Assembly (NCBI GenBank): GCA_002917075.1
Contig: NTMA01000096.1
Span: 1 to 64,000, forward strand
From: Hawksworthiomyces lignivorus
Lineage: Eukaryota; Ascomycota; Sordariomycetes; Ophiostomatales; Ophiostomataceae
Length of the DNA: 64,000 nt
Reading direction: 5' to 3'
Shown here: one piece after another, positions 1 to 64,000 of the stretch
How the letters are laid out: the number at the start of each line of letters is the position of its first letter
How positions within the stretch are numbered: position 1 is the stretch's first letter
The notes under the pieces: generated by a model
What the model saw: only the letters and a program-made list of their open reading frames with translations
Database searches by the model: none
Told to the model about the DNA's origin: nothing
Translations under genes and position numbers: made by a program

Positions 1-88
1 CCTAACCCTAACCCTAACCCTAACCCTAACCCTAACCCTAACCCTAACCTAACCCTAACTAACCCTAACCTAACCCTAACCCTAACCT
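1..88. repeat. Telomeric repeat array (CCCTAA)n, left chromosome end
   Basis: The first ~88 bases are tandem CCCTAA units (TTAGGG on the other strand) with several shortened CCTAA and CTAA variants near the inner end. The C-rich strand reads 5' to 3' inward, as expected at a left telomere. The array is short, so the assembly probably stops inside the telomere. Unique AT-rich sequence starts right after it, with a poly-A run at about 163-180. Confidence 0.97.
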
Positions 89-1890
89 ACGTAGGAAATT
101 TTTAATGCGTTTTTTCATTACAACAAAAACGATTGCTTCTAGTGAATTCGGGTTAAAGAATTAAAAAAAAAAAAAAAAAAGGCAGCTTTACAAGGTAAGA
201 GACCCGGGTCAGATATCTAATCAAGGTAGAGACCTAGGTCAGACGTAGAGACATTTTAGGCCAAGTCTAGACAAGTCAAGTCAATCTAGATAAGGCTCAA
301 GTAGGGATTTAATTAAGGATTATCCTTTTAGATCAAGCTGAGTTTGTCACCAACCTTGTTGTCTGTTTTGTTGTCTGTTTACCCATGTTCTTACAAGAAA
401 ACAAAAAAGTGTTGGTTAAAAAGAGGTACAAAAAGAGTGTAATACTTACATATATGTCAATTACTGCCAAATTCCATTGTATCTATTGGAATGCCTTAAC
501 TACCTATTGAATTGAATAGCTAGTCGGTTGCTTTATTTTGTGCTAAGACAAGAAAAAGAAGAAAGAAATAGAAAACATAGATAGATTGATCTACAATAGA
601 TTATATGTCCTAGACAATGTAGTAACTATGTATGTAAAAGATAATAGAGTTTAATCGTATTTATTAGCCAATCCTGACTATTTACGTCTATTCTAGGTAG
701 AATCCTCTACGCAGAAACCACCGCCTGATTAAGTGAGGAGATTATTATATATAAAGAGACAGTCTGAGTAGTTCTCCTAAGAAATTTAGTATAAATTTCA
801 TCAGATTCACAACATACTTTTATTATATCATTAAATTCAGAAAAAATCAGAGATTCGACTGGTATATTTTTATTACAATTGATATCCGGATGGTTTTATA
901 AAAAAAGAAAAACAAAATTGCTTCAAAGATTTCGTGGTATCAAACCTCTGGCTGACCAGAAATCAGCCAGCTGACCTACTGGCCCCTCCTCTCCCCCCCC
1001 CTGGCCGTCACTAACGTATCATACATATTATGTAATATCCCTATGAACCCTTGCCTAGCCGATAGAGATGTTACCGAATATCTACAATGCCCGCTGATTG
1101 ACTAAATATGGTCTCTCTGATTGGCCCAGTTTGCTTCTATTTGCTTGCTTACATAGACCTTTCGCGTAGAAGAAGCCCTTTGAATGCCTGGTGCTGGCCA
1201 TGAAGATGGACGTAATTCTGCATTCTACATCGCACACACAGGGCCATCTCGTCATGGCTCGCCGTACGCTCCGTAAGGCGGCTACGGCGCGCACTCCGCC
1301 GGCACCACCTCAATGTCTCCAGCCATTAAGCACAATAGTAGTACGTACCACAGCTTCGGCACCGGGAGAACGCTCTTCCGTTATTAATACGCTGCGGCAC
1401 GTATATGTTTTTGTTCTTGTCTCTACCTCTGCTTCTGCCTCTGCCTCTACTGGCGTAGTTGTCGATGCATCCCGTCCTCTTCTCATACAACGAACCCCTG
1501 CTAACGTGCATGTCGTCCTCCATTAACCCCACTTTTTCTACATCCCAACACTTTCCTAAAACAGCCGAAAATTTCTTATCTTTTTTTTAATGTATTTGTC
1601 TCTCTAATAGAAGGCAAGAAAATTATGACCCTCTATCCATTATATTAGAATAAACAATAAGAAGTAACACAATTATTCAACTGCCAAGAATTCCTTCTAA
1701 CTAAAAAGGCTGTTACTACTTCCCAAGTAGCTGTCAATGCTTCTCATCTGCTACAACCTAGTAAATTCTATTATGTTTTCTTTAAAGAAAAAAGAGTAAA
1801 ACTAAATTTTATTTAAAATAATCATCAGAAACAACTAGAAATTGCCTAGGATTCTATAGTAGCGTCTTTTAAAAAGATCTCTTTTAATGC
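89..1890. other. Subtelomeric AT-rich sequence without a recognisable gene
   Basis: I see no supportable gene here. Open frames are short and show no domain. An A-run lies at 163-180. Imperfect direct copies of a purine-rich motif around GAGACC-GGTCAGA occur at about 195-217 and 224-245. A short C-run lies near 991-999. No telomere-linked RecQ helicase could be recognised. Confidence 0.6.
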
Positions 1891-2550
1891 TTAACGTACA
1901 CGCGTATAAGCCCCGAAGTGTCTTACATTAATGTCGTCATCAAGCCATGACGATTCCTTTTCATCTTGCTTTAGAATAACTATGAGCCTATCTATCAATG
2001 CTCTGTTATATGCCGATCTATCCCGGAGAAGAGGATAGGATTCTAGACTCTTGAGCATGATCGCACAGCTCATAGCATTATAGACAAAAGCCCAGGTCTG
2101 GCAAATGTGAGATGATAGGTGTCACGTGTCCAGAAAGCATTCTATTACCTCTGCTGCTCGCCAAACAAAATCGAGATACAGTTGTTCATTGTCCCGGTTA
2201 TCGCCTGAGTCTTGGAGATAGAAGCGGCAGACTCTGCTTATGACATATCCAACATGCATCGTTAAGGCGAGCCTCTCTAGGTGTTACTGTAACGTTCTAC
2301 AATTTACCTTGTCGGTTATATGTGACGCCACATCTCGAAGGAATCCTTCAAGTCTACATTTATAGTTCATCGTAGTTTGCAGGACGTTTACGCCACCAGA
2401 CATAAAGTTTTGCTCTAGCATTTTGTCGAATATAATGTCACAAACATGAAATATAGACTCTACGTACAGACGTCCATGTAAGAGGTCTGCTGGCAATAGG
2501 CACAGGAGAGCCCTGAGGCAATAGTATACACTTAGAATAACGAAAGACTA
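1891..2550 (-). pseudogene. 3' fragment of a Zn2Cys6 transcription factor (C-terminal domain)
   Basis: Three exon-like pieces on the minus strand join into the C-terminal part of a fungal C6 regulator. The first (about 2550-2314) contains CDIIFDKMLEQNFMSGG. The second (about 2278-2140) contains ISRVCRFYLQDSG and DFVWRAAE. The third (about 2088-1891) contains TWAFVYNAMSCA and ends RHFGAYTRVR, close to the FGPYSRAL-type terminus common in this family. The last intron has a good GT-AG pair and is about 51 nt. The first would be only about 33 nt, which is doubtful. The DNA-binding half is missing: upstream of about 2560 the frame hits stops. I read it as a truncated remnant rather than a working gene. 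The family call comes from motifs only. Confidence 0.6.
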
Positions 2551-3414
2551 AAGATACAGAAGAAAGAAGACTCTCCTTCGACTCCCAGGAGCGAAACTCC
2601 TACTTGAAATAGAGACGTCAGGGGCAAGTGGGCCGGTAAGTCGCCCTGGCGACCGACTGTCCTCCCCGGTCTCCCCGCTGGGCCCGTCAGTCTGATCTCT
2701 AGCCCTGGGCTCGCCCTAGGTCGCTCTCGGGACCCTGGCCCATTACATTCTTGGACCTACTGCTTATATAAGCATCACTATTAACTAGGTTGAATTTTTC
2801 TAAGCAGAAAGATGTAACTTATTAGTTAGTAGAGTAGAATCTAGTTTGGTTATGGTCTAAAATAGTATAAGGTAATTAGAAGGCTTGTCTACCCTCGACG
2901 TTTGTCTACCCTCGACGTTTGTCTACCCTCGAGGGTGCTTTGGTGTAGACCGTTGAGCAGGAAGGGGGTATTACCATAGTGGTGAGTCGATTTTTGATTT
3001 TTCCCATACAAAAATAGTTTTGTAGAAAAATAATTTCGTGAGCACCCTGGCCTTATCTAAAGCTCTGGGTGCCAAGACGACGGTGGGACTGTGAGAAGCA
3101 GAAAATTCTCTTCTCAACAGTCCCACATTGGTCCCTATAGCTACACTGGTTGGTTAGTTATTGAATATAGAAGTTTGGTGTTGAATTTGATTCAATTATA
3201 GGGCCTTACAGGCCCTGTACGCCCCACAAGGCCCTAGTCCATTAGTGCTTACTCTGCTGTGACCTGTTGCTCTACAGTGCGGTGAGGTGCTGTAGCTCAA
3301 CAATATTTAATTAAATATTTTCTTAATTCCTAACCCTAATGGACTAGTAACAAACTTAACAAACTTTTTGTCTGCTAAAAATCTAAATATATTAAGAACT
3401 GCTCTTAATTAATA
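2551..3414. other. Non-coding spacer with GC-rich patch and short tandem repeat
   Basis: No gene is seen. About 2600-2745 is a GC-rich island inside AT-rich DNA. A 17-bp unit (GTCTACCCTCGACGTTT) occurs twice in full and once in part at 2887-2932. A lone telomere-like CCTAACCCTAA lies near 3329-3339, possibly an old healed end. The downstream part is the 3' flank of the flavoprotein gene. Confidence 0.55.
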
Positions 3415-5688
3415 TTAGTATAACTCAGTGAAGATATACTCTGCTCCAGCTCTTGACAGTATTTTCCGGCAGTCATTTACCATGGTTGGCGCACCGCATA
3501 GATAGAAGTCGGTCGTCGCTGGATCGAATTCCAAAGCCTCGAGCATCTTTGTCACCCTCCCGTGGAACACTCCTTCCGCTAACGGTTCCCCACTTACACA
3601 GACGGTTGTCTTGGGGAGGGGCGACAACATGCTGGTGATATCCTCCTCTGTAAACCGGCACCCGAAGAAAAGCTCAGCGGACTGGAGCTGATCCAGCGCC
3701 GCCATCTCCACAAACATGGGCAGAAAAGGTGCGAGGCCAGTCCCTGTTGCTATGAACACCTTCCGATTCTGAGACTCCCACAGCTGGAAAGACCCAAATG
3801 GAAGTTCAACTTGTGTCTCAGCTCCTATCTCGACCTTTTCAACAAATATTGACCCGTCCCCGCCGGTGCGAGTGCTGATCAGAAGTCTCAAGCGCCGATC
3901 CTCAGCTGAAGCGATCGAGTAGCTCCTCCACTCAAAGGGCTTTACGAGAAGCATCAGGAACTGGCCTGGTGCGAAGGCATCAATGGGCTCATCGAGTTCC
4001 AATTGAAGGTCCCAGATGAATGGCGTAAGAGCCTTTTTGGAGACGACAACAGCGCGCTTCTTGTCTGATGAACGCAAGGTGACTGCACGTTTATCGGACG
4101 CCGAAGGTTTTCGATTTACAGCCGCCATAATGCGCATGAAGCCAAACGGGCCTAGAACCCGGCTTGCTGCCATGACGCCACCCATGAGGGCACCGGCGAC
4201 TCCATGACTCAAGGCATCACTCCCACTAAGATAGAGCCCGGTTAAAGGTGCTGGTGAGTTTAGTAAGGTCGATTTATACCGCTCAGGTGTTATCTTCATG
4301 CCGTATATTGTGCCAGAGGGGTGGGAGGTGTAATCTTGTACCGTCAGGGGTGTCGACAATTCAGAATAACGTACAAGAGCCTTAAGACCCGGTGCGGCTG
4401 TCTCGGCTAAGTCAAGTAGGCCTTGTGCTATTTGGTCTTTAAGGTTAAGGTACTCGTTGCCTCGCATGCCATGTTCTGTGTCCTTCCAGGCGGAGAAAGC
4501 CTTCCCGTTCATGAGAGCGATGATCTCTGCGGTGTGGAAACGGCTGTCGCTCGACTTCGCAGACGGAAATGACATGTATACGTGACGGGGCTTGCCGGCC
4601 ATAATGGCTGCAGTGCAGGTGTCGAGGTCTTCATGCTCGAAGGTCGTGTTGATCCAGTAATTTTCGCCGTGAATGCCAAGGGTAGAAACGGGCTTCTCAA
4701 GCCTAAGATAGAGCGTCACAGCTGACGGCCCGCCTTCGAGCCGACTGATCAGATCTCTCACAGCCTCTGTGCGTCTCCCTATATTACCATCGGTGGGCAG
4801 GAGGCGTTTGTAGGTAAAATCAGCACCTGCATTTGAAATGACGATGGGTGCGTTGTAGACGACTTCTGTAGGCTTCAAACCGCTAACATCCAGGGCCTTG
4901 ACACCGGTCACCGCACCGTTCTTGTCTGTTGTGATGCCTGTGACCTCTTGGCAGACCTTGACAGCGCCGCCGTTGGCCTCAATACCAGTCTCAAAAGTAC
5001 GTGAGATCCTACCAGAGCCGCCCTCAGGGTAATAGGCACCTGTAGCATAGCTGTATACCACAATGGCATGGCCTACAAATGAGCTTTCCCTTGGCGGTAG
5101 ACCGTAGTCTTGCCACTGAGAGGCAAGTAATCCTTTCAGTTCGGGCGACTTGAAATGCCGCTCGAGATATTCCGCAGTGGTCTGTACCGCCTTCTCGGCT
5201 GTGCGGCGGCGCCACAGACCTATCAGGAAAGAGACGGGCGGCGGCATCATGGATTGCGCCGTGGCCAACACGTACCAACTGGTGACTTTTTTCAGGTCAG
5301 AAAAGTATTTTCGGATGGCTGTGGCTTCAGCAGGGAAGCGCTTGATTAGTCGTTCCTGATACCGCCGCGGGTCTGAGGGCACAGCAAAGTCCATGCCGGG
5401 GTAGATGAAGTGCTCGAAGTCGTCGGGCATCTTGTTCCACTCGAGCGCTCCGCTGGACATGTAGTCGAACAGCGAGCGCATCATTTCACCATTTTCCAGG
5501 CCACCGACGTAGTGGACGCCGACATCCCAAGAGGCGCCGTCACGACGAAAGACGTGAGTAAAGCCGCCACGTTCCGAGTGTTTCTCGAGCACGAGCACTT
5601 TCATCTTAGCAATCTTGGCGATGAGTGTAGCCGCCGACATGCCGCCGATGCCCGAGCCGATGACTATTGCGTCCCATTTTGGATCCAT
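3415..5688 (-). CDS. Retinol-saturase/phytoene-desaturase-like flavoprotein fused to FNR-type reductase
   Basis: Single-exon protein of 757 residues from the ATG at 5688 (A at -3, G at +4); the frame stays open for 38 more codons upstream but that part looks untranslated. The N-terminus has a dinucleotide-binding motif GSGIGG, then LEKHSERGG and GVHYVGG, as in the all-trans-retinol 13,14-reductase/CrtISO/phytoene desaturase superfamily (about residues 1-520). The last ~215 residues form a second flavin/NAD(P)H module with RSYSIAS (flavin binding), GTGLAPFLP and YLCGAPTMVND (nucleotide binding), as in ferredoxin-NADP reductase-like enzymes. There is no 2Fe-2S domain. Inference: a self-contained reductase or desaturase in which the C-terminal half feeds electrons to the first FAD. 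The substrate is unknown; carotenoid, retinoid or polyene-like lipids are plausible. It is intact although neighbouring genes are broken. Confidence 0.9.
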   Translation of the reverse strand: MDPKWDAIVIGSGIGGMSAATLIAKIAKMKVLVLEKHSERGGFTHVFRRDGASWDVGVHYVGGLENGEMMRSLFDYMSSGALEWNKMPDDFEHFIYPGMDFAVPSDPRRYQERLIKRFPAEATAIRKYFSDLKKVTSWYVLATAQSMMPPPVSFLIGLWRRRTAEKAVQTTAEYLERHFKSPELKGLLASQWQDYGLPPRESSFVGHAIVVYSYATGAYYPEGGSGRISRTFETGIEANGGAVKVCQEVTGITTDKNGAVTGVKALDVSGLKPTEVVYNAPIVISNAGADFTYKRLLPTDGNIGRRTEAVRDLISRLEGGPSAVTLYLRLEKPVSTLGIHGENYWINTTFEHEDLDTCTAAIMAGKPRHVYMSFPSAKSSDSRFHTAEIIALMNGKAFSAWKDTEHGMRGNEYLNLKDQIAQGLLDLAETAAPGLKALVRYSELSTPLTVQDYTSHPSGTIYGMKITPERYKSTLLNSPAPLTGLYLSGSDALSHGVAGALMGGVMAASRVLGPFGFMRIMAAVNRKPSASDKRAVTLRSSDKKRAVVVSKKALTPFIWDLQLELDEPIDAFAPGQFLMLLVKPFEWRSYSIASAEDRRLRLLISTRTGGDGSIFVEKVEIGAETQVELPFGSFQLWESQNRKVFIATGTGLAPFLPMFVEMAALDQLQSAELFFGCRFTEEDITSMLSPLPKTTVCVSGEPLAEGVFHGRVTKMLEALEFDPATTDFYLCGAPTMVNDCRKILSRAGAEYIFTELY

Positions 5689-5802
5689 AGTCACCAAACT
5701 GTAAACGTGTTTGTAAGATAGAGTGTGTAGACGCCTTGCTATGTGTATGCAAATGAAAAGGAAACTGGTACAGTCTACGACATAGTTTGACTTAAATGAC
5801 AA

Positions 5803-6984
5803 GAGAGACAGTACTTTATTCTTCTATGCGATTTATTCCTACAAGACTGTCAGGAATATCTAGAGTCGGGTGAACCTCTGCCCGATCCCAGGAGGATGGG
5901 CGTTACATCACACCACCCAGAAGAGTCTTTGGACTAAGCCTGAGTTACGGCATATAGCCTAGGTTGACCTGGGGGGGGACGTCCCGAGGGAATAGGTTAA
6001 GGAACGATAGTGTCGCATGTCTTGGTAATTTATTACTTCGCTGTTTCCAGTGCCATACTGGCGATCTTGAGACGCTTTTCTAAAGTCAGATGCCTGTATG
6101 TACATGTAGTTGATAGTAGCATATTTCCCCGAAAAAATCAGAACCCCGCTACAGTAGTTTATTCATACGACCCCGAAACTCCCCGTCTTAAACCTGAATC
6201 TCATTGTTGTTAGCGTAATGGAGAAATCGATCTGTTCTCCAGGCTTTGAGTATCTGGACGCCCGGGCACTCACATAACCAGCCTGCAGCCTCTGTGGGAT
6301 TATGGTGGCCTGTGGTCGCAGCACAGGCATAATCGTCTTATGTCGCATCTGAGCAGAATAAAGAGTGGAAGAAACATAGTCGTAGGAGAAACTATTTAGC
6401 AAAAGCAGGAGCGTAGTATTCAAGGTTTGTTATCAAATAAATGATGGTCTTCGACCTGAAAGCTACAACATTCGTCCTGGTTATGCCATAAGCCTATATT
6501 CTTAGTTTTCCTCCTTTCTTACATATAGTGTACTATTTCTCCCAAAAACCCAAACTAAGCTGGAATATCCTCCTCTCTCCCCCTCCTCTCCTCCCTCCTC
6601 TAAGGGAAATAGTAGGCAATAGAATCTGCAAAGATACATAGATAGAGATTTTCCTGAAATTGGCTATCGAATACAATACATCTGCGATTAAAGTACGGCG
6701 ATTAGATGAAAGTGTGTGCTGCCCCAGCTCTACTCAAACAACATTATGTTGCCTCAGATAATTGAGAGTTATGTTAATGGGATAGAAATTAGAAGGCAGC
6801 CGCTTCCGACTACCTTGACAACGAATGGCTAAGATGTTGAAAAAAGTTTATACAGAGTTAGTTTCTCTTATGGAAACAGACAGCTAACTGTGCGGTCTCA
6901 TGTGATAATGAGGTGAAATTTGAACAAGATCAATCAGAATTAGAACATAACCTTTACAAACAAGCTTAGATACAAGCCTAAAGG
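5803..6984. other. Intergenic region, no gene seen
   Basis: Mostly AT-rich, with a G-run near 5973-5979 and a pyrimidine-rich stretch near 6570-6600. It contains the promoter side of the flavoprotein gene and the 3' flank of the broken beta-glucosidase. Open frames here show no domain. Confidence 0.5.
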
Positions 6985-9222
6985 TTAGAGATCGTAAATA
7001 TGTCGTAAAGCATGTGGATTACCGGCAAAGGACGCAAATTCAACTTCAGAGGCAGGACGAAGTGGCCATCTCGCCACCGCTGAAGCGGTCTCAGTGATGC
7101 AGAAACGTGGACTCTCTGTTCGTCTTCTTCCCTAAGGTCGCAAGTATTGAATCCAGGGAGAAATCGGCGTGGGAAATCAGGAAGGTTTGGACAACCATAC
7201 ACTTGAGCCACGTATCTTCCACGGTATGGTCCAGTGTTTTTGATTCTTGCTTAGACATCCAGGCGCTCATTGTCAGAGTCTTCGGTCTTATCGCCAAAGC
7301 GCATATCACGACAAATAAAAGTAGTATAAGACAGGCCAAAACCAAGGGGATAGGCGGCATTAACGTCAAGCTTATCTAGCAAGGCCTATCCAAACCAGCG
7401 GTCATACTTGATTTTAATGGCGTTGATATCAAAATGAGGAAGATGTGTCTCGTGGGTTGGAATACAGAACGGCAGTCTCCCGCTTGGTGGGGTGCGGTTC
7501 GTAAGAACGTCAACTAGTCCATGGCCTCCTTCTGATCCAGCGTACCAGCTCATGAGCAATGCGGGTACTTTGTCTCTCCATTCTTCCATTATGACAGCAC
7601 TTCCAGCAACAACAGTGACGATGGTGCGTGGTGAGATTTCAGATGCGGCTTCGATGATGGCAACGTCTTCAGGCCGAAGCCGGAGACTACGCCGGTCGCC
7701 TCCAGCACCGGTCTTCCAAGCGTCGTCCGATTTGTCCTTTTCTCTGACCCCAGCATTATCAAGGAAGTGGGCCACTTCTTTCTCTTTTTCGGTCAGTGCC
7801 GGTTGGTGCAGAGTGCGGATGTCCAGATCTTTCATCAACGCTGGGGCCGCATATTCACCCTCATCTTTATGGGTATACCCAACGACACAAATCACTATAT
7901 CTGAATCTCTTGCCGAGTCCTTCAGTCTTTCAATCGATCCAGTATCTTCCAGCATAATTTCGCAGCCGGGAAATGCTGCAACAATTGCCGTATAAATAGT
8001 AACCACATGTGGTGACCAGACATGCGAGGAGCCTCGGTCTCCAGTATTTTCGATATTTGCTAGGCGTCCCGTCAATGTAATCTTCTTGACTTCGCTAGGG
8101 AAAAGTGGCAAAAGGGGTCTGCCATCAACCAGATCATTCTTTAATAGGACACATGAGCGACCTGAGACCTCTCTCGCTAGCGCTCGATGTTCATTAGAAA
8201 ACACTACAGATATGTCTGGTATCTCCGTGTTAACGGTTTTGGCAAATTGGAGGCATTTTGACAGGATTCTCAAGCCAGGGAGATCAACATCGGCCTCTTT
8301 CAATCCCCCCGATACGAGGGCATTATTGAAATACAGGTGCCGCTGCTGCTTGAACGGGGTTTCGATATCCAGCCCGTGTTTGATGGATAGCACAGGGTCT
8401 CTGAGGCCCCAAATAAAGTCTGACACGGTGAAGCCGTCAAACTTCTAGTTTTGGCGGAGCACTTTTGTTAATAGCATCTCGTTCTGGCCTGCCCATTCGC
8501 CGTTAACTGAGTTGTAAGGCGCCATAATTGAGGCTTACCCCCCCCTCAACTACCCGCCGAAAGTGTGGAAGATAGACTTCATGAAGCACATCCTCATCAA
8601 CTTTGACGTCAACCTTGAATCGAGAGTTTTCCATGGAATTGAGCGCAAAATGTTTTGCACAGGCCATGATATGTTTTTGCACACCCTTGGTCAAGGCCAA
8701 CCCAAATTCCCCAAGAAGTATAGAATCTTCGCCGTAGACCTCTTGGGTTCGGCCCCAAGCCGGATGACGCGGCAGATTAATACAAACTCCAGAGTAAAAA
8801 TTCGCGCCTTGTGCCTTGGCTTCCAATCCAATGGCATGCCCTGCTTGGCGCTCTAGAGAAACGTCCCAGGTGGCACCGCGAGCCATTGGGACCGGGAAGG
8901 CTGTCGATGAACCCATGATAACTCCGCGAGGACCATCCGAGAACCTAACGCCGGGTATCTCAAGGCGAGGGACTTGACCGAAAATGTAAGGCACTCGGTT
9001 GAAACGATCATAGAATAAATTTCGAAAGCCTTGCCAGAAATCTTCGTCGCCATCTAGTAGTGACAAGCGCTCTTGGGTGACTAATTGAAGAATAAGTCTC
9101 CAAGCCGCTTCCGAAGGCGTCATTCCATCGACCAATTGAATCGCATCATGATATCGAAACAGCTTTGTATGGGGACTTTGGGGACTTTCTGGGCTTTGCC
9201 CATCTTGTTTGATAATTAACAT
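6985..9222 (-). pseudogene. Broken GH3 beta-glucosidase
   Basis: The parts together are about 745 codons, near the usual length of fungal GH3 enzymes. The N-terminal barrel lies at 9222-8503, with RFSDGPRG and the KHFALNSMENSR segment. A poly-C tract at about 8539-8546 shifts the frame. In the shifted frame YNSVNGEW continues to an in-frame TAG at 8445-8447, followed by FTVSDFIWG, which carries the nucleophile Asp. The C-terminal alpha/beta domain runs 8426-7386 and ends at a TAG (7386-7388). Beyond it the fibronectin-III-like tail, with YPLGFGLSYTTF and VQVYGCP, is spread over two further frames down to a stop at 6985. At least two stops and two frameshifts make a functional product unlikely. 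The intact enzyme would cleave terminal beta-glucosyl residues. It lies next to a broken regulator on the same strand. Confidence 0.85.
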
Positions 9223-9743
9223 TGTGAAACTGCTCCTATATTGGAAATTAAGAGATAGTGAGAAGTGAGAGCGTTCGAAGTTTAACCCACGCCAATTGTA
9301 CCATTGAGAATAATATATTTGGCGGGAACAATGTGGATACTCGGATACATAAATGACGAAAATTTCTCTAAAGCAAGCTCACCCGATATTCCCCTTGTTC
9401 AGCACTTTTCCACCCAGTTGAGCCTCCGGTACTCGAGCTGATTTTTCTTCAAATTTAGACAATGAAGGCTATAGGGCTAGGCAACTAAGAATACGGCAGA
9501 AATGTAGAATCAATACACAAAGAAGATGAAAATAACATTGGCAAACCAGATTTTGCAATTAAGGAAAATGGAACGCTACAATCGTTGGAAAAAAAAAGAC
9601 CCCCGAATATGTACCCACGTAGTCTCTTCCTAAAAAATTCAGTTATTGGTACTTGCATCCTATATGAATTACTATTTTCGTGTTTCTTTCCTGCTTTTAG
9701 TATATCGCTCCCTATAACAAACTTAAGAACTCTCCTAGCTTGT
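9223..9743. other. Intergenic spacer between two pseudogenes
   Basis: AT-rich spacer between the start of the broken GH3 gene and the end of the broken C6 regulator. It is the old promoter region of the glucosidase. No gene is supported here. Confidence 0.5.
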
Positions 9744-11418
9744 TCACAGGTCGTTGTATATGGCTTGGATACGATCAACAGCGTCAGCAAGTTCGGCTAC
9801 TTCGTATTGCCAGAATCGAAGCATTTGGATCGAGTCGTTCACTGCTCCGCGCCAGTTTGGCGCCAACAAAGACCTAGCATATGGTGATTTGGAGGCCGCA
9901 ATTAAAATGCAGACACTCCGGGCACAGCTTCGCATCATAAGCCACGTCCCATGATGCCTGTGGTAAAACTGAACTCGATGGTTGTTCAATTTTTGCAGAT
10001 GATATTCCAGAGCTCTTGTAGCCCATTGTAGGACGGAGAAGGACTTCGGTTCTATGCTATCATGGAGCAATGTGTATACAAATGGCCACGAGATCAGCTC
10101 TGAAATATACAACGCGCGGCCTTCAAGATGAGTCTCAGCATGCCTTCGTCTTCGTGGTCATTTGTGATGGATACTTCGGACGCGAGAGACTTTTGCCACT
10201 CGGAGATTTGTTGTGTAAATCCATCGGCAGTCCGCGTGAAACCCTCGAAATCCCCATTCATATTGAAAGCCAATCTCGTACTTTCTTCGTCTACTTAAGT
10301 TTCCAAACGCCACGCCGAGATTTCGGACAAGTAGAAATACCAAGTCCGAAGAAGCTCGTCCTTGTAGGTTGTCGGAGGGCTAGGGAAATTTGATGGCATA
10401 TCGAAGTCAGTAGACCTGGGGAGCATAACGAGTTCCCTGTTTAGCTCACGCTCGGATTTCCAAGCAGACCAGGCCACGCTTTCTAGGATTACAGCATCGT
10501 CAATATTGTAGGTCGCAGTCCGTTTAATGATCCTGCAAACTGCCAGAGCTTGAGAAAACATCCGCCATGCATGAAAAGGCCGAAGAGCAGTCATGAGGAA
10601 GACCCCGGCCAAGAAAAGGCACTGGGCTGATAGAACATTCGCATGGGCAAAAGTCAGTCTTGGTCGTTGTTGCGCCGCATAGAACAGTGTGACTGCCTGA
10701 CTTTGCTCGAAATTCTTCTGGGAATGAGCCGACATGGGAAGCGGAGACCCTCCTGCACTGTTTGCCCAGATCAAAAGACTTAAACATGACTTCAAGCCCT
10801 AGTCAATACCCTAATGGAAACTTCCCAGCTCAACTGACGGCACTTCAATTCATCGAGAATCGGATTCTTCGGATGGATGATGGAGAAAAATTGATTAAGC
10901 AGCCTCATATGGGTTTTCTCGTCATCCACCTGGCTCAAAGGGGATTCCGGTGTCTCTGGCCAAGGCTCGGGGGTGTGGGTTGCCTTGTCAGCCTGCGGAG
11001 AGTGGTAATACGTCGAGGGACGACCGCAAATTTTCTGAAGGACTGGCTACTGCAAGATCTTTTCCACTAGTTGTTGCAAGACGTGATAGAGCTGCGTGAT
11101 GTTCCAGGGTTGTTGAGGCGATAAGGGGTGGTTGACCTCGACTGATGCAGCTGCAGTCTCGGCGAACTGACTAAATTTGCTTTCAAGTCCGTCTAGTCGC
11201 TCAATGATCGCGACACTGGCCGGGTCGAAGGCTGACAATGCGGGGGGGTCGGAGACACATTCGGCTCCTATGGATTCGCAGAACGAGCATCGTGGTTTTT
11301 TCTGATCGCATTCAGAACGGCGAACTCGACAAACTTGGCATGCAATGACTGCTCGTTTACGAGTATAAGCCGAACTGCCCCGACTTGTTGGGCCGGTCCG
11401 CTTAGATAAACTCTTCGT
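9744..11418 (-). pseudogene. Broken Zn2Cys6 transcription factor
   Basis: Minus strand, read through several breaks. The DNA-binding domain at about 11370-11280 keeps all six cysteines with C-x2-C-x6-C-x6-C-x2-C-x6-C spacing (CQVCRVRRSEC then CSFCESIGAEC). No ATG opens this frame; an ACG at 11416-11418 sits where a start could have been, and an in-frame stop lies just upstream. A TAG at 11047-11049 interrupts the linker before the family-typical IHPKNPILDE. A frameshift follows near 10790. The middle region runs 10795-10295 to a TAA. The last segment needs one more frameshift near 10110 to reach the end at 9744. It is probably the former pathway regulator of the adjacent glucosidase locus; that link is inference. 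Confidence 0.8.
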
Positions 11419-12354
11419 GGCGGTGTGGGGTTTACGTTAGGAGATGGCTGACACTTGTCTACGATAAGCCTGAGATTGCTGGGTAAATATGGGGATATTG
11501 GTTATTGTAATTGGAGTGGAGTGTCGGGAACAGAACAGATTAGGGGACGCCGAAATGTCGGCAAATGCAAAACCTGCGCGACTGGAACTCTAACAAGATA
11601 CTTTGTAATGCTTTATCAGTGAACGTGTTTTCTGCAGTTCTTTAACTTTTGATCTTGACGCGGCATTTTGAGCCTCTTTCTAACCTTGAAGGTTAGATAC
11701 ACTCAACACCACATAGAATATAGCGAGCTGCCACGACTCCGGGTCAGGGTCGACGTTGGTGGTAAGTATGTCCTAATTAGTCTCAGTTTATCGGAAGACA
11801 AACACTGACGTCATACGTAGGAATAAATACCGATACTGTGGTCTTGGACCCGACGCAGAGTTCGTTATCGTAACGTGACGTGTTGGGCAGTCACAAAACA
11901 CCAACGACACGCGATACGACAATAGGCATTAAAGTCGTTGTAGACTTTGTCTTAACCCAGTGCAGGGTTCATACATCTTAGATTTCGTCTGTGACAGTAG
12001 GAATAACCGTGTTTCTTAATATTATTATAGAACGTAACTGTAGTCGTCTTTTACGAGTTGTCGTCTTACGTATGTCTCGTAGTTTTTTTCGTGACATCTT
12101 ATCTTTTGTAGATTATCGAATAATACTATTTTATTCGTAAACAAAGTCTGTAAACTATTATAGTCACGGGAGTTTATTCGCCCATCGATCACGAGTATTA
12201 ATAAAAAGACACAGTACGACATATCGTGAAACGTGAGATTCCGGACGTTGACGTCGTATGTTCGCATAATATCGCAAATATAAGTACTTCTCTGGATAAA
12301 ACCGACAACCCCGTGTTCTATAACTCACATACTTACATCAAGTTTTCCTCCTAG
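11419..12354. other. Low-coding-potential insert upstream of truncated hydantoinase
   Basis: Contains no gene I can support. The 3' two-thirds is rich in TCG/ACG and TA steps and full of stops in all frames, unlike the exon that begins at 12355. It occupies the place where the 5' exons of the hydantoinase gene should be, so it may be a degraded repeat or a rearrangement junction. Confidence 0.45.
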
Positions 12355-14717
12355 GCTTCCTGGAACGTGAAAATGCAACGATACTTAATGCAGCGATACT
12401 ACGGTTTGCTAGGGAGACTATCCATAACGTTCAGAATGCTATGAGAAGATTAGGATTGACCGAGTATCTATTGTACCTGACTCAAAATGACGGTACACTG
12501 CTTGATTCAGTATCAGCTGCCCGTGCCCTTACCGGAACCTTTTCCTCCGGAGTGACTAACTCGATGCTCGGTGCTACGTATTTGTCTAGGCGCCTGTCCA
12601 AGACCGAAAAGGGCGAGCCAGCTATTGTCGTAGATATAGGCGGCACGACAACAGACGTGGGGGTGATGCTTGCATCGGGCCTGCCACGACAGGCGTCCGC
12701 ATATGTCTACGTTGCAGGTGTCAAGGTAAATTACTCCTTACCGCAACTACACTCCATCGGCTTGGGAGGTGGTTCCATAGTAACGATGTCGGAAGACGGC
12801 CAGGTCAAAGTCGGCCCAGAATCGATAGGAAACGAGCTGCAGCAGTCTTTGGTGTTTGGCGGCGACATAACAACGGTGACGGATGTCGCTGTAGCGGCCG
12901 GACTTGCAAAAATAGGTTCATCAAAAGCCACAGAGAGCCTGGACAGCAGACTTCTTCGCAATGTGAAGCGCCGCATCCAAGAGATGCTAGAGCGTGTCAT
13001 CGACACGGTGAAGACGTCACCTGAGCCCATGCCCGTATTTCTCACTAGTAGAGGCTCAATACTGGCGCCTAGTGCTATTGAAGGAGTATCTGTTATCATT
13101 AAACCACGGTTTTATGACGTTGCCAATGCTGTCGGTGCGGCGTGCTCGTTGGTTGGTGCGACAATTGATATTATACAGGACGTGTCACAATTAAGCTTAG
13201 CTGAAGTGACTGAGTATGCGAAACGTATTGCGGTTGAAAAAGCGGTCTCTGCTGGTGCATTAAGCGAAAGCGTATACGTGGTGAACGTGGATATCATGCC
13301 AATACCATATCTGGACCACCAAATTCGTTCAGTGGTTACGGCTATCGGGGACATCGATATCAACATACAGTCTACGTCAATTTTGAATGATGCAGATATC
13401 TTTAGATCTGGCTTCGAGGCGGATGCGGCTTAAAGAACTTTACCAACCTCCGAGGAACGGTTTAAGATTAACCATAGGACATACAGACCATCAGTGTCAG
13501 CCAACAAGAAGACAGGTCTTCCTGAGTGGAGCTTGAGCAAAACAGATGTTGATTATTTAGCTGATGGTTGCTATTTTTTTGGGCTGCGGGGGTGGTGGCA
13601 ATCCGGAACCAGGGAAGCTGCAGCTTCGAGATATGCTTGAGGCGGGTCACAATATTCGAGTTGTAGACGTGAGCGCCCTCCCTACAGATGCCCTTGTATA
13701 CTGGGGTGGACGTATGAGTTCCCCAGCGGCAATCTCTGAACGCCTACAGGCCCATGAGACAGTTTTGGCCATTCGCACATTAATGAAACATCTTGGGTAA
13801 ACCTCTTTCGATGCTGCGACGGGGCTCGAGATTGGACGCTCCAACGGCATGGAGTCATTCCTGTGGGGCTCTTCTCGCTTCTTCAATCGCCCTGTGATCG
13901 ACGCTGATTTTATGGGCCGGGCTAATCCTATGTGCTGGCAGACGACGCTTACTGTGCATCGCCCGGGAGAGTTCGTCCCGTGCGCCATGGACAGCGGGCC
14001 TCTCTATGGTGATTACGAGCGCTCCTCGAGATGAGGCAGTAGACCGGCGACTGCGAGGAGCCGTGGCGGAGATGGGTTCTCTCGTAGGCCTAGCTGCTAG
14101 ACCGACTACGGCTGACGTGGTTCGCCAGTGTGGGGTGCTACGCTCCATATCATTGGCGTGGCGAATCGGCCATGCAATGGCTCGTGCTGGTGCTGAGAGG
14201 CGGGCAAGCACGACCGCCGAGGCAATCATTCAAGAAGTAGGTGGTGCCGGCAGTGCCACAGTGCTTTTCTGTGGAAAGATTGCCTCCATCGAGCGAACAC
14301 TGCGCAAGGGGTTATCCGTGGGCGTTCTTAGCATCATGCAGGCGACTGAATTGGAGTCAGGCAACCGGCAGAATATGTCTAGTGCAATGGCTACCGGAGG
14401 CCGCATGCGGATTCCCTTTATAAATGAAAACACCTTGGCAGAGCATGAGGCGGATGATGGGACTAAACTTGTCCTAGCAACAGTTCCCGACTTGATTGCG
14501 CTGATTGATCGAGACACTGGGCGGGCAGTGGGCGTGCCTGAGTACAGATATGGTTGCCATGCCATTATTCTGGGGATTTCCTGCTCCCCCACGGTGGGTA
14601 GAGACTTCTCGTGGAGTCGAGATAGGAGCTCCAAGGGGGTATGGATATGACTTAGATTACGTGCCGCTTGGAAAATACGCCGAGCCTCGTAGCGTCATCG
14701 AAGAATTTTTGGATTAG
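12355..14717 (+). pseudogene. 5'-truncated hydantoinase/oxoprolinase-DUF917 fusion pseudogene
   Basis: From 12355 a clean frame reads FLERENATILNA and LYLTQNDGTLLD, then VVDIGGTTTDVG and GLGGGSIV. This is the C-terminal half of a hydantoinase A/oxoprolinase, an ATP-dependent ring-opening amidohydrolase. The preceding CCTCCTAG looks like a splice acceptor, but no upstream exon is present. A DUF917-type domain follows, in pieces: LADGC then GCGGGGNPE across a T-run frameshift at about 13574-13580; a TAA at 13798-13800; a frameshift near 14000; a frameshift near 14580; and an end at GKYAEPRSVIEEFLD (14717). Fungal proteins of this architecture are usually about 950-1000 residues. The N-terminal third is absent. 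It is not functional as it stands. Confidence 0.85.
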
Positions 14718-17034
14718 AAATATGATCACAGGAATTTATATTTATCTATTCATGTTTTTCCTTTCATTCAAAGGACCTGTAGACTGCAACACTCCTTCAA
14801 AGAGGCAAGGAAATATAAGATAACTTGCACATAAAAAAGGTTCTGCTGGACCCCAAAATTTGTTAGTTGTGTCACCTTGACAGAGTTGGCTGGAGATACA
14901 TCGAGGCAAAATATCCCAATCAAGGGAAATCGCCGATACAAGACTTGGCTGAATTTGTCTGTGTATCTGTGTTCATATATTTAACGTAGTGTACCAAGAA
15001 CATTGTATCCATGCCCGTATGAGGTTTGTTGGAAACTTCATTCTCGTTTATATGCGAAACATTAATTTGCGTGGAATTTGTTTAATAATATGCGTGTTCT
15101 GAGGCCTAAAGGGGTCTAATTCGTAGCAATAAAGGTCACTCTCACCTGTCATTTTGCCATCAACTGTAGAATCATACTCAGAACAGGTCGGAATTCTTGA
15201 GATTATTTTATCGAGTTTTCTTTCAATTACAGACTTCGCATAAACTTTTTTTTGCGAAAATTCGCCAGGAGACCCTAGTAACAATGATCAGCCTTGAGTA
15301 AAGAACGTTAAGGAACTAACTTACGCTAATAATTGATCAAGAAGACTAATTTATTTATTGAGAGGCTTGTTTAGTTCACTGTGAAAGATCTATCTGTGAC
15401 TCTTATGGGAGGAACCCCATACTGGCTGTCCACATCTGCCGTGCTTCTCCCTCTTTGTAACTCATTTAGGCCTAGAGCGGGATGTCCCAACCTAGCGTAG
15501 CGATGCAGTCCAAAGGCTTAGTCAAACAGCCTAGATACTAGCAGTCCACGTTTGAAATCTCTCTAGTGACACATATAAGAAACGAACACAGAATGAGCGA
15601 CTCTAATCTTGACTCTAATCTTGGCTAACATTGTCATCAAGGACTACAGGCGTGTACCTCATCTCTTCTTGAGGCTCTTTGCAATGGCTCCCGTGTAATG
15701 CGCCAATCGCACTACCAGCGGACATCCGAGAGTCACCACAAATTTGAGAATGTTGATGTTGATATGGTTAGATCCCGAGCCGTGGTGGAGAACCTTGCCG
15801 AAAATTTAGCTCGAGTCTTCGTTCGATCCGAAGAATCCATCATCTGGATGGGTACCTTTTGGGACAGCTAGAGATAATATTCTTGGTGCTTGCAAGAATG
15901 ATCTGATGGTGAGCCAGGCTATCTAGCTATACGTCAACAGTTCTAGATCGTAAAGACTGATACTTGTTGGTGGTAGTTTGTCGTCAGTTGAAGTCGACAG
16001 GGTCTTGTACGAAAACCCATATTTGTGAGGGATTGGAGGAGGTGTGGATTCCCATCCACATCCGTATATTGGATCAAGTCATGGTACTTATCGACAAGAA
16101 GAAGTGGACAGGTCCAACTATCGCCTCCGTCCTCGTTGAGTTTATGCTTGGAGAGTGTAACAGATGCCATTTGGAGAAGTGTTCGCAGTTGTGTAAAATA
16201 CGATACATTAGGCCGAGTATTTCGGAGAATTCGGCTATAGCACCCAAGCACCAGACCATCCGATTACTCTGTTAATGGCTCACGGTCCTTTTCACTGATG
16301 TATTTCACCGTGAAGTGGATCAGCCAAGACCGCAACTTCCAGGTCACGTCTAAGCTTACTACTTTTTACACACATTAGTGCCACCCCGCATTCTCCAAAA
16401 TCTCGTCTACTCCGCAAAAACCTGTGCTGAGCATTTGTCAAAATACTGCCAAGACGAAGATAAGCCGGGCGCGGTGCGTTTAACAATCCCAGTTGCCCCC
16501 GTCTCCCCGCATCTTAGACCAGGTTAAAGAGCGGGTAGGATGAAAAGTCTTTCAGTGTTTGTTGGCTCCAAAATCAATGCCTTGGACGGCTAAACCAGAG
16601 AAGGAAGCTCGCTAAAAACCACGGGAGCTTGGCGGCTCCTGTTATGTTACATTGTTTTGACGAGATAAATTAAGAGTCGGAAGAAAGAATCGCGTGAAAA
16701 AGGGTGGAAGGAGATCATGGCATATCCTTAGAAATATGCTTGAACAATAGATAGGTTACCCTTTTGGGCAAAGTACTTGGGACGTAATACGTCTGTCACC
16801 TGTGTATGTGTGTGAATATGATTTGCTTCCTTAGTCGAGAACACCAGTTGTGTGTCGACTGGTGCGATCTGCATAAGATATCTCGTCGCGGTAATTTGTA
16901 TCAACGAGTGTAGCAACTGTATTAATAGGTCTTCCGCCTCTCTTTGTTCATTTCCTCTCCATGCCCGACACAACCTCAAACCTTTTTCTTCCCAAATTCA
17001 AGGACGGGAATTTCGTTATACATACAAAACCAAT
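14718..17034. other. Intergenic region, no supportable gene
   Basis: 2.3 kb of AT-rich DNA. Overlapping frames of about 100 codons occur on both strands at 15943-16275, but neither shows a domain I recognise. The last few hundred bases are the upstream region of the MFS transporter. Confidence 0.45.
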
Positions 17035-18771
17035 ATGGCCGGTGGGGTGAAGAAACCTGTTAATATCTTCAAATTAAAAAATCTAGATGAACCTAAAGAG
17101 GTTTTCAATTGGAGACTATGGTTCGCTGTTTTCTCCTTTGGCCTCCTTGGTGCGGCACGAGGGGTCGATGAAGGCTTGATTTCTGGTGCTTTCAACAGCA
17201 AGGATTTCCAGAAGACAATCAATTTCAGCTCGTACGATACTGCGGCTCAAGCCAATATAAAAGGAAACGTGAGCGCTATGGTTCAGATTGGATCAGTTGG
17301 TGGCGCTTTAATGTGAGAATATTCAAAAGCTCCAAGACGCCGCCTAGCCATCAAAGTAGACTTAACTAACAATAATGTTCCAACGATCAGTGCATTTATT
17401 ATATGCGACCGCATTGGTCGTATTTGGGCCACCCGGCAACTCTGCGTCCTATGGATTATCGGCATATCCATCTTTCTCGGCGCTAACGGCAACTTAGGAG
17501 CCATATATGCTGGCCGTTTCATTGCGGGCCTCGGCGTCGGTCAGACGCCAGTCGTCGGACCGGTGTACATTGCCGAGATTGCACCCCCGTCAATCCGTGG
17601 ACTCTGCACTTGCATTTTCACTGGGTTCGTTTACCTCGGAATTGTGCTTGCATACTTCACAAACTACGGATGTCAGGTCAATCTTGGCGACTCTACCCAT
17701 GCGCGATGGCAAGTACCTACGAGCCTGCACATCATGTTTGCCGGCATTATCTTTTGTTTGACCTTCTTTCAATATGAGTCACCTCGCCACCTTGTTAGAA
17801 AAGGCAAGAATAGTCAGGCTATTGAGACAATGGCTCGTCTCCGACACTTGCCGCCTGATCACGAATACGTTGTACGGGAAATTGCGGCTATCCAATTCCA
17901 AAATCAAGAAGAGTTGGAAGCAACTAGAGGTACTGGTTGGTTTGGTATGGTTAAGGAGATATTTTTGATTCCTTCCAACCTCTACCGTCTCTATCTTGCG
18001 TCCATGGCACAAGTCATGGGTCAGTGGTCTGGTGCGGGTTCCATCACTGTATACGCACCTGACCTCTTTCGCCTGCTCGGCATTGCTGGCACCAACGAAT
18101 CTCTTCTAGTAACTGCCGTGTTCGGCATTGTTAAGCTTGTTGCTGCCATCCTCTGCTCGTTGTTTTTGGTCGATGTGATTGGGAGGAAGCGATCTCTCTT
18201 GTTAGGAATTATCCTCCAAGCCATCTCGATGATTTATGTGGCATCTTTCTTGACCGCAGTTCCTCAGCTTGGAGTCACATCACACTATTCGCTGTCAGAC
18301 AATGAAATAGGGCCTTCTAAAGGGGCAATCTTCATGATATATCTCTCTGGATTTGGATGGGCCCTTGGTTGGAATAGCATGCAGTACCTTTTAACTGCCG
18401 AGCTGTTTCCTCTGAGGATCCGCGCACTCTGCACATCTATCGCCATGACTCTGCATTTTGCTAACCAATACGGTAATTCTCGAGCGGTGCCCGTGATGCT
18501 GCTCCCCTCGTCCGATGGCGGTATTACCCCCAAGGGAACATTTTGGTGCTTTGCTGCTATTACAATTCTGGGTGGATTCTGGGTGTGGTTCAGCGTGCCA
18601 GAAACGGCAGGGAGATCGCTTGAGAGCATTGATAGACTCTTTGCACTCCCATGGTACAGCATCGGACGCCACGGTAATGAAGATGCCGAGCGGCAGGATG
18701 CTGTAAGTGATGAGAAGATGAGAGAAGCTGGCGAAGCTAGGGCGGCCATTCATATGGAAACCATTGGTTAA
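17035..18771 (+). CDS. MFS sugar/quinate-type transporter
   Basis: Two exons, 17035-17312 and 17391-18771. The 78-nt intron has GTGAGA, a CTAAC branch point and a CAG end, and joins ALI to AFIICDRIGR. The product is 552 residues, normal for the fungal sugar porter family with 12 membrane segments. Signatures in order: EVFNWRLW before the first helix, DRIGR in the loop after the second helix, a long GRFIAGLGVGQ helix, YESPRHLVRKGK at the central cytoplasmic loop (a variant of PESPR), DVIGRK, and PETAGRSLE after the last helix. It should import a monosaccharide, polyol or quinate-like acid by proton symport at the plasma membrane; the substrate cannot be read from sequence. It is intact and stands alone, about 8 kb from the homoserine gene set, so a role in that pathway is not supported. 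Confidence 0.92.
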
Positions 18772-21700
18772 GTTAAGGTGGGCTTTAGGAATGAGATGCT
18801 GTACCACTATTACCCTAGCTACATCCTACAACGGTTTCTGCCCCAAAAGGTTCCGTTTAGCATACACGTACACGGTCGGTTGTTCTTGTTATTCATGCTG
18901 CACGGAGTGAAGCCATCTAACAAGAGAGTAAGTGTGGATACTATGATTATCTAAGCTATGTATTATACAAAAGTGTTACGAGCGAAAGATTGATCATTTA
19001 TAATCCTCATTGGCATATTCTTGACATATACATGTGTTGGCTCTCACTACTTCAGCAGTGTTTGCCGCTTCAGTGAAGTTAATAGTTTGATTTCTTGCAG
19101 TGGAGCCAGGTATACCCTATGCGCAATGGAGGAGCGGAACAAAGTATGTATGTCACGTATCCGATAACAGTACCAGCTAACGGAGTTAGGGCATCCACCT
19201 CACTTATTAGTCTCATTAGGAGCTAGATGTCGTTAATCCAAGTGCTTGTTCGCTTGATATAATCCTGGCCATCCAACCTATGCATACCATCTCTTCTGCA
19301 CCAACAAGACAAAGAGATAGACATGTAGGTTAGGAATGGGATTTAGGTAGTCCAATCCGCTTTGGTTACATCCTAGATTGGCAAATGCATGAATCACCTG
19401 TCGCGATATTTAACAGAAGTTTTGACTATTCCGTGTTCGAACAGGCCATCACGCAGAAACTCGCATCATTGTCTTTGAGACCCCGCATCGCATAATGCAG
19501 CTTACTTGGCAAATATATGATGCTGGACGCCAGTCTCATCTAAAATGGCCCCTTTGATACGCCCCAGTGAGTACATTTGCTATAACATGATAGATTCCTT
19601 TGTACGCTACCGCCTGCACTATCTTCTCGAGTAATTCTACACATAATTTCTTCAACGTAAGCGAAGTACCAGCACCTGCACCAGTATATCCACCACTGCA
19701 AAGCTGCAGTCTGGGCTATAACATGTTAACTGCCGCCACGCTCAGATCTGCAGAGTGTCCACTTGGAGAAGTTTCACCCTGCCATGTCCGCTCTCCTCTG
19801 CTGGAATACCAAACAAATGGATCCTACTCACAGTGCCGAGGGAAACGGCTTCCTTTGCTTCCGTCAAAATAGTAATCATGATGGCCATAACGATAAGACT
19901 GAGGTCACACAAATAACCGATACCTGGCAGAGAGTGAGTCTGGCAGACTTCTCGACTCAACCTAACAATCACAGCTCCCAACACCAGTCGTAGAGGGCCA
20001 TAACTGCCTTTTCAATTATTGACCAATAAATATTCAAAATTGAAAAGCTTTTCTGATAGTTCTGTCAATAATATTCTATTGTTTATCTAAAGGTATCTCC
20101 TTCTTTGCTTTATAAAGAAGTTAAAGTCTTAAGTTCTCCTATTGGCTGATAGAGAATGGCGCAAACTAATAGAATATCCAGCAGAGAAACTCCTCTCTAG
20201 CCAAGAGCTGTCAACCAACTTATCCCAGGCACCAAGGTGTCTTTTCTAGTTACATCTCAGTACTGATTTACACCAACCACCTCCACAATCTCCACGGTTA
20301 CAATTGTAACCTCGACTTCCTCGTTTGCGTTAGTAATAATCATTTGATTACTCGGATAGGTTTCGACTGACAGGCATGTTTAGGATTGTTGATGATTTGA
20401 GAGTTAACTTTTCAGGGATCCGGCTCATTTATGTAGATCTGAGTAGTTAGCCTCTGGTGTGCTCTTATCTGTGATTTGACTTGAACAAAATGAAGTTTGA
20501 GTAACGATGCTTTTTGCTTGTTGTGGAGTTCAGATACGATGAAGAGACCTACGCGCTTTATATAAACGCTTGGCAGTGTGGAGCCTAACCTAAAACGTGC
20601 TTGCAATGGATACCAGATCAACACCATCGTAGTGGAAGCCGCCTGACTTCGTCAGTAATCTATTATTGTGCTTCTCGTGGTATGCATACTCAAATGCCAG
20701 CCGAGCTCTTAGGTACACCATCATTCGGGCGAGGCTCTAAATCTACACTCCATTGTCGGCGTAATTCCATATTGAGACAAGGGTCTGAAAACAATACTAG
20801 CATTTAAAAGAGTAGGTTGCTTTGCTGAGGCCCAAATATTCCGGGACTTCCGGAAATATCGTGTATGGAAATTGTATTGCAATCTTCACGGGATGCTAGA
20901 TGAGAGGCTCTCGTTATTTGGCTTTTAGAGGTCTTCAGACTAATAAAAAAAAGCACTTTTGCCGACTTATCAAGCCGGCTGTTGATGAAACATCGTCGAT
21001 TCAGCCTCGGGCGTTGAGTTTCTGTTGCGCTGTTTACGTTTTTGTAGCTTTCGTTGAAGCCAAAGGCCTGTGGCGGGAAAACGGGCGTTACGTTAGGAGT
21101 TAAAATTTCATAGTAGCACGCTTTATCGAACTAATGACTTCGTCTTAAATATAAGGGAGAGGGTAAGGGTGGGACCTACATGAAGTGTCTGGCATATGCA
21201 TGCACGAGGGCCTTGTGACAGTCACCAACATTAATCATAAGCCAATAGTAGCTGTGAATATGGTTATTTTTGCCTCTTCTTTTGTAAGCGTTGTGAATCT
21301 TTGATTCTGCATTTATATGTATTCTTATTTGCCTTAGTATTAACAGTAACCTACAGCGCCGTGCCAGAAGTTTTAATACAACAAGACCATATCTGCTTAG
21401 TCGCCGTAATCGTATACTTCAACGAAATAATTTTGGCTTTGCTGTACTAGGTTCGGAGATCTATTAATAGACCTCAAATGATCGATCGCTACAAAAGCGT
21501 GAGTGGTACTAAGATTAAATGCAATTAGAATAGCCGATAAGAGTTAGCTTGCATCAACAATTCTTGTAAAGAATATGAGTAGACCAAGAAAAAAAAAATG
21601 GAGTGGAATACACTATAAGCCATTCTCGAAGCTAGTGTGAGATGCGTTTATCTGTGGAGGATGGCACTTGGTCGCCTCGAACTAAATCCGCTCAAAACAA

Positions 21701-23612
21701 CGAACACAAGCACTCGCACAGATTGGGTGATATTGAGGCTCTGGGATGCGGCTGACAGTTAGTACATTAGCAAATTGGGTATAGCTGGAGGGGCTGAGCA
21801 ACTGTATCCTGCGAAATGGTTACCCTTAACCCATTTAAGAGTACCACATGCAAGGTAGACAACAATATGATGGGAGCTGGCGTAACTGTATTGGCTAATA
21901 AAAGCAACTCTGGGCACTGGTTGATGATAGCATGGTTTACGCTTCACATCTCTTCCGTTTACTACCAACGTCACAAGCCCGAGGAGAAATATGGCCGCCT
22001 TGGCAACTTATTTAACAAAAGTCAGAGTTGCTATGTACTCTATGAAGGAGCATTAGCAGTGCGCCTCAGACTCGATAGCGTACACGTTGGGCGACGGCAG
22101 AACTCTCACATTTCAACTTGACCACCCACCGAAGGCTCGCGAATGCAATCCAATCCTATAAGGGACTTTTATAGTTGTCAAAGTATTGATGGTGACACCT
22201 GTGTCTCCCCTTCAGCATATTCCTACTTCACTTAATATCAGCGAAATATTGCACGAGCGTTGAAAAAGACAGCCGAAGAGAAAATCATAAACATAACGGC
22301 ATTTCTGGTCAACTATAAAGAAATAAAGGGGAAAATAGTATTGCTAGAGATTAAAGTTTGATCGAAATCACATGACCCGGGGAGTAGAAAGAGGCAGTAT
22401 AGGTGCAGGAACAAGTGAGATAACTGCTTCTCAGACGCAAGCACTTCAGTCTCAGAGTGAAACATCTCTATGCCAAACATATAATAATTTTCTATCTTGA
22501 TTATCGAATGCTCGAGTGAGATATCGCCCTTTGATATTAACGGGAGCCGACTGCGCAAGCGGCGACCCCATAGATGCAAAAATGCTAGCCATTGGCCACC
22601 GTACAGCACTCTGGGCGGGAGCGTAAGCACGGGGAGGTTGTTGTCAGGCTCTGGGATCGTCTGCACCTTTAGGGCGCTCTCTGGCAGCCGTGGGCAATTG
22701 TCAGCATAGGGGCGTCGCAAGAGTGGTAAAAAGGCGTCTTGATTCTTGTTCTATCTCTAAGATATCTCTCGTTCTACGCCTCTTTTTGATATCGCTTTGA
22801 GGTCGCAAAATTGTTGCTCCATACCGAGTGAGGGTCCTAGCCGATCGATCCTCACCTAATATCCTCAAAGGCCTCGATCGTGTGGCGTCTAAGGTGGGTC
22901 CTAGGGGGTGCAGACAGAGTACTTCTGAGATGTTAGCACTAGTGTAATGCCCGTATTTGCCATATAATTTTGGTGGCAGAATCGGCTGGACCTTAAGTCC
23001 GATCATCCTTCAATCACAACAACAGATCCTGACTTGACAGATCGATCCTCATACAAATTATTGTCAGCGAGTGTATAACGCTGACCAATCAGAGGCCAGT
23101 ATTCTCAGGGCCTTAGGCACCTATATCGCATAGATAAATAGTGAGGCAATTAGGCGTAGACCACTTAGTTGAGCTCAATCAACAACACGATGCATTCTCC
23201 ACAACTGCGCTGACACCTCCCAACTCAATATGATACGAAATAGCGCCGCTGTAGGCTCATAAAATAATAGTTCCGCATGCTCTCTCTGTTATAATAAAAA
23301 TAAGGCATCTGTACATGCTTTTTTGTATTGTCATCCCTTGGAAAAGAGAAGACGTGATGAGAGATATTTAGCCGTTCAGCTAAGTTCTCTCCTCGTTCCG
23401 GCTAATATACGTTATGGCACAACCCTTCTCTCGCTTGGATAATAGAGACGTTATTCTTTTTTTTGTCCTTTTGGTAAAACAGAAAGTTAAATATTGCAAC
23501 AATATCTGTGTTCTATGGGAAGTGGGTTTCGATGCACACTTTAGAGAGAAAAAAAGTCATCCATCTTTGCAGTTTTACAGTTTTGTTGAAATTTAAAGTT
23601 TTATTCACAGCC
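18772..23612. other. Long gene-poor stretch
   Basis: 4.8 kb with no intact gene. The only piece with a recognisable signal is the M20-like scrap at 19742-19984. Open frames at 22313-23006 on the minus strand show no domain. The stretch looks like accumulated degraded sequence between two intact genes. Confidence 0.45.
19742..19984 (-). pseudogene. Possible M20-family peptidase/amidohydrolase fragment
   Basis: An 80-codon minus-strand frame contains LTEAKEAVSLGTV and IHLFGIPAEESGHGRVKLL. This resembles the segment of M20 metallopeptidase/aminoacylase-like enzymes around the catalytic PAEE-GGGGK-LLE stretch. The upstream CDLSLIVMA could be a decayed CGHNLIA metal site. Nothing convincing is found on either side. 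The call rests on one short match by eye. Confidence 0.4.
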
Positions 23613-24581
23613 ATGAAATCGTCTTACGCATTTATCGGCGCATTCTTAGGCCTGGGAAATGCTAATCTTGATTTCGTCACTCTACATGTATCGAAGGGTG
23701 GCTATATTATTGAAGCTGATGCTACGCTCGTCTTGGGAAACCTTCCAAGCCCCGTGGCCGGAGATGTTGCCATTTGGAGCGCTATCATGATGGACGGGCA
23801 AGCGGATTTCCTCCAAGGGGTAACTGAAAATGCCAAATCTAGCCCCTACTGCAATGATGGGGGGAAACTATGGTGTAACTTTGCGTACACCCTCCCTAGT
23901 AAGAAGAAGCACGGATTGCTAGCGTCAAACACTAGTGTGTGTTGTAAAGCTAATTCAAACCTCGCATCATTCTATTAGATCATAATAATCCCACTGTTGG
24001 GACTCCCGTCGGCGCTTCACCTGCTTCGCGGGTTCGGACTCACTGTATCTTAACTTGCCTTATATATTACCAATTTTTCTTTTCTTGGAATAAATAGGCC
24101 TGACTGTCCTTCATTTTGTAGACAAACTGAACACGAGCACGCAGAAATGGGATCAAAAACTGTATATTAACGATACACTGAAATCCAGCATCTCCACTAG
24201 TAAGTGGCATGCTCCAGTTTCGCCTTCTGATACTAATATTTCGTGTCGAGATTGCATAACAATGAAATAGGCGAAGGACAGAAAGGACTTATTTTTTACA
24301 TATCAGTTGAGTGTGCAAGTGGCAGATGCTCGCCCGTTCCAGCTCACAGTGAGTATCACTTATGCAACATTTATTATTTTGTTTGACATCTCAACTGACC
24401 ACGATTGGTAAAATTAGAATGGGAAAATGTGTCGATTATTCTTGATAAAGCCGATATGAATTTCAAGCATGATGGAAATTGGGCAGCTGGTTCGGTTGGT
24501 GGGATTATGTCAACACCGGACAACGGAAAAACGTGGAACTTCACTACACTGGCTATACCAATAGTTGCATCGGGATTTTAA
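23613..24581 (+). CDS. Secreted ~223-residue protein, five exons, possible ConA-like fold
   Basis: Exons 23613-23898, 23979-24044, 24122-24199, 24271-24348 and 24418-24581 join with consistent phase, all with GT-AG introns of about 69-80 nt. The product is about 223 residues. It begins with a signal-peptide-like MKSSYAFIGAFLGLGNA, followed by a beta-rich body: ATLVLGNLPSP, IWSAIMMD, LYINDTLKSSIS, GLIFYISVECASG, AHKWENVSIILD, FKHDGNW and SVGGIMSTPDNGKTW. Intron positions were fixed by restored motifs such as RTHYKLN and AHKWENV. No single long frame shows this gene. The pattern recalls a fungal family of small secreted proteins that I associate loosely with concanavalin-A-like lectin/glucanase folds; the function is unknown. 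No transmembrane segment follows the signal peptide. Confidence 0.8.
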
Positions 24582-26110
24582 CTGAGTTATTTCGGGCTTA
24601 AGAGAAAATCGCGTTCAATGGGTAAAATGCTTTGCTCCGAAACTAGAGGATAGTATGATGGGAAATCCATGGCTCGGTTCGTATGTAAATCGTTTCCTAT
24701 AACTACTTTTGTGATACAAAATAGTCTCTAACGCCTCTAGACGGTAGTGGCTGTTTAATATAACGACATCTTTTCAAACGCACAGTTCCACATGCAGAAG
24801 ACACTATTCGTAGGTTTCATATTAACGAAGGTCGTACCAAGGGGTAGAAGAGAGTGCGCCTGAGGAAGATCACTTATCTCACAAACTAAAGAGGATGTAA
24901 TGAGTAAAATAAACATATGAACAATAGTGGACGAGGTAAAAAGCGTAAGGCGTTCACATTGCTGGTGCGAATTTTATTTGATCAATATTCAAGCACTAAA
25001 ATGAACAGATCGATATTGCCAAAGTGTCAGTCGCGTTTGTCACACCAAAATACAGTGTGCAAACTACATATATCTGACGGATTAGATTTGAGTTACAGGA
25101 AGTGCACTACTTTTACTCGCTTAAATTTCCTCCTAGGAGGTTTGTTAAAAAGTAGCAATATGACTTGTTTCTATGGACAACGCTTGATTCTTGACTTATA
25201 CCAACAACTGACCACTCACAAAAAGATTAAAGCAACGTAATATTTAGGCAATGTGAGAATGGCGTTGTTAAGTTATAAGGTACTGTTACATGTGTCCAAG
25301 GGAATTGATCCTTTTTGTACTGGTACAGTGGCCTAGTGGCATCACTCAACAGGCGTCACAATAGCATATGTTTCCGATGCCTGGTATGAAAGGTCTGTTG
25401 AAGAATTGCGCAATTGTTTATGGTTATGACCACTGCGGGCACTGCCAATGTTATTACACTAAATATAAAAAAATGCTTTACATTAATATTTGCCTATTGA
25501 TTCCATCATTTTCTTGTATCATACACGTTCATAGCCAAATTGCTTACTTTTGATATTATCACTTCACCAATTATGACGTTGACTAGACAAGTAGATGAGG
25601 TTTGCCAGCGGTCTAGGCCTCTTTAAAGAAAGACGATACGCGTACAATAAGATGCAAGAGCAAGTACATCACGAGAAAAACATTTTGGATGCTGTGAAAG
25701 ATTTTGGGACATGGGAAATGTATTTTGGCCTAAAGGTCATGCTACTTGTACCTTGTTCGATTGCAGTTCGCCTCTAACTTCACAATAATACCGCTTCCAA
25801 ATTTCTTAGCAATAAATATCGTCACTCTTAGTTGCAATTCAAGTCCTCTTATTGCCACTAGTGTCGTTGTTATGGGCACATTTTGTTCCGCTTGCACCTC
25901 GATAAATATTTCTGGTCTCTCTCTGAGCGTACTAAATTTGGTATCGCAGTTACAGTCCTATTAATTGTAGTCAATGAAGTTTTATCTATTTGCTCTTGAA
26001 TATTTTAATCAATCTACCGTATAAGCGAAAATCGTTGACAAAAACAAAATCTTCAAAATTATGAACAATATTATAAATCATCAAATTATCTGTACTACTT
26101 ATTTCCTACT
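24582..26110. other. Intergenic region, no gene seen
   Basis: AT-rich spacer between the secreted-protein gene and the PLP enzyme, both of which end toward it. A 107-codon frame at 24917-25240 has no recognisable domain. Confidence 0.5.
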
Positions 26111-27839
26111 TCAAATCATCAACTCTATAGTGCCATCTGTGCCTGGCCTTGGAGCACCTGTCGATTTGTTGCCCATGAAACCTTCTTTTATCAGAGTGAG
26201 CGCACTTCCAAATGGATCCACTGACCCCGCCTTAGATGCAGAAGTCAGACCAGCAGCGTCAAAAGCCTGCTCAAAGTCGCGTTTGATATCGGCGAAATCT
26301 TCGATCCCGACTGAAACGCGAATTAGGTCAGGTGTAACACCACCTTTGATTTTTTCCTCGTCAGGAAGTTGCTGGTGGGTTGTCACCCAGGGGTGAATGA
26401 TCAGCGTCTTCGCATCCCCGACATTCGCTAAGTGCGAGCAGAGCTTAAGGTTGTCAACAACAGCGCGAACTTGGTCAATGTTTCCGGCCTGTCGGTATCA
26501 AAGTTAGGCGGCTGTCATAACGCATGGGTACTTGTCGTTTACAAAAGGATACATACCACACCGAAGGTCAGGACACCACCACCTCCATTCAATTTCTTTT
26601 GGGCGTACTCATAGTCAGAGTGGGACTTGAGTCCGGGATACAACACCCAATTGATACATGGATGAGCTTCTAGCCACGTAGCTAGCATCTGTGTGTTTTC
26701 GCAGTGCCGCTGACCTCGTAAAGAAAGTGTCTCTAATCCTTGCAGGAATAACCAAGCGTTGAAGGGGCTCATACACGGACCAAGATCACGCATGCTATCC
26801 ATTCGCAGCTTGGCTGCTAGCGCCTTGTAACCATATGTATCCCAGAATCTCATACCGTGGTAGCCTTCCGACGGCTCGGTGAAGCCAGGGAATTTTCCAG
26901 AAGCACTCCAATCAAAGTGGCCACCGTCTATAACGATGCCCCCCATTGACGTGCCGTGGCCGCCAATCCATTTAGTGCATGAGTGCGTGACGATGTCGGC
27001 GCCAAGATGGATTGGCTTGCAGACATAGCCACCCATGCCGAAAGTATTGTCCACAATCAATGGAATTCCGTGCTTATGTACTACTTCGGCAATTTCTTGG
27101 ACATCTGGAACACTGTGCTTGGGGTTACTGATTGTCTCAATGTATACACAACGGGTGTTCTCATCGATAGCTTTGTCAATGTCAGCTGGGTTGTTGCCGA
27201 CAACCCATTTGACGTCGATCTTAAACTTCTTCATGTAAACACGAAATTGATTGTACTAAATGGGACGGATTAGCTGTTAACGGTACAGTGTCTGATTTTG
27301 ATGCACTCTTTGAGCAGCCTTTTAAACTCACAGTCCCGCCATACAGCCAGGATGTCGACACAAAGTTTTGACCCGGTTCACAGCATTGGGTGATAGCCAT
27401 GAACTGAGCAGCGTGTCCAGATGCCGCAGCAACTGCACCAACGCCGCCTTCTAACATAGCCATTCGCGTTTCGAAGACCGTGTTTGTGGGGTTACCCATA
27501 CGGGTATACACATAGCCCTCCTTGCTCCATGCAAACTTACTGGCACCGTCTGAGCGATAGGTTAGATATTGCATGGCATTCTTCTCGACCGCCTAACGCT
27601 GTATTCAAAGAAATGAACTTACCAGCCGCATCCGAGAAGTTGTATGCCGCTGTTTGGTACAGCGGAACAGCACGAGAGCCATTTACCGGATCTGGTTCCT
27701 GCCCACCATGGATAGCTATGGTACTGAACTTGGGCTCCCTACAGTAATACGACAATTTGTTAGCAATATGCTCGAAAACCATATCGGTGACACTTAACGC
27801 TCACCAGTCAACGTTGGCAAGAGATCCTGATACAGGCAT
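26111..27839 (-). CDS. O-acetylhomoserine sulfhydrylase-type PLP enzyme
   Basis: Five exons on the minus strand: 27839-27805, 27738-27623, 27549-27332, 27255-26557 and 26488-26111. Phases agree throughout and the product is 481 residues. It is a Cys/Met-metabolism PLP-dependent enzyme of the O-acetylhomoserine sulfhydrylase group (MET17/cysD type). Visible motifs are [29 protein letters not shown] (restored across an intron) and the cofactor-lysine segment [10 protein letters not shown]. Family members displace acetate from O-acetyl-L-homoserine with a nucleophile at the gamma carbon. It is longer than yeast Met17 (444 residues), with extra residues before the C-terminus. Lying beside an acetyltransferase that makes its substrate and an aspartate kinase, it could be a pathway-dedicated gamma-substitution enzyme like FUB7 or LolC. 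A plain homocysteine synthase is the alternative. Confidence 0.92.
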
Positions 27840-28246
27840 GGTGTCTAGTGGCACTATACTGAAAATCAAGAAATGACGACGGAGAGTGTATTTCGAACTT
27901 TTAGTTTACTTGAACTGGTTTCTTTTCATTGACTGGGTGATGAGCAAACCTCGCAATTTATCTTACGGACGAATAGTTTGCTACACAATCTTAAATGCTT
28001 TGAATCATTTCATACAATACACGTATGTGCCCTTGTCTCAATCTTGCCATTTGTCTCTCTCCTGCCTGACTGCGTACGATCGAAGAAAGGTCGGTAGCCT
28101 TGTGGGTCGGGTCCGATAAGACCTCGGGTTTTGGGCTGATAAGGAACAAACACCGGCTAGTCCCCACGCAGGCCAGAGGCGTTGCTAAAATAAGGTTAAA
28201 GACCATTTTGAGTGGCTAAGTTACATGTATAAGAAGCTGCTAGTAC
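27840..28246. promoter_or_regulatory. Upstream region of the PLP enzyme; candidate C6 site
   Basis: About 400 bp between the start of the PLP enzyme and the end of the C6 regulator, both on the minus strand. It contains TCGGGTCCGA at about 28107-28116, an inverted CGG pair with a two-base spacer, a plausible Zn2Cys6-protein site. No experimental support is available, and such pairs also occur by chance. Confidence 0.3.
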
Positions 28247-31021
28247 TCATATCTGTGTTTCCCCCACTATGAATGGATCGATAGCGCCACGAATCTGATC
28301 TGCAAACAAAGTCAGTGGCCGAGATATCGGTACAAATTGGTCTGATAACAATTTCAGATCGCTGCGGGGTCGACGGTAAAGCTTGCAGATAAAGATACCA
28401 AAAAGGTCACTCACCGCGCATCCCGCCGAGGGCTTCAAATGCCGTTGCATAGTTCTCAAGGGTGGCCGAGATAGAGGTCAGCCCACGCTGCAGCTGACTG
28501 AGAAGACTGTCAACCAAACGGCTGCTAGTTCCGCTCTGAGGGTACATGGTCTTGGTCTTGTCGTGCACCATCAGCAGCGCGTATGCGCACTGCATAGCAC
28601 AGCAAGCAAACGAGGGCATTGTCCTCGGAGAAATGATGCTTGATGTAGTCGAAAGATAACAGGGTGCCTCACACGGCTGACCACTTGGATTGGGGAACGG
28701 AAGCTCATCAAAAGACTGTGCGATGTTGAGCGCCGATTTGAGACAGATCTTAGCCGATTGGTGGCTGCTAAAGGTAAACGCCGAAGTCATGCTGGCCATC
28801 GGTACTGGTATCTCTCGCGAGTCATCGGACCGTGGCGTACTGGCACCAGTGGTTCTAGATGATGGAGTTGTCTCTGTGCTACCAAAGGAGGAACACGAAC
28901 AAGATGGCCACCGACGTGGCTCCTCTATACCGTCCTTACCGTGTTCAGTTTTAATAGAGTTGAGGTCGCAGTGCTTCTTTGAAAACACTGGGACATCAAA
29001 GAACGCACAATAGCGATGCACTTTAATTCTCGCACTGTACCAATATATTGTTAGCTCTACGTCTCTCTAATGTGGAAATATAACGCAGTCTCTCTCAGAT
29101 AAAATGAACCCTTACCTATTTATTTTGATGCGGGCCATGCAACGTAGAGACCGTGAGAGCACTTCCTCAGAAGGATCCATTGGAGACGTTACAGACGATG
29201 CTAGGTTCCAAGACTCAGCTTGGTCATTGAAGGCACTTAGGAACACCTCAAGCTCTTGCATCCTATCGAAAATGCGTGTCATGTCTGCATTGGAACTGAC
29301 GGCTTTGTTGAGCTCAGCGACAAACTGAGTTGCACCTAGGATAGCCTGTTGTGCCTGGATAAATTGTGTGAAAGCCTGATATTATATGTTATAACTTGTA
29401 CATTTCAAAAGGTCAGAATTGCTAAGGGGGACAAAAGACGAACCTCTGGATCAGATTTTAAGGTCGGAAACTTCTGAGTAAAACTTGGAGAGAAAACCTC
29501 AAAAGTTGGCTTCTTTATATAAAATTCGTCAGCTGTCTGACAAGTAGAAAAGGGAGCAGAAGAGCTTACTAAACCACTGACGATCGAGCTTTGGCATACA
29601 CAGACGTACTACATAACCTCAATTAGTTGAAAGGGTTTCAAAGAGTTGGACTTATCGTGACATACAGTCATCCACCAGACTCGTCGCTTAGCCTCGGCAG
29701 ACATATCTTCCTCGCTATCCAAATGTAATGACCGAGCCATAGCTGCGATCAAGGCCTGCCCAGCTCTAGCCTGCATCCTTTTCATGTTCCCTCGCTGTGC
29801 GTATTCATAGACGCTGAGAATGTCTAGGGCAGCAATAGACTCGAACTCTGTCGGGAAACTATGGTGGAAAGGGGTCCGAGCCACCTCTTCTGTTATCTCA
29901 AGTGCCCGCTGTGGCTCAGTAAAGGAATCTGGTATTTCGGTCTCCATCTCGATGCTCTCTAAGGCAGACTGGGCAAGGTATTGAGAATACGTCCTCCGGA
30001 ATACAACAGATTCACGGCTCGAGTAGTTCATGTCGTCCGCGCATGGAATCAACGCTAAAATTGCTGAAATTGCGAGGCTAAGTGGAGATGAAGACTTGAT
30101 GTCCTCTTGGAGTTCATCAGCTTGACTCTGGAGTCGAAACTGAGATTGATCTTGAGGTGTGCTTGTCGGAGGCGGTAGGATAGGGAAGAATGGATGAATG
30201 TGTATATAGTATCCATCTAGTCTTCAGTTGTCCGCATTGTTATTATATTATTTGCGTATCTCCAGCATAAAGAAAAACAAAAGGAGACGAGCTTTTATCT
30301 CACATGGCACTATCGCAGTTGTATGTTCGCACCATTGGGGAGGAAACACACGGCGATGCTCTTGCAGGGTCTGATGTGTTATCCCCAGTAACCTTTCCCA
30401 ATGTTCCTGGCATGAAAAGAGCGTCGAAAATGACGTCACTATCCTCGAACCAGTCCTGGAGCTGTGCTAACCCGGCGCCGGGATCAATGTAATTTTGTAT
30501 AGCTATGGCTGTAGGAGTGATACTTAGCGTTGTGGCTCTAACGCAAAAGTTTGTGGTTATAATCTTACGCTCAAGGGGAGTCTTCTGCGTCACTTCATCT
30601 AGATATAAGTCGGTGTTTCCACTCAACATATCAACTTCAACTGTAACAGCAGCTTCTCGAGCGATGCTGTGCTTCTTGCGTATTCTAGCGCCTCCGCGGC
30701 GACTCGGACGGTATACACATTCGCATGCTCGATTCTTGCACTGCATGGAGGAATATTAGCCTTTCGGAATGGCATCATAATAGAATATGTGCTTATCAGG
30801 CCGCCTACAGTGGCACATGGACGGCCCCCGTCGCACCTCGTCCTGGACGCTCGGCTTTGTGAATATCTGTGAGTGTGTCACTTCTTGGTTAAAATCAATG
30901 TGAATGGAATGACTGCTTACCATGATAAACAAGCAATCTTGACCGGAGGTGTTGCAAATTTCTTTTTCGTGACACCCAAAGATGAAGGCATCATGGCGGG
31001 TGCTTCTAGTTGAGGAGTCAT
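28247..31021 (-). CDS. Zn2Cys6 transcription factor, nine exons (candidate cluster regulator)
   Basis: Minus-strand exons: 31021-30921, 30854-30809, 30740-30304, 30221-29666, 29608-29570, 29536-29444, 29375-29116, 29034-28415 and 28299-28247. All phases agree and the product is 734 residues. The DNA-binding domain is split over three exons; joined, it reads CLSC, RASRTRC, DGGRPC, ATC, KNRACEC, i.e. C-x2-C-x6-C-x5-C-x2-C-x6-C, followed by the basic RPSRRGGARIRKK. The middle region has YYIHIHPFFPILPPP and RRVWWMTYVCVCQSS, typical of the fungal-specific TF domain. The protein ends GGMRDQIRGAIDPFIVGETQI. It sits between the PLP enzyme and the nitrilase, so it is the natural candidate regulator of the 26-39 kb gene set. 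The first two exon borders are the least certain. Confidence 0.88.
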
Positions 31022-32173
31022 GGTGCTGTACAAATTGCGCACCGAGGGCCGTATCAGCTATTGGTTCTGTATTGGAGGAGTCTCAAATATAAACTAAACG
31101 CAATTCTAGCAGATCAGACAATAATATGAAGCTTCAAAATGTATGCGTGTATCATGCACAATGCGCTGCCTATCGTGTGAGATTGGCAAGTGCCAGATAT
31201 TTCGACTCGTGTGGGAAGCATGTTCTAATGAACTCTCGAAATCTCGATTACTTGGGAACAGAGAGGGGTTACTTACAGCTACCTGATGTGCTGTAGGAGC
31301 TCTTTAATCAGCTGCACTAAAGCCCGCTCTTTTCCTGAATTGCGATTGCATAGGTACACGCTATCTAGTAGTATTGTGGCGCAGCCACACTGTCTTATCG
31401 CCGTCTCCTTCAGTTAGGACTCGAACCATGTCTAAACTTCTACACTCAAGTAATATAGAGCAGTGTAAGCCAGGGAAATCCAAAGGCGTGCCGTGGTTTG
31501 GACAGTAGAAGATAACTGAGAGGCTACTTTGTCTTGGTCACAGGAACAGCTACTAATTAACAGATGCGAATTGTGGCCTTCTCCAAACCAGGCCCATTCA
31601 TATCGAAGGCGGTCTTACCAGTTTCTTAATGCCCGCATTGACGACATCTCACTCTGATTATTTCGCTCAATGCTATGTGCAATTGCGCATGGCAAAACGT
31701 ACGATAATTGTGGGGCTTAATTTTGCGATGAATTTTCTCCAGGAAACCCCTCAGTTATCAAGTTCAACGGCTAGAAGTCTGGCGGATAGAATGAGGCAAC
31801 GCACTTGTTTATTATGTTTACTAAATTACGTCTGACCTACGCCTTCTAATATCTTGTTTTGAGGTACGCATTTTTATTTTATGGCATCTGACCAAATAAC
31901 TCTGCCCCGAATAACTACTGCCACCACGCAGTATTTGTGATCGTGTTCTACTATTTATCCTCTGTCTTTTCCTTTCCTTTTTTTTGGTTTTTTTTTTTAA
32001 AAATAAAAAATAAAATAAAAATAGCCCAGAGAGCGCAAATGAGCTTTAAATTCATCCATATACATATCCTGGACTTTCGGGTAGCACAACGAAAAGACGA
32101 CTCTTAGCAGAGTAGCAACTCTACGACTTTGATAAGCCACGATCCCCCATGCTGCTACCAGAAAGCACAAAAA
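31022..32173. other. Intergenic region, no gene seen
   Basis: 1.15 kb between the nitrilase end and the regulator start, ending in a T-rich/A-rich run near 31970-32025. It holds the promoter of the C6 regulator. A 68-codon frame at 31629-31835 has no domain. Confidence 0.5.
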
Positions 32174-33602
32174 TTATGAGAACTGAACGTTTTCCCCCGA
32201 CTTTGTATTCACAGTCAAAGTGCTTTGAATTCGGTGTTAACATATTAGAGAGCCACAACACAGCCTTAGTTATATGACACTTACAAGACGTCTGGGCGAG
32301 AGTAGCTGCCCACTGGATCAAAGTCCATCTACCAAGGAGCGTCAACATTGGCCCACGTTTATTTTCATTCTCAATGTGAGAAGGATTTACCCTGGCTTCT
32401 TTTATATCTGATCTTTTTAAGTCTGCATAGATGATGGCCTCCTTATCCCAGACGGGCTCAGCAAGGAACTCTCCAAGCGGACTAACAATGCAAGATCCGC
32501 CGTGATTAAGAATATCTTCCGGTATCCACCGAGATCCATCGGGCTTGCGATCGTAATGTCCAGACGTGAAAGGCGGATACTCGGGAGGAAAATCAGAAAC
32601 TTTATAGACAGAGTTGACTGACACAACAAAGCATCGACCCTCCTTTGCGATGTGCTGTATTGTCGCCACCCATGTTGTAAGGTCGTCCGCGGTAGGTGCT
32701 AGATAGATTCTAAAAAGTGATTTAGCCATGTTCCAGTGCGAGAAGGAAGTGCTCCAGTGGCCTGGATTGGTAACTTACTCAACGCCTTTCTGGTACAATG
32801 CCATCCGAGCTGCAGGCATATAGTTCTCCCAACTCAATCCAATTTCAGTATATCATGTTTCACAATAGCCAATTTTTTCAACTGCATACTTACCATATTA
32901 AGCCCCCCACTTTGCCCAACTCCGTGTCCGATACCTCCAGTCCATCTCCAGCACCTCTTCCCCATACGAGACGCTCTGCGGCGGTAGGTATAAGCTAGAG
33001 CATAACATATTAGTTGCATAAACCATCGTAGTCGACAATTAACCGAATGCAATACCTTGCGGTGCTTATAGAGTAAAGAACCATCGCGGTCGAAGAGAAT
33101 AGACGTGCAGTAGAGTGTTCCTCCTTCTTTCTCGATTATGCCGACTTGAAGAAGAACGTGATTTCGCTTGGCGGTCTGTGATAATCCATTGAACTCAGGT
33201 GACGGAATGGCAACGGCTGAGTCGTAGTACTTGGCGAACCACTTCCGTCCTTCACAGCATAGTCAGGCTTAACTCACTTAAAACATAGATACGAGTGAAG
33301 AGTATGGGGAGAGAAATACCTCTTGGCTCACGTGCGCCAACAGTCGCATCGAAATTGTATCTCCAAGGGTACGCCGATAAAAATGCTTCGCTGCCGTTGT
33401 TAGGTGAAAATTGCCCAGCACTTGGAAATACAAGGGGGAAGGCGTTCCAAAAATAGACTTACGGGAATACAACTAAGTCGGCACCGGCTGTAGAAGCCTC
33501 TTCTGTGAGAGTCCGAAGCTTCTCGAGACTTTTGCTAAGATCAAATGCAACTGGGGCAGCCTGCACGGCGGCGACTCTTACAATCTCTTTCTTATAGCCC
33601 AT
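32174..33602 (-). CDS. Nitrilase (carbon-nitrogen hydrolase), eight exons
   Basis: Minus-strand exons: 33602-33463, 33390-33320, 33249-33056, 32994-32894, 32832-32779, 32709-32391, 32328-32285 and 32222-32174. All phases agree and the product is 323 residues, normal for the nitrilase branch. The catalytic triad is present: Glu in VVFPEAF, Lys in LYKHRK and Cys in GGLICWENYMP, each restored across or beside an intron. [11 protein letters not shown] and the C-terminal [11 protein letters not shown] are also family-typical. Nitrilases convert nitriles to acids plus ammonia, or sometimes to amides, in the cytosol. It is divergent from the homoserine acetyltransferase, about 650 bp apart, and may share its promoter. 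A nitrile made by the neighbouring PLP enzyme is an attractive but unproven substrate. Confidence 0.93.
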
Positions 33603-34253
33603 ATTCGAGTTCTAAATGAGATGGGAGAATCACAAGCAGTCAGTAGATTGGCAGATTAGTAGCAGGTGATGAGCTTCAACTTTGAATACTCGGAGGAGAT
33701 GTCCCTGTTTTGAGGTTCCTAGCTTATAATTGGCTTCTCCTTATCAATTTGCTCCCAGAAAGAGGTCCGTTGAATACACTGGCGGTGGCATCTCGTACAA
33801 GCAGTCAAGAGCGGGGAATTCCGCCAAAGAGCGTCTTATTCCTCCAGACGCCGCGCATATCCAGTGTTTTGAGTCAAATCCCGATCAGGGTGCCAACGCC
33901 GAACAATGCTAGAATTCTTATCTCCATAGACCACAAAAATATCCAACTATACGTGGCACGTAATAGTCTCGGTTCATAGACATTTGATTGTCACAGAAGG
34001 CCTCGTGCGATTGCTCTGTTGTTTGAACACCAAATTAGCTACTATGAGGATTGTCCGCGGCGAGGTCGCGACACAGACTCACGGTTTCTTTTAAAAGAAA
34101 AATGATATAGTGTATTGATCTAGTACTATTGCTCTGGAAGTAAAAAGAAACACTATCCTCAGCCAAACCGTCATAGCTCTTTTTCATGACCCTGAAAAAT
34201 GACTCGCATCTTTCACACATAGGCACGCCAGTGTTGCATAACCATCTCTAATT
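33603..34253. promoter_or_regulatory. Shared intergenic promoter between nitrilase and homoserine acetyltransferase
   Basis: About 650 bp separate the two divergent start codons. Near the acetyltransferase side lies a GC-rich patch with CCGCGG at 34055-34060 and TCGCGA at 34066-34071. The arrangement would allow co-regulation. Whether these motifs bind the neighbouring C6 regulator is inference. Confidence 0.4.
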
Positions 34254-35622
34254 ATGGCTACAGTTCGTAAGTCTTTGATAGCTGGCGTCGTATAAGACAT
34301 CCCTTAGTATCTAACAATAACTACTTATTATAGTCCTTAATGACAACCCGTGCCCCGAGAACATATATGCGAACCTGATATTTGATCAAAAATTCGCTGT
34401 AATTGATTGCCTTCGGTTAGAATCTGGCGACACTCTCGTGGAATGTCCTATCGCATACAAGACATGGGGTCGATTGAATGATGCTGGGAATAATGTTATA
34501 GTTATTTGCCACGCTCTAACAGGCAGCAGTGATGTTGGCGACTGGTGGAAGCCTTTGATGGGTCCTGGGAAAGCTTTTGACCCGCAACATTTTTTCATAT
34601 TCTGTGCCAATGTGCTTGGCTCTCCTTACGGGAGCGCTTCGCCCGTCACCAATGACCCTCGGACAGGAAAACCATACGGCCCTGACTTTCCACAGACGAC
34701 AATTAGAGACGATGTACACGCACAGAAACGAATTCTGGACACCCTTGGTGTCACATCTGTTGCGGCTGTTGTCGGTGGATCAATGGGCGGGATGACCACG
34801 CTGGAGTGGCCACTGTGCACGTCTTTTGGTTATATCAGAAATATCATCCCCATTGCAACGGCAGCTGACCATAGCGCCTGGGGTATTTCGTGGGCCGAGA
34901 CACAGAGACAGTGTATCTACTCCGATCCCAGGTTTAAAGATGGTTACTATGAATCCACTCCGGAGGGTCAGCCTTCCGCCGGACTGGCTGCAGCACGAAT
35001 GATTGCCATGCTCACATACCGTTCGTGCACGAGCTTTGACAGCCGATTCGGACGAAAACCACGACAGCTCATTCCTACACAGAAGACAGATGCCTTGATT
35101 GAGAAGACCGAAAATGAGGCTAGGAGGCACGAATCACCGAAAGAAATCAAAATGAATAGAGTTATGTCTTTCTCTGCTCAAGGCTATCTTCATTATCAGG
35201 GCGAGAAGTTTGTCAACAGATTTGACGCAAACTGCTATCTCCATCTAATGAACAAGATGGATAGTCATGACGTGGCCAGAGGCAGAGCTGCCAAGAGCGA
35301 GGGTGACGCTCTGGGAAGGATTTTTGAGCTTGTCCCAAGTGGAGCACTTGTGGTTGGCATTGAAACCGACGCCTTATTTCTTCCCATCCAGCAAGAAAGG
35401 CTATGTGCCCATTTGCCTGGCTCGACACTCGAGATTGTTGGCTCTCCTAGCGGCCACGATGGCTTCCTTCTGGAATTCGAACAGCTGAACAAGCTCATAC
35501 AGCTGAAATTGCGGTCTGCAGTGCCAGAATTCTACGAAATAAGTAACGTATTGGAGATGAATAAATATGAAGATAGCACGAAGGTAGATAGTCTGACTGG
35601 AGAAGAGGAGAAGTGGTGTTGA
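34254..35622 (+). CDS. Homoserine O-acetyltransferase
   Basis: Two exons: a 13-nt first exon, 34254-34266 (ATG GCT ACA GTT C), and 34334-35622. The product is 433 residues. It is an alpha/beta-hydrolase-fold acyltransferase of the MET2/MetX family that uses acetyl-CoA to make O-acetyl-L-homoserine. Visible are CHALTGSSDVGDWW, the nucleophile elbow GGSMGGMTTLEW, TAADHSAW, the catalytic Asp in GIETDALF and the catalytic His in SGHDGFLLE. Its product is the substrate of the PLP enzyme encoded at 26-28 kb, and its own substrate branches from the aspartate kinase product, whose gene follows on the same strand about 850 bp downstream. It could be the primary methionine-pathway gene, but it is more likely a cluster paralogue (compare FUB5) given the context. 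Confidence 0.94.
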
Positions 35623-36473
35623 CAAACTCTAGATTAGATGGGAATGATAAATTTTGGCTTTAATAATTTCTTTCTGCAGCAGTTGCAAGGCAACCAGCGC
35701 TGTTACACAGAGAGATACAATTCGTTTCTAATCTAATAACTCCAGTAGATTGATCAAATTTACCTTTGCGTTCTATATTTATATAATCACTGATTCAAAG
35801 CACCTAAGCCTCAATAGTTACCATTCTTGAGTGCACGCCAGTTCAAAGGAAGCCAGTAAACTCAAAGGGCTTTACAAAGTGCTCGAGTAACAACCCGGAT
35901 TAATGCTTCCATGCACCATATTGTTCTACCGTCTACGCTATTAATAGCCAATTAACAATGAAATTAGACCTTCGAAGTGTTTCTAGCTATCTCATAAAGC
36001 ACTTGAACATGATCTGCTACCAAATACTAGTCGCTTCGAACCCCGCCGCAACTCACCCAATCCTTCCAAAGAAATCTGCGAAAACTATATCCCGCGGAAA
36101 CCTATCTACAACATGGAGCAATTGACTTCAAATCCCGCGTCAGTATCTATAGCCAGCCCACCCATCCATGCCACCAGTTTGACCTATCGTTTGGCAGCCA
36201 TTGAGGGAAAAAAAAATGTGTACTAGTTTTGAAATGGTTTCGTGATTAAGCTAAGTGATAAGAACTCGTAGTCTACTCTGATATTCATTTTCTAAGACTC
36301 AATTCCACTTTCCTAGGAATATAAGCGTCCTAATGTCTCTTTGAATCATACTTTCACGGCAACATTTCTCGATGCATCTCATCTACAATTAAACATCGAC
36401 TCAGTACAACGTGGTATAATTACATTTCTCACATACGGTTCAGTGCTAGATATTCTACATTTCGGTAGCTGCA
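35623..36473. promoter_or_regulatory. Upstream region of aspartate kinase
   Basis: About 850 bp between tandem genes. It holds a CCGCGG at 36092-36097, also seen in the nitrilase/acetyltransferase intergenic region, and is otherwise AT-rich. No gene is seen. Confidence 0.35.
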
Positions 36474-38599
36474 ATGGTTTCTACTATTATTGTAGATTCG
36501 AGACCTTGGCTAGTACAAAAATATGGTGGCACAAGTCTTGGAAAACTATTAAATGTGATAGGCGAGAATATCGTCCCTTCATACTTGCAGGAACACCGGT
36601 TGGCCGTTGTTTGCTCTGCTCTTTCCGGGATAACTAAGGCCACAGGAACCACTAGCCTCCTTCTCAAGTGCATCGCTTTTGCCGAATCTGGCACTAGCCT
36701 CCGGGCAGAACTTCATCAGACCATGGATCTCATAAAATGTAACCATTTCAAGATACTAGAACGATATTTCTCCATGGCTAACACTACGCACGGGGAACTT
36801 CATCAAAGCACGCGAGATAGAGTTAATGGAGAATGTGAAAGCCTGCGGCAATATTTACTCGCAGCACAAGTAAGTCCTTCGAGTATGCTTCAGAGCAGTG
36901 CATGTATGCCAATTTAGCTGCTGATATTTCATCCTTATTAGATCGTCGGAGAACTATCTTCAAGATCTAAAGACAGAGTCATATCATTAGGCGAGAAGCT
37001 AGCAGCCATCATTGTCTCTGCATTCTTCACATCAAAGGTAAATCCACGACTGAAATCTAGTAGAAGTCACAAATCTAACAACGTACAGGGCATTCCGTCA
37101 ACAGTTATAGTACTTGATGATCTAGTTGAATCTGTCTTTGGTTCTGATATCTATGAACAAAGATTGCAGTTCAGTAATCTTTACTCTAGGTTCTACCAGC
37201 ATCTAGCCGTTGAGATTGGTCGTAAAATACGGTCTACAGGGGATTGTATTCCAGTCATCACAGGTACACAACGATCAACCATATAGCTTCAAGCTAAAGA
37301 AATGAAAACTCATGGTATATTAGGTTTCTTTGGAATCATGCCCGATTCACTTATGAAAATGGTCGGAAGAGGCTACTCGGATTTGTGCGCTGCGATGTGT
37401 GCTCTCGGCATTGGAGCTATGGAGTTACAAATATGGAAGGAGGTCGACGGTGTCTTCACCGCAGATCCTCGAAAGGTTCCATCAGCTAGGCTATTATCTA
37501 CAGTTACGGCGGAGGAGGCGGTAGAGCTAACTTATTATGGGAGTGAGGTTAGAAGGCAATGCAAACCCTTGGCTGATGGCTATGCTCAGGCTGACTAGAA
37601 CTCTAGGTGATTCATCCACTAACTATGGACCTAATCCGATACGATAACATACCTCTTCGATTGAAAAATGTATTCAATCCCTCTGGACAGGGGACAATCA
37701 TTTACCCATCATACATGACTTCGACCGCACTGGGCCCATCGTCAGATCTTTCAGGCTCTTCGGTCCTCGAAGCAGAATTAAAAACAGAACCAAAGAACCT
37801 TAGCCCTGGATTCATGCTTAAGAATGGGTATCACGGAGAGAAGCAGGAAAGGCGAAACCCCACCGCTGTTACTGTTAAGGATACCATTGCTCTGGTCAAT
37901 GTTGCATGCAACCGAAATATACGACTACGAGGCTTCTTGGCCAATGTATTGACGAGCGTAGAAGAAAATGACGTCACGGTAGACTTGGTGACAACGAGTG
38001 AGAGGAACATAAGTCTCGCCATACATGCTTCCGAAGATACAGATGCCGAGGAAAAAAGGATAATTACTGGACTTGAAAAATTCGGCAAGGTACAAGATTG
38101 CCTATCCAAGAATTATTACTAACGTGCAAATACTAATTTAAAATGCCAAAAGATTACATTCGCCAGAAACATGTCTATTGTGACAGTCGTCGGGCAAAAG
38201 ATGAGAAATATGGTTGGCATCTCAAGTAAGTTTTAACAATGCCCACCCGCCGCCAACGCAAACTAGCACTGACACGATTAAGGTGAGATTCTATCGGCAT
38301 TAGCATCGGCTAAGATCAACATTTATCTTGTTAGTCAAGGAGCAAGCGAGATAAGCATTTCGTATGTGCACCATAACTGGTATGTGTACACTTGTTGTTC
38401 ATACGACTAACTAGATTTTAGGCTTGTTGTGCGAGCTGAAGATGCTGTTCTTGCCATAAATATGATCCATGGCCAAGTCCTTGGAATACCTACGCACTGG
38501 GAGCAGGAACACAATTTTATAAGAGGTTAGATTCTCTTGACTTCCTAAGTAATTCATGGCGCTGACGCAAATGTAAACATAGGACCTTGGTTATATTAA
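36474..38599 (+). CDS. Aspartate kinase, nine exons
   Basis: Exons 36474-36869, 36942-37037, 37089-37263, 37324-37547, 37607-38089, 38153-38225, 38283-38361, 38422-38525 and 38583-38599. Phases agree throughout and the product is 548 residues, close to yeast Hom3 (527). The kinase domain shows VQKYGGTSLGK, RVISLGEKLAA, VITGFFG, VGRGYSDLCAAM, WKEVDGVFTADPRKV and YYGSEVIHPLTM. Two ACT-type regulatory repeats follow, with VTVDLVTTSERNISLAI and INIYLVSQGASEISIS. It phosphorylates aspartate, the first step to homoserine. The normally conserved CSARS near residue 48 reads CSALS here, which could matter for activity or control. In this context it probably supplies homoserine for the neighbouring acetyltransferase (compare FUB3). 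Its many introns differ from the compact neighbour genes outside the cluster. Confidence 0.93.
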
Positions 38600-38819
38600 T
38601 TGTACGTGCTTGCTTGGATGGGGGGACTTTTGACACGCTGTGATCAATTTCACTTAGGACGAGCAATTCCGATACCAGAACTTGTACTCTGCTGGGTAGA
38701 GAATTTAACTCCAGTGTATTTAATATATTTGACTAACTACTAAAATAATGTTCTAATAATTCTAGGTAGTTTAACTTCTCTTCTTCATCGAATCAAAACG
38801 AGAGCATATAGTAAAGCGT

Positions 38820-39602
38820 TCATGAAGCTTGGAAGGTCATAGCAGCTTCTAGAATGATACTGGCTGTGCACTTCGGTCTGCTTAGCATTGGCGAATGTCC
38901 TGATTCAATTTCCCTTATAGATACCCCCATTGGATTGCGTTCTTGGATCAGAGCTGCCATTTTTTGCTGTGACAACGGAGGAATTGTTTGGTCGTTAGTG
39001 CACACAATATAGTAAACAGGTACATCGGTCCACCCAGTGTATATACTCTCATGTTTCACCCTAGTGCTCGACGAATGCTTCAAAAGACGGCTCGCCCAAA
39101 TCTTAGCGTCTTCAGGATCCATATCCTGGTATAACGCCTCACCTGGATCTTTCGTAAAAATGTCCCAACCCTCTGGACCCGGAACCACGATGGGCGTCAT
39201 GCCTATTTTGCCGATCAGAAACTCTCGTAAGTCAACATCGGATGGTATAGTCATAGCACATATTTGAACGATGCCAACCACTCGCCCGCTCGCACCTGGG
39301 GAAAGATTGGACGAATCGACTTCAGTGTAGCCTTTCACTGCACTGCACCCCACCACCCCACCAAAAGAGTGATTGATAACCACCACGTCACGCCCGACTG
39401 ATGTTTCTGCACTGATGATGTTCTTGACTTGGTCGATGCAGGGTGCAATAGACTCTACCGGTGTCTCAGTTCCACAGAAACACACTTGAGGCGAAATTGT
39501 TTTGTATCCATTTGCCTCAAGATCAGACACAACGCGCTCCCAGACTTGATTTGAATGCCATGAGCCGTGAATAAGGAGTAGCGTGGGTTTTGATGTCGAC
39601 AT
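38820..39602 (-). CDS. Alpha/beta hydrolase (esterase-like)
   Basis: Single exon, 260 residues, convergent with the aspartate kinase (220 bp between stops). The fold shows LLLIHGSWH (oxyanion loop), the nucleophile elbow NHSFGG in place of the commoner GHSFGG, the catalytic Asp in CTNDQTIP and the His in ESGHSP. It resembles the small methylesterase/hydroxynitrile-lyase-like group rather than the FSH1-type serine hydrolase found as FUB4. It is probably a cytosolic esterase or lactonase. Its place in the homoserine gene set is by position only. A CACGTG E-box lies about 130 bp upstream at 39732-39737. Confidence 0.85.
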   Translation of the reverse strand: MSTSKPTLLLIHGSWHSNQVWERVVSDLEANGYKTISPQVCFCGTETPVESIAPCIDQVKNIISAETSVGRDVVVINHSFGGVVGCSAVKGYTEVDSSNLSPGASGRVVGIVQICAMTIPSDVDLREFLIGKIGMTPIVVPGPEGWDIFTKDPGEALYQDMDPEDAKIWASRLLKHSSSTRVKHESIYTGWTDVPVYYIVCTNDQTIPPLSQQKMAALIQERNPMGVSIREIESGHSPMLSRPKCTASIILEAAMTFQAS

Positions 39603-40812
39603 GGATGGAAGCGTCTGAGAGCTTAAAATGAGTTTGTGATAGAGTATGTTCTAGGCTGGGTTTAGTTCAACCTCTGCAAAGAGATGATGGATCAATTAGA
39701 GACTGTTTATCTATAGTGCCGAGCAGGAAGGCACGTGAAGCGTACTACGCCCTACATTCTGGGATGATGCAATTAGCCTGTCCCTCACTGTAGGTAAGAT
39801 GCAGCAGCTGCTGATTCGAGCCATTAGGATTTCACTGGAAATTACTTGCATACTGATTAGTTAATAAATATACCCTCTATACTTTCTTTGGTCTTTTTTC
39901 ATTCTTCTAGCCACCACATATTTCTTCATAATTTAGATTTTTGTTTCTCTAGATATAAATACATGCTGCGAAACTCGCAGCTATAGTGCGCCATCAATGG
40001 CCTCTGTGTACAAGTTGCATTTCCTAAGCTTTGCACAAATTTCGACTAAAACCGAATAGTTCTGTAATATACATCCTATATAAATTTTGATCATACATAA
40101 AAGAAGGCTCCTGCCACGTCAGCGCCTCCTCTTTTTACTAAATCTGCACCCCCCCCCCCCCCCCCTCTCTCTCTTTTCCGCGGTCCAAAATCAAACTTTT
40201 AATTGGCTAAAATTACTCGATAATTCGGTACATCTCCTAGAGCACACTATAAGCGCTGTAATATAGCAGATACTCAAAGTGTTACAGCGTAGTGATACAC
40301 TATTTTATAGTACAATAAGCCTTAAAAAGAACTAGATGTCGCTAGGAACCTTAGAATGACAGAACTGTTAAGGTAAGAGAAGGACTCATTCACTATTGTA
40401 AATATTGCTTCATTTTGTAGTTCGTTTAAGACTATTAATTTAGTATGTAAACATTTTATTTACAACTTAAGGCAAGTAGCCATAGCTTGAATTTCCTTAT
40501 TTTTTATTTATCGAATCTTAGTGTTTTCTTGCCGTATTATTTATTGTTCCTGTTTAGAATCTTGCGATAGCAGGTATTGCAAAGACCCATATTCATCTGG
40601 ATCTGGTAAAATAAAATTTTAGCCAATGAGAAGTTGTTCGGTAAGGGAGGAGCACCGATTTAGTAAGAAGGTGGCGCTGGTATGGTTAGCAGAAGCCTCG
40701 TTGTTATTTGAAAGATAACCAATAACTGCGCCCAAGTATATTTCAGTTTCCTAATCTGAATCATTTCTCATCTACATAGAAAGGGTTGTCTTCTACTCTC
40801 TCTTATCTTGAC
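39603..40812. other. Intergenic region with poly-C/CT tract
   Basis: AT-rich spacer between the hydrolase start and the NLR end. A C-run of about 18 followed by CT repeats lies at 40150-40176. No gene is seen. Confidence 0.5.
40150..40176. repeat. Homopolymer C plus CT microsatellite
   Basis: About 18 consecutive C then (TC)n and T-rich sequence. Length is likely to vary between strains and may be affected by sequencing error. Confidence 0.9.
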
Positions 40813-43800
40813 CTACCATAGTGCCTTTTTCCCTTTTTCAGCAAATAAATCCACGATTCCTTTCTTCCTTGTCGCTACTGCGATATCAATAGGTGTCCTC
40901 ATTTTACTATCCTCCTTCTTCGGATCAAGCCCCAGCTCTATAAGCTTCTTAAAAGTATCAATCACATCTTTGACTTGTTCTCGGATTGTGTAGTGGTCTT
41001 CCACGTGTCGCAGTGCTGTGGCGTGCAACAGTGTGGCGCCGGCGCCGTTCGTTGTGAAGAGATCTGCACCTGCTTCGATGAAAAGCGGCAAAGCATTGCA
41101 GTGGAACACATCATTCTCTATCGCTTGAGACGTATGGTTATCTTTGCTCAAGGGACCACGCATGATGCTACAATTAGCAGATACAAACACGAAAATAGGT
41201 GTCTCTCCTTTTTTATTGTGGGCATTTACATTCAAGCCCATGTCGAGAAACTTTCTAAACAGTGCGGCTGCATCCGACACAGCTGTCCTCTCTCCTACTA
41301 GACGACCTGCGAGAAAGTGTAGTGCAGTGTTACCATCTGGATCCGGCTCCAATAGAGATGCGCCGTGATCAAGTAAGTATTGTGTTGTCCAGTCAGCATG
41401 GGACCGCAGAGAGAGGTGGATAGGTTTGCACCCCTGGTTGTCTTCGAGGTGAATGCAAGATGAGTCACGAGTGAGCAGCTGTCGCACAACATCTTTGTGA
41501 CCCTTATCGAAGGGCTGGGTCATTGTACACAGCCAATGCAAAGGCGTTCTGCCTAGATCGTCAGCGACATGGACAACGGCACCTCGCTCAAGAAGCGACA
41601 GTGCAGCTTCAGTATGAGCTATTTTAGGCAGCTCTTCGTCGTTGCGCTTAGGTGGATTTTGAGCCAGAGGTGTCGGAATGCACGCAGATAAAAGAAGGGT
41701 GCGTTTCCCTGTACCTCTGCGTTCGCTATCAAAGTTTTTGCTATCAAGCATTGGCCCGACTAAACCATGCTGTTCGATAATGCACTGTAGAGCGTGTCCA
41801 CCATTGGCGTAAGTACCAAATATGTCTGCACCGTACTCAAGGAGAAGCTTCAGAATGAACTCTCGCCGGGCTTCCCAATTTGGTGGCTTATTTGCCGGTT
41901 CCTTATTGAGCCACCGGGTCGCAGCATTATGGATGGGAAACCGAATATCCGACTTCCCGTTTCTCTGGCCATCTACCGCTGACGCGAAGTTGGGATCTGC
42001 GCCTGCTTCGAGGAGCAGTTTCACCATGTCGATATCCAATTCCTCGATAGCGTGATTCAAAGCGTCGGGAGCACGACTTACGTCAGCTCCGTGTTCCAGC
42101 AACAGGCGCGTCACCCTCGCATGATCAGACATAGCCAAGGCGGACAGCCTTGATTTGACACCGATGGCATTTGGATCCGCGCCGTGACGAAGGAGAACTC
42201 GGATGGTTTGCTCTTTCCAGAATCCAGACGGATGTGTTGGATTTGCCGCCACTAGGAGAGGCGTTTCGCCATCGAGATTCAGCGCCTCTAAATCGCCACC
42301 ATGCGCTAGTAAGTATTCCAGCGCTCCGATATGCCAGAACTGGGTACCACAGGCGACAATATGTATAGGCGATGCTTTCTTTAGCTTGTATCGAAAGCCA
42401 CGGACGTGAGATGGGCGATTAACATCCAGATTAACATTCTCCACAAGCACGCGGATCACTTCAAGATTTGGGTCCCCACGCTCGCACGCAGTACCGAGTA
42501 TCGTGCCAGGTCCACCACTATCATGTTGATCTTCTTCCTCACTCTCTCTGTCTTTATTCCTCCGATGCTCGACCTCATCATCTACCTTTGACACTTCGGC
42601 GCTGAAATGTTCAAGTAGCCTTACTTGCCCCAGCGTCGCTAATTTGTGAAGGCCAGTGCTGTTGTTGAATCTGTCTAAAGCGAAAAGATCTCCACCAAGA
42701 CGAGCAAACTCCTTTATAACCTCGTGTCTGCCGCTACAAACTTCGTTGGCAATCCTTTCAGGGATAGCGGCAGAATCATCAATGTTCAGAAGGGATTGGA
42801 CAGCTTCAGTAAATTCGGCCTCCTCTGTCGTGGTCATTGTTATTGGTGTTGAGCTCGTATCTGCCACTCGAGACAGTTCTTTGAGAAATTGAGCAAAATT
42901 CGCTCGAATTGCTATATCAGCTGGGCTGATTTTCGACCCAGTCGCATCTAGAGCCTTGGCGTTAAGATCTGCGCCAGCCCTGTGCAAGAGGTCGATGATT
43001 TCAAAAACACCATCTCTAAAACCATCCCAAGACCGGTTGTACGATCCACGCCAGACGGGTTGACAACGTCCTGGTTTTCTAGAACCCCATAGCTCATCTT
43101 CGTGGGGGTACTCTGCCACCGCGTGCAGAGGAGTAAACCCCATGAGGTCCCTAGAGGTCGGACTTGCACCGTGTAAGAGTAAAGCTCTGACGCTTTCTTG
43201 GCAACTGGAGCGACAAGCATAATTCAATGCGGTCCGTCTGCTCTCTTTATCGTTGTCCTTTAATCCAAGAAACTGATCAAGAACCCCCAGTTGCTTATAG
43301 GATGCGAGAAGAACCTGAACAACACCTGGCTGTAGCGCTCTACAAGCGATATGCAATGGGGATATTCCCTTCTTTGTAAGTTTTGTCGGATCCGCCCCGG
43401 CTCGAAGCAATTTGCCAACGGCGAACTCAGACACGGATGACGCTCTGTGTAGAGGCGTAACACCTTCATTATCACAGGTATTAACGTCTGGAGCTCCAAA
43501 GATATGATTAGTCATTATAATATCAATCCACTCTTCTGAGGTCGAAGAGTGATCTTCAGGTTCTGGACGTTCCCCACAAGCGATATGGAGTAGCGTCTGC
43601 CCTTCGGTGTTGGGCTCTGTAAGTGACACCCCCAAATCAGTGAAATAGTCTATTAGCTTAAGGCTCTCGGGTTTGAAGTTTGACGTTTTTATAACCAAGT
43701 GTGCCAGAGAATTGCCAGCTTCGTCGGTAGCTAGAGGATCCACGCCAGCTGAAACGAAAAATTGGAACCACTCTATCGAGCGCCTTTTACGTACAGCCGA

Positions 43801-46800
43801 ATGCAATAGCGTTGTGCCGTCATTAGCCCTCACTGTAACATCCGCTCCCAATCGGATAAACAAATCAAGCGATTCCAGCTTTGCGTCGTACTCGTTGACG
43901 ATTTTCCATAGGATTGTCCTGCCATTATCGTCACGAACATTGATATCCAACCCATTCTGAACAAAAAATTTCATCAATCCCTCATCAACTAGCTTGCCTC
44001 TGTACTTGAATAGCGGGATGACACCATTGTTGTTTCTCCTGTTCAAATCAGCCCCGGCACTAACAAGGGTGGTGAAGAAAGGCAGATCCTTTAATTTGAA
44101 GCTGTGCAAAGTTGCGAAGATTTGGTGGAAAATAGTGTTGCCATCGAAATCAGCTGCATTGATGTCGGCTCCATTGTTTATCAGGCTATGGAATAGTTCA
44201 ATGTCAAGCTTGCCCTCATGTGCGTTACCTTCCATTATCAGCCTAAGAAGTGGTGTCCTCCCGCTCGATGCTCTTGCATTCACGTCCGCGCCGAATTTCA
44301 CGAGAAGGTCAATTAACCCTGGGCTTGTCGTATCGGCATAGAAAAGAGGCGTCCCTCCTTGTTTTGTTTTTGCGTTGGGGTTAGCCCCAGCACGAAGCAG
44401 CATGCCTGAGAGCAGCTCTGGAGTTCTGTCGCCACTATCCTTCCACCCTAAAATATCCCTCTTTTTTTGAACGGCGTAATGGAGAGGAGCGAAGTTCGCG
44501 TCCTGGCGGCTGTTAGAACCTCTGGCATCCCCATCTGTCGTAGTATTCACGTCTCCACCGTGGTCTAGGAGCAGTTGAAGACATTCTTCTGCTGCCTTCT
44601 CGCTATCGGCGCTATATATCTTGGGCCCTCCATTGTACCCAGCAAATGCATGAAGTGGGGTTGGACCTCTAGGAGCATCAAACTTCAGCGACACTATTCC
44701 GCTGCTATCCCAATGACGTCCGCTGCATCGCTTGTTGGGATCAGCACCGTACTTGAGCAAAATTCGCATAGTGTCGACATGATGCAACGCTGCTGCTTGG
44801 AAGAGCAGTGTCTTCCCGTCACAGAAGGAATCTACTGCGGCATGCCCCGTTCGTAGGATTGCTTCGATACTTTCACCGTCCCGTGCCCAATGGAGGCACT
44901 TGTTTGCATCTTCAGAGCGTATCAAGGGCAAAAAGGCATATATTATGTCCATATTTTTACTTCCCATGGCGTGCTCAAGAGCAGTCTCACCGTGGTCGTA
45001 TATATAAAAGTGGCAAACGTTATAAGGAGTGTCTTTGGTCTTTTCTATGAGAGGCGAGACACCAGCATCCAACAACAGCTTGACCACGACTACATCTCCG
45101 TGTGTAGCATAGTGAAGTGGTGTCAGACCGAGTCGATCATCAGATCTGGGGTCTGCACCGGCGTGCAATAACGCCGCAACAATCTCAGAGAAACCCTTCT
45201 CTGCCGCATAGGACAGTGCAGTTCGTCCATCACCGTCGCTAATATCAAGAAGGGCAGGTTGTACGGCGATCAAATGCTTAACATACGGTGTCAATCCTGT
45301 GAACGCTGCCCAGTGGAAAATGTTGAATGTACTGCATAAGCGCGAACCCCAAAACCGCATCATCCATACCCCAAAGGCAGGCCGATCGCGGTCGAGATAC
45401 AAGTCAAGAGCTTTGATGAGCTCAGGATCGCCCTCTCTGGCTTTGGATATATGAAGAGATAGATTATCGACGGCATACATCATCAGAGGATGATCCAACT
45501 GCAGGCCTTGGAGAAGTTGCTTTCTCCGTTTCATCTCTTTTGCTTCGTCTCCAAAATCGTCGTACTTGTCATAATTTTCATCGCCAGGAATATCACAGTT
45601 GGTATCAAGTAGTGGGCAGCCATCCAGATACTGCATTGACGAATCTGCCAACATTTTGTGACTTTGCAAGGAATCCAACACGGGAAATGCATCCCATTGA
45701 TTTCTACTATTGTCGCCGAGAAATTCAGTAAAGGAATGGTGTATCACACTAACACTTTCATCCTCTAGTATCTCGAGCAAGCGGCCGCAACTAGCACGGA
45801 TCAGCTGCTTGCCTCTACTCAGGTCATCATCTCCGCGAAGACGTGCAATCAGAGCTCCAAGTTCAATCAGGCGAAGCGGTCGAGAAGCATGGATGACACA
45901 GCTCAAGATGGCTGCCTGTTGATCCTTGCTGACCCCACTCCTTCTTGCATGCTCTCTAAGCATTTCCTCATAGACTTCTTTGAGTGTCTTTGGAAGGGCT
46001 TCAAGACAGCCTGGCAACATCTTCTCGGTGATCTGGGCATCTTTGAGGCCTTCGGTTAGATTCTCTGTCATAAGACGCGCGTGAAGAAAGAGGCCCTGGG
46101 CTCTTTCACAGATAACCTGCTTAACTAGGTCTTCTACTTCGGGGCTCAGCAGTGGCTCCAGTGTACCCATGCTGACGCTGACATATTTAGCGACATCTGG
46201 ATATATGCATGTCGCATCCAGTCTTGCTTGCCGCACACGTGGCCTTTTAAGCGCCTCTTCAATCTTCGGAATGGGTCGACTGGTGAAAATAATTTTGAGG
46301 CTATCTGGGCGCCGGTTCGCAACTGTCATAAGACGATTAACAATGTCAAAGTCCTCTTCATCCATCTCGTCCAGTGCATCTACTACGCAGTAAACCTTTG
46401 GCGCCTCTTCAAGACCTTGGACGATGATATCCCACAGACCGACTAGCTCCGTGCCATCGACGCCGCGCGATTTGCTGAGTTCCTCAATCTTGGACATGAG
46501 CATAGGGCTGTGGGGAAGAAGCTGAGCAGCAAAGTCACGGATGAGATATTTGGAGCTGTGGTTCTTCTCAACAATCTGACGGAAAAAGAAGAAGAGCACC
46601 GGCGTGCTTGGCATGGATTCTTGAAGCCGGCGAATAGTGCTAGCTGCAAGAACAGACTTCCCGCAGCCGGCGACACCTCTGAGATGAAGGCAGCTAATCT
46701 CTGTCGACTGAGCCCATTCTTTGAAACTGTATGACTCGTATATCCATGTCCCAGTGCCAGGCACGTGTGCGTGCAAGTGTTTCACGTACTCATTGCCGGG

Positions 46801-46974
46801 CGAGAGGTACTCAGTGGGATGGAGCCATTGCCGCAGTGTTTGAATGCGCAACTCGAGCGATGTCCCGGCCGGAGTTTCTGTTCCAGGCACAATATCCCGT
46901 CTTATCACGTCGAAACTTTGTTCGAAGTTGGCATCCTCCGTTTCCGACATGGCTTCTTTCATATCTCTCTCCAC
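40813..46974 (-). CDS. NACHT-ankyrin STAND (NLR-like) protein, 2053 residues
   Basis: One uninterrupted 6.2-kb frame. Residues 1-70 are a short head without a recognised effector domain. A NACHT-type NTPase follows, with P-loop GVAGCGKS at about 100-107, Walker B VYCVVDALDE near 194-203 and sensor FTSRP near 230. A helical linker leads to ankyrin repeats from about residue 550 to the end; typical units read DGRTALSYAAEKG and LGLTPLHYATHGD, interspersed with HAGADP and NNGADINAAD. I estimate several dozen repeats. Family members are signal-transducing NTPases, and some act in non-self recognition and incompatibility. Inference: a cytosolic sensor whose repeats bind ligand. An upstream exon carrying an effector cannot be excluded. 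It is intact, while the neighbouring STAND gene is destroyed. Confidence 0.93.
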   Translation of the reverse strand: MERDMKEAMSETEDANFEQSFDVIRRDIVPGTETPAGTSLELRIQTLRQWLHPTEYLSPGNEYVKHLHAHVPGTGTWIYESYSFKEWAQSTEISCLHLRGVAGCGKSVLAASTIRRLQESMPSTPVLFFFFRQIVEKNHSSKYLIRDFAAQLLPHSPMLMSKIEELSKSRGVDGTELVGLWDIIVQGLEEAPKVYCVVDALDEMDEEDFDIVNRLMTVANRRPDSLKIIFTSRPIPKIEEALKRPRVRQARLDATCIYPDVAKYVSVSMGTLEPLLSPEVEDLVKQVICERAQGLFLHARLMTENLTEGLKDAQITEKMLPGCLEALPKTLKEVYEEMLREHARRSGVSKDQQAAILSCVIHASRPLRLIELGALIARLRGDDDLSRGKQLIRASCGRLLEILEDESVSVIHHSFTEFLGDNSRNQWDAFPVLDSLQSHKMLADSSMQYLDGCPLLDTNCDIPGDENYDKYDDFGDEAKEMKRRKQLLQGLQLDHPLMMYAVDNLSLHISKAREGDPELIKALDLYLDRDRPAFGVWMMRFWGSRLCSTFNIFHWAAFTGLTPYVKHLIAVQPALLDISDGDGRTALSYAAEKGFSEIVAALLHAGADPRSDDRLGLTPLHYATHGDVVVVKLLLDAGVSPLIEKTKDTPYNVCHFYIYDHGETALEHAMGSKNMDIIYAFLPLIRSEDANKCLHWARDGESIEAILRTGHAAVDSFCDGKTLLFQAAALHHVDTMRILLKYGADPNKRCSGRHWDSSGIVSLKFDAPRGPTPLHAFAGYNGGPKIYSADSEKAAEECLQLLLDHGGDVNTTTDGDARGSNSRQDANFAPLHYAVQKKRDILGWKDSGDRTPELLSGMLLRAGANPNAKTKQGGTPLFYADTTSPGLIDLLVKFGADVNARASSGRTPLLRLIMEGNAHEGKLDIELFHSLINNGADINAADFDGNTIFHQIFATLHSFKLKDLPFFTTLVSAGADLNRRNNNGVIPLFKYRGKLVDEGLMKFFVQNGLDINVRDDNGRTILWKIVNEYDAKLESLDLFIRLGADVTVRANDGTTLLHSAVRKRRSIEWFQFFVSAGVDPLATDEAGNSLAHLVIKTSNFKPESLKLIDYFTDLGVSLTEPNTEGQTLLHIACGERPEPEDHSSTSEEWIDIIMTNHIFGAPDVNTCDNEGVTPLHRASSVSEFAVGKLLRAGADPTKLTKKGISPLHIACRALQPGVVQVLLASYKQLGVLDQFLGLKDNDKESRRTALNYACRSSCQESVRALLLHGASPTSRDLMGFTPLHAVAEYPHEDELWGSRKPGRCQPVWRGSYNRSWDGFRDGVFEIIDLLHRAGADLNAKALDATGSKISPADIAIRANFAQFLKELSRVADTSSTPITMTTTEEAEFTEAVQSLLNIDDSAAIPERIANEVCSGRHEVIKEFARLGGDLFALDRFNNSTGLHKLATLGQVRLLEHFSAEVSKVDDEVEHRRNKDRESEEEDQHDSGGPGTILGTACERGDPNLEVIRVLVENVNLDVNRPSHVRGFRYKLKKASPIHIVACGTQFWHIGALEYLLAHGGDLEALNLDGETPLLVAANPTHPSGFWKEQTIRVLLRHGADPNAIGVKSRLSALAMSDHARVTRLLLEHGADVSRAPDALNHAIEELDIDMVKLLLEAGADPNFASAVDGQRNGKSDIRFPIHNAATRWLNKEPANKPPNWEARREFILKLLLEYGADIFGTYANGGHALQCIIEQHGLVGPMLDSKNFDSERRGTGKRTLLLSACIPTPLAQNPPKRNDEELPKIAHTEAALSLLERGAVVHVADDLGRTPLHWLCTMTQPFDKGHKDVVRQLLTRDSSCIHLEDNQGCKPIHLSLRSHADWTTQYLLDHGASLLEPDPDGNTALHFLAGRLVGERTAVSDAAALFRKFLDMGLNVNAHNKKGETPIFVFVSANCSIMRGPLSKDNHTSQAIENDVFHCNALPLFIEAGADLFTTNGAGATLLHATALRHVEDHYTIREQVKDVIDTFKKLIELGLDPKKEDSKMRTPIDIAVATRKKGIVDLFAEKGKKALW

Positions 46975-49675
46975 GAGGCAATTGGCGATGCAGGATGAGA
47001 CTAAAACAGTCCTTCTCTATTCACGCTGCCTGCGATGGGCTGGTATGAGAACAGGATAAGGTGAGACTTAGCTAGGTATAGCGAAGGTGGTGAGATATAT
47101 CCTTTAGCCGATCATCATTCTATATATATAGCTGCCAAGATGAGTCAGGCGGCGGACTTTGATCATTCCTTTGATGTTGCGTGCCACTTGCCTGACTAGC
47201 TGGCTGGGTTTTTAATTGGTGGCGAGAATTTCGGAGGATTCAGTGGATCTGCTGCCTACGGAATAGACGTTGGAGGTGGAGAAGCGGGGCTTGTGCCTGG
47301 CACGGGCAAACATTCTATTAGTGCATGTCTTTACGCGCATATTTGTGGTTTTAGAAGATCGACGCTGGTAACGTCCATTCTCATCTGCTGGAAATTGTTG
47401 TCGTCGAAAGCACCGCTATTAAGCTGGTGCAGTATTTCAAGGGTAATCCTTCAACAGCTGACGATGACTTCCTTCAAAGTACGAATTGGTATACAAACCC
47501 GCAGTAGAGGCTATGCTTCTGTTTAAATATAAAGCCTACCTAAATACGGCAGTACCCGCTTTCTTCCATAGTTTGCATAACCATTGGGTCACTAGGGCTA
47601 AGGCGCCATGGTGAGATAGGCGGAAAAGGATCCCAGCTAACTTAGTGAGAACTTCACCGACTGGGTTCTTAATGGGCTTCAAGTGTAATTATTCGTCTGT
47701 TCAGGAGCAACATCACTCTTTATTTCTGTGTGAAGGTGCCTGTCATCCTCTATCTAATGTAAATGTCGAAGAGTCTGCCACCTTCTTCTTCGTATGTTCT
47801 TGGGTAGTGGGGGATGGCAAAAACTCAGAAAAAACTCATATAGAGAAACCTCTCCCTGCATAGGTTTTAATCGTTGCTCTCTTCGATTATTAAAGGCCCC
47901 CCTGCCCACCTACAATCTAATACTTAGTTGATATAAATTCTTCTCCACCAGGCTTCTTCATGGCGTTCCTCAAGTTCTTCGGTGATAGGTTCGATAACGA
48001 CGCTTGCATCTGTTTCGATGTCTAGCACCTACTGCCTGCCTAGATTCTTAGCCCAATGCACTAGTAAAATGTCTATGTTCTCTTAGAATGGTGCCGCCAA
48101 TAACTGACGATATCTCCTAGATGTCGTCCATAATGGCATTGGCTTCGGACGCTACTATCCGGGAGGAAGGGTTTGCCGCCGCCAGCGCCTGATAGGCAAA
48201 ACAGATTGGGATTAACTGGCAAAGGCTAAACTACAAATCAATGTCTAGAAATTTAGAAATCGCTTACCGAGACTAGTCAGTGCAACAGACAAACCGGCTG
48301 TGCCATTTCAGGTGCACGGGCAAAATGCGCTCCGCACTTGTGGTGAGTGCCATCGCCACGTTGATAAATGTAGTTTCTGTTGCTACCGATCGCCCAGATT
48401 CACAGCAATAGATAGTGAAGCAGAGCCTAAGTATGCTGTGGCAGGTTTTGGTTCTTTTGAAATTATTACATAGAATCAATAAGAAAGAAAAAAAAGTGTT
48501 TTAACTGGTCAGTTGTTGATCCAGATATGCGAGATGTTCCAGTTTAATAATTTTATCACAAAAGCTATTTGGAAAGCTGGCTACTATGAATATTCATCTG
48601 CCGTTATTAAACAGTTGATAACCGAATTGCCAAACCAGAATAAGCGTTCCATTATAGCTATATCTCGACACCAGCTCTTCTCGTTTTCCCATTGCCGTAG
48701 TATCGCTTCCATCCGTATGCAACGAATTGTGATGGAACCTTGCCCTAATCTTGAAGATTTTATTGATCTTTTGTGTATGTTTGAGGAACCTGTTGTATTA
48801 CGGCCATTATCTGTCCTTGCTTGTTCGCTATGCGCAGGACAAACATGCTCCATCTCCACACTGTTATAAAACCCGAAAATCTTCACCTCCTCTCCTGCCT
48901 ATCCCCTGCCCTCTTTGGGGGCCAGGCACCGGCGATGCAGAGCTTAGCACAGGCGCTAAGCACTCGAGCACAGGAGAACACAGGCAAGCACAAGAGGGCA
49001 CTGCTACCGTTCTCCTCTGCTTTCCTGTGCCATCCTGTGCTCGCCTGCGCTGGCTGTGCTAGTTGTGCTGCTTGCGCTGCTGCGTTGTCCGCGCGCTCCT
49101 TTGCTACCCACGCCATAGAAACAGCGCAACCAAAGGAGCCTAAAACATGTCTGCTTTTAAGCAGCTTAGGTGACCTCTTCCTTTTCGCCAATATGTGTAT
49201 GCTCTCTTCCTTATAAATAAGGAGCTGGTTGCCCGAGGGAGTTTGACATGCACTTTGTCAAGGACAGGTAAACAGGGAGAACAGTGGTCAGGGCCGAGTA
49301 GTCTCGGTGCAGGTGTAAGTTTTAAGGCAAGGTAAAGATAAAGACGTAATTTATAGAGCCATCGGCACGTACCACTAGCCATTTCTCCTGACGGCTACTA
49401 GTACAGCTAGCTGTGAGGGATGTTTACGTCACATGGTAGGGGTGAAGATAAGCAAATAAGTTAATTGGTCGTCCTGATGAGAAGGAAGACTTTCACTGTT
49501 ATCCAGTCGTACGTCGATACGTAGGCGACTGGAGTGAGCAGTTATATAGACAAGAGAAGGCAACTTAGTAACGTCAAATCCCCCCTTATGTGTGAGAACG
49601 AGAGATTGGCAACTGGTTGGCAACCGGGCTGAGAAGGAGTGACGAAGTGCTATAAGGGCGTGAGGCGTTATACCA
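46975..49675. other. Intergenic region with unrecognised coding-like scraps
   Basis: No intact gene. On the plus strand 47215-47520 carries a frame with GGFSGSAAYGIDVGGG, then a neighbouring frame with VQYFKGNPSTADDDF; I do not recognise them. On the minus strand around 48045-47945 a frame reads VLDIETDASVVIEP and ends EEAWWRRIYIN before a stop; with a possible intron near 48265-48190 this may be the end of a decayed gene. At 48880-49100 there is a low-complexity GCACAGG/CCTGTGC-rich patch. None is strong enough to name. Confidence 0.4.
48930..49090. repeat. Low-complexity GCACAGG/CCTGTGC-rich patch
   Basis: Irregular copies of CACAGG-type heptamers in the left half and CCTGTGC/CTGTGCT in the right half. 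The two arms are roughly inverted around position 49010. A related motif string (GAACACAGGCA-GCACA) recurs at about 60150-60165. Confidence 0.5.
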
Positions 49676-52408
49676 TTACATGTGGTCTAGCCTAAGCGCC
49701 TTCTCTTCACCCTGTACCACCCGCTGGAATATAGCCTCGGCCTCTAGCAGCCGGCCCTGGTCGCTGTATAGAGTGCCTAAGTTATGGACCGTGTTGAGAG
49801 TTGATGTGTGGTCCGGCCCGAGCGCCTTCTCTTTGCCTTGTACCACCCGCTGGAACAGAGCCTCGGCCTCTGGCACCCGGCCCTGGTCGTTATATAAAAT
49901 ACCAAACTTAATTATCGAGTTTAGATCGTCGAGATTCCATTTTTGCGTTTTAATCTCTTTTATCCACCGAGAGCACATGTCCACATGCGCGAGAAGCCGA
50001 CGCTGGAGCACCCAGTAGTTTATACTCGTATTCATAGGGACCGATAACCCAAGTAGAGCTATCGCCAACCGTAGAAACTCTGTCTTTTCGAAGTCATTAT
50101 GTATATAGGACATCCATCTGTGCAGTACCGGGTGTAAATTATAGCTGCCTTGTTTAGATTCCTAGACATCGATCATCGAGTAGCGGAGCAGTAGCCCTAC
50201 GGTGTCCAAGAACTTAACCTAGTTATCGGCTATGTCATGAAACCAATTAGGCCACTGTCCTTGGCTATCTGTGGCCGTCCGCAACAAGTCGTACCAAAGG
50301 TCTCTGTTCGCGATAAGGGCCTAAAGGCGGAGTAGATTTACGGCGTTCTTGCTTCTCGTTTCAATCGCCTTAAACGAGATTGTCCATGTCGTTCCGACAC
50401 TTCGGTGGTCGTAATCTATTAACAGCGAGCCGGGACCGGTATCGGACGTCATCAGATCGGCCCACTGTTGCTTGTAGAGCCGGACGTACGATATAACATC
50501 GAGCCCGGTTTCGCGGCGATACGCGGCAGCCTGCGCTAGCGCAAGTGGTAATCCGTCTAATAACGAAAGCAGCTCTCGGCCGGGCTCGTCCATACCTCCA
50601 ACTTGATTAGAATAGAATCTTTCAACACAACTCGAATACAGATCAAGTCTTACCTAACTCCCCTCCGTACCACTGTTCGAAAATGGCTTTGCTTATGTCT
50701 TCATCCACCTTCAACTGCTTCGCATTGCCGAGCTGTGCCATCCGCGATAGTCTTGTCGTGATCAGTATCGAGCCGTGATCACTAGGCAGATACCGTTGAA
50801 CATCAAATGAATCAGTCGTGCCGCCTTGCTCGTGGTCCTGGTCAACGTTGTCAAAGATGAGCAACTAGTCGGTGTTTTCTGGCTGTGCGAGCCAGCCTAA
50901 TACATCCGCTACCGCGATCTTCAAATCGTCCTCACTGCTAGGAACAGTCTTCCATCTCCTGTCTGGAATCTGCCCGTAAGGAGTCCTGCTCGCACAACTA
51001 GTAAGGCTCTGTCTTAGTCGATCTTCCGACCTGCCGTCGAGCCAGAAGACCGAACTGAATGTGGCCCGATGGCGCCGATCAAAGTCCGCCGCCAATTGTG
51101 TCTTCCCGATACCACCGAGTCCGTGAAGAACAAAGATCTTTCGCCGCTGCTCATGTGGGGAGCGCGAGCGTCGTAGGAGGAGGCACTGTTCGAGCTCGGC
51201 CGTATCGGATGGTCTGTCGACAAAGTGATTTGATACGGAAACCCCTTCTAAACTGAAGACCGTTCGGTATCGTTAGAGTCTTGCACATGTTTATTTAGCA
51301 GAGTTTGAGGGTAATAAGGGGGATGAATTCAAATAAGATAACCGATAAACTAACGCTCTCTTTCGGCGAGACTGTTCGTACAGGCTTATATTTGTCTAAA
51401 CACAGTCTGAATCTTACAGTAGCGTCGTGTTGCCGCTGTAATCTCCTTCTTTTTTGACTCTTCTAGACCGATCTCCTTCTTTTTTGACTCTTCTAGACCG
51501 ATCTCCTCGAGCCTATGATTCACGTTAAAGCGATAATAGCGCCCCTCGTTGTCCGATATGCCACGGTGGAACTGCTCCGTTGTCTTTTCCGTCTCTGTTA
51601 CGAGGGCTGTAAGTATAAGTAATATTCCGAGAACGTCGTTGCGTACGTGCGTCAGGTTAGGTACGCCTGTCCCGATAGACACAACGCATTATAGCTTTCT
51701 CCGTAACTGATCGCCCCATACATCCCGAGCCTGCTCCCACAACTTAAAAATGAGGTTGTTCGCCCCAAACGCACCGTCAACGAATTCCTCGTCAAAGGGA
51801 CCAATGGTAATAGGGTTAAAGAAGCCCGTGACAACAGACGTGGCACGACAGGTCTGCCATATTTCGATCGAGTTCAAAAAGTCGGAGTTGTCACTGCGTA
51901 GAGAACGGTAGCTTGCTAGGCAAACAGTATCGGAGGTCTCCTTAGTCGTAGCGCAAACGAAACTAGTTAATTAGCATAAATATTACGGATGTAATGTAAT
52001 GTGGATACACTTACACTTTGCAGGACGCGCTAACGTCCTTCAAAAGCGCATCCTCGTCAAAGTTGCGCTCTTAAAGGATACCTTTGATGGTCTTTTCCAG
52101 TTCAGTCGAATCGAATTGGCCCTGAATCTTACCGTTAATCTTAACCCGGTAGCTCTTTTTTCAAATACTCTGTCGGAAAGAAACGAGTAGGCCTCGATGC
52201 ATTCGTCAACCGTCATCCGAAGGCGGCCGAGCATGATAGCAATAAGGCCGCCAGTGCTGGTGCCACCGATCATATCAAAGTACTCGTAAGGTTTACGCGG
52301 TGACTCGGGATCGGCCGTGGTCATGAGTCCGCGGAGGATCATGAGCGAGGAGAGGCCGCGCACGCCGCCACCGTTGAGGGCGAGAAGCCGGATCTGAGCA
52401 CCAGGCAT
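49676..52408 (-). pseudogene. Patatin-NB-ARC-TPR STAND gene, inactivated
   Basis: Minus strand. The patatin phospholipase domain starts at 52408 with LLALNGGGVRG (oxyanion loop) and the catalytic serine in GTSTGG, and continues as FFNPITIGPFDEEFVDGAFG. An A-run near 52155-52160 shifts the frame. NB-ARC follows with P-loop GLGGIGKT (about 51110), LLIFDNVD and SILITTRLSR, then LDGLPLALAQAAA. TPR units with FQRVVQGKEKALGPDH end at 49676, so only about two repeats remain. In-frame stops lie at 52071, 51689, 51386, 50865, 50321, 50219 and 50162, several at sites where relatives have Trp or Gln (for example xLLIFDNVD and LRLxALIANRD). That fits C-to-T mutation in CpA context on one strand or the other. 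Intact relatives combine a lipase effector with an NLR core. This copy cannot be made as a full protein. Confidence 0.85.
51441..51500. repeat. Exact 30-bp tandem duplication inside the STAND pseudogene
   Basis: Two identical 30-bp units (51441-51470 and 51471-51500), in frame, repeat the ten residues IGLEESKKKE between the patatin and NB-ARC domains. The identity of the copies suggests a recent duplication, younger than the inactivating mutations. Confidence 0.9.
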
Positions 52409-52489
52409 TGCGAGATGGCTTCAGAAAGGCACCGATGATTGCAGCTTGGAGGTTGTGTCTTGCAAGTTGACGGGAGTCGTGGGGGGTCG

Positions 52490-54775
52490 GAGGGGTCGAG
52501 ACAGAATGGTTAAGGCTGACCGTCCTACGGCAGGCTAGTACGAAGCACTGGCGGCAGCTCTTAGGCTCCTTCTAACCACAATCCACACGCCTATGGACTA
52601 TTCAGAAATGGGCAAGGCTACGCAGCCACATACCCGCCGCACCTCCGAATCTTCCGCCTCTACGGCGAAGCGACGGCTCCACGGCAACGTCTCACGACGA
52701 CAAGGCCGCCCTCCTGAGTGCCCGCTTTTTCCCCACACCCTCTGTCACACCGCCGCCGAGTACGATGGCCAGCGGCCCGCAGATCTTCGTCAGCCAAATC
52801 GTCACCGCCGACGAGATCACCACAACCATCCACGGGACCGCCCCACGTAAGGCGGCTGGCCCTGACAACCTCTCCAACGCCCTCCTCCGCGCCTGTGGCC
52901 CACCGCTCTTTGCCACACTAGCCAACATCGCCACCGGCAGCCTTCGTCTAGGCCACTGGCCGGCACACTTCAAGTACTCCCGCACTATAGTTATCCCGAA
53001 GCCTGGTAAGGCTCCTACCGAAAGGTAGGAGGCCAAGAGTTGGCGGCCGAGAGTATTACTAAGCACGGTAGGTAAGGCCATCGAGGTCACAGTGGCCCAC
53101 CGACTCACGGAGGCCGCCGAAGACAACCACCTCCTCCCAGAGGGCTAGATGGGCAACCGCCGGCGCCGGTCAACGGAGCTCGCGGCACGCCTAATAGTCG
53201 ACGGCGTACTCACAGTGTGGGCCGCCGGCGGTAAGGCCTCCTTACTCCAACTAGATATACAAGGTGTATTCGATAACGTAGACCACCGTTGGCTAGTCTA
53301 CACGCTCCAGTCCCTATGCCTCCCTGACTGGTTGACGGCGTGGGTCCGTCACTGCCTCACCGGCCACATTACGGAGTTGGCGTTCGACGGTAAAACCACC
53401 CCGGCAAAGTCGGTCGTCGTCGGAGTACCGTAAGACTCGTCGTTATCGTCGATTTTATTTATCTTTTTTACTACATCATTGTTCAAAGAGTTAAAAAAAA
53501 AGTGCCCGGTATTACTACAATAAGCTTCGCCGACGACATAAATATATTGGCCACGGATAAAACAATACGATTGTGTTGTAATCGTCTCCGACTGGCGTGG
53601 GATATCGTCGTACGGTGGATATAGACCCGAGGCGTCGTTTTCGCGCCGACGAAAAGCGAGCTCCTCTACTTCTGCCGGGCACGGTAGGCCTCTACCGAAG
53701 CCCTCCGACTAAATGTCGGTATCGTACTACAACCACTTATAGAGGCCCGATTCTTAGGCATTTAGTTAGACGGGAAGTTAACCTTCGTCGTATACTATAA
53801 TCAAGTTACCTAAAAGTTTAAAATATAAAGTCTAGTCCTCATAAGGTTTACGGGTAAGACGTAGGGTTATACCTTCTTTTAGGCACGTGCCGTATTTACG
53901 ACAACGATTCGAAGTCTGATCGTCTTCGGCGTGTCGGTATACCACACCCCTACACCGGTAAACGGGACGGCTAAAGGGCTTGTCGAACGATTCAACAAAC
54001 GTTATAATAATTATCTCCGCACCGTCACCGACGTCTATAGCTTTACGTCAGTCTCTCTCCTATATACAGAAACAAGACTCACACAACTAGATTTATATTT
54101 TAACCAACGGTAGGCAGCACTCCTGAATCGGGAGGACTACCGGGCCCAATCACGGGCTATATACCACACTATTACGGCCACGTTCGACGGCCACCGTCGC
54201 CGCCGCCCTACTACGACAAAGACTTACACCAAGTACGACAACATCTTAGTCTCTTAGGACGAAGACCGTACGTTAGCCCAGTGGTAGAAGCGCTAACACC
54301 ACCTTACCGAACCCCGGCAACGGTTTATTAATCAATCTCCCCGGTGGACCGGCAGAGATGTCGCCAGGGCCCACCGGCACCTCACGAAAACTAAAAGCAG
54401 CCTTTTAACATAGATGCGAACAGGCCACATCGGCTTGGCGGCGCACCTCCACCACGTATACAGATACCGGGACTCCCCCCTATACGCCTACGGCACGGCG
54501 GAGGAGACTCCGGAGCATATAATACTACACTGCCCCGACGTAGTAGAAAAACCTTCGGTATGGTCCTAGACTCCGGCTGACCTGAACCACCGCCTGAACG
54601 CGGGAGGGCCGGCGGCCCGTCCCGTACTACGGTGGCTCAAACAAAGCGGGCGCATACCCGTCTATAACCTAGCAAGCCAACTTGAGGAGGATACGCCGCA
54701 GGCGTAGGCCTACCTATTATTAATCGTCAACTGTAAATCTCCTTCGTCTAGTTATTACTATTACTGCCTCTTAGA
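52490..54775 (+). mobile_element. Degraded Tad1-like LINE (non-LTR retrotransposon), ORF2 reverse transcriptase
   Basis: Plus strand, read across stops and frame changes. The order is KHWRQLLGSF, KWARLRSHIP, ALLSARFFP, KAAGPDNLSNALLRACG, IPKPGK with WRPRVLLSTVGKAIE, MGNRRRRSTE, LQLDIQGVFDNVDH and the catalytic FADDINIL at about 53525-53548. A C-terminal zinc-knuckle-like segment follows, with RTGHIGLAAHLHHV and TPEHIILHCP (about 54415-54540). This order is that of ORF2 of Tad1-type LINEs. Stops sit where Gln is usual, for example GVPxDS for GVPQGS at about 53430, consistent with RIP. The 5' end lies less than 100 bp from the start of the patatin STAND pseudogene. There is no clear poly-A tail or target-site duplication. 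Confidence 0.85.
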
Positions 54776-56338
54776 ATAGCCTCATTATGTATTATTATCT
54801 ACTAAACCAGCGGTGGTTTTTACCCCAGAGGGTTCCACCTAGTCTAAACGCTGATAGCCAGGACTGGCTCAATAAAGCGATTAAACTTAAGGCTGACCGT
54901 CGGGCTGCAACCTAGACTCAGCTGCTGCTCAGCCACCCCCAAGCTCTAGAAGGATCGGTCGCGCATCCGTCTTCTCATTCGCTCAGCAGATCAGCACTTG
55001 TTCTTAGTCGCCCATTGGCAGAGTTTTAGGAAGCGTATTTCCCCTCAGTGATTGGGATTCCGCATATCCGAAACAACCAAGATATGTCAAGTCAGTTTGA
55101 GTAGAGCCATTGATTAGGAGAGGCCAAAAGAGATATCCTAGAGGGAGGCAGGGCGAGGAGCCCTCTCTATATAGTGCTATATACAGTGTATCACCACGGT
55201 ATTCAAGTGATAGGCATACGGTATCAACCTACAGGCATGGTATTATATAAGCACTGCTCAACAAGACATTCTCCTTTACAAGCTGCAGCGCAATACCGAT
55301 GGTCGCCTTTGATAAGTCGCATGCCCGGGAAATTTTGCGGTACACGAGCTCGAACACTAAAGGAGAGGCCGCAAGGGAAAAAAAGAAGAAGAAACACAGG
55401 CCATTCAGGCGTGCCGCAGCCTTTAGTGTTAAACCGTAGCCCCGAATCTTAATCACGTAATGCAATTACCCCGTTTTAGCAGACAGTAAAGACGTCGTGC
55501 TCTGTATGTTAGAGATAGCCTTAGCCAGTTTAAGAAACACTGGTTGTCGTCGTTACGGTAGTTTTGGCAGGGGAACCCGGATAGTGGCTGTTATGGCTGC
55601 TGTGCCATAGTATTACGACACGCCAATGCATCCGCGCGCGGTCGTGAGATGTCCTCGTCGGACGGCAAGCACAGGAAGAGCTGTATCATAGACACTTTTA
55701 CCGAGACGTGCAGCGCCGACCAGATAGCCCTATACCTAACGCCACTAGGGTGTTACAGCAAGGCCGTTAACAACGTGTCAACGGACGTTTCCATATGTAG
55801 AAATCAAGGTTCGTTGTAGGACCGAGTAAGCTATCAGAAAGATACAATGGAAACTCTTCTTTCTCTCCTTCTTTGTTTGTTTAAGGACTTCCCCCCTTCT
55901 CCACTACTCTACCTTGGACTGTCCATCCTGAGGCAAGTCCTTGGCCACACCCGGCGCCGCCTTCACAGTCCTGTGCGGGCCGTGAAGTTTCCGCTCCATC
56001 TTGTCGGTCAGGTGCTTCTGTACGTCCTTAGAGAAGAGGCTGGCGATGGCGATGATGATGGTAAAGCCTACTTAGCAGTATCGCACATAACGCACCTTAG
56101 ATTAGCTTTTGGCTTCCTAATCAACACGTCTTCTCCACCCGATCTCACATATATCGCTTCAGCCTAGCGGGGGTATCGCGCTAAGGACCAAGGCCTCGCC
56201 CCTCATACTCCTGGCATCTGGGGTGAGGATGAACAACAAACGTTCCGACGCCGGCGTCGACGGCATGTGTGAGATGGGCCTGACGCAAACATGCGCCGAA
56301 TACATGATCAACCATAAAAGCACTGGAGAATCAAACGC
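54776..56338. other. Degraded sequence downstream of the LINE
   Basis: Includes possible LINE 3' sequence to about 55020 and TCG/ACG-rich, stop-filled DNA at 55470-55840 that looks mutated by RIP. A 57-codon frame at 55651-55824 shows no domain. The last part is the 3' flank of the C6 regulator. Confidence 0.4.
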
Positions 56339-57578
56339 TCACCCGCCGCCGAGCCCCAGTTCCTCGCGTGCCCAACGCGTGGCCTCTTGCCATGGGCTCT
56401 TTGCATCGAGATGCTGCACGGCCGACGCGGCGGCCCGCTCGGCCCAGCCGTTGAAAAACCACTTCGATGGCATGCGCTGGACGACGGCATACCAGTGCAC
56501 CAGCACCACCAGGGCGACGGGGTGCCGGCGGGCCAGCAGGTCGACGTACGCCGGGCTCACTGCGCCGGGCCACCACACCAGATGCAGCCACGTCCGCGGC
56601 CGCGGCGCGACCCTGTACATCCAACACTGCAGCTCCATGACGGCATGGTAACACGCCTGTACATCTTCCTGAGCTGCATCGGTGTCCTTGCCGGCAAACA
56701 AGCCCTCCTGGACGGCGCGGGTGACGACGTCTGGGAGATCCTGCACGGCCTGCGTCAGCGCGGACTCCCCGGCGGGGGCCGGCTCGCCACCGTAACGTTC
56801 TTCCGCCCGCCGGCGGAGAAACTGGATCAGGCGGCTCTGCACCAGGTAGGGTGCTAGCTGTATGCCCAGGACGGCCGCGCTTCGCAGGACGAGCACGGTC
56901 TCGATGTACGCGCGGTCCGCGTCGAGCCCCGGCGGGGCCGTGAAGCGGGCCATGGTGGTGAGCTGGAAGACCAGGACAGAGAGAGCAAAGAGCAGGATGG
57001 CGAACCAGCTGTGCTCGGTGATGTCGGGGCCGGTCCGGCGAAACTGGACGGACGCGTCGATCTGGTGCTCGTAGGCTGCCGCGGTCGAGTCGGCGGGCAC
57101 GGATGGGGATGCCGATGCGGCGTGCAGAACGGAGAGGGCGGAAAAGCTGTGGTGCAGAAAAAGGTGGGACTGGGCCTGCTTGGCGAGTGCTTGTCGAAGC
57201 GGCCCGTTGTCCATCTCCTCGCTCATCCCCAGCGCCAAGTCGATGGGCAATCGTACGCATTCGGTTCCGCCTGGAGGCGGTAGCGGAGGTGGTGGTGCTG
57301 GTGAGGAAGAAGAAGAAAGGGATTCTGAGGCGCTGGCCGGCAGCGAAGGCTCGTCGAGGTAGAGGAATTGGAAGTCGCATAGTTCTGCGCGGCGCTGGCA
57401 GTTTGCACAGACCGGGGCTTGGAGATCACACTAGGATTCGATCATGGTCAACAATGTCCATCCTCGGCGTCGGCTTCGTCTCCTCCCTTTCTAGTCTGCC
57501 TACTTTCACACGCCGCTGCTTGCACCGGCCACATCCGTTTCGGGATTTTGCATGCGGCCTTCGAAGACCGTTCGGCAT
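56339..57578 (-). CDS. Zn2Cys6 transcription factor, two exons
   Basis: Exons 57578-57504 and 57430-56339 with a 73-nt intron; product 388 residues. The zinc cluster is split by the intron: KSRNGCGRCKQRRVK joins CDLQAPVCANCQRRAELC, giving C-x2-C-x6-C-x6-C-x2-C-x6-C. A Ser/Pro-rich linker (SLSSSSSPAPPPPLPPP) follows, then a mostly helical C-terminal domain of the short Upc2-like fungal type, including LHLVWWPGAVSPAY and WYAVVQRMPSKWFFNGWAE. The start at 57578 is chosen because the zinc cluster follows directly. The region is GC-rich, and long open frames on the other frames and strand here are shadows. It is probably nuclear; the targets are unknown. It is divergent from the amidohydrolase, about 600 bp apart. 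Confidence 0.88.
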
Positions 57579-58178
57579 GTTGACAACGTTTCGAGTTATC
57601 GAAGTGTTTAGTTTGATACCTTGATAGTACAAGCTCGTTTATTTTCGGCAAACGTTGAGGGCATGATGCAGCACGATGAAAAACAGTCGACTCAATTTCC
57701 CGGCGGACTCCACGAAATTACATAATACGGGGGAAAGGGGAGGATGTGCTGTCAGCCTGTCAGCATGTCCATTTTCGGTTTAGAGTACGAGGTTGAGCGG
57801 CATCCACGTTTCGAGAATATGACGCAGGGGCGGTAAGTACCGTGTTAGACCAAAATGGTCGCCCCGTCTCACGCATGTCCGTTTTCGGCTTAGAGTACGA
57901 AGGTGGCAGGGCCTGTAGGGGCAAAGAACAGCGCCTTGCACCTCGTCTGACGATCCACGTCGTGAATGTTTACACTGCCTTCACTGGATCTCTAGAGATT
58001 AGTGTACGGAACCTGAAATTAGATTCTCAGGAGATGCTTTCCATGGAGAAAGACCCGTTTCATGGTCGCCATGGAGGAGATATAAAGGATGAGGAAAGCA
58101 TCCGAACTCTTACGTTTATTATCCTTACCACAAACAAGCCAACGCAAAACAGACACTCCATCGCATCCCCTTTTCAAG
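57579..58178. promoter_or_regulatory. Divergent promoter region with a 30-bp direct repeat
   Basis: 600 bp between the C6 regulator and the amidohydrolase. A 30-bp element beginning CATGTCCRTTTTCGG and ending TAGAGTACGA-GGT occurs at 57764-57793 and again at 57874-57904, differing at about three positions, 110 bp apart. These are candidate duplicated binding sites, possibly for the adjacent regulator. Confidence 0.5.
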
Positions 58179-59642
58179 ATGAATTTCAAACTCGCCCTTC
58201 TCCATGCCCTCTTTGCCCATGCGGTCTCGGCATGCCTGCTGGATCTTGCACACTTCCACGAGGGCAGCCCACCAGCGTCGTCTATGATGCGCAAACGCGC
58301 ACCAGCACCGCGAACCACCACGGCCATTCAGAATGTGCGCGTGTTTGATGGCAAGATCATGAGCCCGCCGCAGACTGTGGTAATCGACGGCGAAACCATC
58401 CGTGCCATGTTCAGCGGTGCCGTCGACCTGAGCAACCTCCACAACATCACCATCGCGACCACCATCGACGGCTCGGGCCAGTTTCTGATTCCCGGGCTCA
58501 TCGACTCACACGTGCACATCACAAACGTAGCGGGCCTCGAGAACATCACGTCGTTTGGCGTCACCACGGCCCTGGTAATGGCCTGCCACAACTACACCCA
58601 GTGCGCGGCGATCGAAGGGCTCGACGGGCTCTGCGACGTCCGCACCGCCGGCATCCCCGCCACAGGCCCCGGCAGCCACCACGCCTCCATGTTCGGTTTG
58701 TCGCCCGACATGCTCATCTATCCGACGTCCAACGCCACCGAGGTCGTCGCGTACGCCTTTGGCAACCACTCGGACTTCTACAAGATCACGGCCGAAGTCA
58801 ACGGCCCCAGCCTCGACATGCAAAAGGCCCTCGTCACGGCCGTGCACGGCCTCGGCCAGTACTCGATGACCCACGCCGCGGACGTGGAGGCGTGGGCCGA
58901 GGCAGTCGCGTCCGGCACGGACGGCATCCAGCACATGGCCACCAACGGCCTCATCAACGCCTCGGTCGTCGCCGCCATGAAGGCGCAGCCCAACCAGTAC
59001 AGCACGCCAACGCTGAACATCGCCCGCTACGGCCTGAGTGACCCGGCTCTGCAGGCGATCCTGGGCAAGTCGTCCGGGGACAACTCCTACGCCAACGTGC
59101 GGGACAACGCCGTGGCCGTGCGCAGCGCCGGGGTCCCCTTGCTGGCCGGCACGGACGCGGTTGGCGTCTTCAGCACCGGCCCCAACACCACCGTGGCGAT
59201 CCCATTTGGCTTGACGCTGCACTACGAGCTGCAGAACCTGGTCGAGGTGGGCCTGACGCCGGCCGAGGCGCTGCGGGCGGCCACGTCGACGGCGGCGCAG
59301 TGGCACGGACTGGCGGGCAGCCGGGGCAGCGTGGCGCCGGGCCTGCGCGCCGACCTGGTGCTGCTGAAGAGCAACCCGCTGGTCGACATTGCCAACACGC
59401 TGGACCTGGCGCGGGTCTGGGTGGGCGGCGTCGAGTACGCGGATGTGGCCGACGGGCGCAGGGCGGCGGCGGACAGCCCGAACCCGAGCCCGCCCGATGC
59501 GACCAATGGAACGACCCCGACGGGGACGGCGCCGGCTGGGAGCAGCCCGAGCACGGGTGCCGCGGCGTCCGTGACCGTTCCAGTTTCGGGCATGTTGCTG
59601 TTTCTTTCTGCTCTCCTTTTTGCAGCTCGCGTTCTTTTGTAA
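58179..59642 (+). CDS. Secreted, probably GPI-anchored amidohydrolase
   Basis: Single exon, 487 residues from the ATG at 58179, which opens a signal peptide (MNFKLALLHALFAHAVSA). The frame is open upstream but the signal peptide fixes this start. The body is an amidohydrolase-superfamily barrel: TAIQNVRVFDG (N-terminal beta domain), the metal site DSHVHI, THAADVEAWAEA, GTDGIQHM, LAGTDAVG and GSVAPGLRADLVLL. It resembles the imidazolonepropionase/prolidase-like branch. Several N-glycosylation sequons are present. The C-terminus is a Pro/Ser/Thr/Gly-rich stretch followed by a hydrophobic tail ending FAARVLL, the layout of a GPI-anchor signal. So a metal-dependent hydrolase of amide or related bonds, held at the cell surface, is inferred. 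Codon use is strongly GC-rich compared with the cluster at 26-39 kb. Confidence 0.9.
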   Translation: MNFKLALLHALFAHAVSACLLDLAHFHEGSPPASSMMRKRAPAPRTTTAIQNVRVFDGKIMSPPQTVVIDGETIRAMFSGAVDLSNLHNITIATTIDGSGQFLIPGLIDSHVHITNVAGLENITSFGVTTALVMACHNYTQCAAIEGLDGLCDVRTAGIPATGPGSHHASMFGLSPDMLIYPTSNATEVVAYAFGNHSDFYKITAEVNGPSLDMQKALVTAVHGLGQYSMTHAADVEAWAEAVASGTDGIQHMATNGLINASVVAAMKAQPNQYSTPTLNIARYGLSDPALQAILGKSSGDNSYANVRDNAVAVRSAGVPLLAGTDAVGVFSTGPNTTVAIPFGLTLHYELQNLVEVGLTPAEALRAATSTAAQWHGLAGSRGSVAPGLRADLVLLKSNPLVDIANTLDLARVWVGGVEYADVADGRRAAADSPNPSPPDATNGTTPTGTAPAGSSPSTGAAASVTVPVSGMLLFLSALLFAARVLL

Positions 59643-60923
59643 TAGCCATACAACCGACGAATTACGGCGTGTTTTCCTTTGTACATTAGATTGTTAAGGC
59701 GAAGGAAAACCACTTGCATAGCATTTATAAATGTAAAGCACAAATTGACACTCGTATTTTGGGGCAAGCACAGGCGGCAAACAACATTAATGTAGGCTCT
59801 TCTGCGGGAATAATCGCCAGTTCACGGAAGAAAATAGTGAAGAAAGAGCGTGGATTCAATGTGTGCTGACGTAAACTTGGTGGTGCCAGTGGCTACTATA
59901 TTAGAGATCGTCCGTATTCACCCAGACTCGCCAGTAGATGTGGCGAAGAATGAGTCGCGGCGACTTTACCATGGCAATATCAAGATCTATCGCGTGAATA
60001 CCTACGTGAGGAACCGCCGACTGGAACAGTGGTATGATCCATATTACGAGAGACATTGCATGAACAAATTCACAATGCTTAGAGAGTCGCATAAAATAAA
60101 ACTCTGCTGTGCAGGCCCATAATGGCAACGGGGGCCGCAAAGCGCAGGGAACACAGGCAGCACAGGAAGGCGCAGGAAGGCGCAGGAAGGCGCAGGAAGG
60201 TGCAGGAAGGCACCCGGGAGCACACCCACTACGCAGGTCGGAGCAGGGACGGCACAGGTGCACCTCCAAAAGGGGGAATTCTCAATGAGGTTTTTCGGGT
60301 TGTATTTTGGCCTGTTATATTTTTGGGTTACTTTTGCTCGCTATCGTCCTTTCCTTTCGGATTTTTTTTTTCCGTTCGGGTTTTCCGCGTTCCTCTGATA
60401 GCTTCGAGTTCTTCTTAAAACATGCTTAATACTTAGTCTAGACTTTTACAAACCCAACACCTTAGGCAAGATCGGGCAATTATATATGCCACTACGTGGC
60501 TGCGGCGGCATCCGCGGAGAATCTTGCCCTCCACATTGCAATTTTGCTAGATACATAGATAACAGATTAAATTCCAGCATATAGCTAATAAAGCCAAAAG
60601 AGTTCTAGGTTCAAAGCCGCAGCTTTGCTCATTCGAAGTAAATATAGTCACGCTGCTCCAAGTTGACTATAACTGAGATTTCGACCTTCGATAACTGTGC
60701 AGAAGAACAAAGAAATATCTGTATGCTCACAGTACGTAGTCGATATGCTCACAGTTTAGAATAAGAGAAGATTATAGACCGACATAACTTTAAATAAATG
60801 CGCCTAAGCATCCAAAGCTCTCGACGAGTCATCTCTCCTTAAAGCAGTCGCCAAATGCATGAACGAGGTTCCGTTACGATGTCGGCCCAACCTAATCGGA
60901 TGAGTTGTAGCAAATAGGACTAT
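59643..60923. other. Intergenic region with minisatellite
   Basis: No gene is supported; a 90-codon frame at 59850-60122 has no recognised domain. It holds the 10-bp tandem repeat at 60161-60210 and AT-rich sequence downstream. Confidence 0.5.
60161..60210. repeat. 10-bp minisatellite (CGCAGGAAGG)5
   Basis: Five consecutive 10-bp units, the first reading CACAGGAAGG and the last TGCAGGAAGG. It is flanked by CACAGGCAGCACAGG, which resembles the GCACAGG-rich patch near 48.95 kb. Confidence 0.9.
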
Positions 60924-61790
60924 TTAAAGAGATCGATATACTGCAAATCTGACATCGATCCACTCGTCACTACTTTCCACCTTCATCTCAGTTCTCCAGG
61001 ATGTCCCTGTTGCTTGGCCTACCTCATCCCACATATGCCCCCAGGATTCTTCGTCGAGTACGTATTTCTCCCAACCCGGAATCTTAGGCCCTCCATTACG
61101 TCCGAAAATCATAGTGTTATAGTTATTAGGCTTTAAAAACCTGACCATCTGTTTCGCAGCTTTTATCTGATCTTCACGCTCGAATAGATGGAAGAACGCA
61201 GAGGCATATATGATATCGACTTTGTGCACTAGTTCCTCAAGCCTCGGGTCCTGCTCCTCCAGCATGTCACCGGGCAAAAAAGTAGCCTTCGTGATATCTC
61301 GGTCACGGAAAAGCTCATACCCAATGTCTAGAAAGCGAGCCTGCAGATCTGTCCCATATAATCGCTCACTTGAGACCCCTTCGACGATGAACTGGCGGAT
61401 AACGACGCCGAGACAACAGCCAACGTCAAGAAACGCTTCAGTAGACCCCGGAACCTTGAGGCGCTTCACGACAGTATGAAATAGTGGATCCTGGAAAGTC
61501 GGGTTCACATCTAGGAACCCAAATGATCCGATACCGCCATATGGGAAAACAGCCCAGGCCTTGTCTCGCTGTTCGATTAGCTATGTGTTCGTATTTGTTC
61601 AACTATCAATCAAATTAAGGTAGCTAACTATTCTAAATATGTGCGCATCGACATTTTCAGGCGCGATGCCGCTATATTGTTCGAGCAGACGACGTGCTGG
61701 TTCAATTTTCGAGGGTATTTCTGTTAGATAAGATGCCGCGTTTTGTTTTGCTGCAGTTGCAGCCAGCTCAGCTGTCTTAGAGTCGCTCAT
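60924..61790 (-). CDS. SAM-dependent methyltransferase, two exons
   Basis: Exons 61790-61629 and 61568-60924; product 268 residues. The intron is placed so that HIFRI joins RDKAWAVFPY, a family-typical segment; an alternative acceptor 12 nt upstream would add four residues. The start is the ATG giving MSDSKTAELAA. SAM-binding motif I is FLDVGCCLGVVIRQ, followed by RLYGTDLQARFLDIGYELFRD and DIIYASAFFHLF. This arrangement is that of the small methyltransferases in fungal meroterpenoid and polyketide clusters (AusD-like), which methylate a carboxyl or hydroxyl group of an intermediate. The neighbour at 62.4-64 kb is a transcription factor on the same strand, so it may belong to a biosynthetic cluster that continues to the right. 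The substrate is unknown. Confidence 0.87.
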
Positions 61791-62411
61791 CTTGGATCTG
61801 TTCTTAAAATAAGGGTATACGGGACTAGACTCTCTCACTTCCCGTTTGTTATCTTGTCCTTTGCACCCATGAATTACTTATCCCGTTTTCTAAGGTGGTG
61901 TAATATTAAGGAATGAAAAGAATTGGTAAAATCTTCATTTGCTATCTGCCCCTCGTGTCTGGTTAGATTGCAACGTTACCAATTACAACCTACTAGTTAC
62001 GGATCAAAGGACTCGACCAACAAAATCTTTAACATTTTTATTTCAATTAAGTAAATTTCCTATACAAGGAATCGTTCTGAGAAGATCGCTTGAGACCTTT
62101 TTTTTGTCCCTTGGTGTTTTGGGGGGGGAATTCCCTTCGGGCAGTCATAAATCAGGTAATAATAATAATTCTCTTTTTGATAGCAATCCCCTTGTTTTAG
62201 CAATGCCACATCTATAAGTAAATCTGTCTTCCTGTATAAAGAATTTTAGATGAAATTCAAGTCCCGACACTCTGTTCGCGTTCGAGAAAAATTAATGTCA
62301 TTCCAGAATCTTGTAATCCGATGCTTCTGTCACAATACAATAACGCTGACTGATCTGATTTTAAAGTGTAAATTGACATTACTTTTCGTTTCTATCAATA
62401 ATTCACAATAA
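61791..62411. other. Intergenic region, no gene seen
   Basis: 620 bp of AT-rich DNA between the transcription factor's stop and the methyltransferase start. It contains the promoter of the methyltransferase. A G-run lies near 62120-62127. Confidence 0.5.
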
Positions 62412-64000
62412 TTATGTCCTTAACACCTTTATACTGACCGCCGCCATCGCAATCTGAAGAAGGTTATTGCATTCTTTACGCATCTTTTGCAATTCTGCGT
62501 TATCTCCGCCTTCGTCCAGGACGCCCAAAAGTTCTAAAAACGGCTCTATTAGCGAAATATCAGAATTCGCACATGGTTGAGACGGGTTGGCGATGACATT
62601 CTGGAGAAGAACTTTGATAGCTTCGAAAAAAGAGCTCAGAAGCAACCTAGTCTGTAGGTTAGGTTTATACTTTAAAAACTGATATAAGGGCAGACTTACC
62701 AAACAAAGGCGTATTTGCCTCGGGGTATTTTCTGTAGAAGCTGTACTACCTTTCGTGATTCAGTAAGACTAGCAGTTTCTGATAGAACAGTGTTGGTGTA
62801 AAAGTCCACTGGCTCCCCTTGTAGATCGTTTCGTCTCTTTAGATGGCGGTCTACGGTGATTACACAGTTGACGTAGACCGTGTGCAGTATGATGATCTGC
62901 AGGACGTCTTCTGGGAGGGGAAGGCGGAGGGCAGCCATGGTGGAATCTTCGAAGTCAAATGGAACGCTGGCTCTCCAACAAGACAATAGCTTACTCAATT
63001 CAAACGCGGCGGCGGCTTGCTGCGCTTCAGACTGCCGTCCTGCTTGAACCGAGAACAATCTTTTGTATATTTGCCCTTGGATTATGGCAAGTCCGATCCG
63101 AGAGTTTAGAATATTGATCTTAGCGAGTCCATTGCCCAATAACTGTGGATCCGAAACGGTGCCCGTTGGGAGCTCGACGTCGATGTCGTCATCGTCCTGT
63201 ACTGATGCCTGTCTCCGCAAGTAGCTGATATTTTTTTCAATCCAGTACGCAATCCAGAAGACATTTTTTCTCTCTTCTGATTCCGATATGCTGAGACCTG
63301 GAGGGGCTCTATCTCTTCTGTGTAACCCCATAGCTTGAATTAGCCCCATAGCTGCTGTGATCAGTACAGGGCACAATTGCGAATTTGGCGTTCCCTCTAA
63401 TATTAGAATAGTTCCAAGTAAGGACTGAATGGCAGCAAGGCTATTTGGCAGCGCTATCAATTGAGAGACAACACCCAGAACGTTTTGTATGTAGCCGTAA
63501 GAAAGGTCCATGTCATGCCTACAGCGAGATGTACGTATAGCTCGGAAGATGTGACCCATTGATAATGTCACATTAACAGATGCCCACCAAGCTAGATCTC
63601 GTAGGCCGGCGGAAGAGTAATTGGTATCAAATGTGTCCATAAATCTTTTCTCGTCAAAGATTGGAAAGTATCGGATGAAACTTCTAAAGCCCTCTTTGAT
63701 CAAGATCAAGGCGGATGATTTTGAGGGGAGATCCAAATATTTAGGGTAAGAGGGGACGATGCTGAGTTGGGGTCCAACCTGGCCTATCAAGTTCGGAGAG
63801 AGTGGGTCCCAAAAGGAATTGCTCGGGTTCTGTGTGTGGTGGTGTCCTGACAACAGATCATGGAAGATACTTTCTGCGTTGGTGGATTGAAGCGGTAGGC
63901 TTCTCGCTTGGCTGTTTAACCTGTGCGCGATCTGCAACTGCCCTTCCATTTGCTTGACTCTTTTCTCGAGCTCTAATATATATTCGTTTCTGCGTTTTGT
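62412..64000 (-). CDS. Fungal-specific transcription factor, 5' end beyond the window
   Basis: Exons (64000)-62700 and 62646-62412. The intron end is chosen at a TAG so that YAFVW runs into LLLSSFFEAI; using the earlier CAG would create a stop. The frame is open to the window edge and reads RRNEYILELEKRVKQMEGQ, the coiled-coil linker that normally follows a Zn2Cys6 domain, so the DNA-binding part lies outside. The fungal TF domain shows IRYFPIFDEKRFM, DLAWWASVNV, GLIQAMGLHRRD and RKNVFWIAYWIEKNIS. At least 512 residues are present. It is probably a nuclear pathway-type regulator. It is adjacent to and co-oriented with a biosynthetic-type methyltransferase. Confidence 0.88.

Follow-up and report, generated by a model that had tools for sequence, protein, structure and literature searches.

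Plant β-cyanoalanine synthase is a homologue of cysteine synthase, and together with the nitrilase NIT4 it provides a pairing of PLP enzyme and nitrilase whose logic the locus described here seems to share. The PLP enzyme of the locus is of the O-acetylhomoserine type, unlike the plant synthase; moreover, the genes for acceptor supply sit inside the cluster and the product would contain an additional carbon. Nitrilases resembling those of plants are also found in fungi. The characterized homologues NitTv1 and NitAb, like the nitrilase of our locus both fungal and plant-nitrilase-like, are best on β-cyanoalanine according to the available sections of PMC7503981, in which the word ‘homoserine’ has zero occurrences and no homoserine-gene cluster is mentioned. 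In Pseudomonas, the available part of PMC11049912 describes a Nit4 nitrilase for 3-cyanoalanine within a cyanide-resistance cluster (cio-nit4); this system differs in being bacterial, in including a cyanide-insensitive oxidase and in that ‘homoserine’ is absent from the text of the paper. An excerpt of a review names hydration of cyanide as the only mechanism to be conserved among the fungi that are pathogens of cyanogenic plants (PMC8120277). Finally, the cluster for fusaric acid (FUB) likewise combines an aspartate kinase, a homoserine O-acetyltransferase (HAT), an O-acetylhomoserine PLP enzyme, a C6 regulator and a hydrolase (PMC6738028, in extract). It differs from our locus in that its PLP enzyme, FUB7, is nearer to primary MET17 than to the PLP enzyme described here, and in that our locus has no polyketide synthase (PKS) and has a nitrilase.

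Here, we analyse six neighbouring genes of Hawksworthiomyces lignivorus. The window, i.e. the whole stretch of DNA that was analysed, comprises the 64,000 nucleotides at the start of contig C188 (assembly of 43.7 Mb in 191 contigs). The enzyme families are known ones in a recurrent combination, and our searches of open-licence PMC papers showed no description of this cluster.

Gene content of the locus

All six genes that an earlier note on this DNA had proposed at 26111-39602 are present, and profile searches agree with its family assignments. The note also held all six to be intact. Gene models built by GT-AG intron splicing gave uninterrupted frames for the PLP enzyme, the HAT, the aspartate kinase and the hydrolase, whereas the last exon of the nitrilase was placed by eye and the intactness of the regulator is likely rather than proven.

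The PLP enzyme (26111-27839, minus strand; splice model of five exons, 481 aa) scores 590.6 bits against TIGR01326, the O-acetylhomoserine sulfhydrylase (OAHS) subfamily model, above the curated cut-off of 495.1; an enzyme of this subfamily would be predicted to use sulfide as nucleophile. Among solved structures, a homocysteine/cysteine synthase gives its best match (513 bits, compared with 492 for FUB7). The adjacent Zn2Cys6 transcription factor (28247-31021, minus strand) has a complete Zn2Cys6 motif and matches Zn_clus above the cut-off (30.7 bits) and Fungal_trans just below it (20.9 bits, cut-off 23). Its model is uncertain at intron 3, for which several acceptors keep the frame, and at a 33-nt ‘intron’ that is itself in frame and may not be an intron. 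The nitrilase (32121-33602, minus strand) has eight exons and about 318 aa, the short last exon being added to seven computed ones (307 aa).

According to the gene models, the nitrilase and the HAT have a common divergent promoter region (33603-34253, unstranded) with a CCGCGG motif at 34055-34060. This motif occurs in three of the five promoter regions, a weak enrichment (reached in two of 200 shuffles, with three motif classes tried), and 13 times across the whole window, where 9.7 are expected; the two other motif classes and common 7-8-mers in the promoter regions were not above chance.

The HAT (34254-35622, plus strand; splice model of two exons, 433 aa) is of the MetX type, with 354.8 bits against NF001209 (cut-off 331) and 423.4 bits against the other MetX model, TIGR01392, which is below the cut-off of 500. 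The aspartate kinase (36474-38599, plus strand; splice model of nine exons, 548 aa) scores 295.9 bits against TIGR00657 (cut-off 208.7) and matches the Pfam families AA_kinase and, in its C-terminal ACT region, ACT_9; a 59-nt intron accounts for a seeming break near 37.58 kb. Its second ACT motif reads GISSEIL, compared with GVAGKMF in the primary copy, a difference that might alter feedback inhibition. The sixth gene (38820-39602, minus strand) encodes an intronless α/β hydrolase of 260 aa (Abhydrolase_6, 80.9 bits), which is a member of the cluster by position only. We considered this hydrolase as a hydroxynitrile lyase (HNL), a reading that seems doubtful: matches to HNL variants and SABP2 are weak (37 bits at best), and its motifs HG, HSFGG and GHSPML look esterase-like, whereas the active site of an HNL would carry a Thr and a Lys at characteristic positions. 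The single-sequence structural model is poor (mean pLDDT of 44.2). No PKS, nonribosomal peptide synthetase (NRPS), oxidoreductase or exporter was found among the six genes by family searches.

A NIT4-type nitrilase

The closest solved structure to the nitrilase is plant NIT4 (PDB entry 6i00), with 300.9 bits and 48.5% identity over 309 residues, the next being a bacterial nitrilase (PDB entry 3wuy, 162.1 bits); a cyanide hydratase scores 102.5 bits. NitAb, for comparison, shares about 40% identity with NIT4 (PMC7503981, in part). The catalytic Glu-Lys-Glu-Cys tetrad is kept (Glu48, Lys135, Glu142 and Cys169). In addition, Thr139, Arg67 and an alanine 25 residues past the cysteine match, by counting, pocket positions given for NitAb and NitTv1 in the same source, as far as it is available. 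The enzyme is of the NIT4 type, and activity on β-cyanoalanine would be predicted. The earlier note was right in expecting the nitrilase to imply a product other than that of FUB, and the likeness to NIT4 points to a cyano-amino acid.

Accessory copies and a separate PLP lineage

The three homoserine enzymes of the cluster are not the sole copies in the genome. A second OAHS, likely to be the primary MET17, lies on contig C13 (56.6% identity over 364 residues, its main part), a second HAT, likely to be the primary MET2, on C101 (51.2% and 50.4% identity, in two pieces) and a second aspartate kinase on C106 (37% identity). These copies are likely to be the primary enzymes of the homoserine pathway, and the set in the window therefore forms an accessory cluster, as the earlier note had supposed in reading these genes as specialized copies. 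The nitrilase family has many members in the genome, those outside the window being 25-49% identical over parts of their length.

A kinship between the PLP enzyme and FUB7, which had also been suggested, finds no support in the PLP tree. This tree comprises 109 sequences: 105 of the 120 listed matches (420-559 aa), the window enzyme, the MET17 of the same genome, FUB7 and 8ovh. Here, the window enzyme belongs to a distinct clade of 21 sequences (support 100, branch length 0.45), whereas FUB7 pairs with the MET17 of H. lignivorus (support 97), the branches of FUB7 and 8ovh being long. FUB7 thus seems to derive from an ordinary MET17, and the window enzyme to represent a lineage of its own. Its relatives of 67-88% identity, among the matches listed, come from Fusarium solani, Grosmannia, Daldinia, Hypoxylon, Paecilomyces, Nemania, Lepidopterella, Rasamsonia and others. 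A search for an active-site signature gave eight positions specific to the clade; none of them could be tied to a nucleophile.

The HAT of the window groups with those of Sporothrix curviconia and Thozetella (support 99) within a set of 80 sequences (support 99), outside which the primary MET2 falls on a long branch flagged by the tree program. The nitrilase falls with sequences from these two fungi (100/99) within a set of 94 fungal sequences (100/100), inside which, in our reading, the order largely follows taxonomy. This pattern is more in line with an old inheritance followed by losses than with a recent arrival. Nitrilase and HAT distances are correlated over 19 taxa (Mantel r of 0.77, 0 of 2000 permutations), a correlation to which shared ancestry must contribute.

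Linkage in other fungi and in bacteria

We then compared the linkage of the nitrilase, HAT and PLP genes across fungi, using the 120 best matches each for the nitrilase and the HAT (one per 90% cluster) and the top 31 for the PLP gene; three more PLP sequences of 67-71% identity (P0062, P0076 and P0118) lie outside these 31. One contig is given per protein cluster, and contigs of identical size from the same organism in two lists were taken to be the same contig. Among the matches listed, at least 18 contigs are common to nitrilase and HAT, at least five to nitrilase and PLP gene and at least three to PLP gene and HAT. Four of the common contigs, from Colletotrichum sojae (18,715 bases), Lepidopterella (20,183), Sporothrix curviconia (53,573) and Rasamsonia (99,514), are so short that a common contig implies clustering, whereas those of more than 1 megabase are weak evidence. 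Locus tags are consecutive for HAT and nitrilase in Pycnora (M1827_002181 and 002182), and nearby for HAT and PLP gene in Daldinia EC12 and for nitrilase and HAT in Hypoxylon CI-4A. The gene combination thus recurs in other filamentous ascomycetes as regards the nitrilase, HAT and PLP genes. On the other hand, for five of the 17 named organisms of the PLP clade (Fusarium solani, Grosmannia, Hypocenomyce, Seiridium and Nothophoma) no nitrilase of the same genus is among the matches listed, and many Xylaria nitrilases are listed with no Xylaria HAT. These gaps are only suggestive of absence in those fungi, because the lists hold best matches, one per 90% cluster.

A bacterial counterpart was also sought and, beyond one case, not found. 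Among the 80 best bacterial NIT4-like loci (of at least 584 relatives), the stored flanks include a PLP gene of the superfamily at two loci (50.6% and 33% identity) and a HAT, kinase or hydrolase of the window type at none. One of these two looked striking: in a Chloroflexi MAG (locus L093, positions 349-8190), a MetA-type homoserine O-acetyltransferase, an OAHS and a NIT4-like nitrilase lie within 8 kb, together with a more distant glutamate dehydrogenase. Of 301 Chloroflexota genomes, this one included, 27 have such a nitrilase (E up to 1e-70), 134 an OAHS (E up to 1e-100) and 11 both. Among these 11, nitrilase and OAHS are found on one contig within 5 kb only in the genome of L093, the others being on fragments that give no distance; with no second case, the arrangement in L093 may be due to chance.

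A putative cyanide-capture pathway

Our preferred reading, tentative and to our mind not far short of an even chance, is that the accessory cluster produces O-acetyl-L-homoserine when it is needed and captures a small nucleophile with it, cyanide being the likeliest. Together with the housekeeping dehydrogenases for aspartate semialdehyde and homoserine, the additional aspartate kinase and HAT would raise the level of O-acetylhomoserine; the presence of these two extra enzymes implies this compound as the acceptor. The PLP enzyme would then swap the acetoxy group for cyanide to give γ-cyano-α-aminobutyrate, which the NIT4-type nitrilase would hydrolyse to glutamine and glutamate; we found no description, in the literature searched, of NIT4 acting on this C4 homologue of cyanoalanine. 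The Zn2Cys6 protein would turn the gene set on, and the α/β hydrolase may have some accessory role. The bacterial OAHS of Omura (2003; a title cited in PMC9317851, and a table entry) belongs to the same enzyme family as the window PLP enzyme, although it is bacterial and no gene cluster is given for it in these sources; going by that title, it reportedly forms γ-cyano-α-aminobutyrate. Azide can also be taken by an OAHS (PMC6271081, in extract). With an enzyme family that takes small nucleophiles and a nitrilase of the cyanoalanine type, the simplest pathway would be from aspartate via O-acetylhomoserine and γ-cyano-α-aminobutyrate to glutamine/glutamate. The nucleophile, the order of the steps and the regulation are what this proposal adds to the observed gene content, motifs, second copies, PLP lineage, linkage and likeness to NIT4.

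The main rival reading is that the cluster makes a specialized amino acid without cyanide: the PLP enzyme would join O-acetylhomoserine to a different C, N or S nucleophile to form a non-protein amino acid, which the nitrilase and the hydrolase would tailor or detoxify. This explanation, which we consider somewhat less likely than cyanide capture, is built on the logic of FUB3/FUB5/FUB7 (with the gene functions given in the available part of PMC6738028) and would suit a Zn2Cys6 regulator, a subtelomeric place and a nitrilase that is absent from some relatives among the matches listed. It sits less well with the NIT4 type of that nitrilase and with six genes that include no PKS, NRPS, oxidoreductase or exporter, a content that favours a short route, albeit one from which a simple non-protein amino acid could still result.

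It is unlikely that the cluster is a back-up supply of sulfur amino acids, making homocysteine or methionine under some condition next to a nitrilase with a role of its own in plant nitriles. The PLP enzyme does exceed the OAHS subfamily cut-off and has a homocysteine/cysteine synthase as its top solved relative, but primary copies exist, its clade is well apart from the primary enzymes and the nitrilase is linked to the HAT or PLP gene in other fungi. A fusaric-acid-type cluster or its remnant is highly improbable despite enzyme classes like those of FUB3, FUB4, FUB5, FUB7 and FUB10, since FUB7 falls with primary MET17 and away from the window enzyme, no open frame in the window save a NACHT-ankyrin one has the size of the PKS (FUB1) and no nitrilase is among the 12 FUB genes (PMC6738028, in the part available).

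Returning to cyanide capture, it is a fair possibility, though one that we put forward with caution, that many filamentous ascomycetes have a dedicated cyanide-fixing cluster that makes its own acceptor and converts O-acetylhomoserine and HCN via γ-cyano-α-aminobutyrate and a NIT4-type nitrilase to glutamine/glutamate. If so, fungi would have, next to cyanide hydratase, a second cyanide route that mirrors the cyanoalanine pathway of plants with one carbon more, and in plant-associated fungi the genes for HCN assimilation would be clustered. Even with another nucleophile, this is an O-acetylhomoserine cluster that recurs and whose PLP lineage lies apart from FUB7, and hence a source of γ-substitution enzymes; it leads to predictions that can be tested in Colletotrichum, Hypoxylon and Sporothrix.

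Subtelomeric setting and flanking DNA

The contig starts with telomeric (CCCTAA)n repeats (1-87, unstranded; period 6, 15.2 copies in a tandem-repeat search), seen as a TTAGGG pattern on the minus strand, and the six genes lie 26-40 kb from this telomere. The flank had been described as mostly pseudogenes, which we could not confirm: it has long open frames with good Pfam matches (for example, of 802 and 484 codons). The stated lack of a PKS or NRPS agrees with our data, in that the sole open frame of such size is the NACHT-ankyrin one; the Pfam scan covered 20 of the 141 flank open frames of at least 80 codons. To the left of the cluster (19-26 kb), two open frames were scanned and gave no Pfam match.

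On the right, the cluster is bordered by an open frame of 2067 codons (40816-47016, minus strand) with an NPHP3_N/NACHT domain and many ankyrin repeats, which is NLR-like. Further on (49679-52420, minus strand), successive open frames match TPR, AAA_16 and patatin, and may together form another NLR-like gene that ends in patatin. Towards the telomere, the 802-codon frame (3418-5823, minus strand) combines an amine-oxidase domain with an FAD/NAD module that resembles ferredoxin reductase. Two adjacent open frames at 7389-9378 (minus strand) correspond to the N- and C-terminal domains of a GH3 glycosidase, with an intron or a break between them, and two others at 12324-14647 (plus strand) to Hydantoinase_A and S-Me-THD C-terminal domains.
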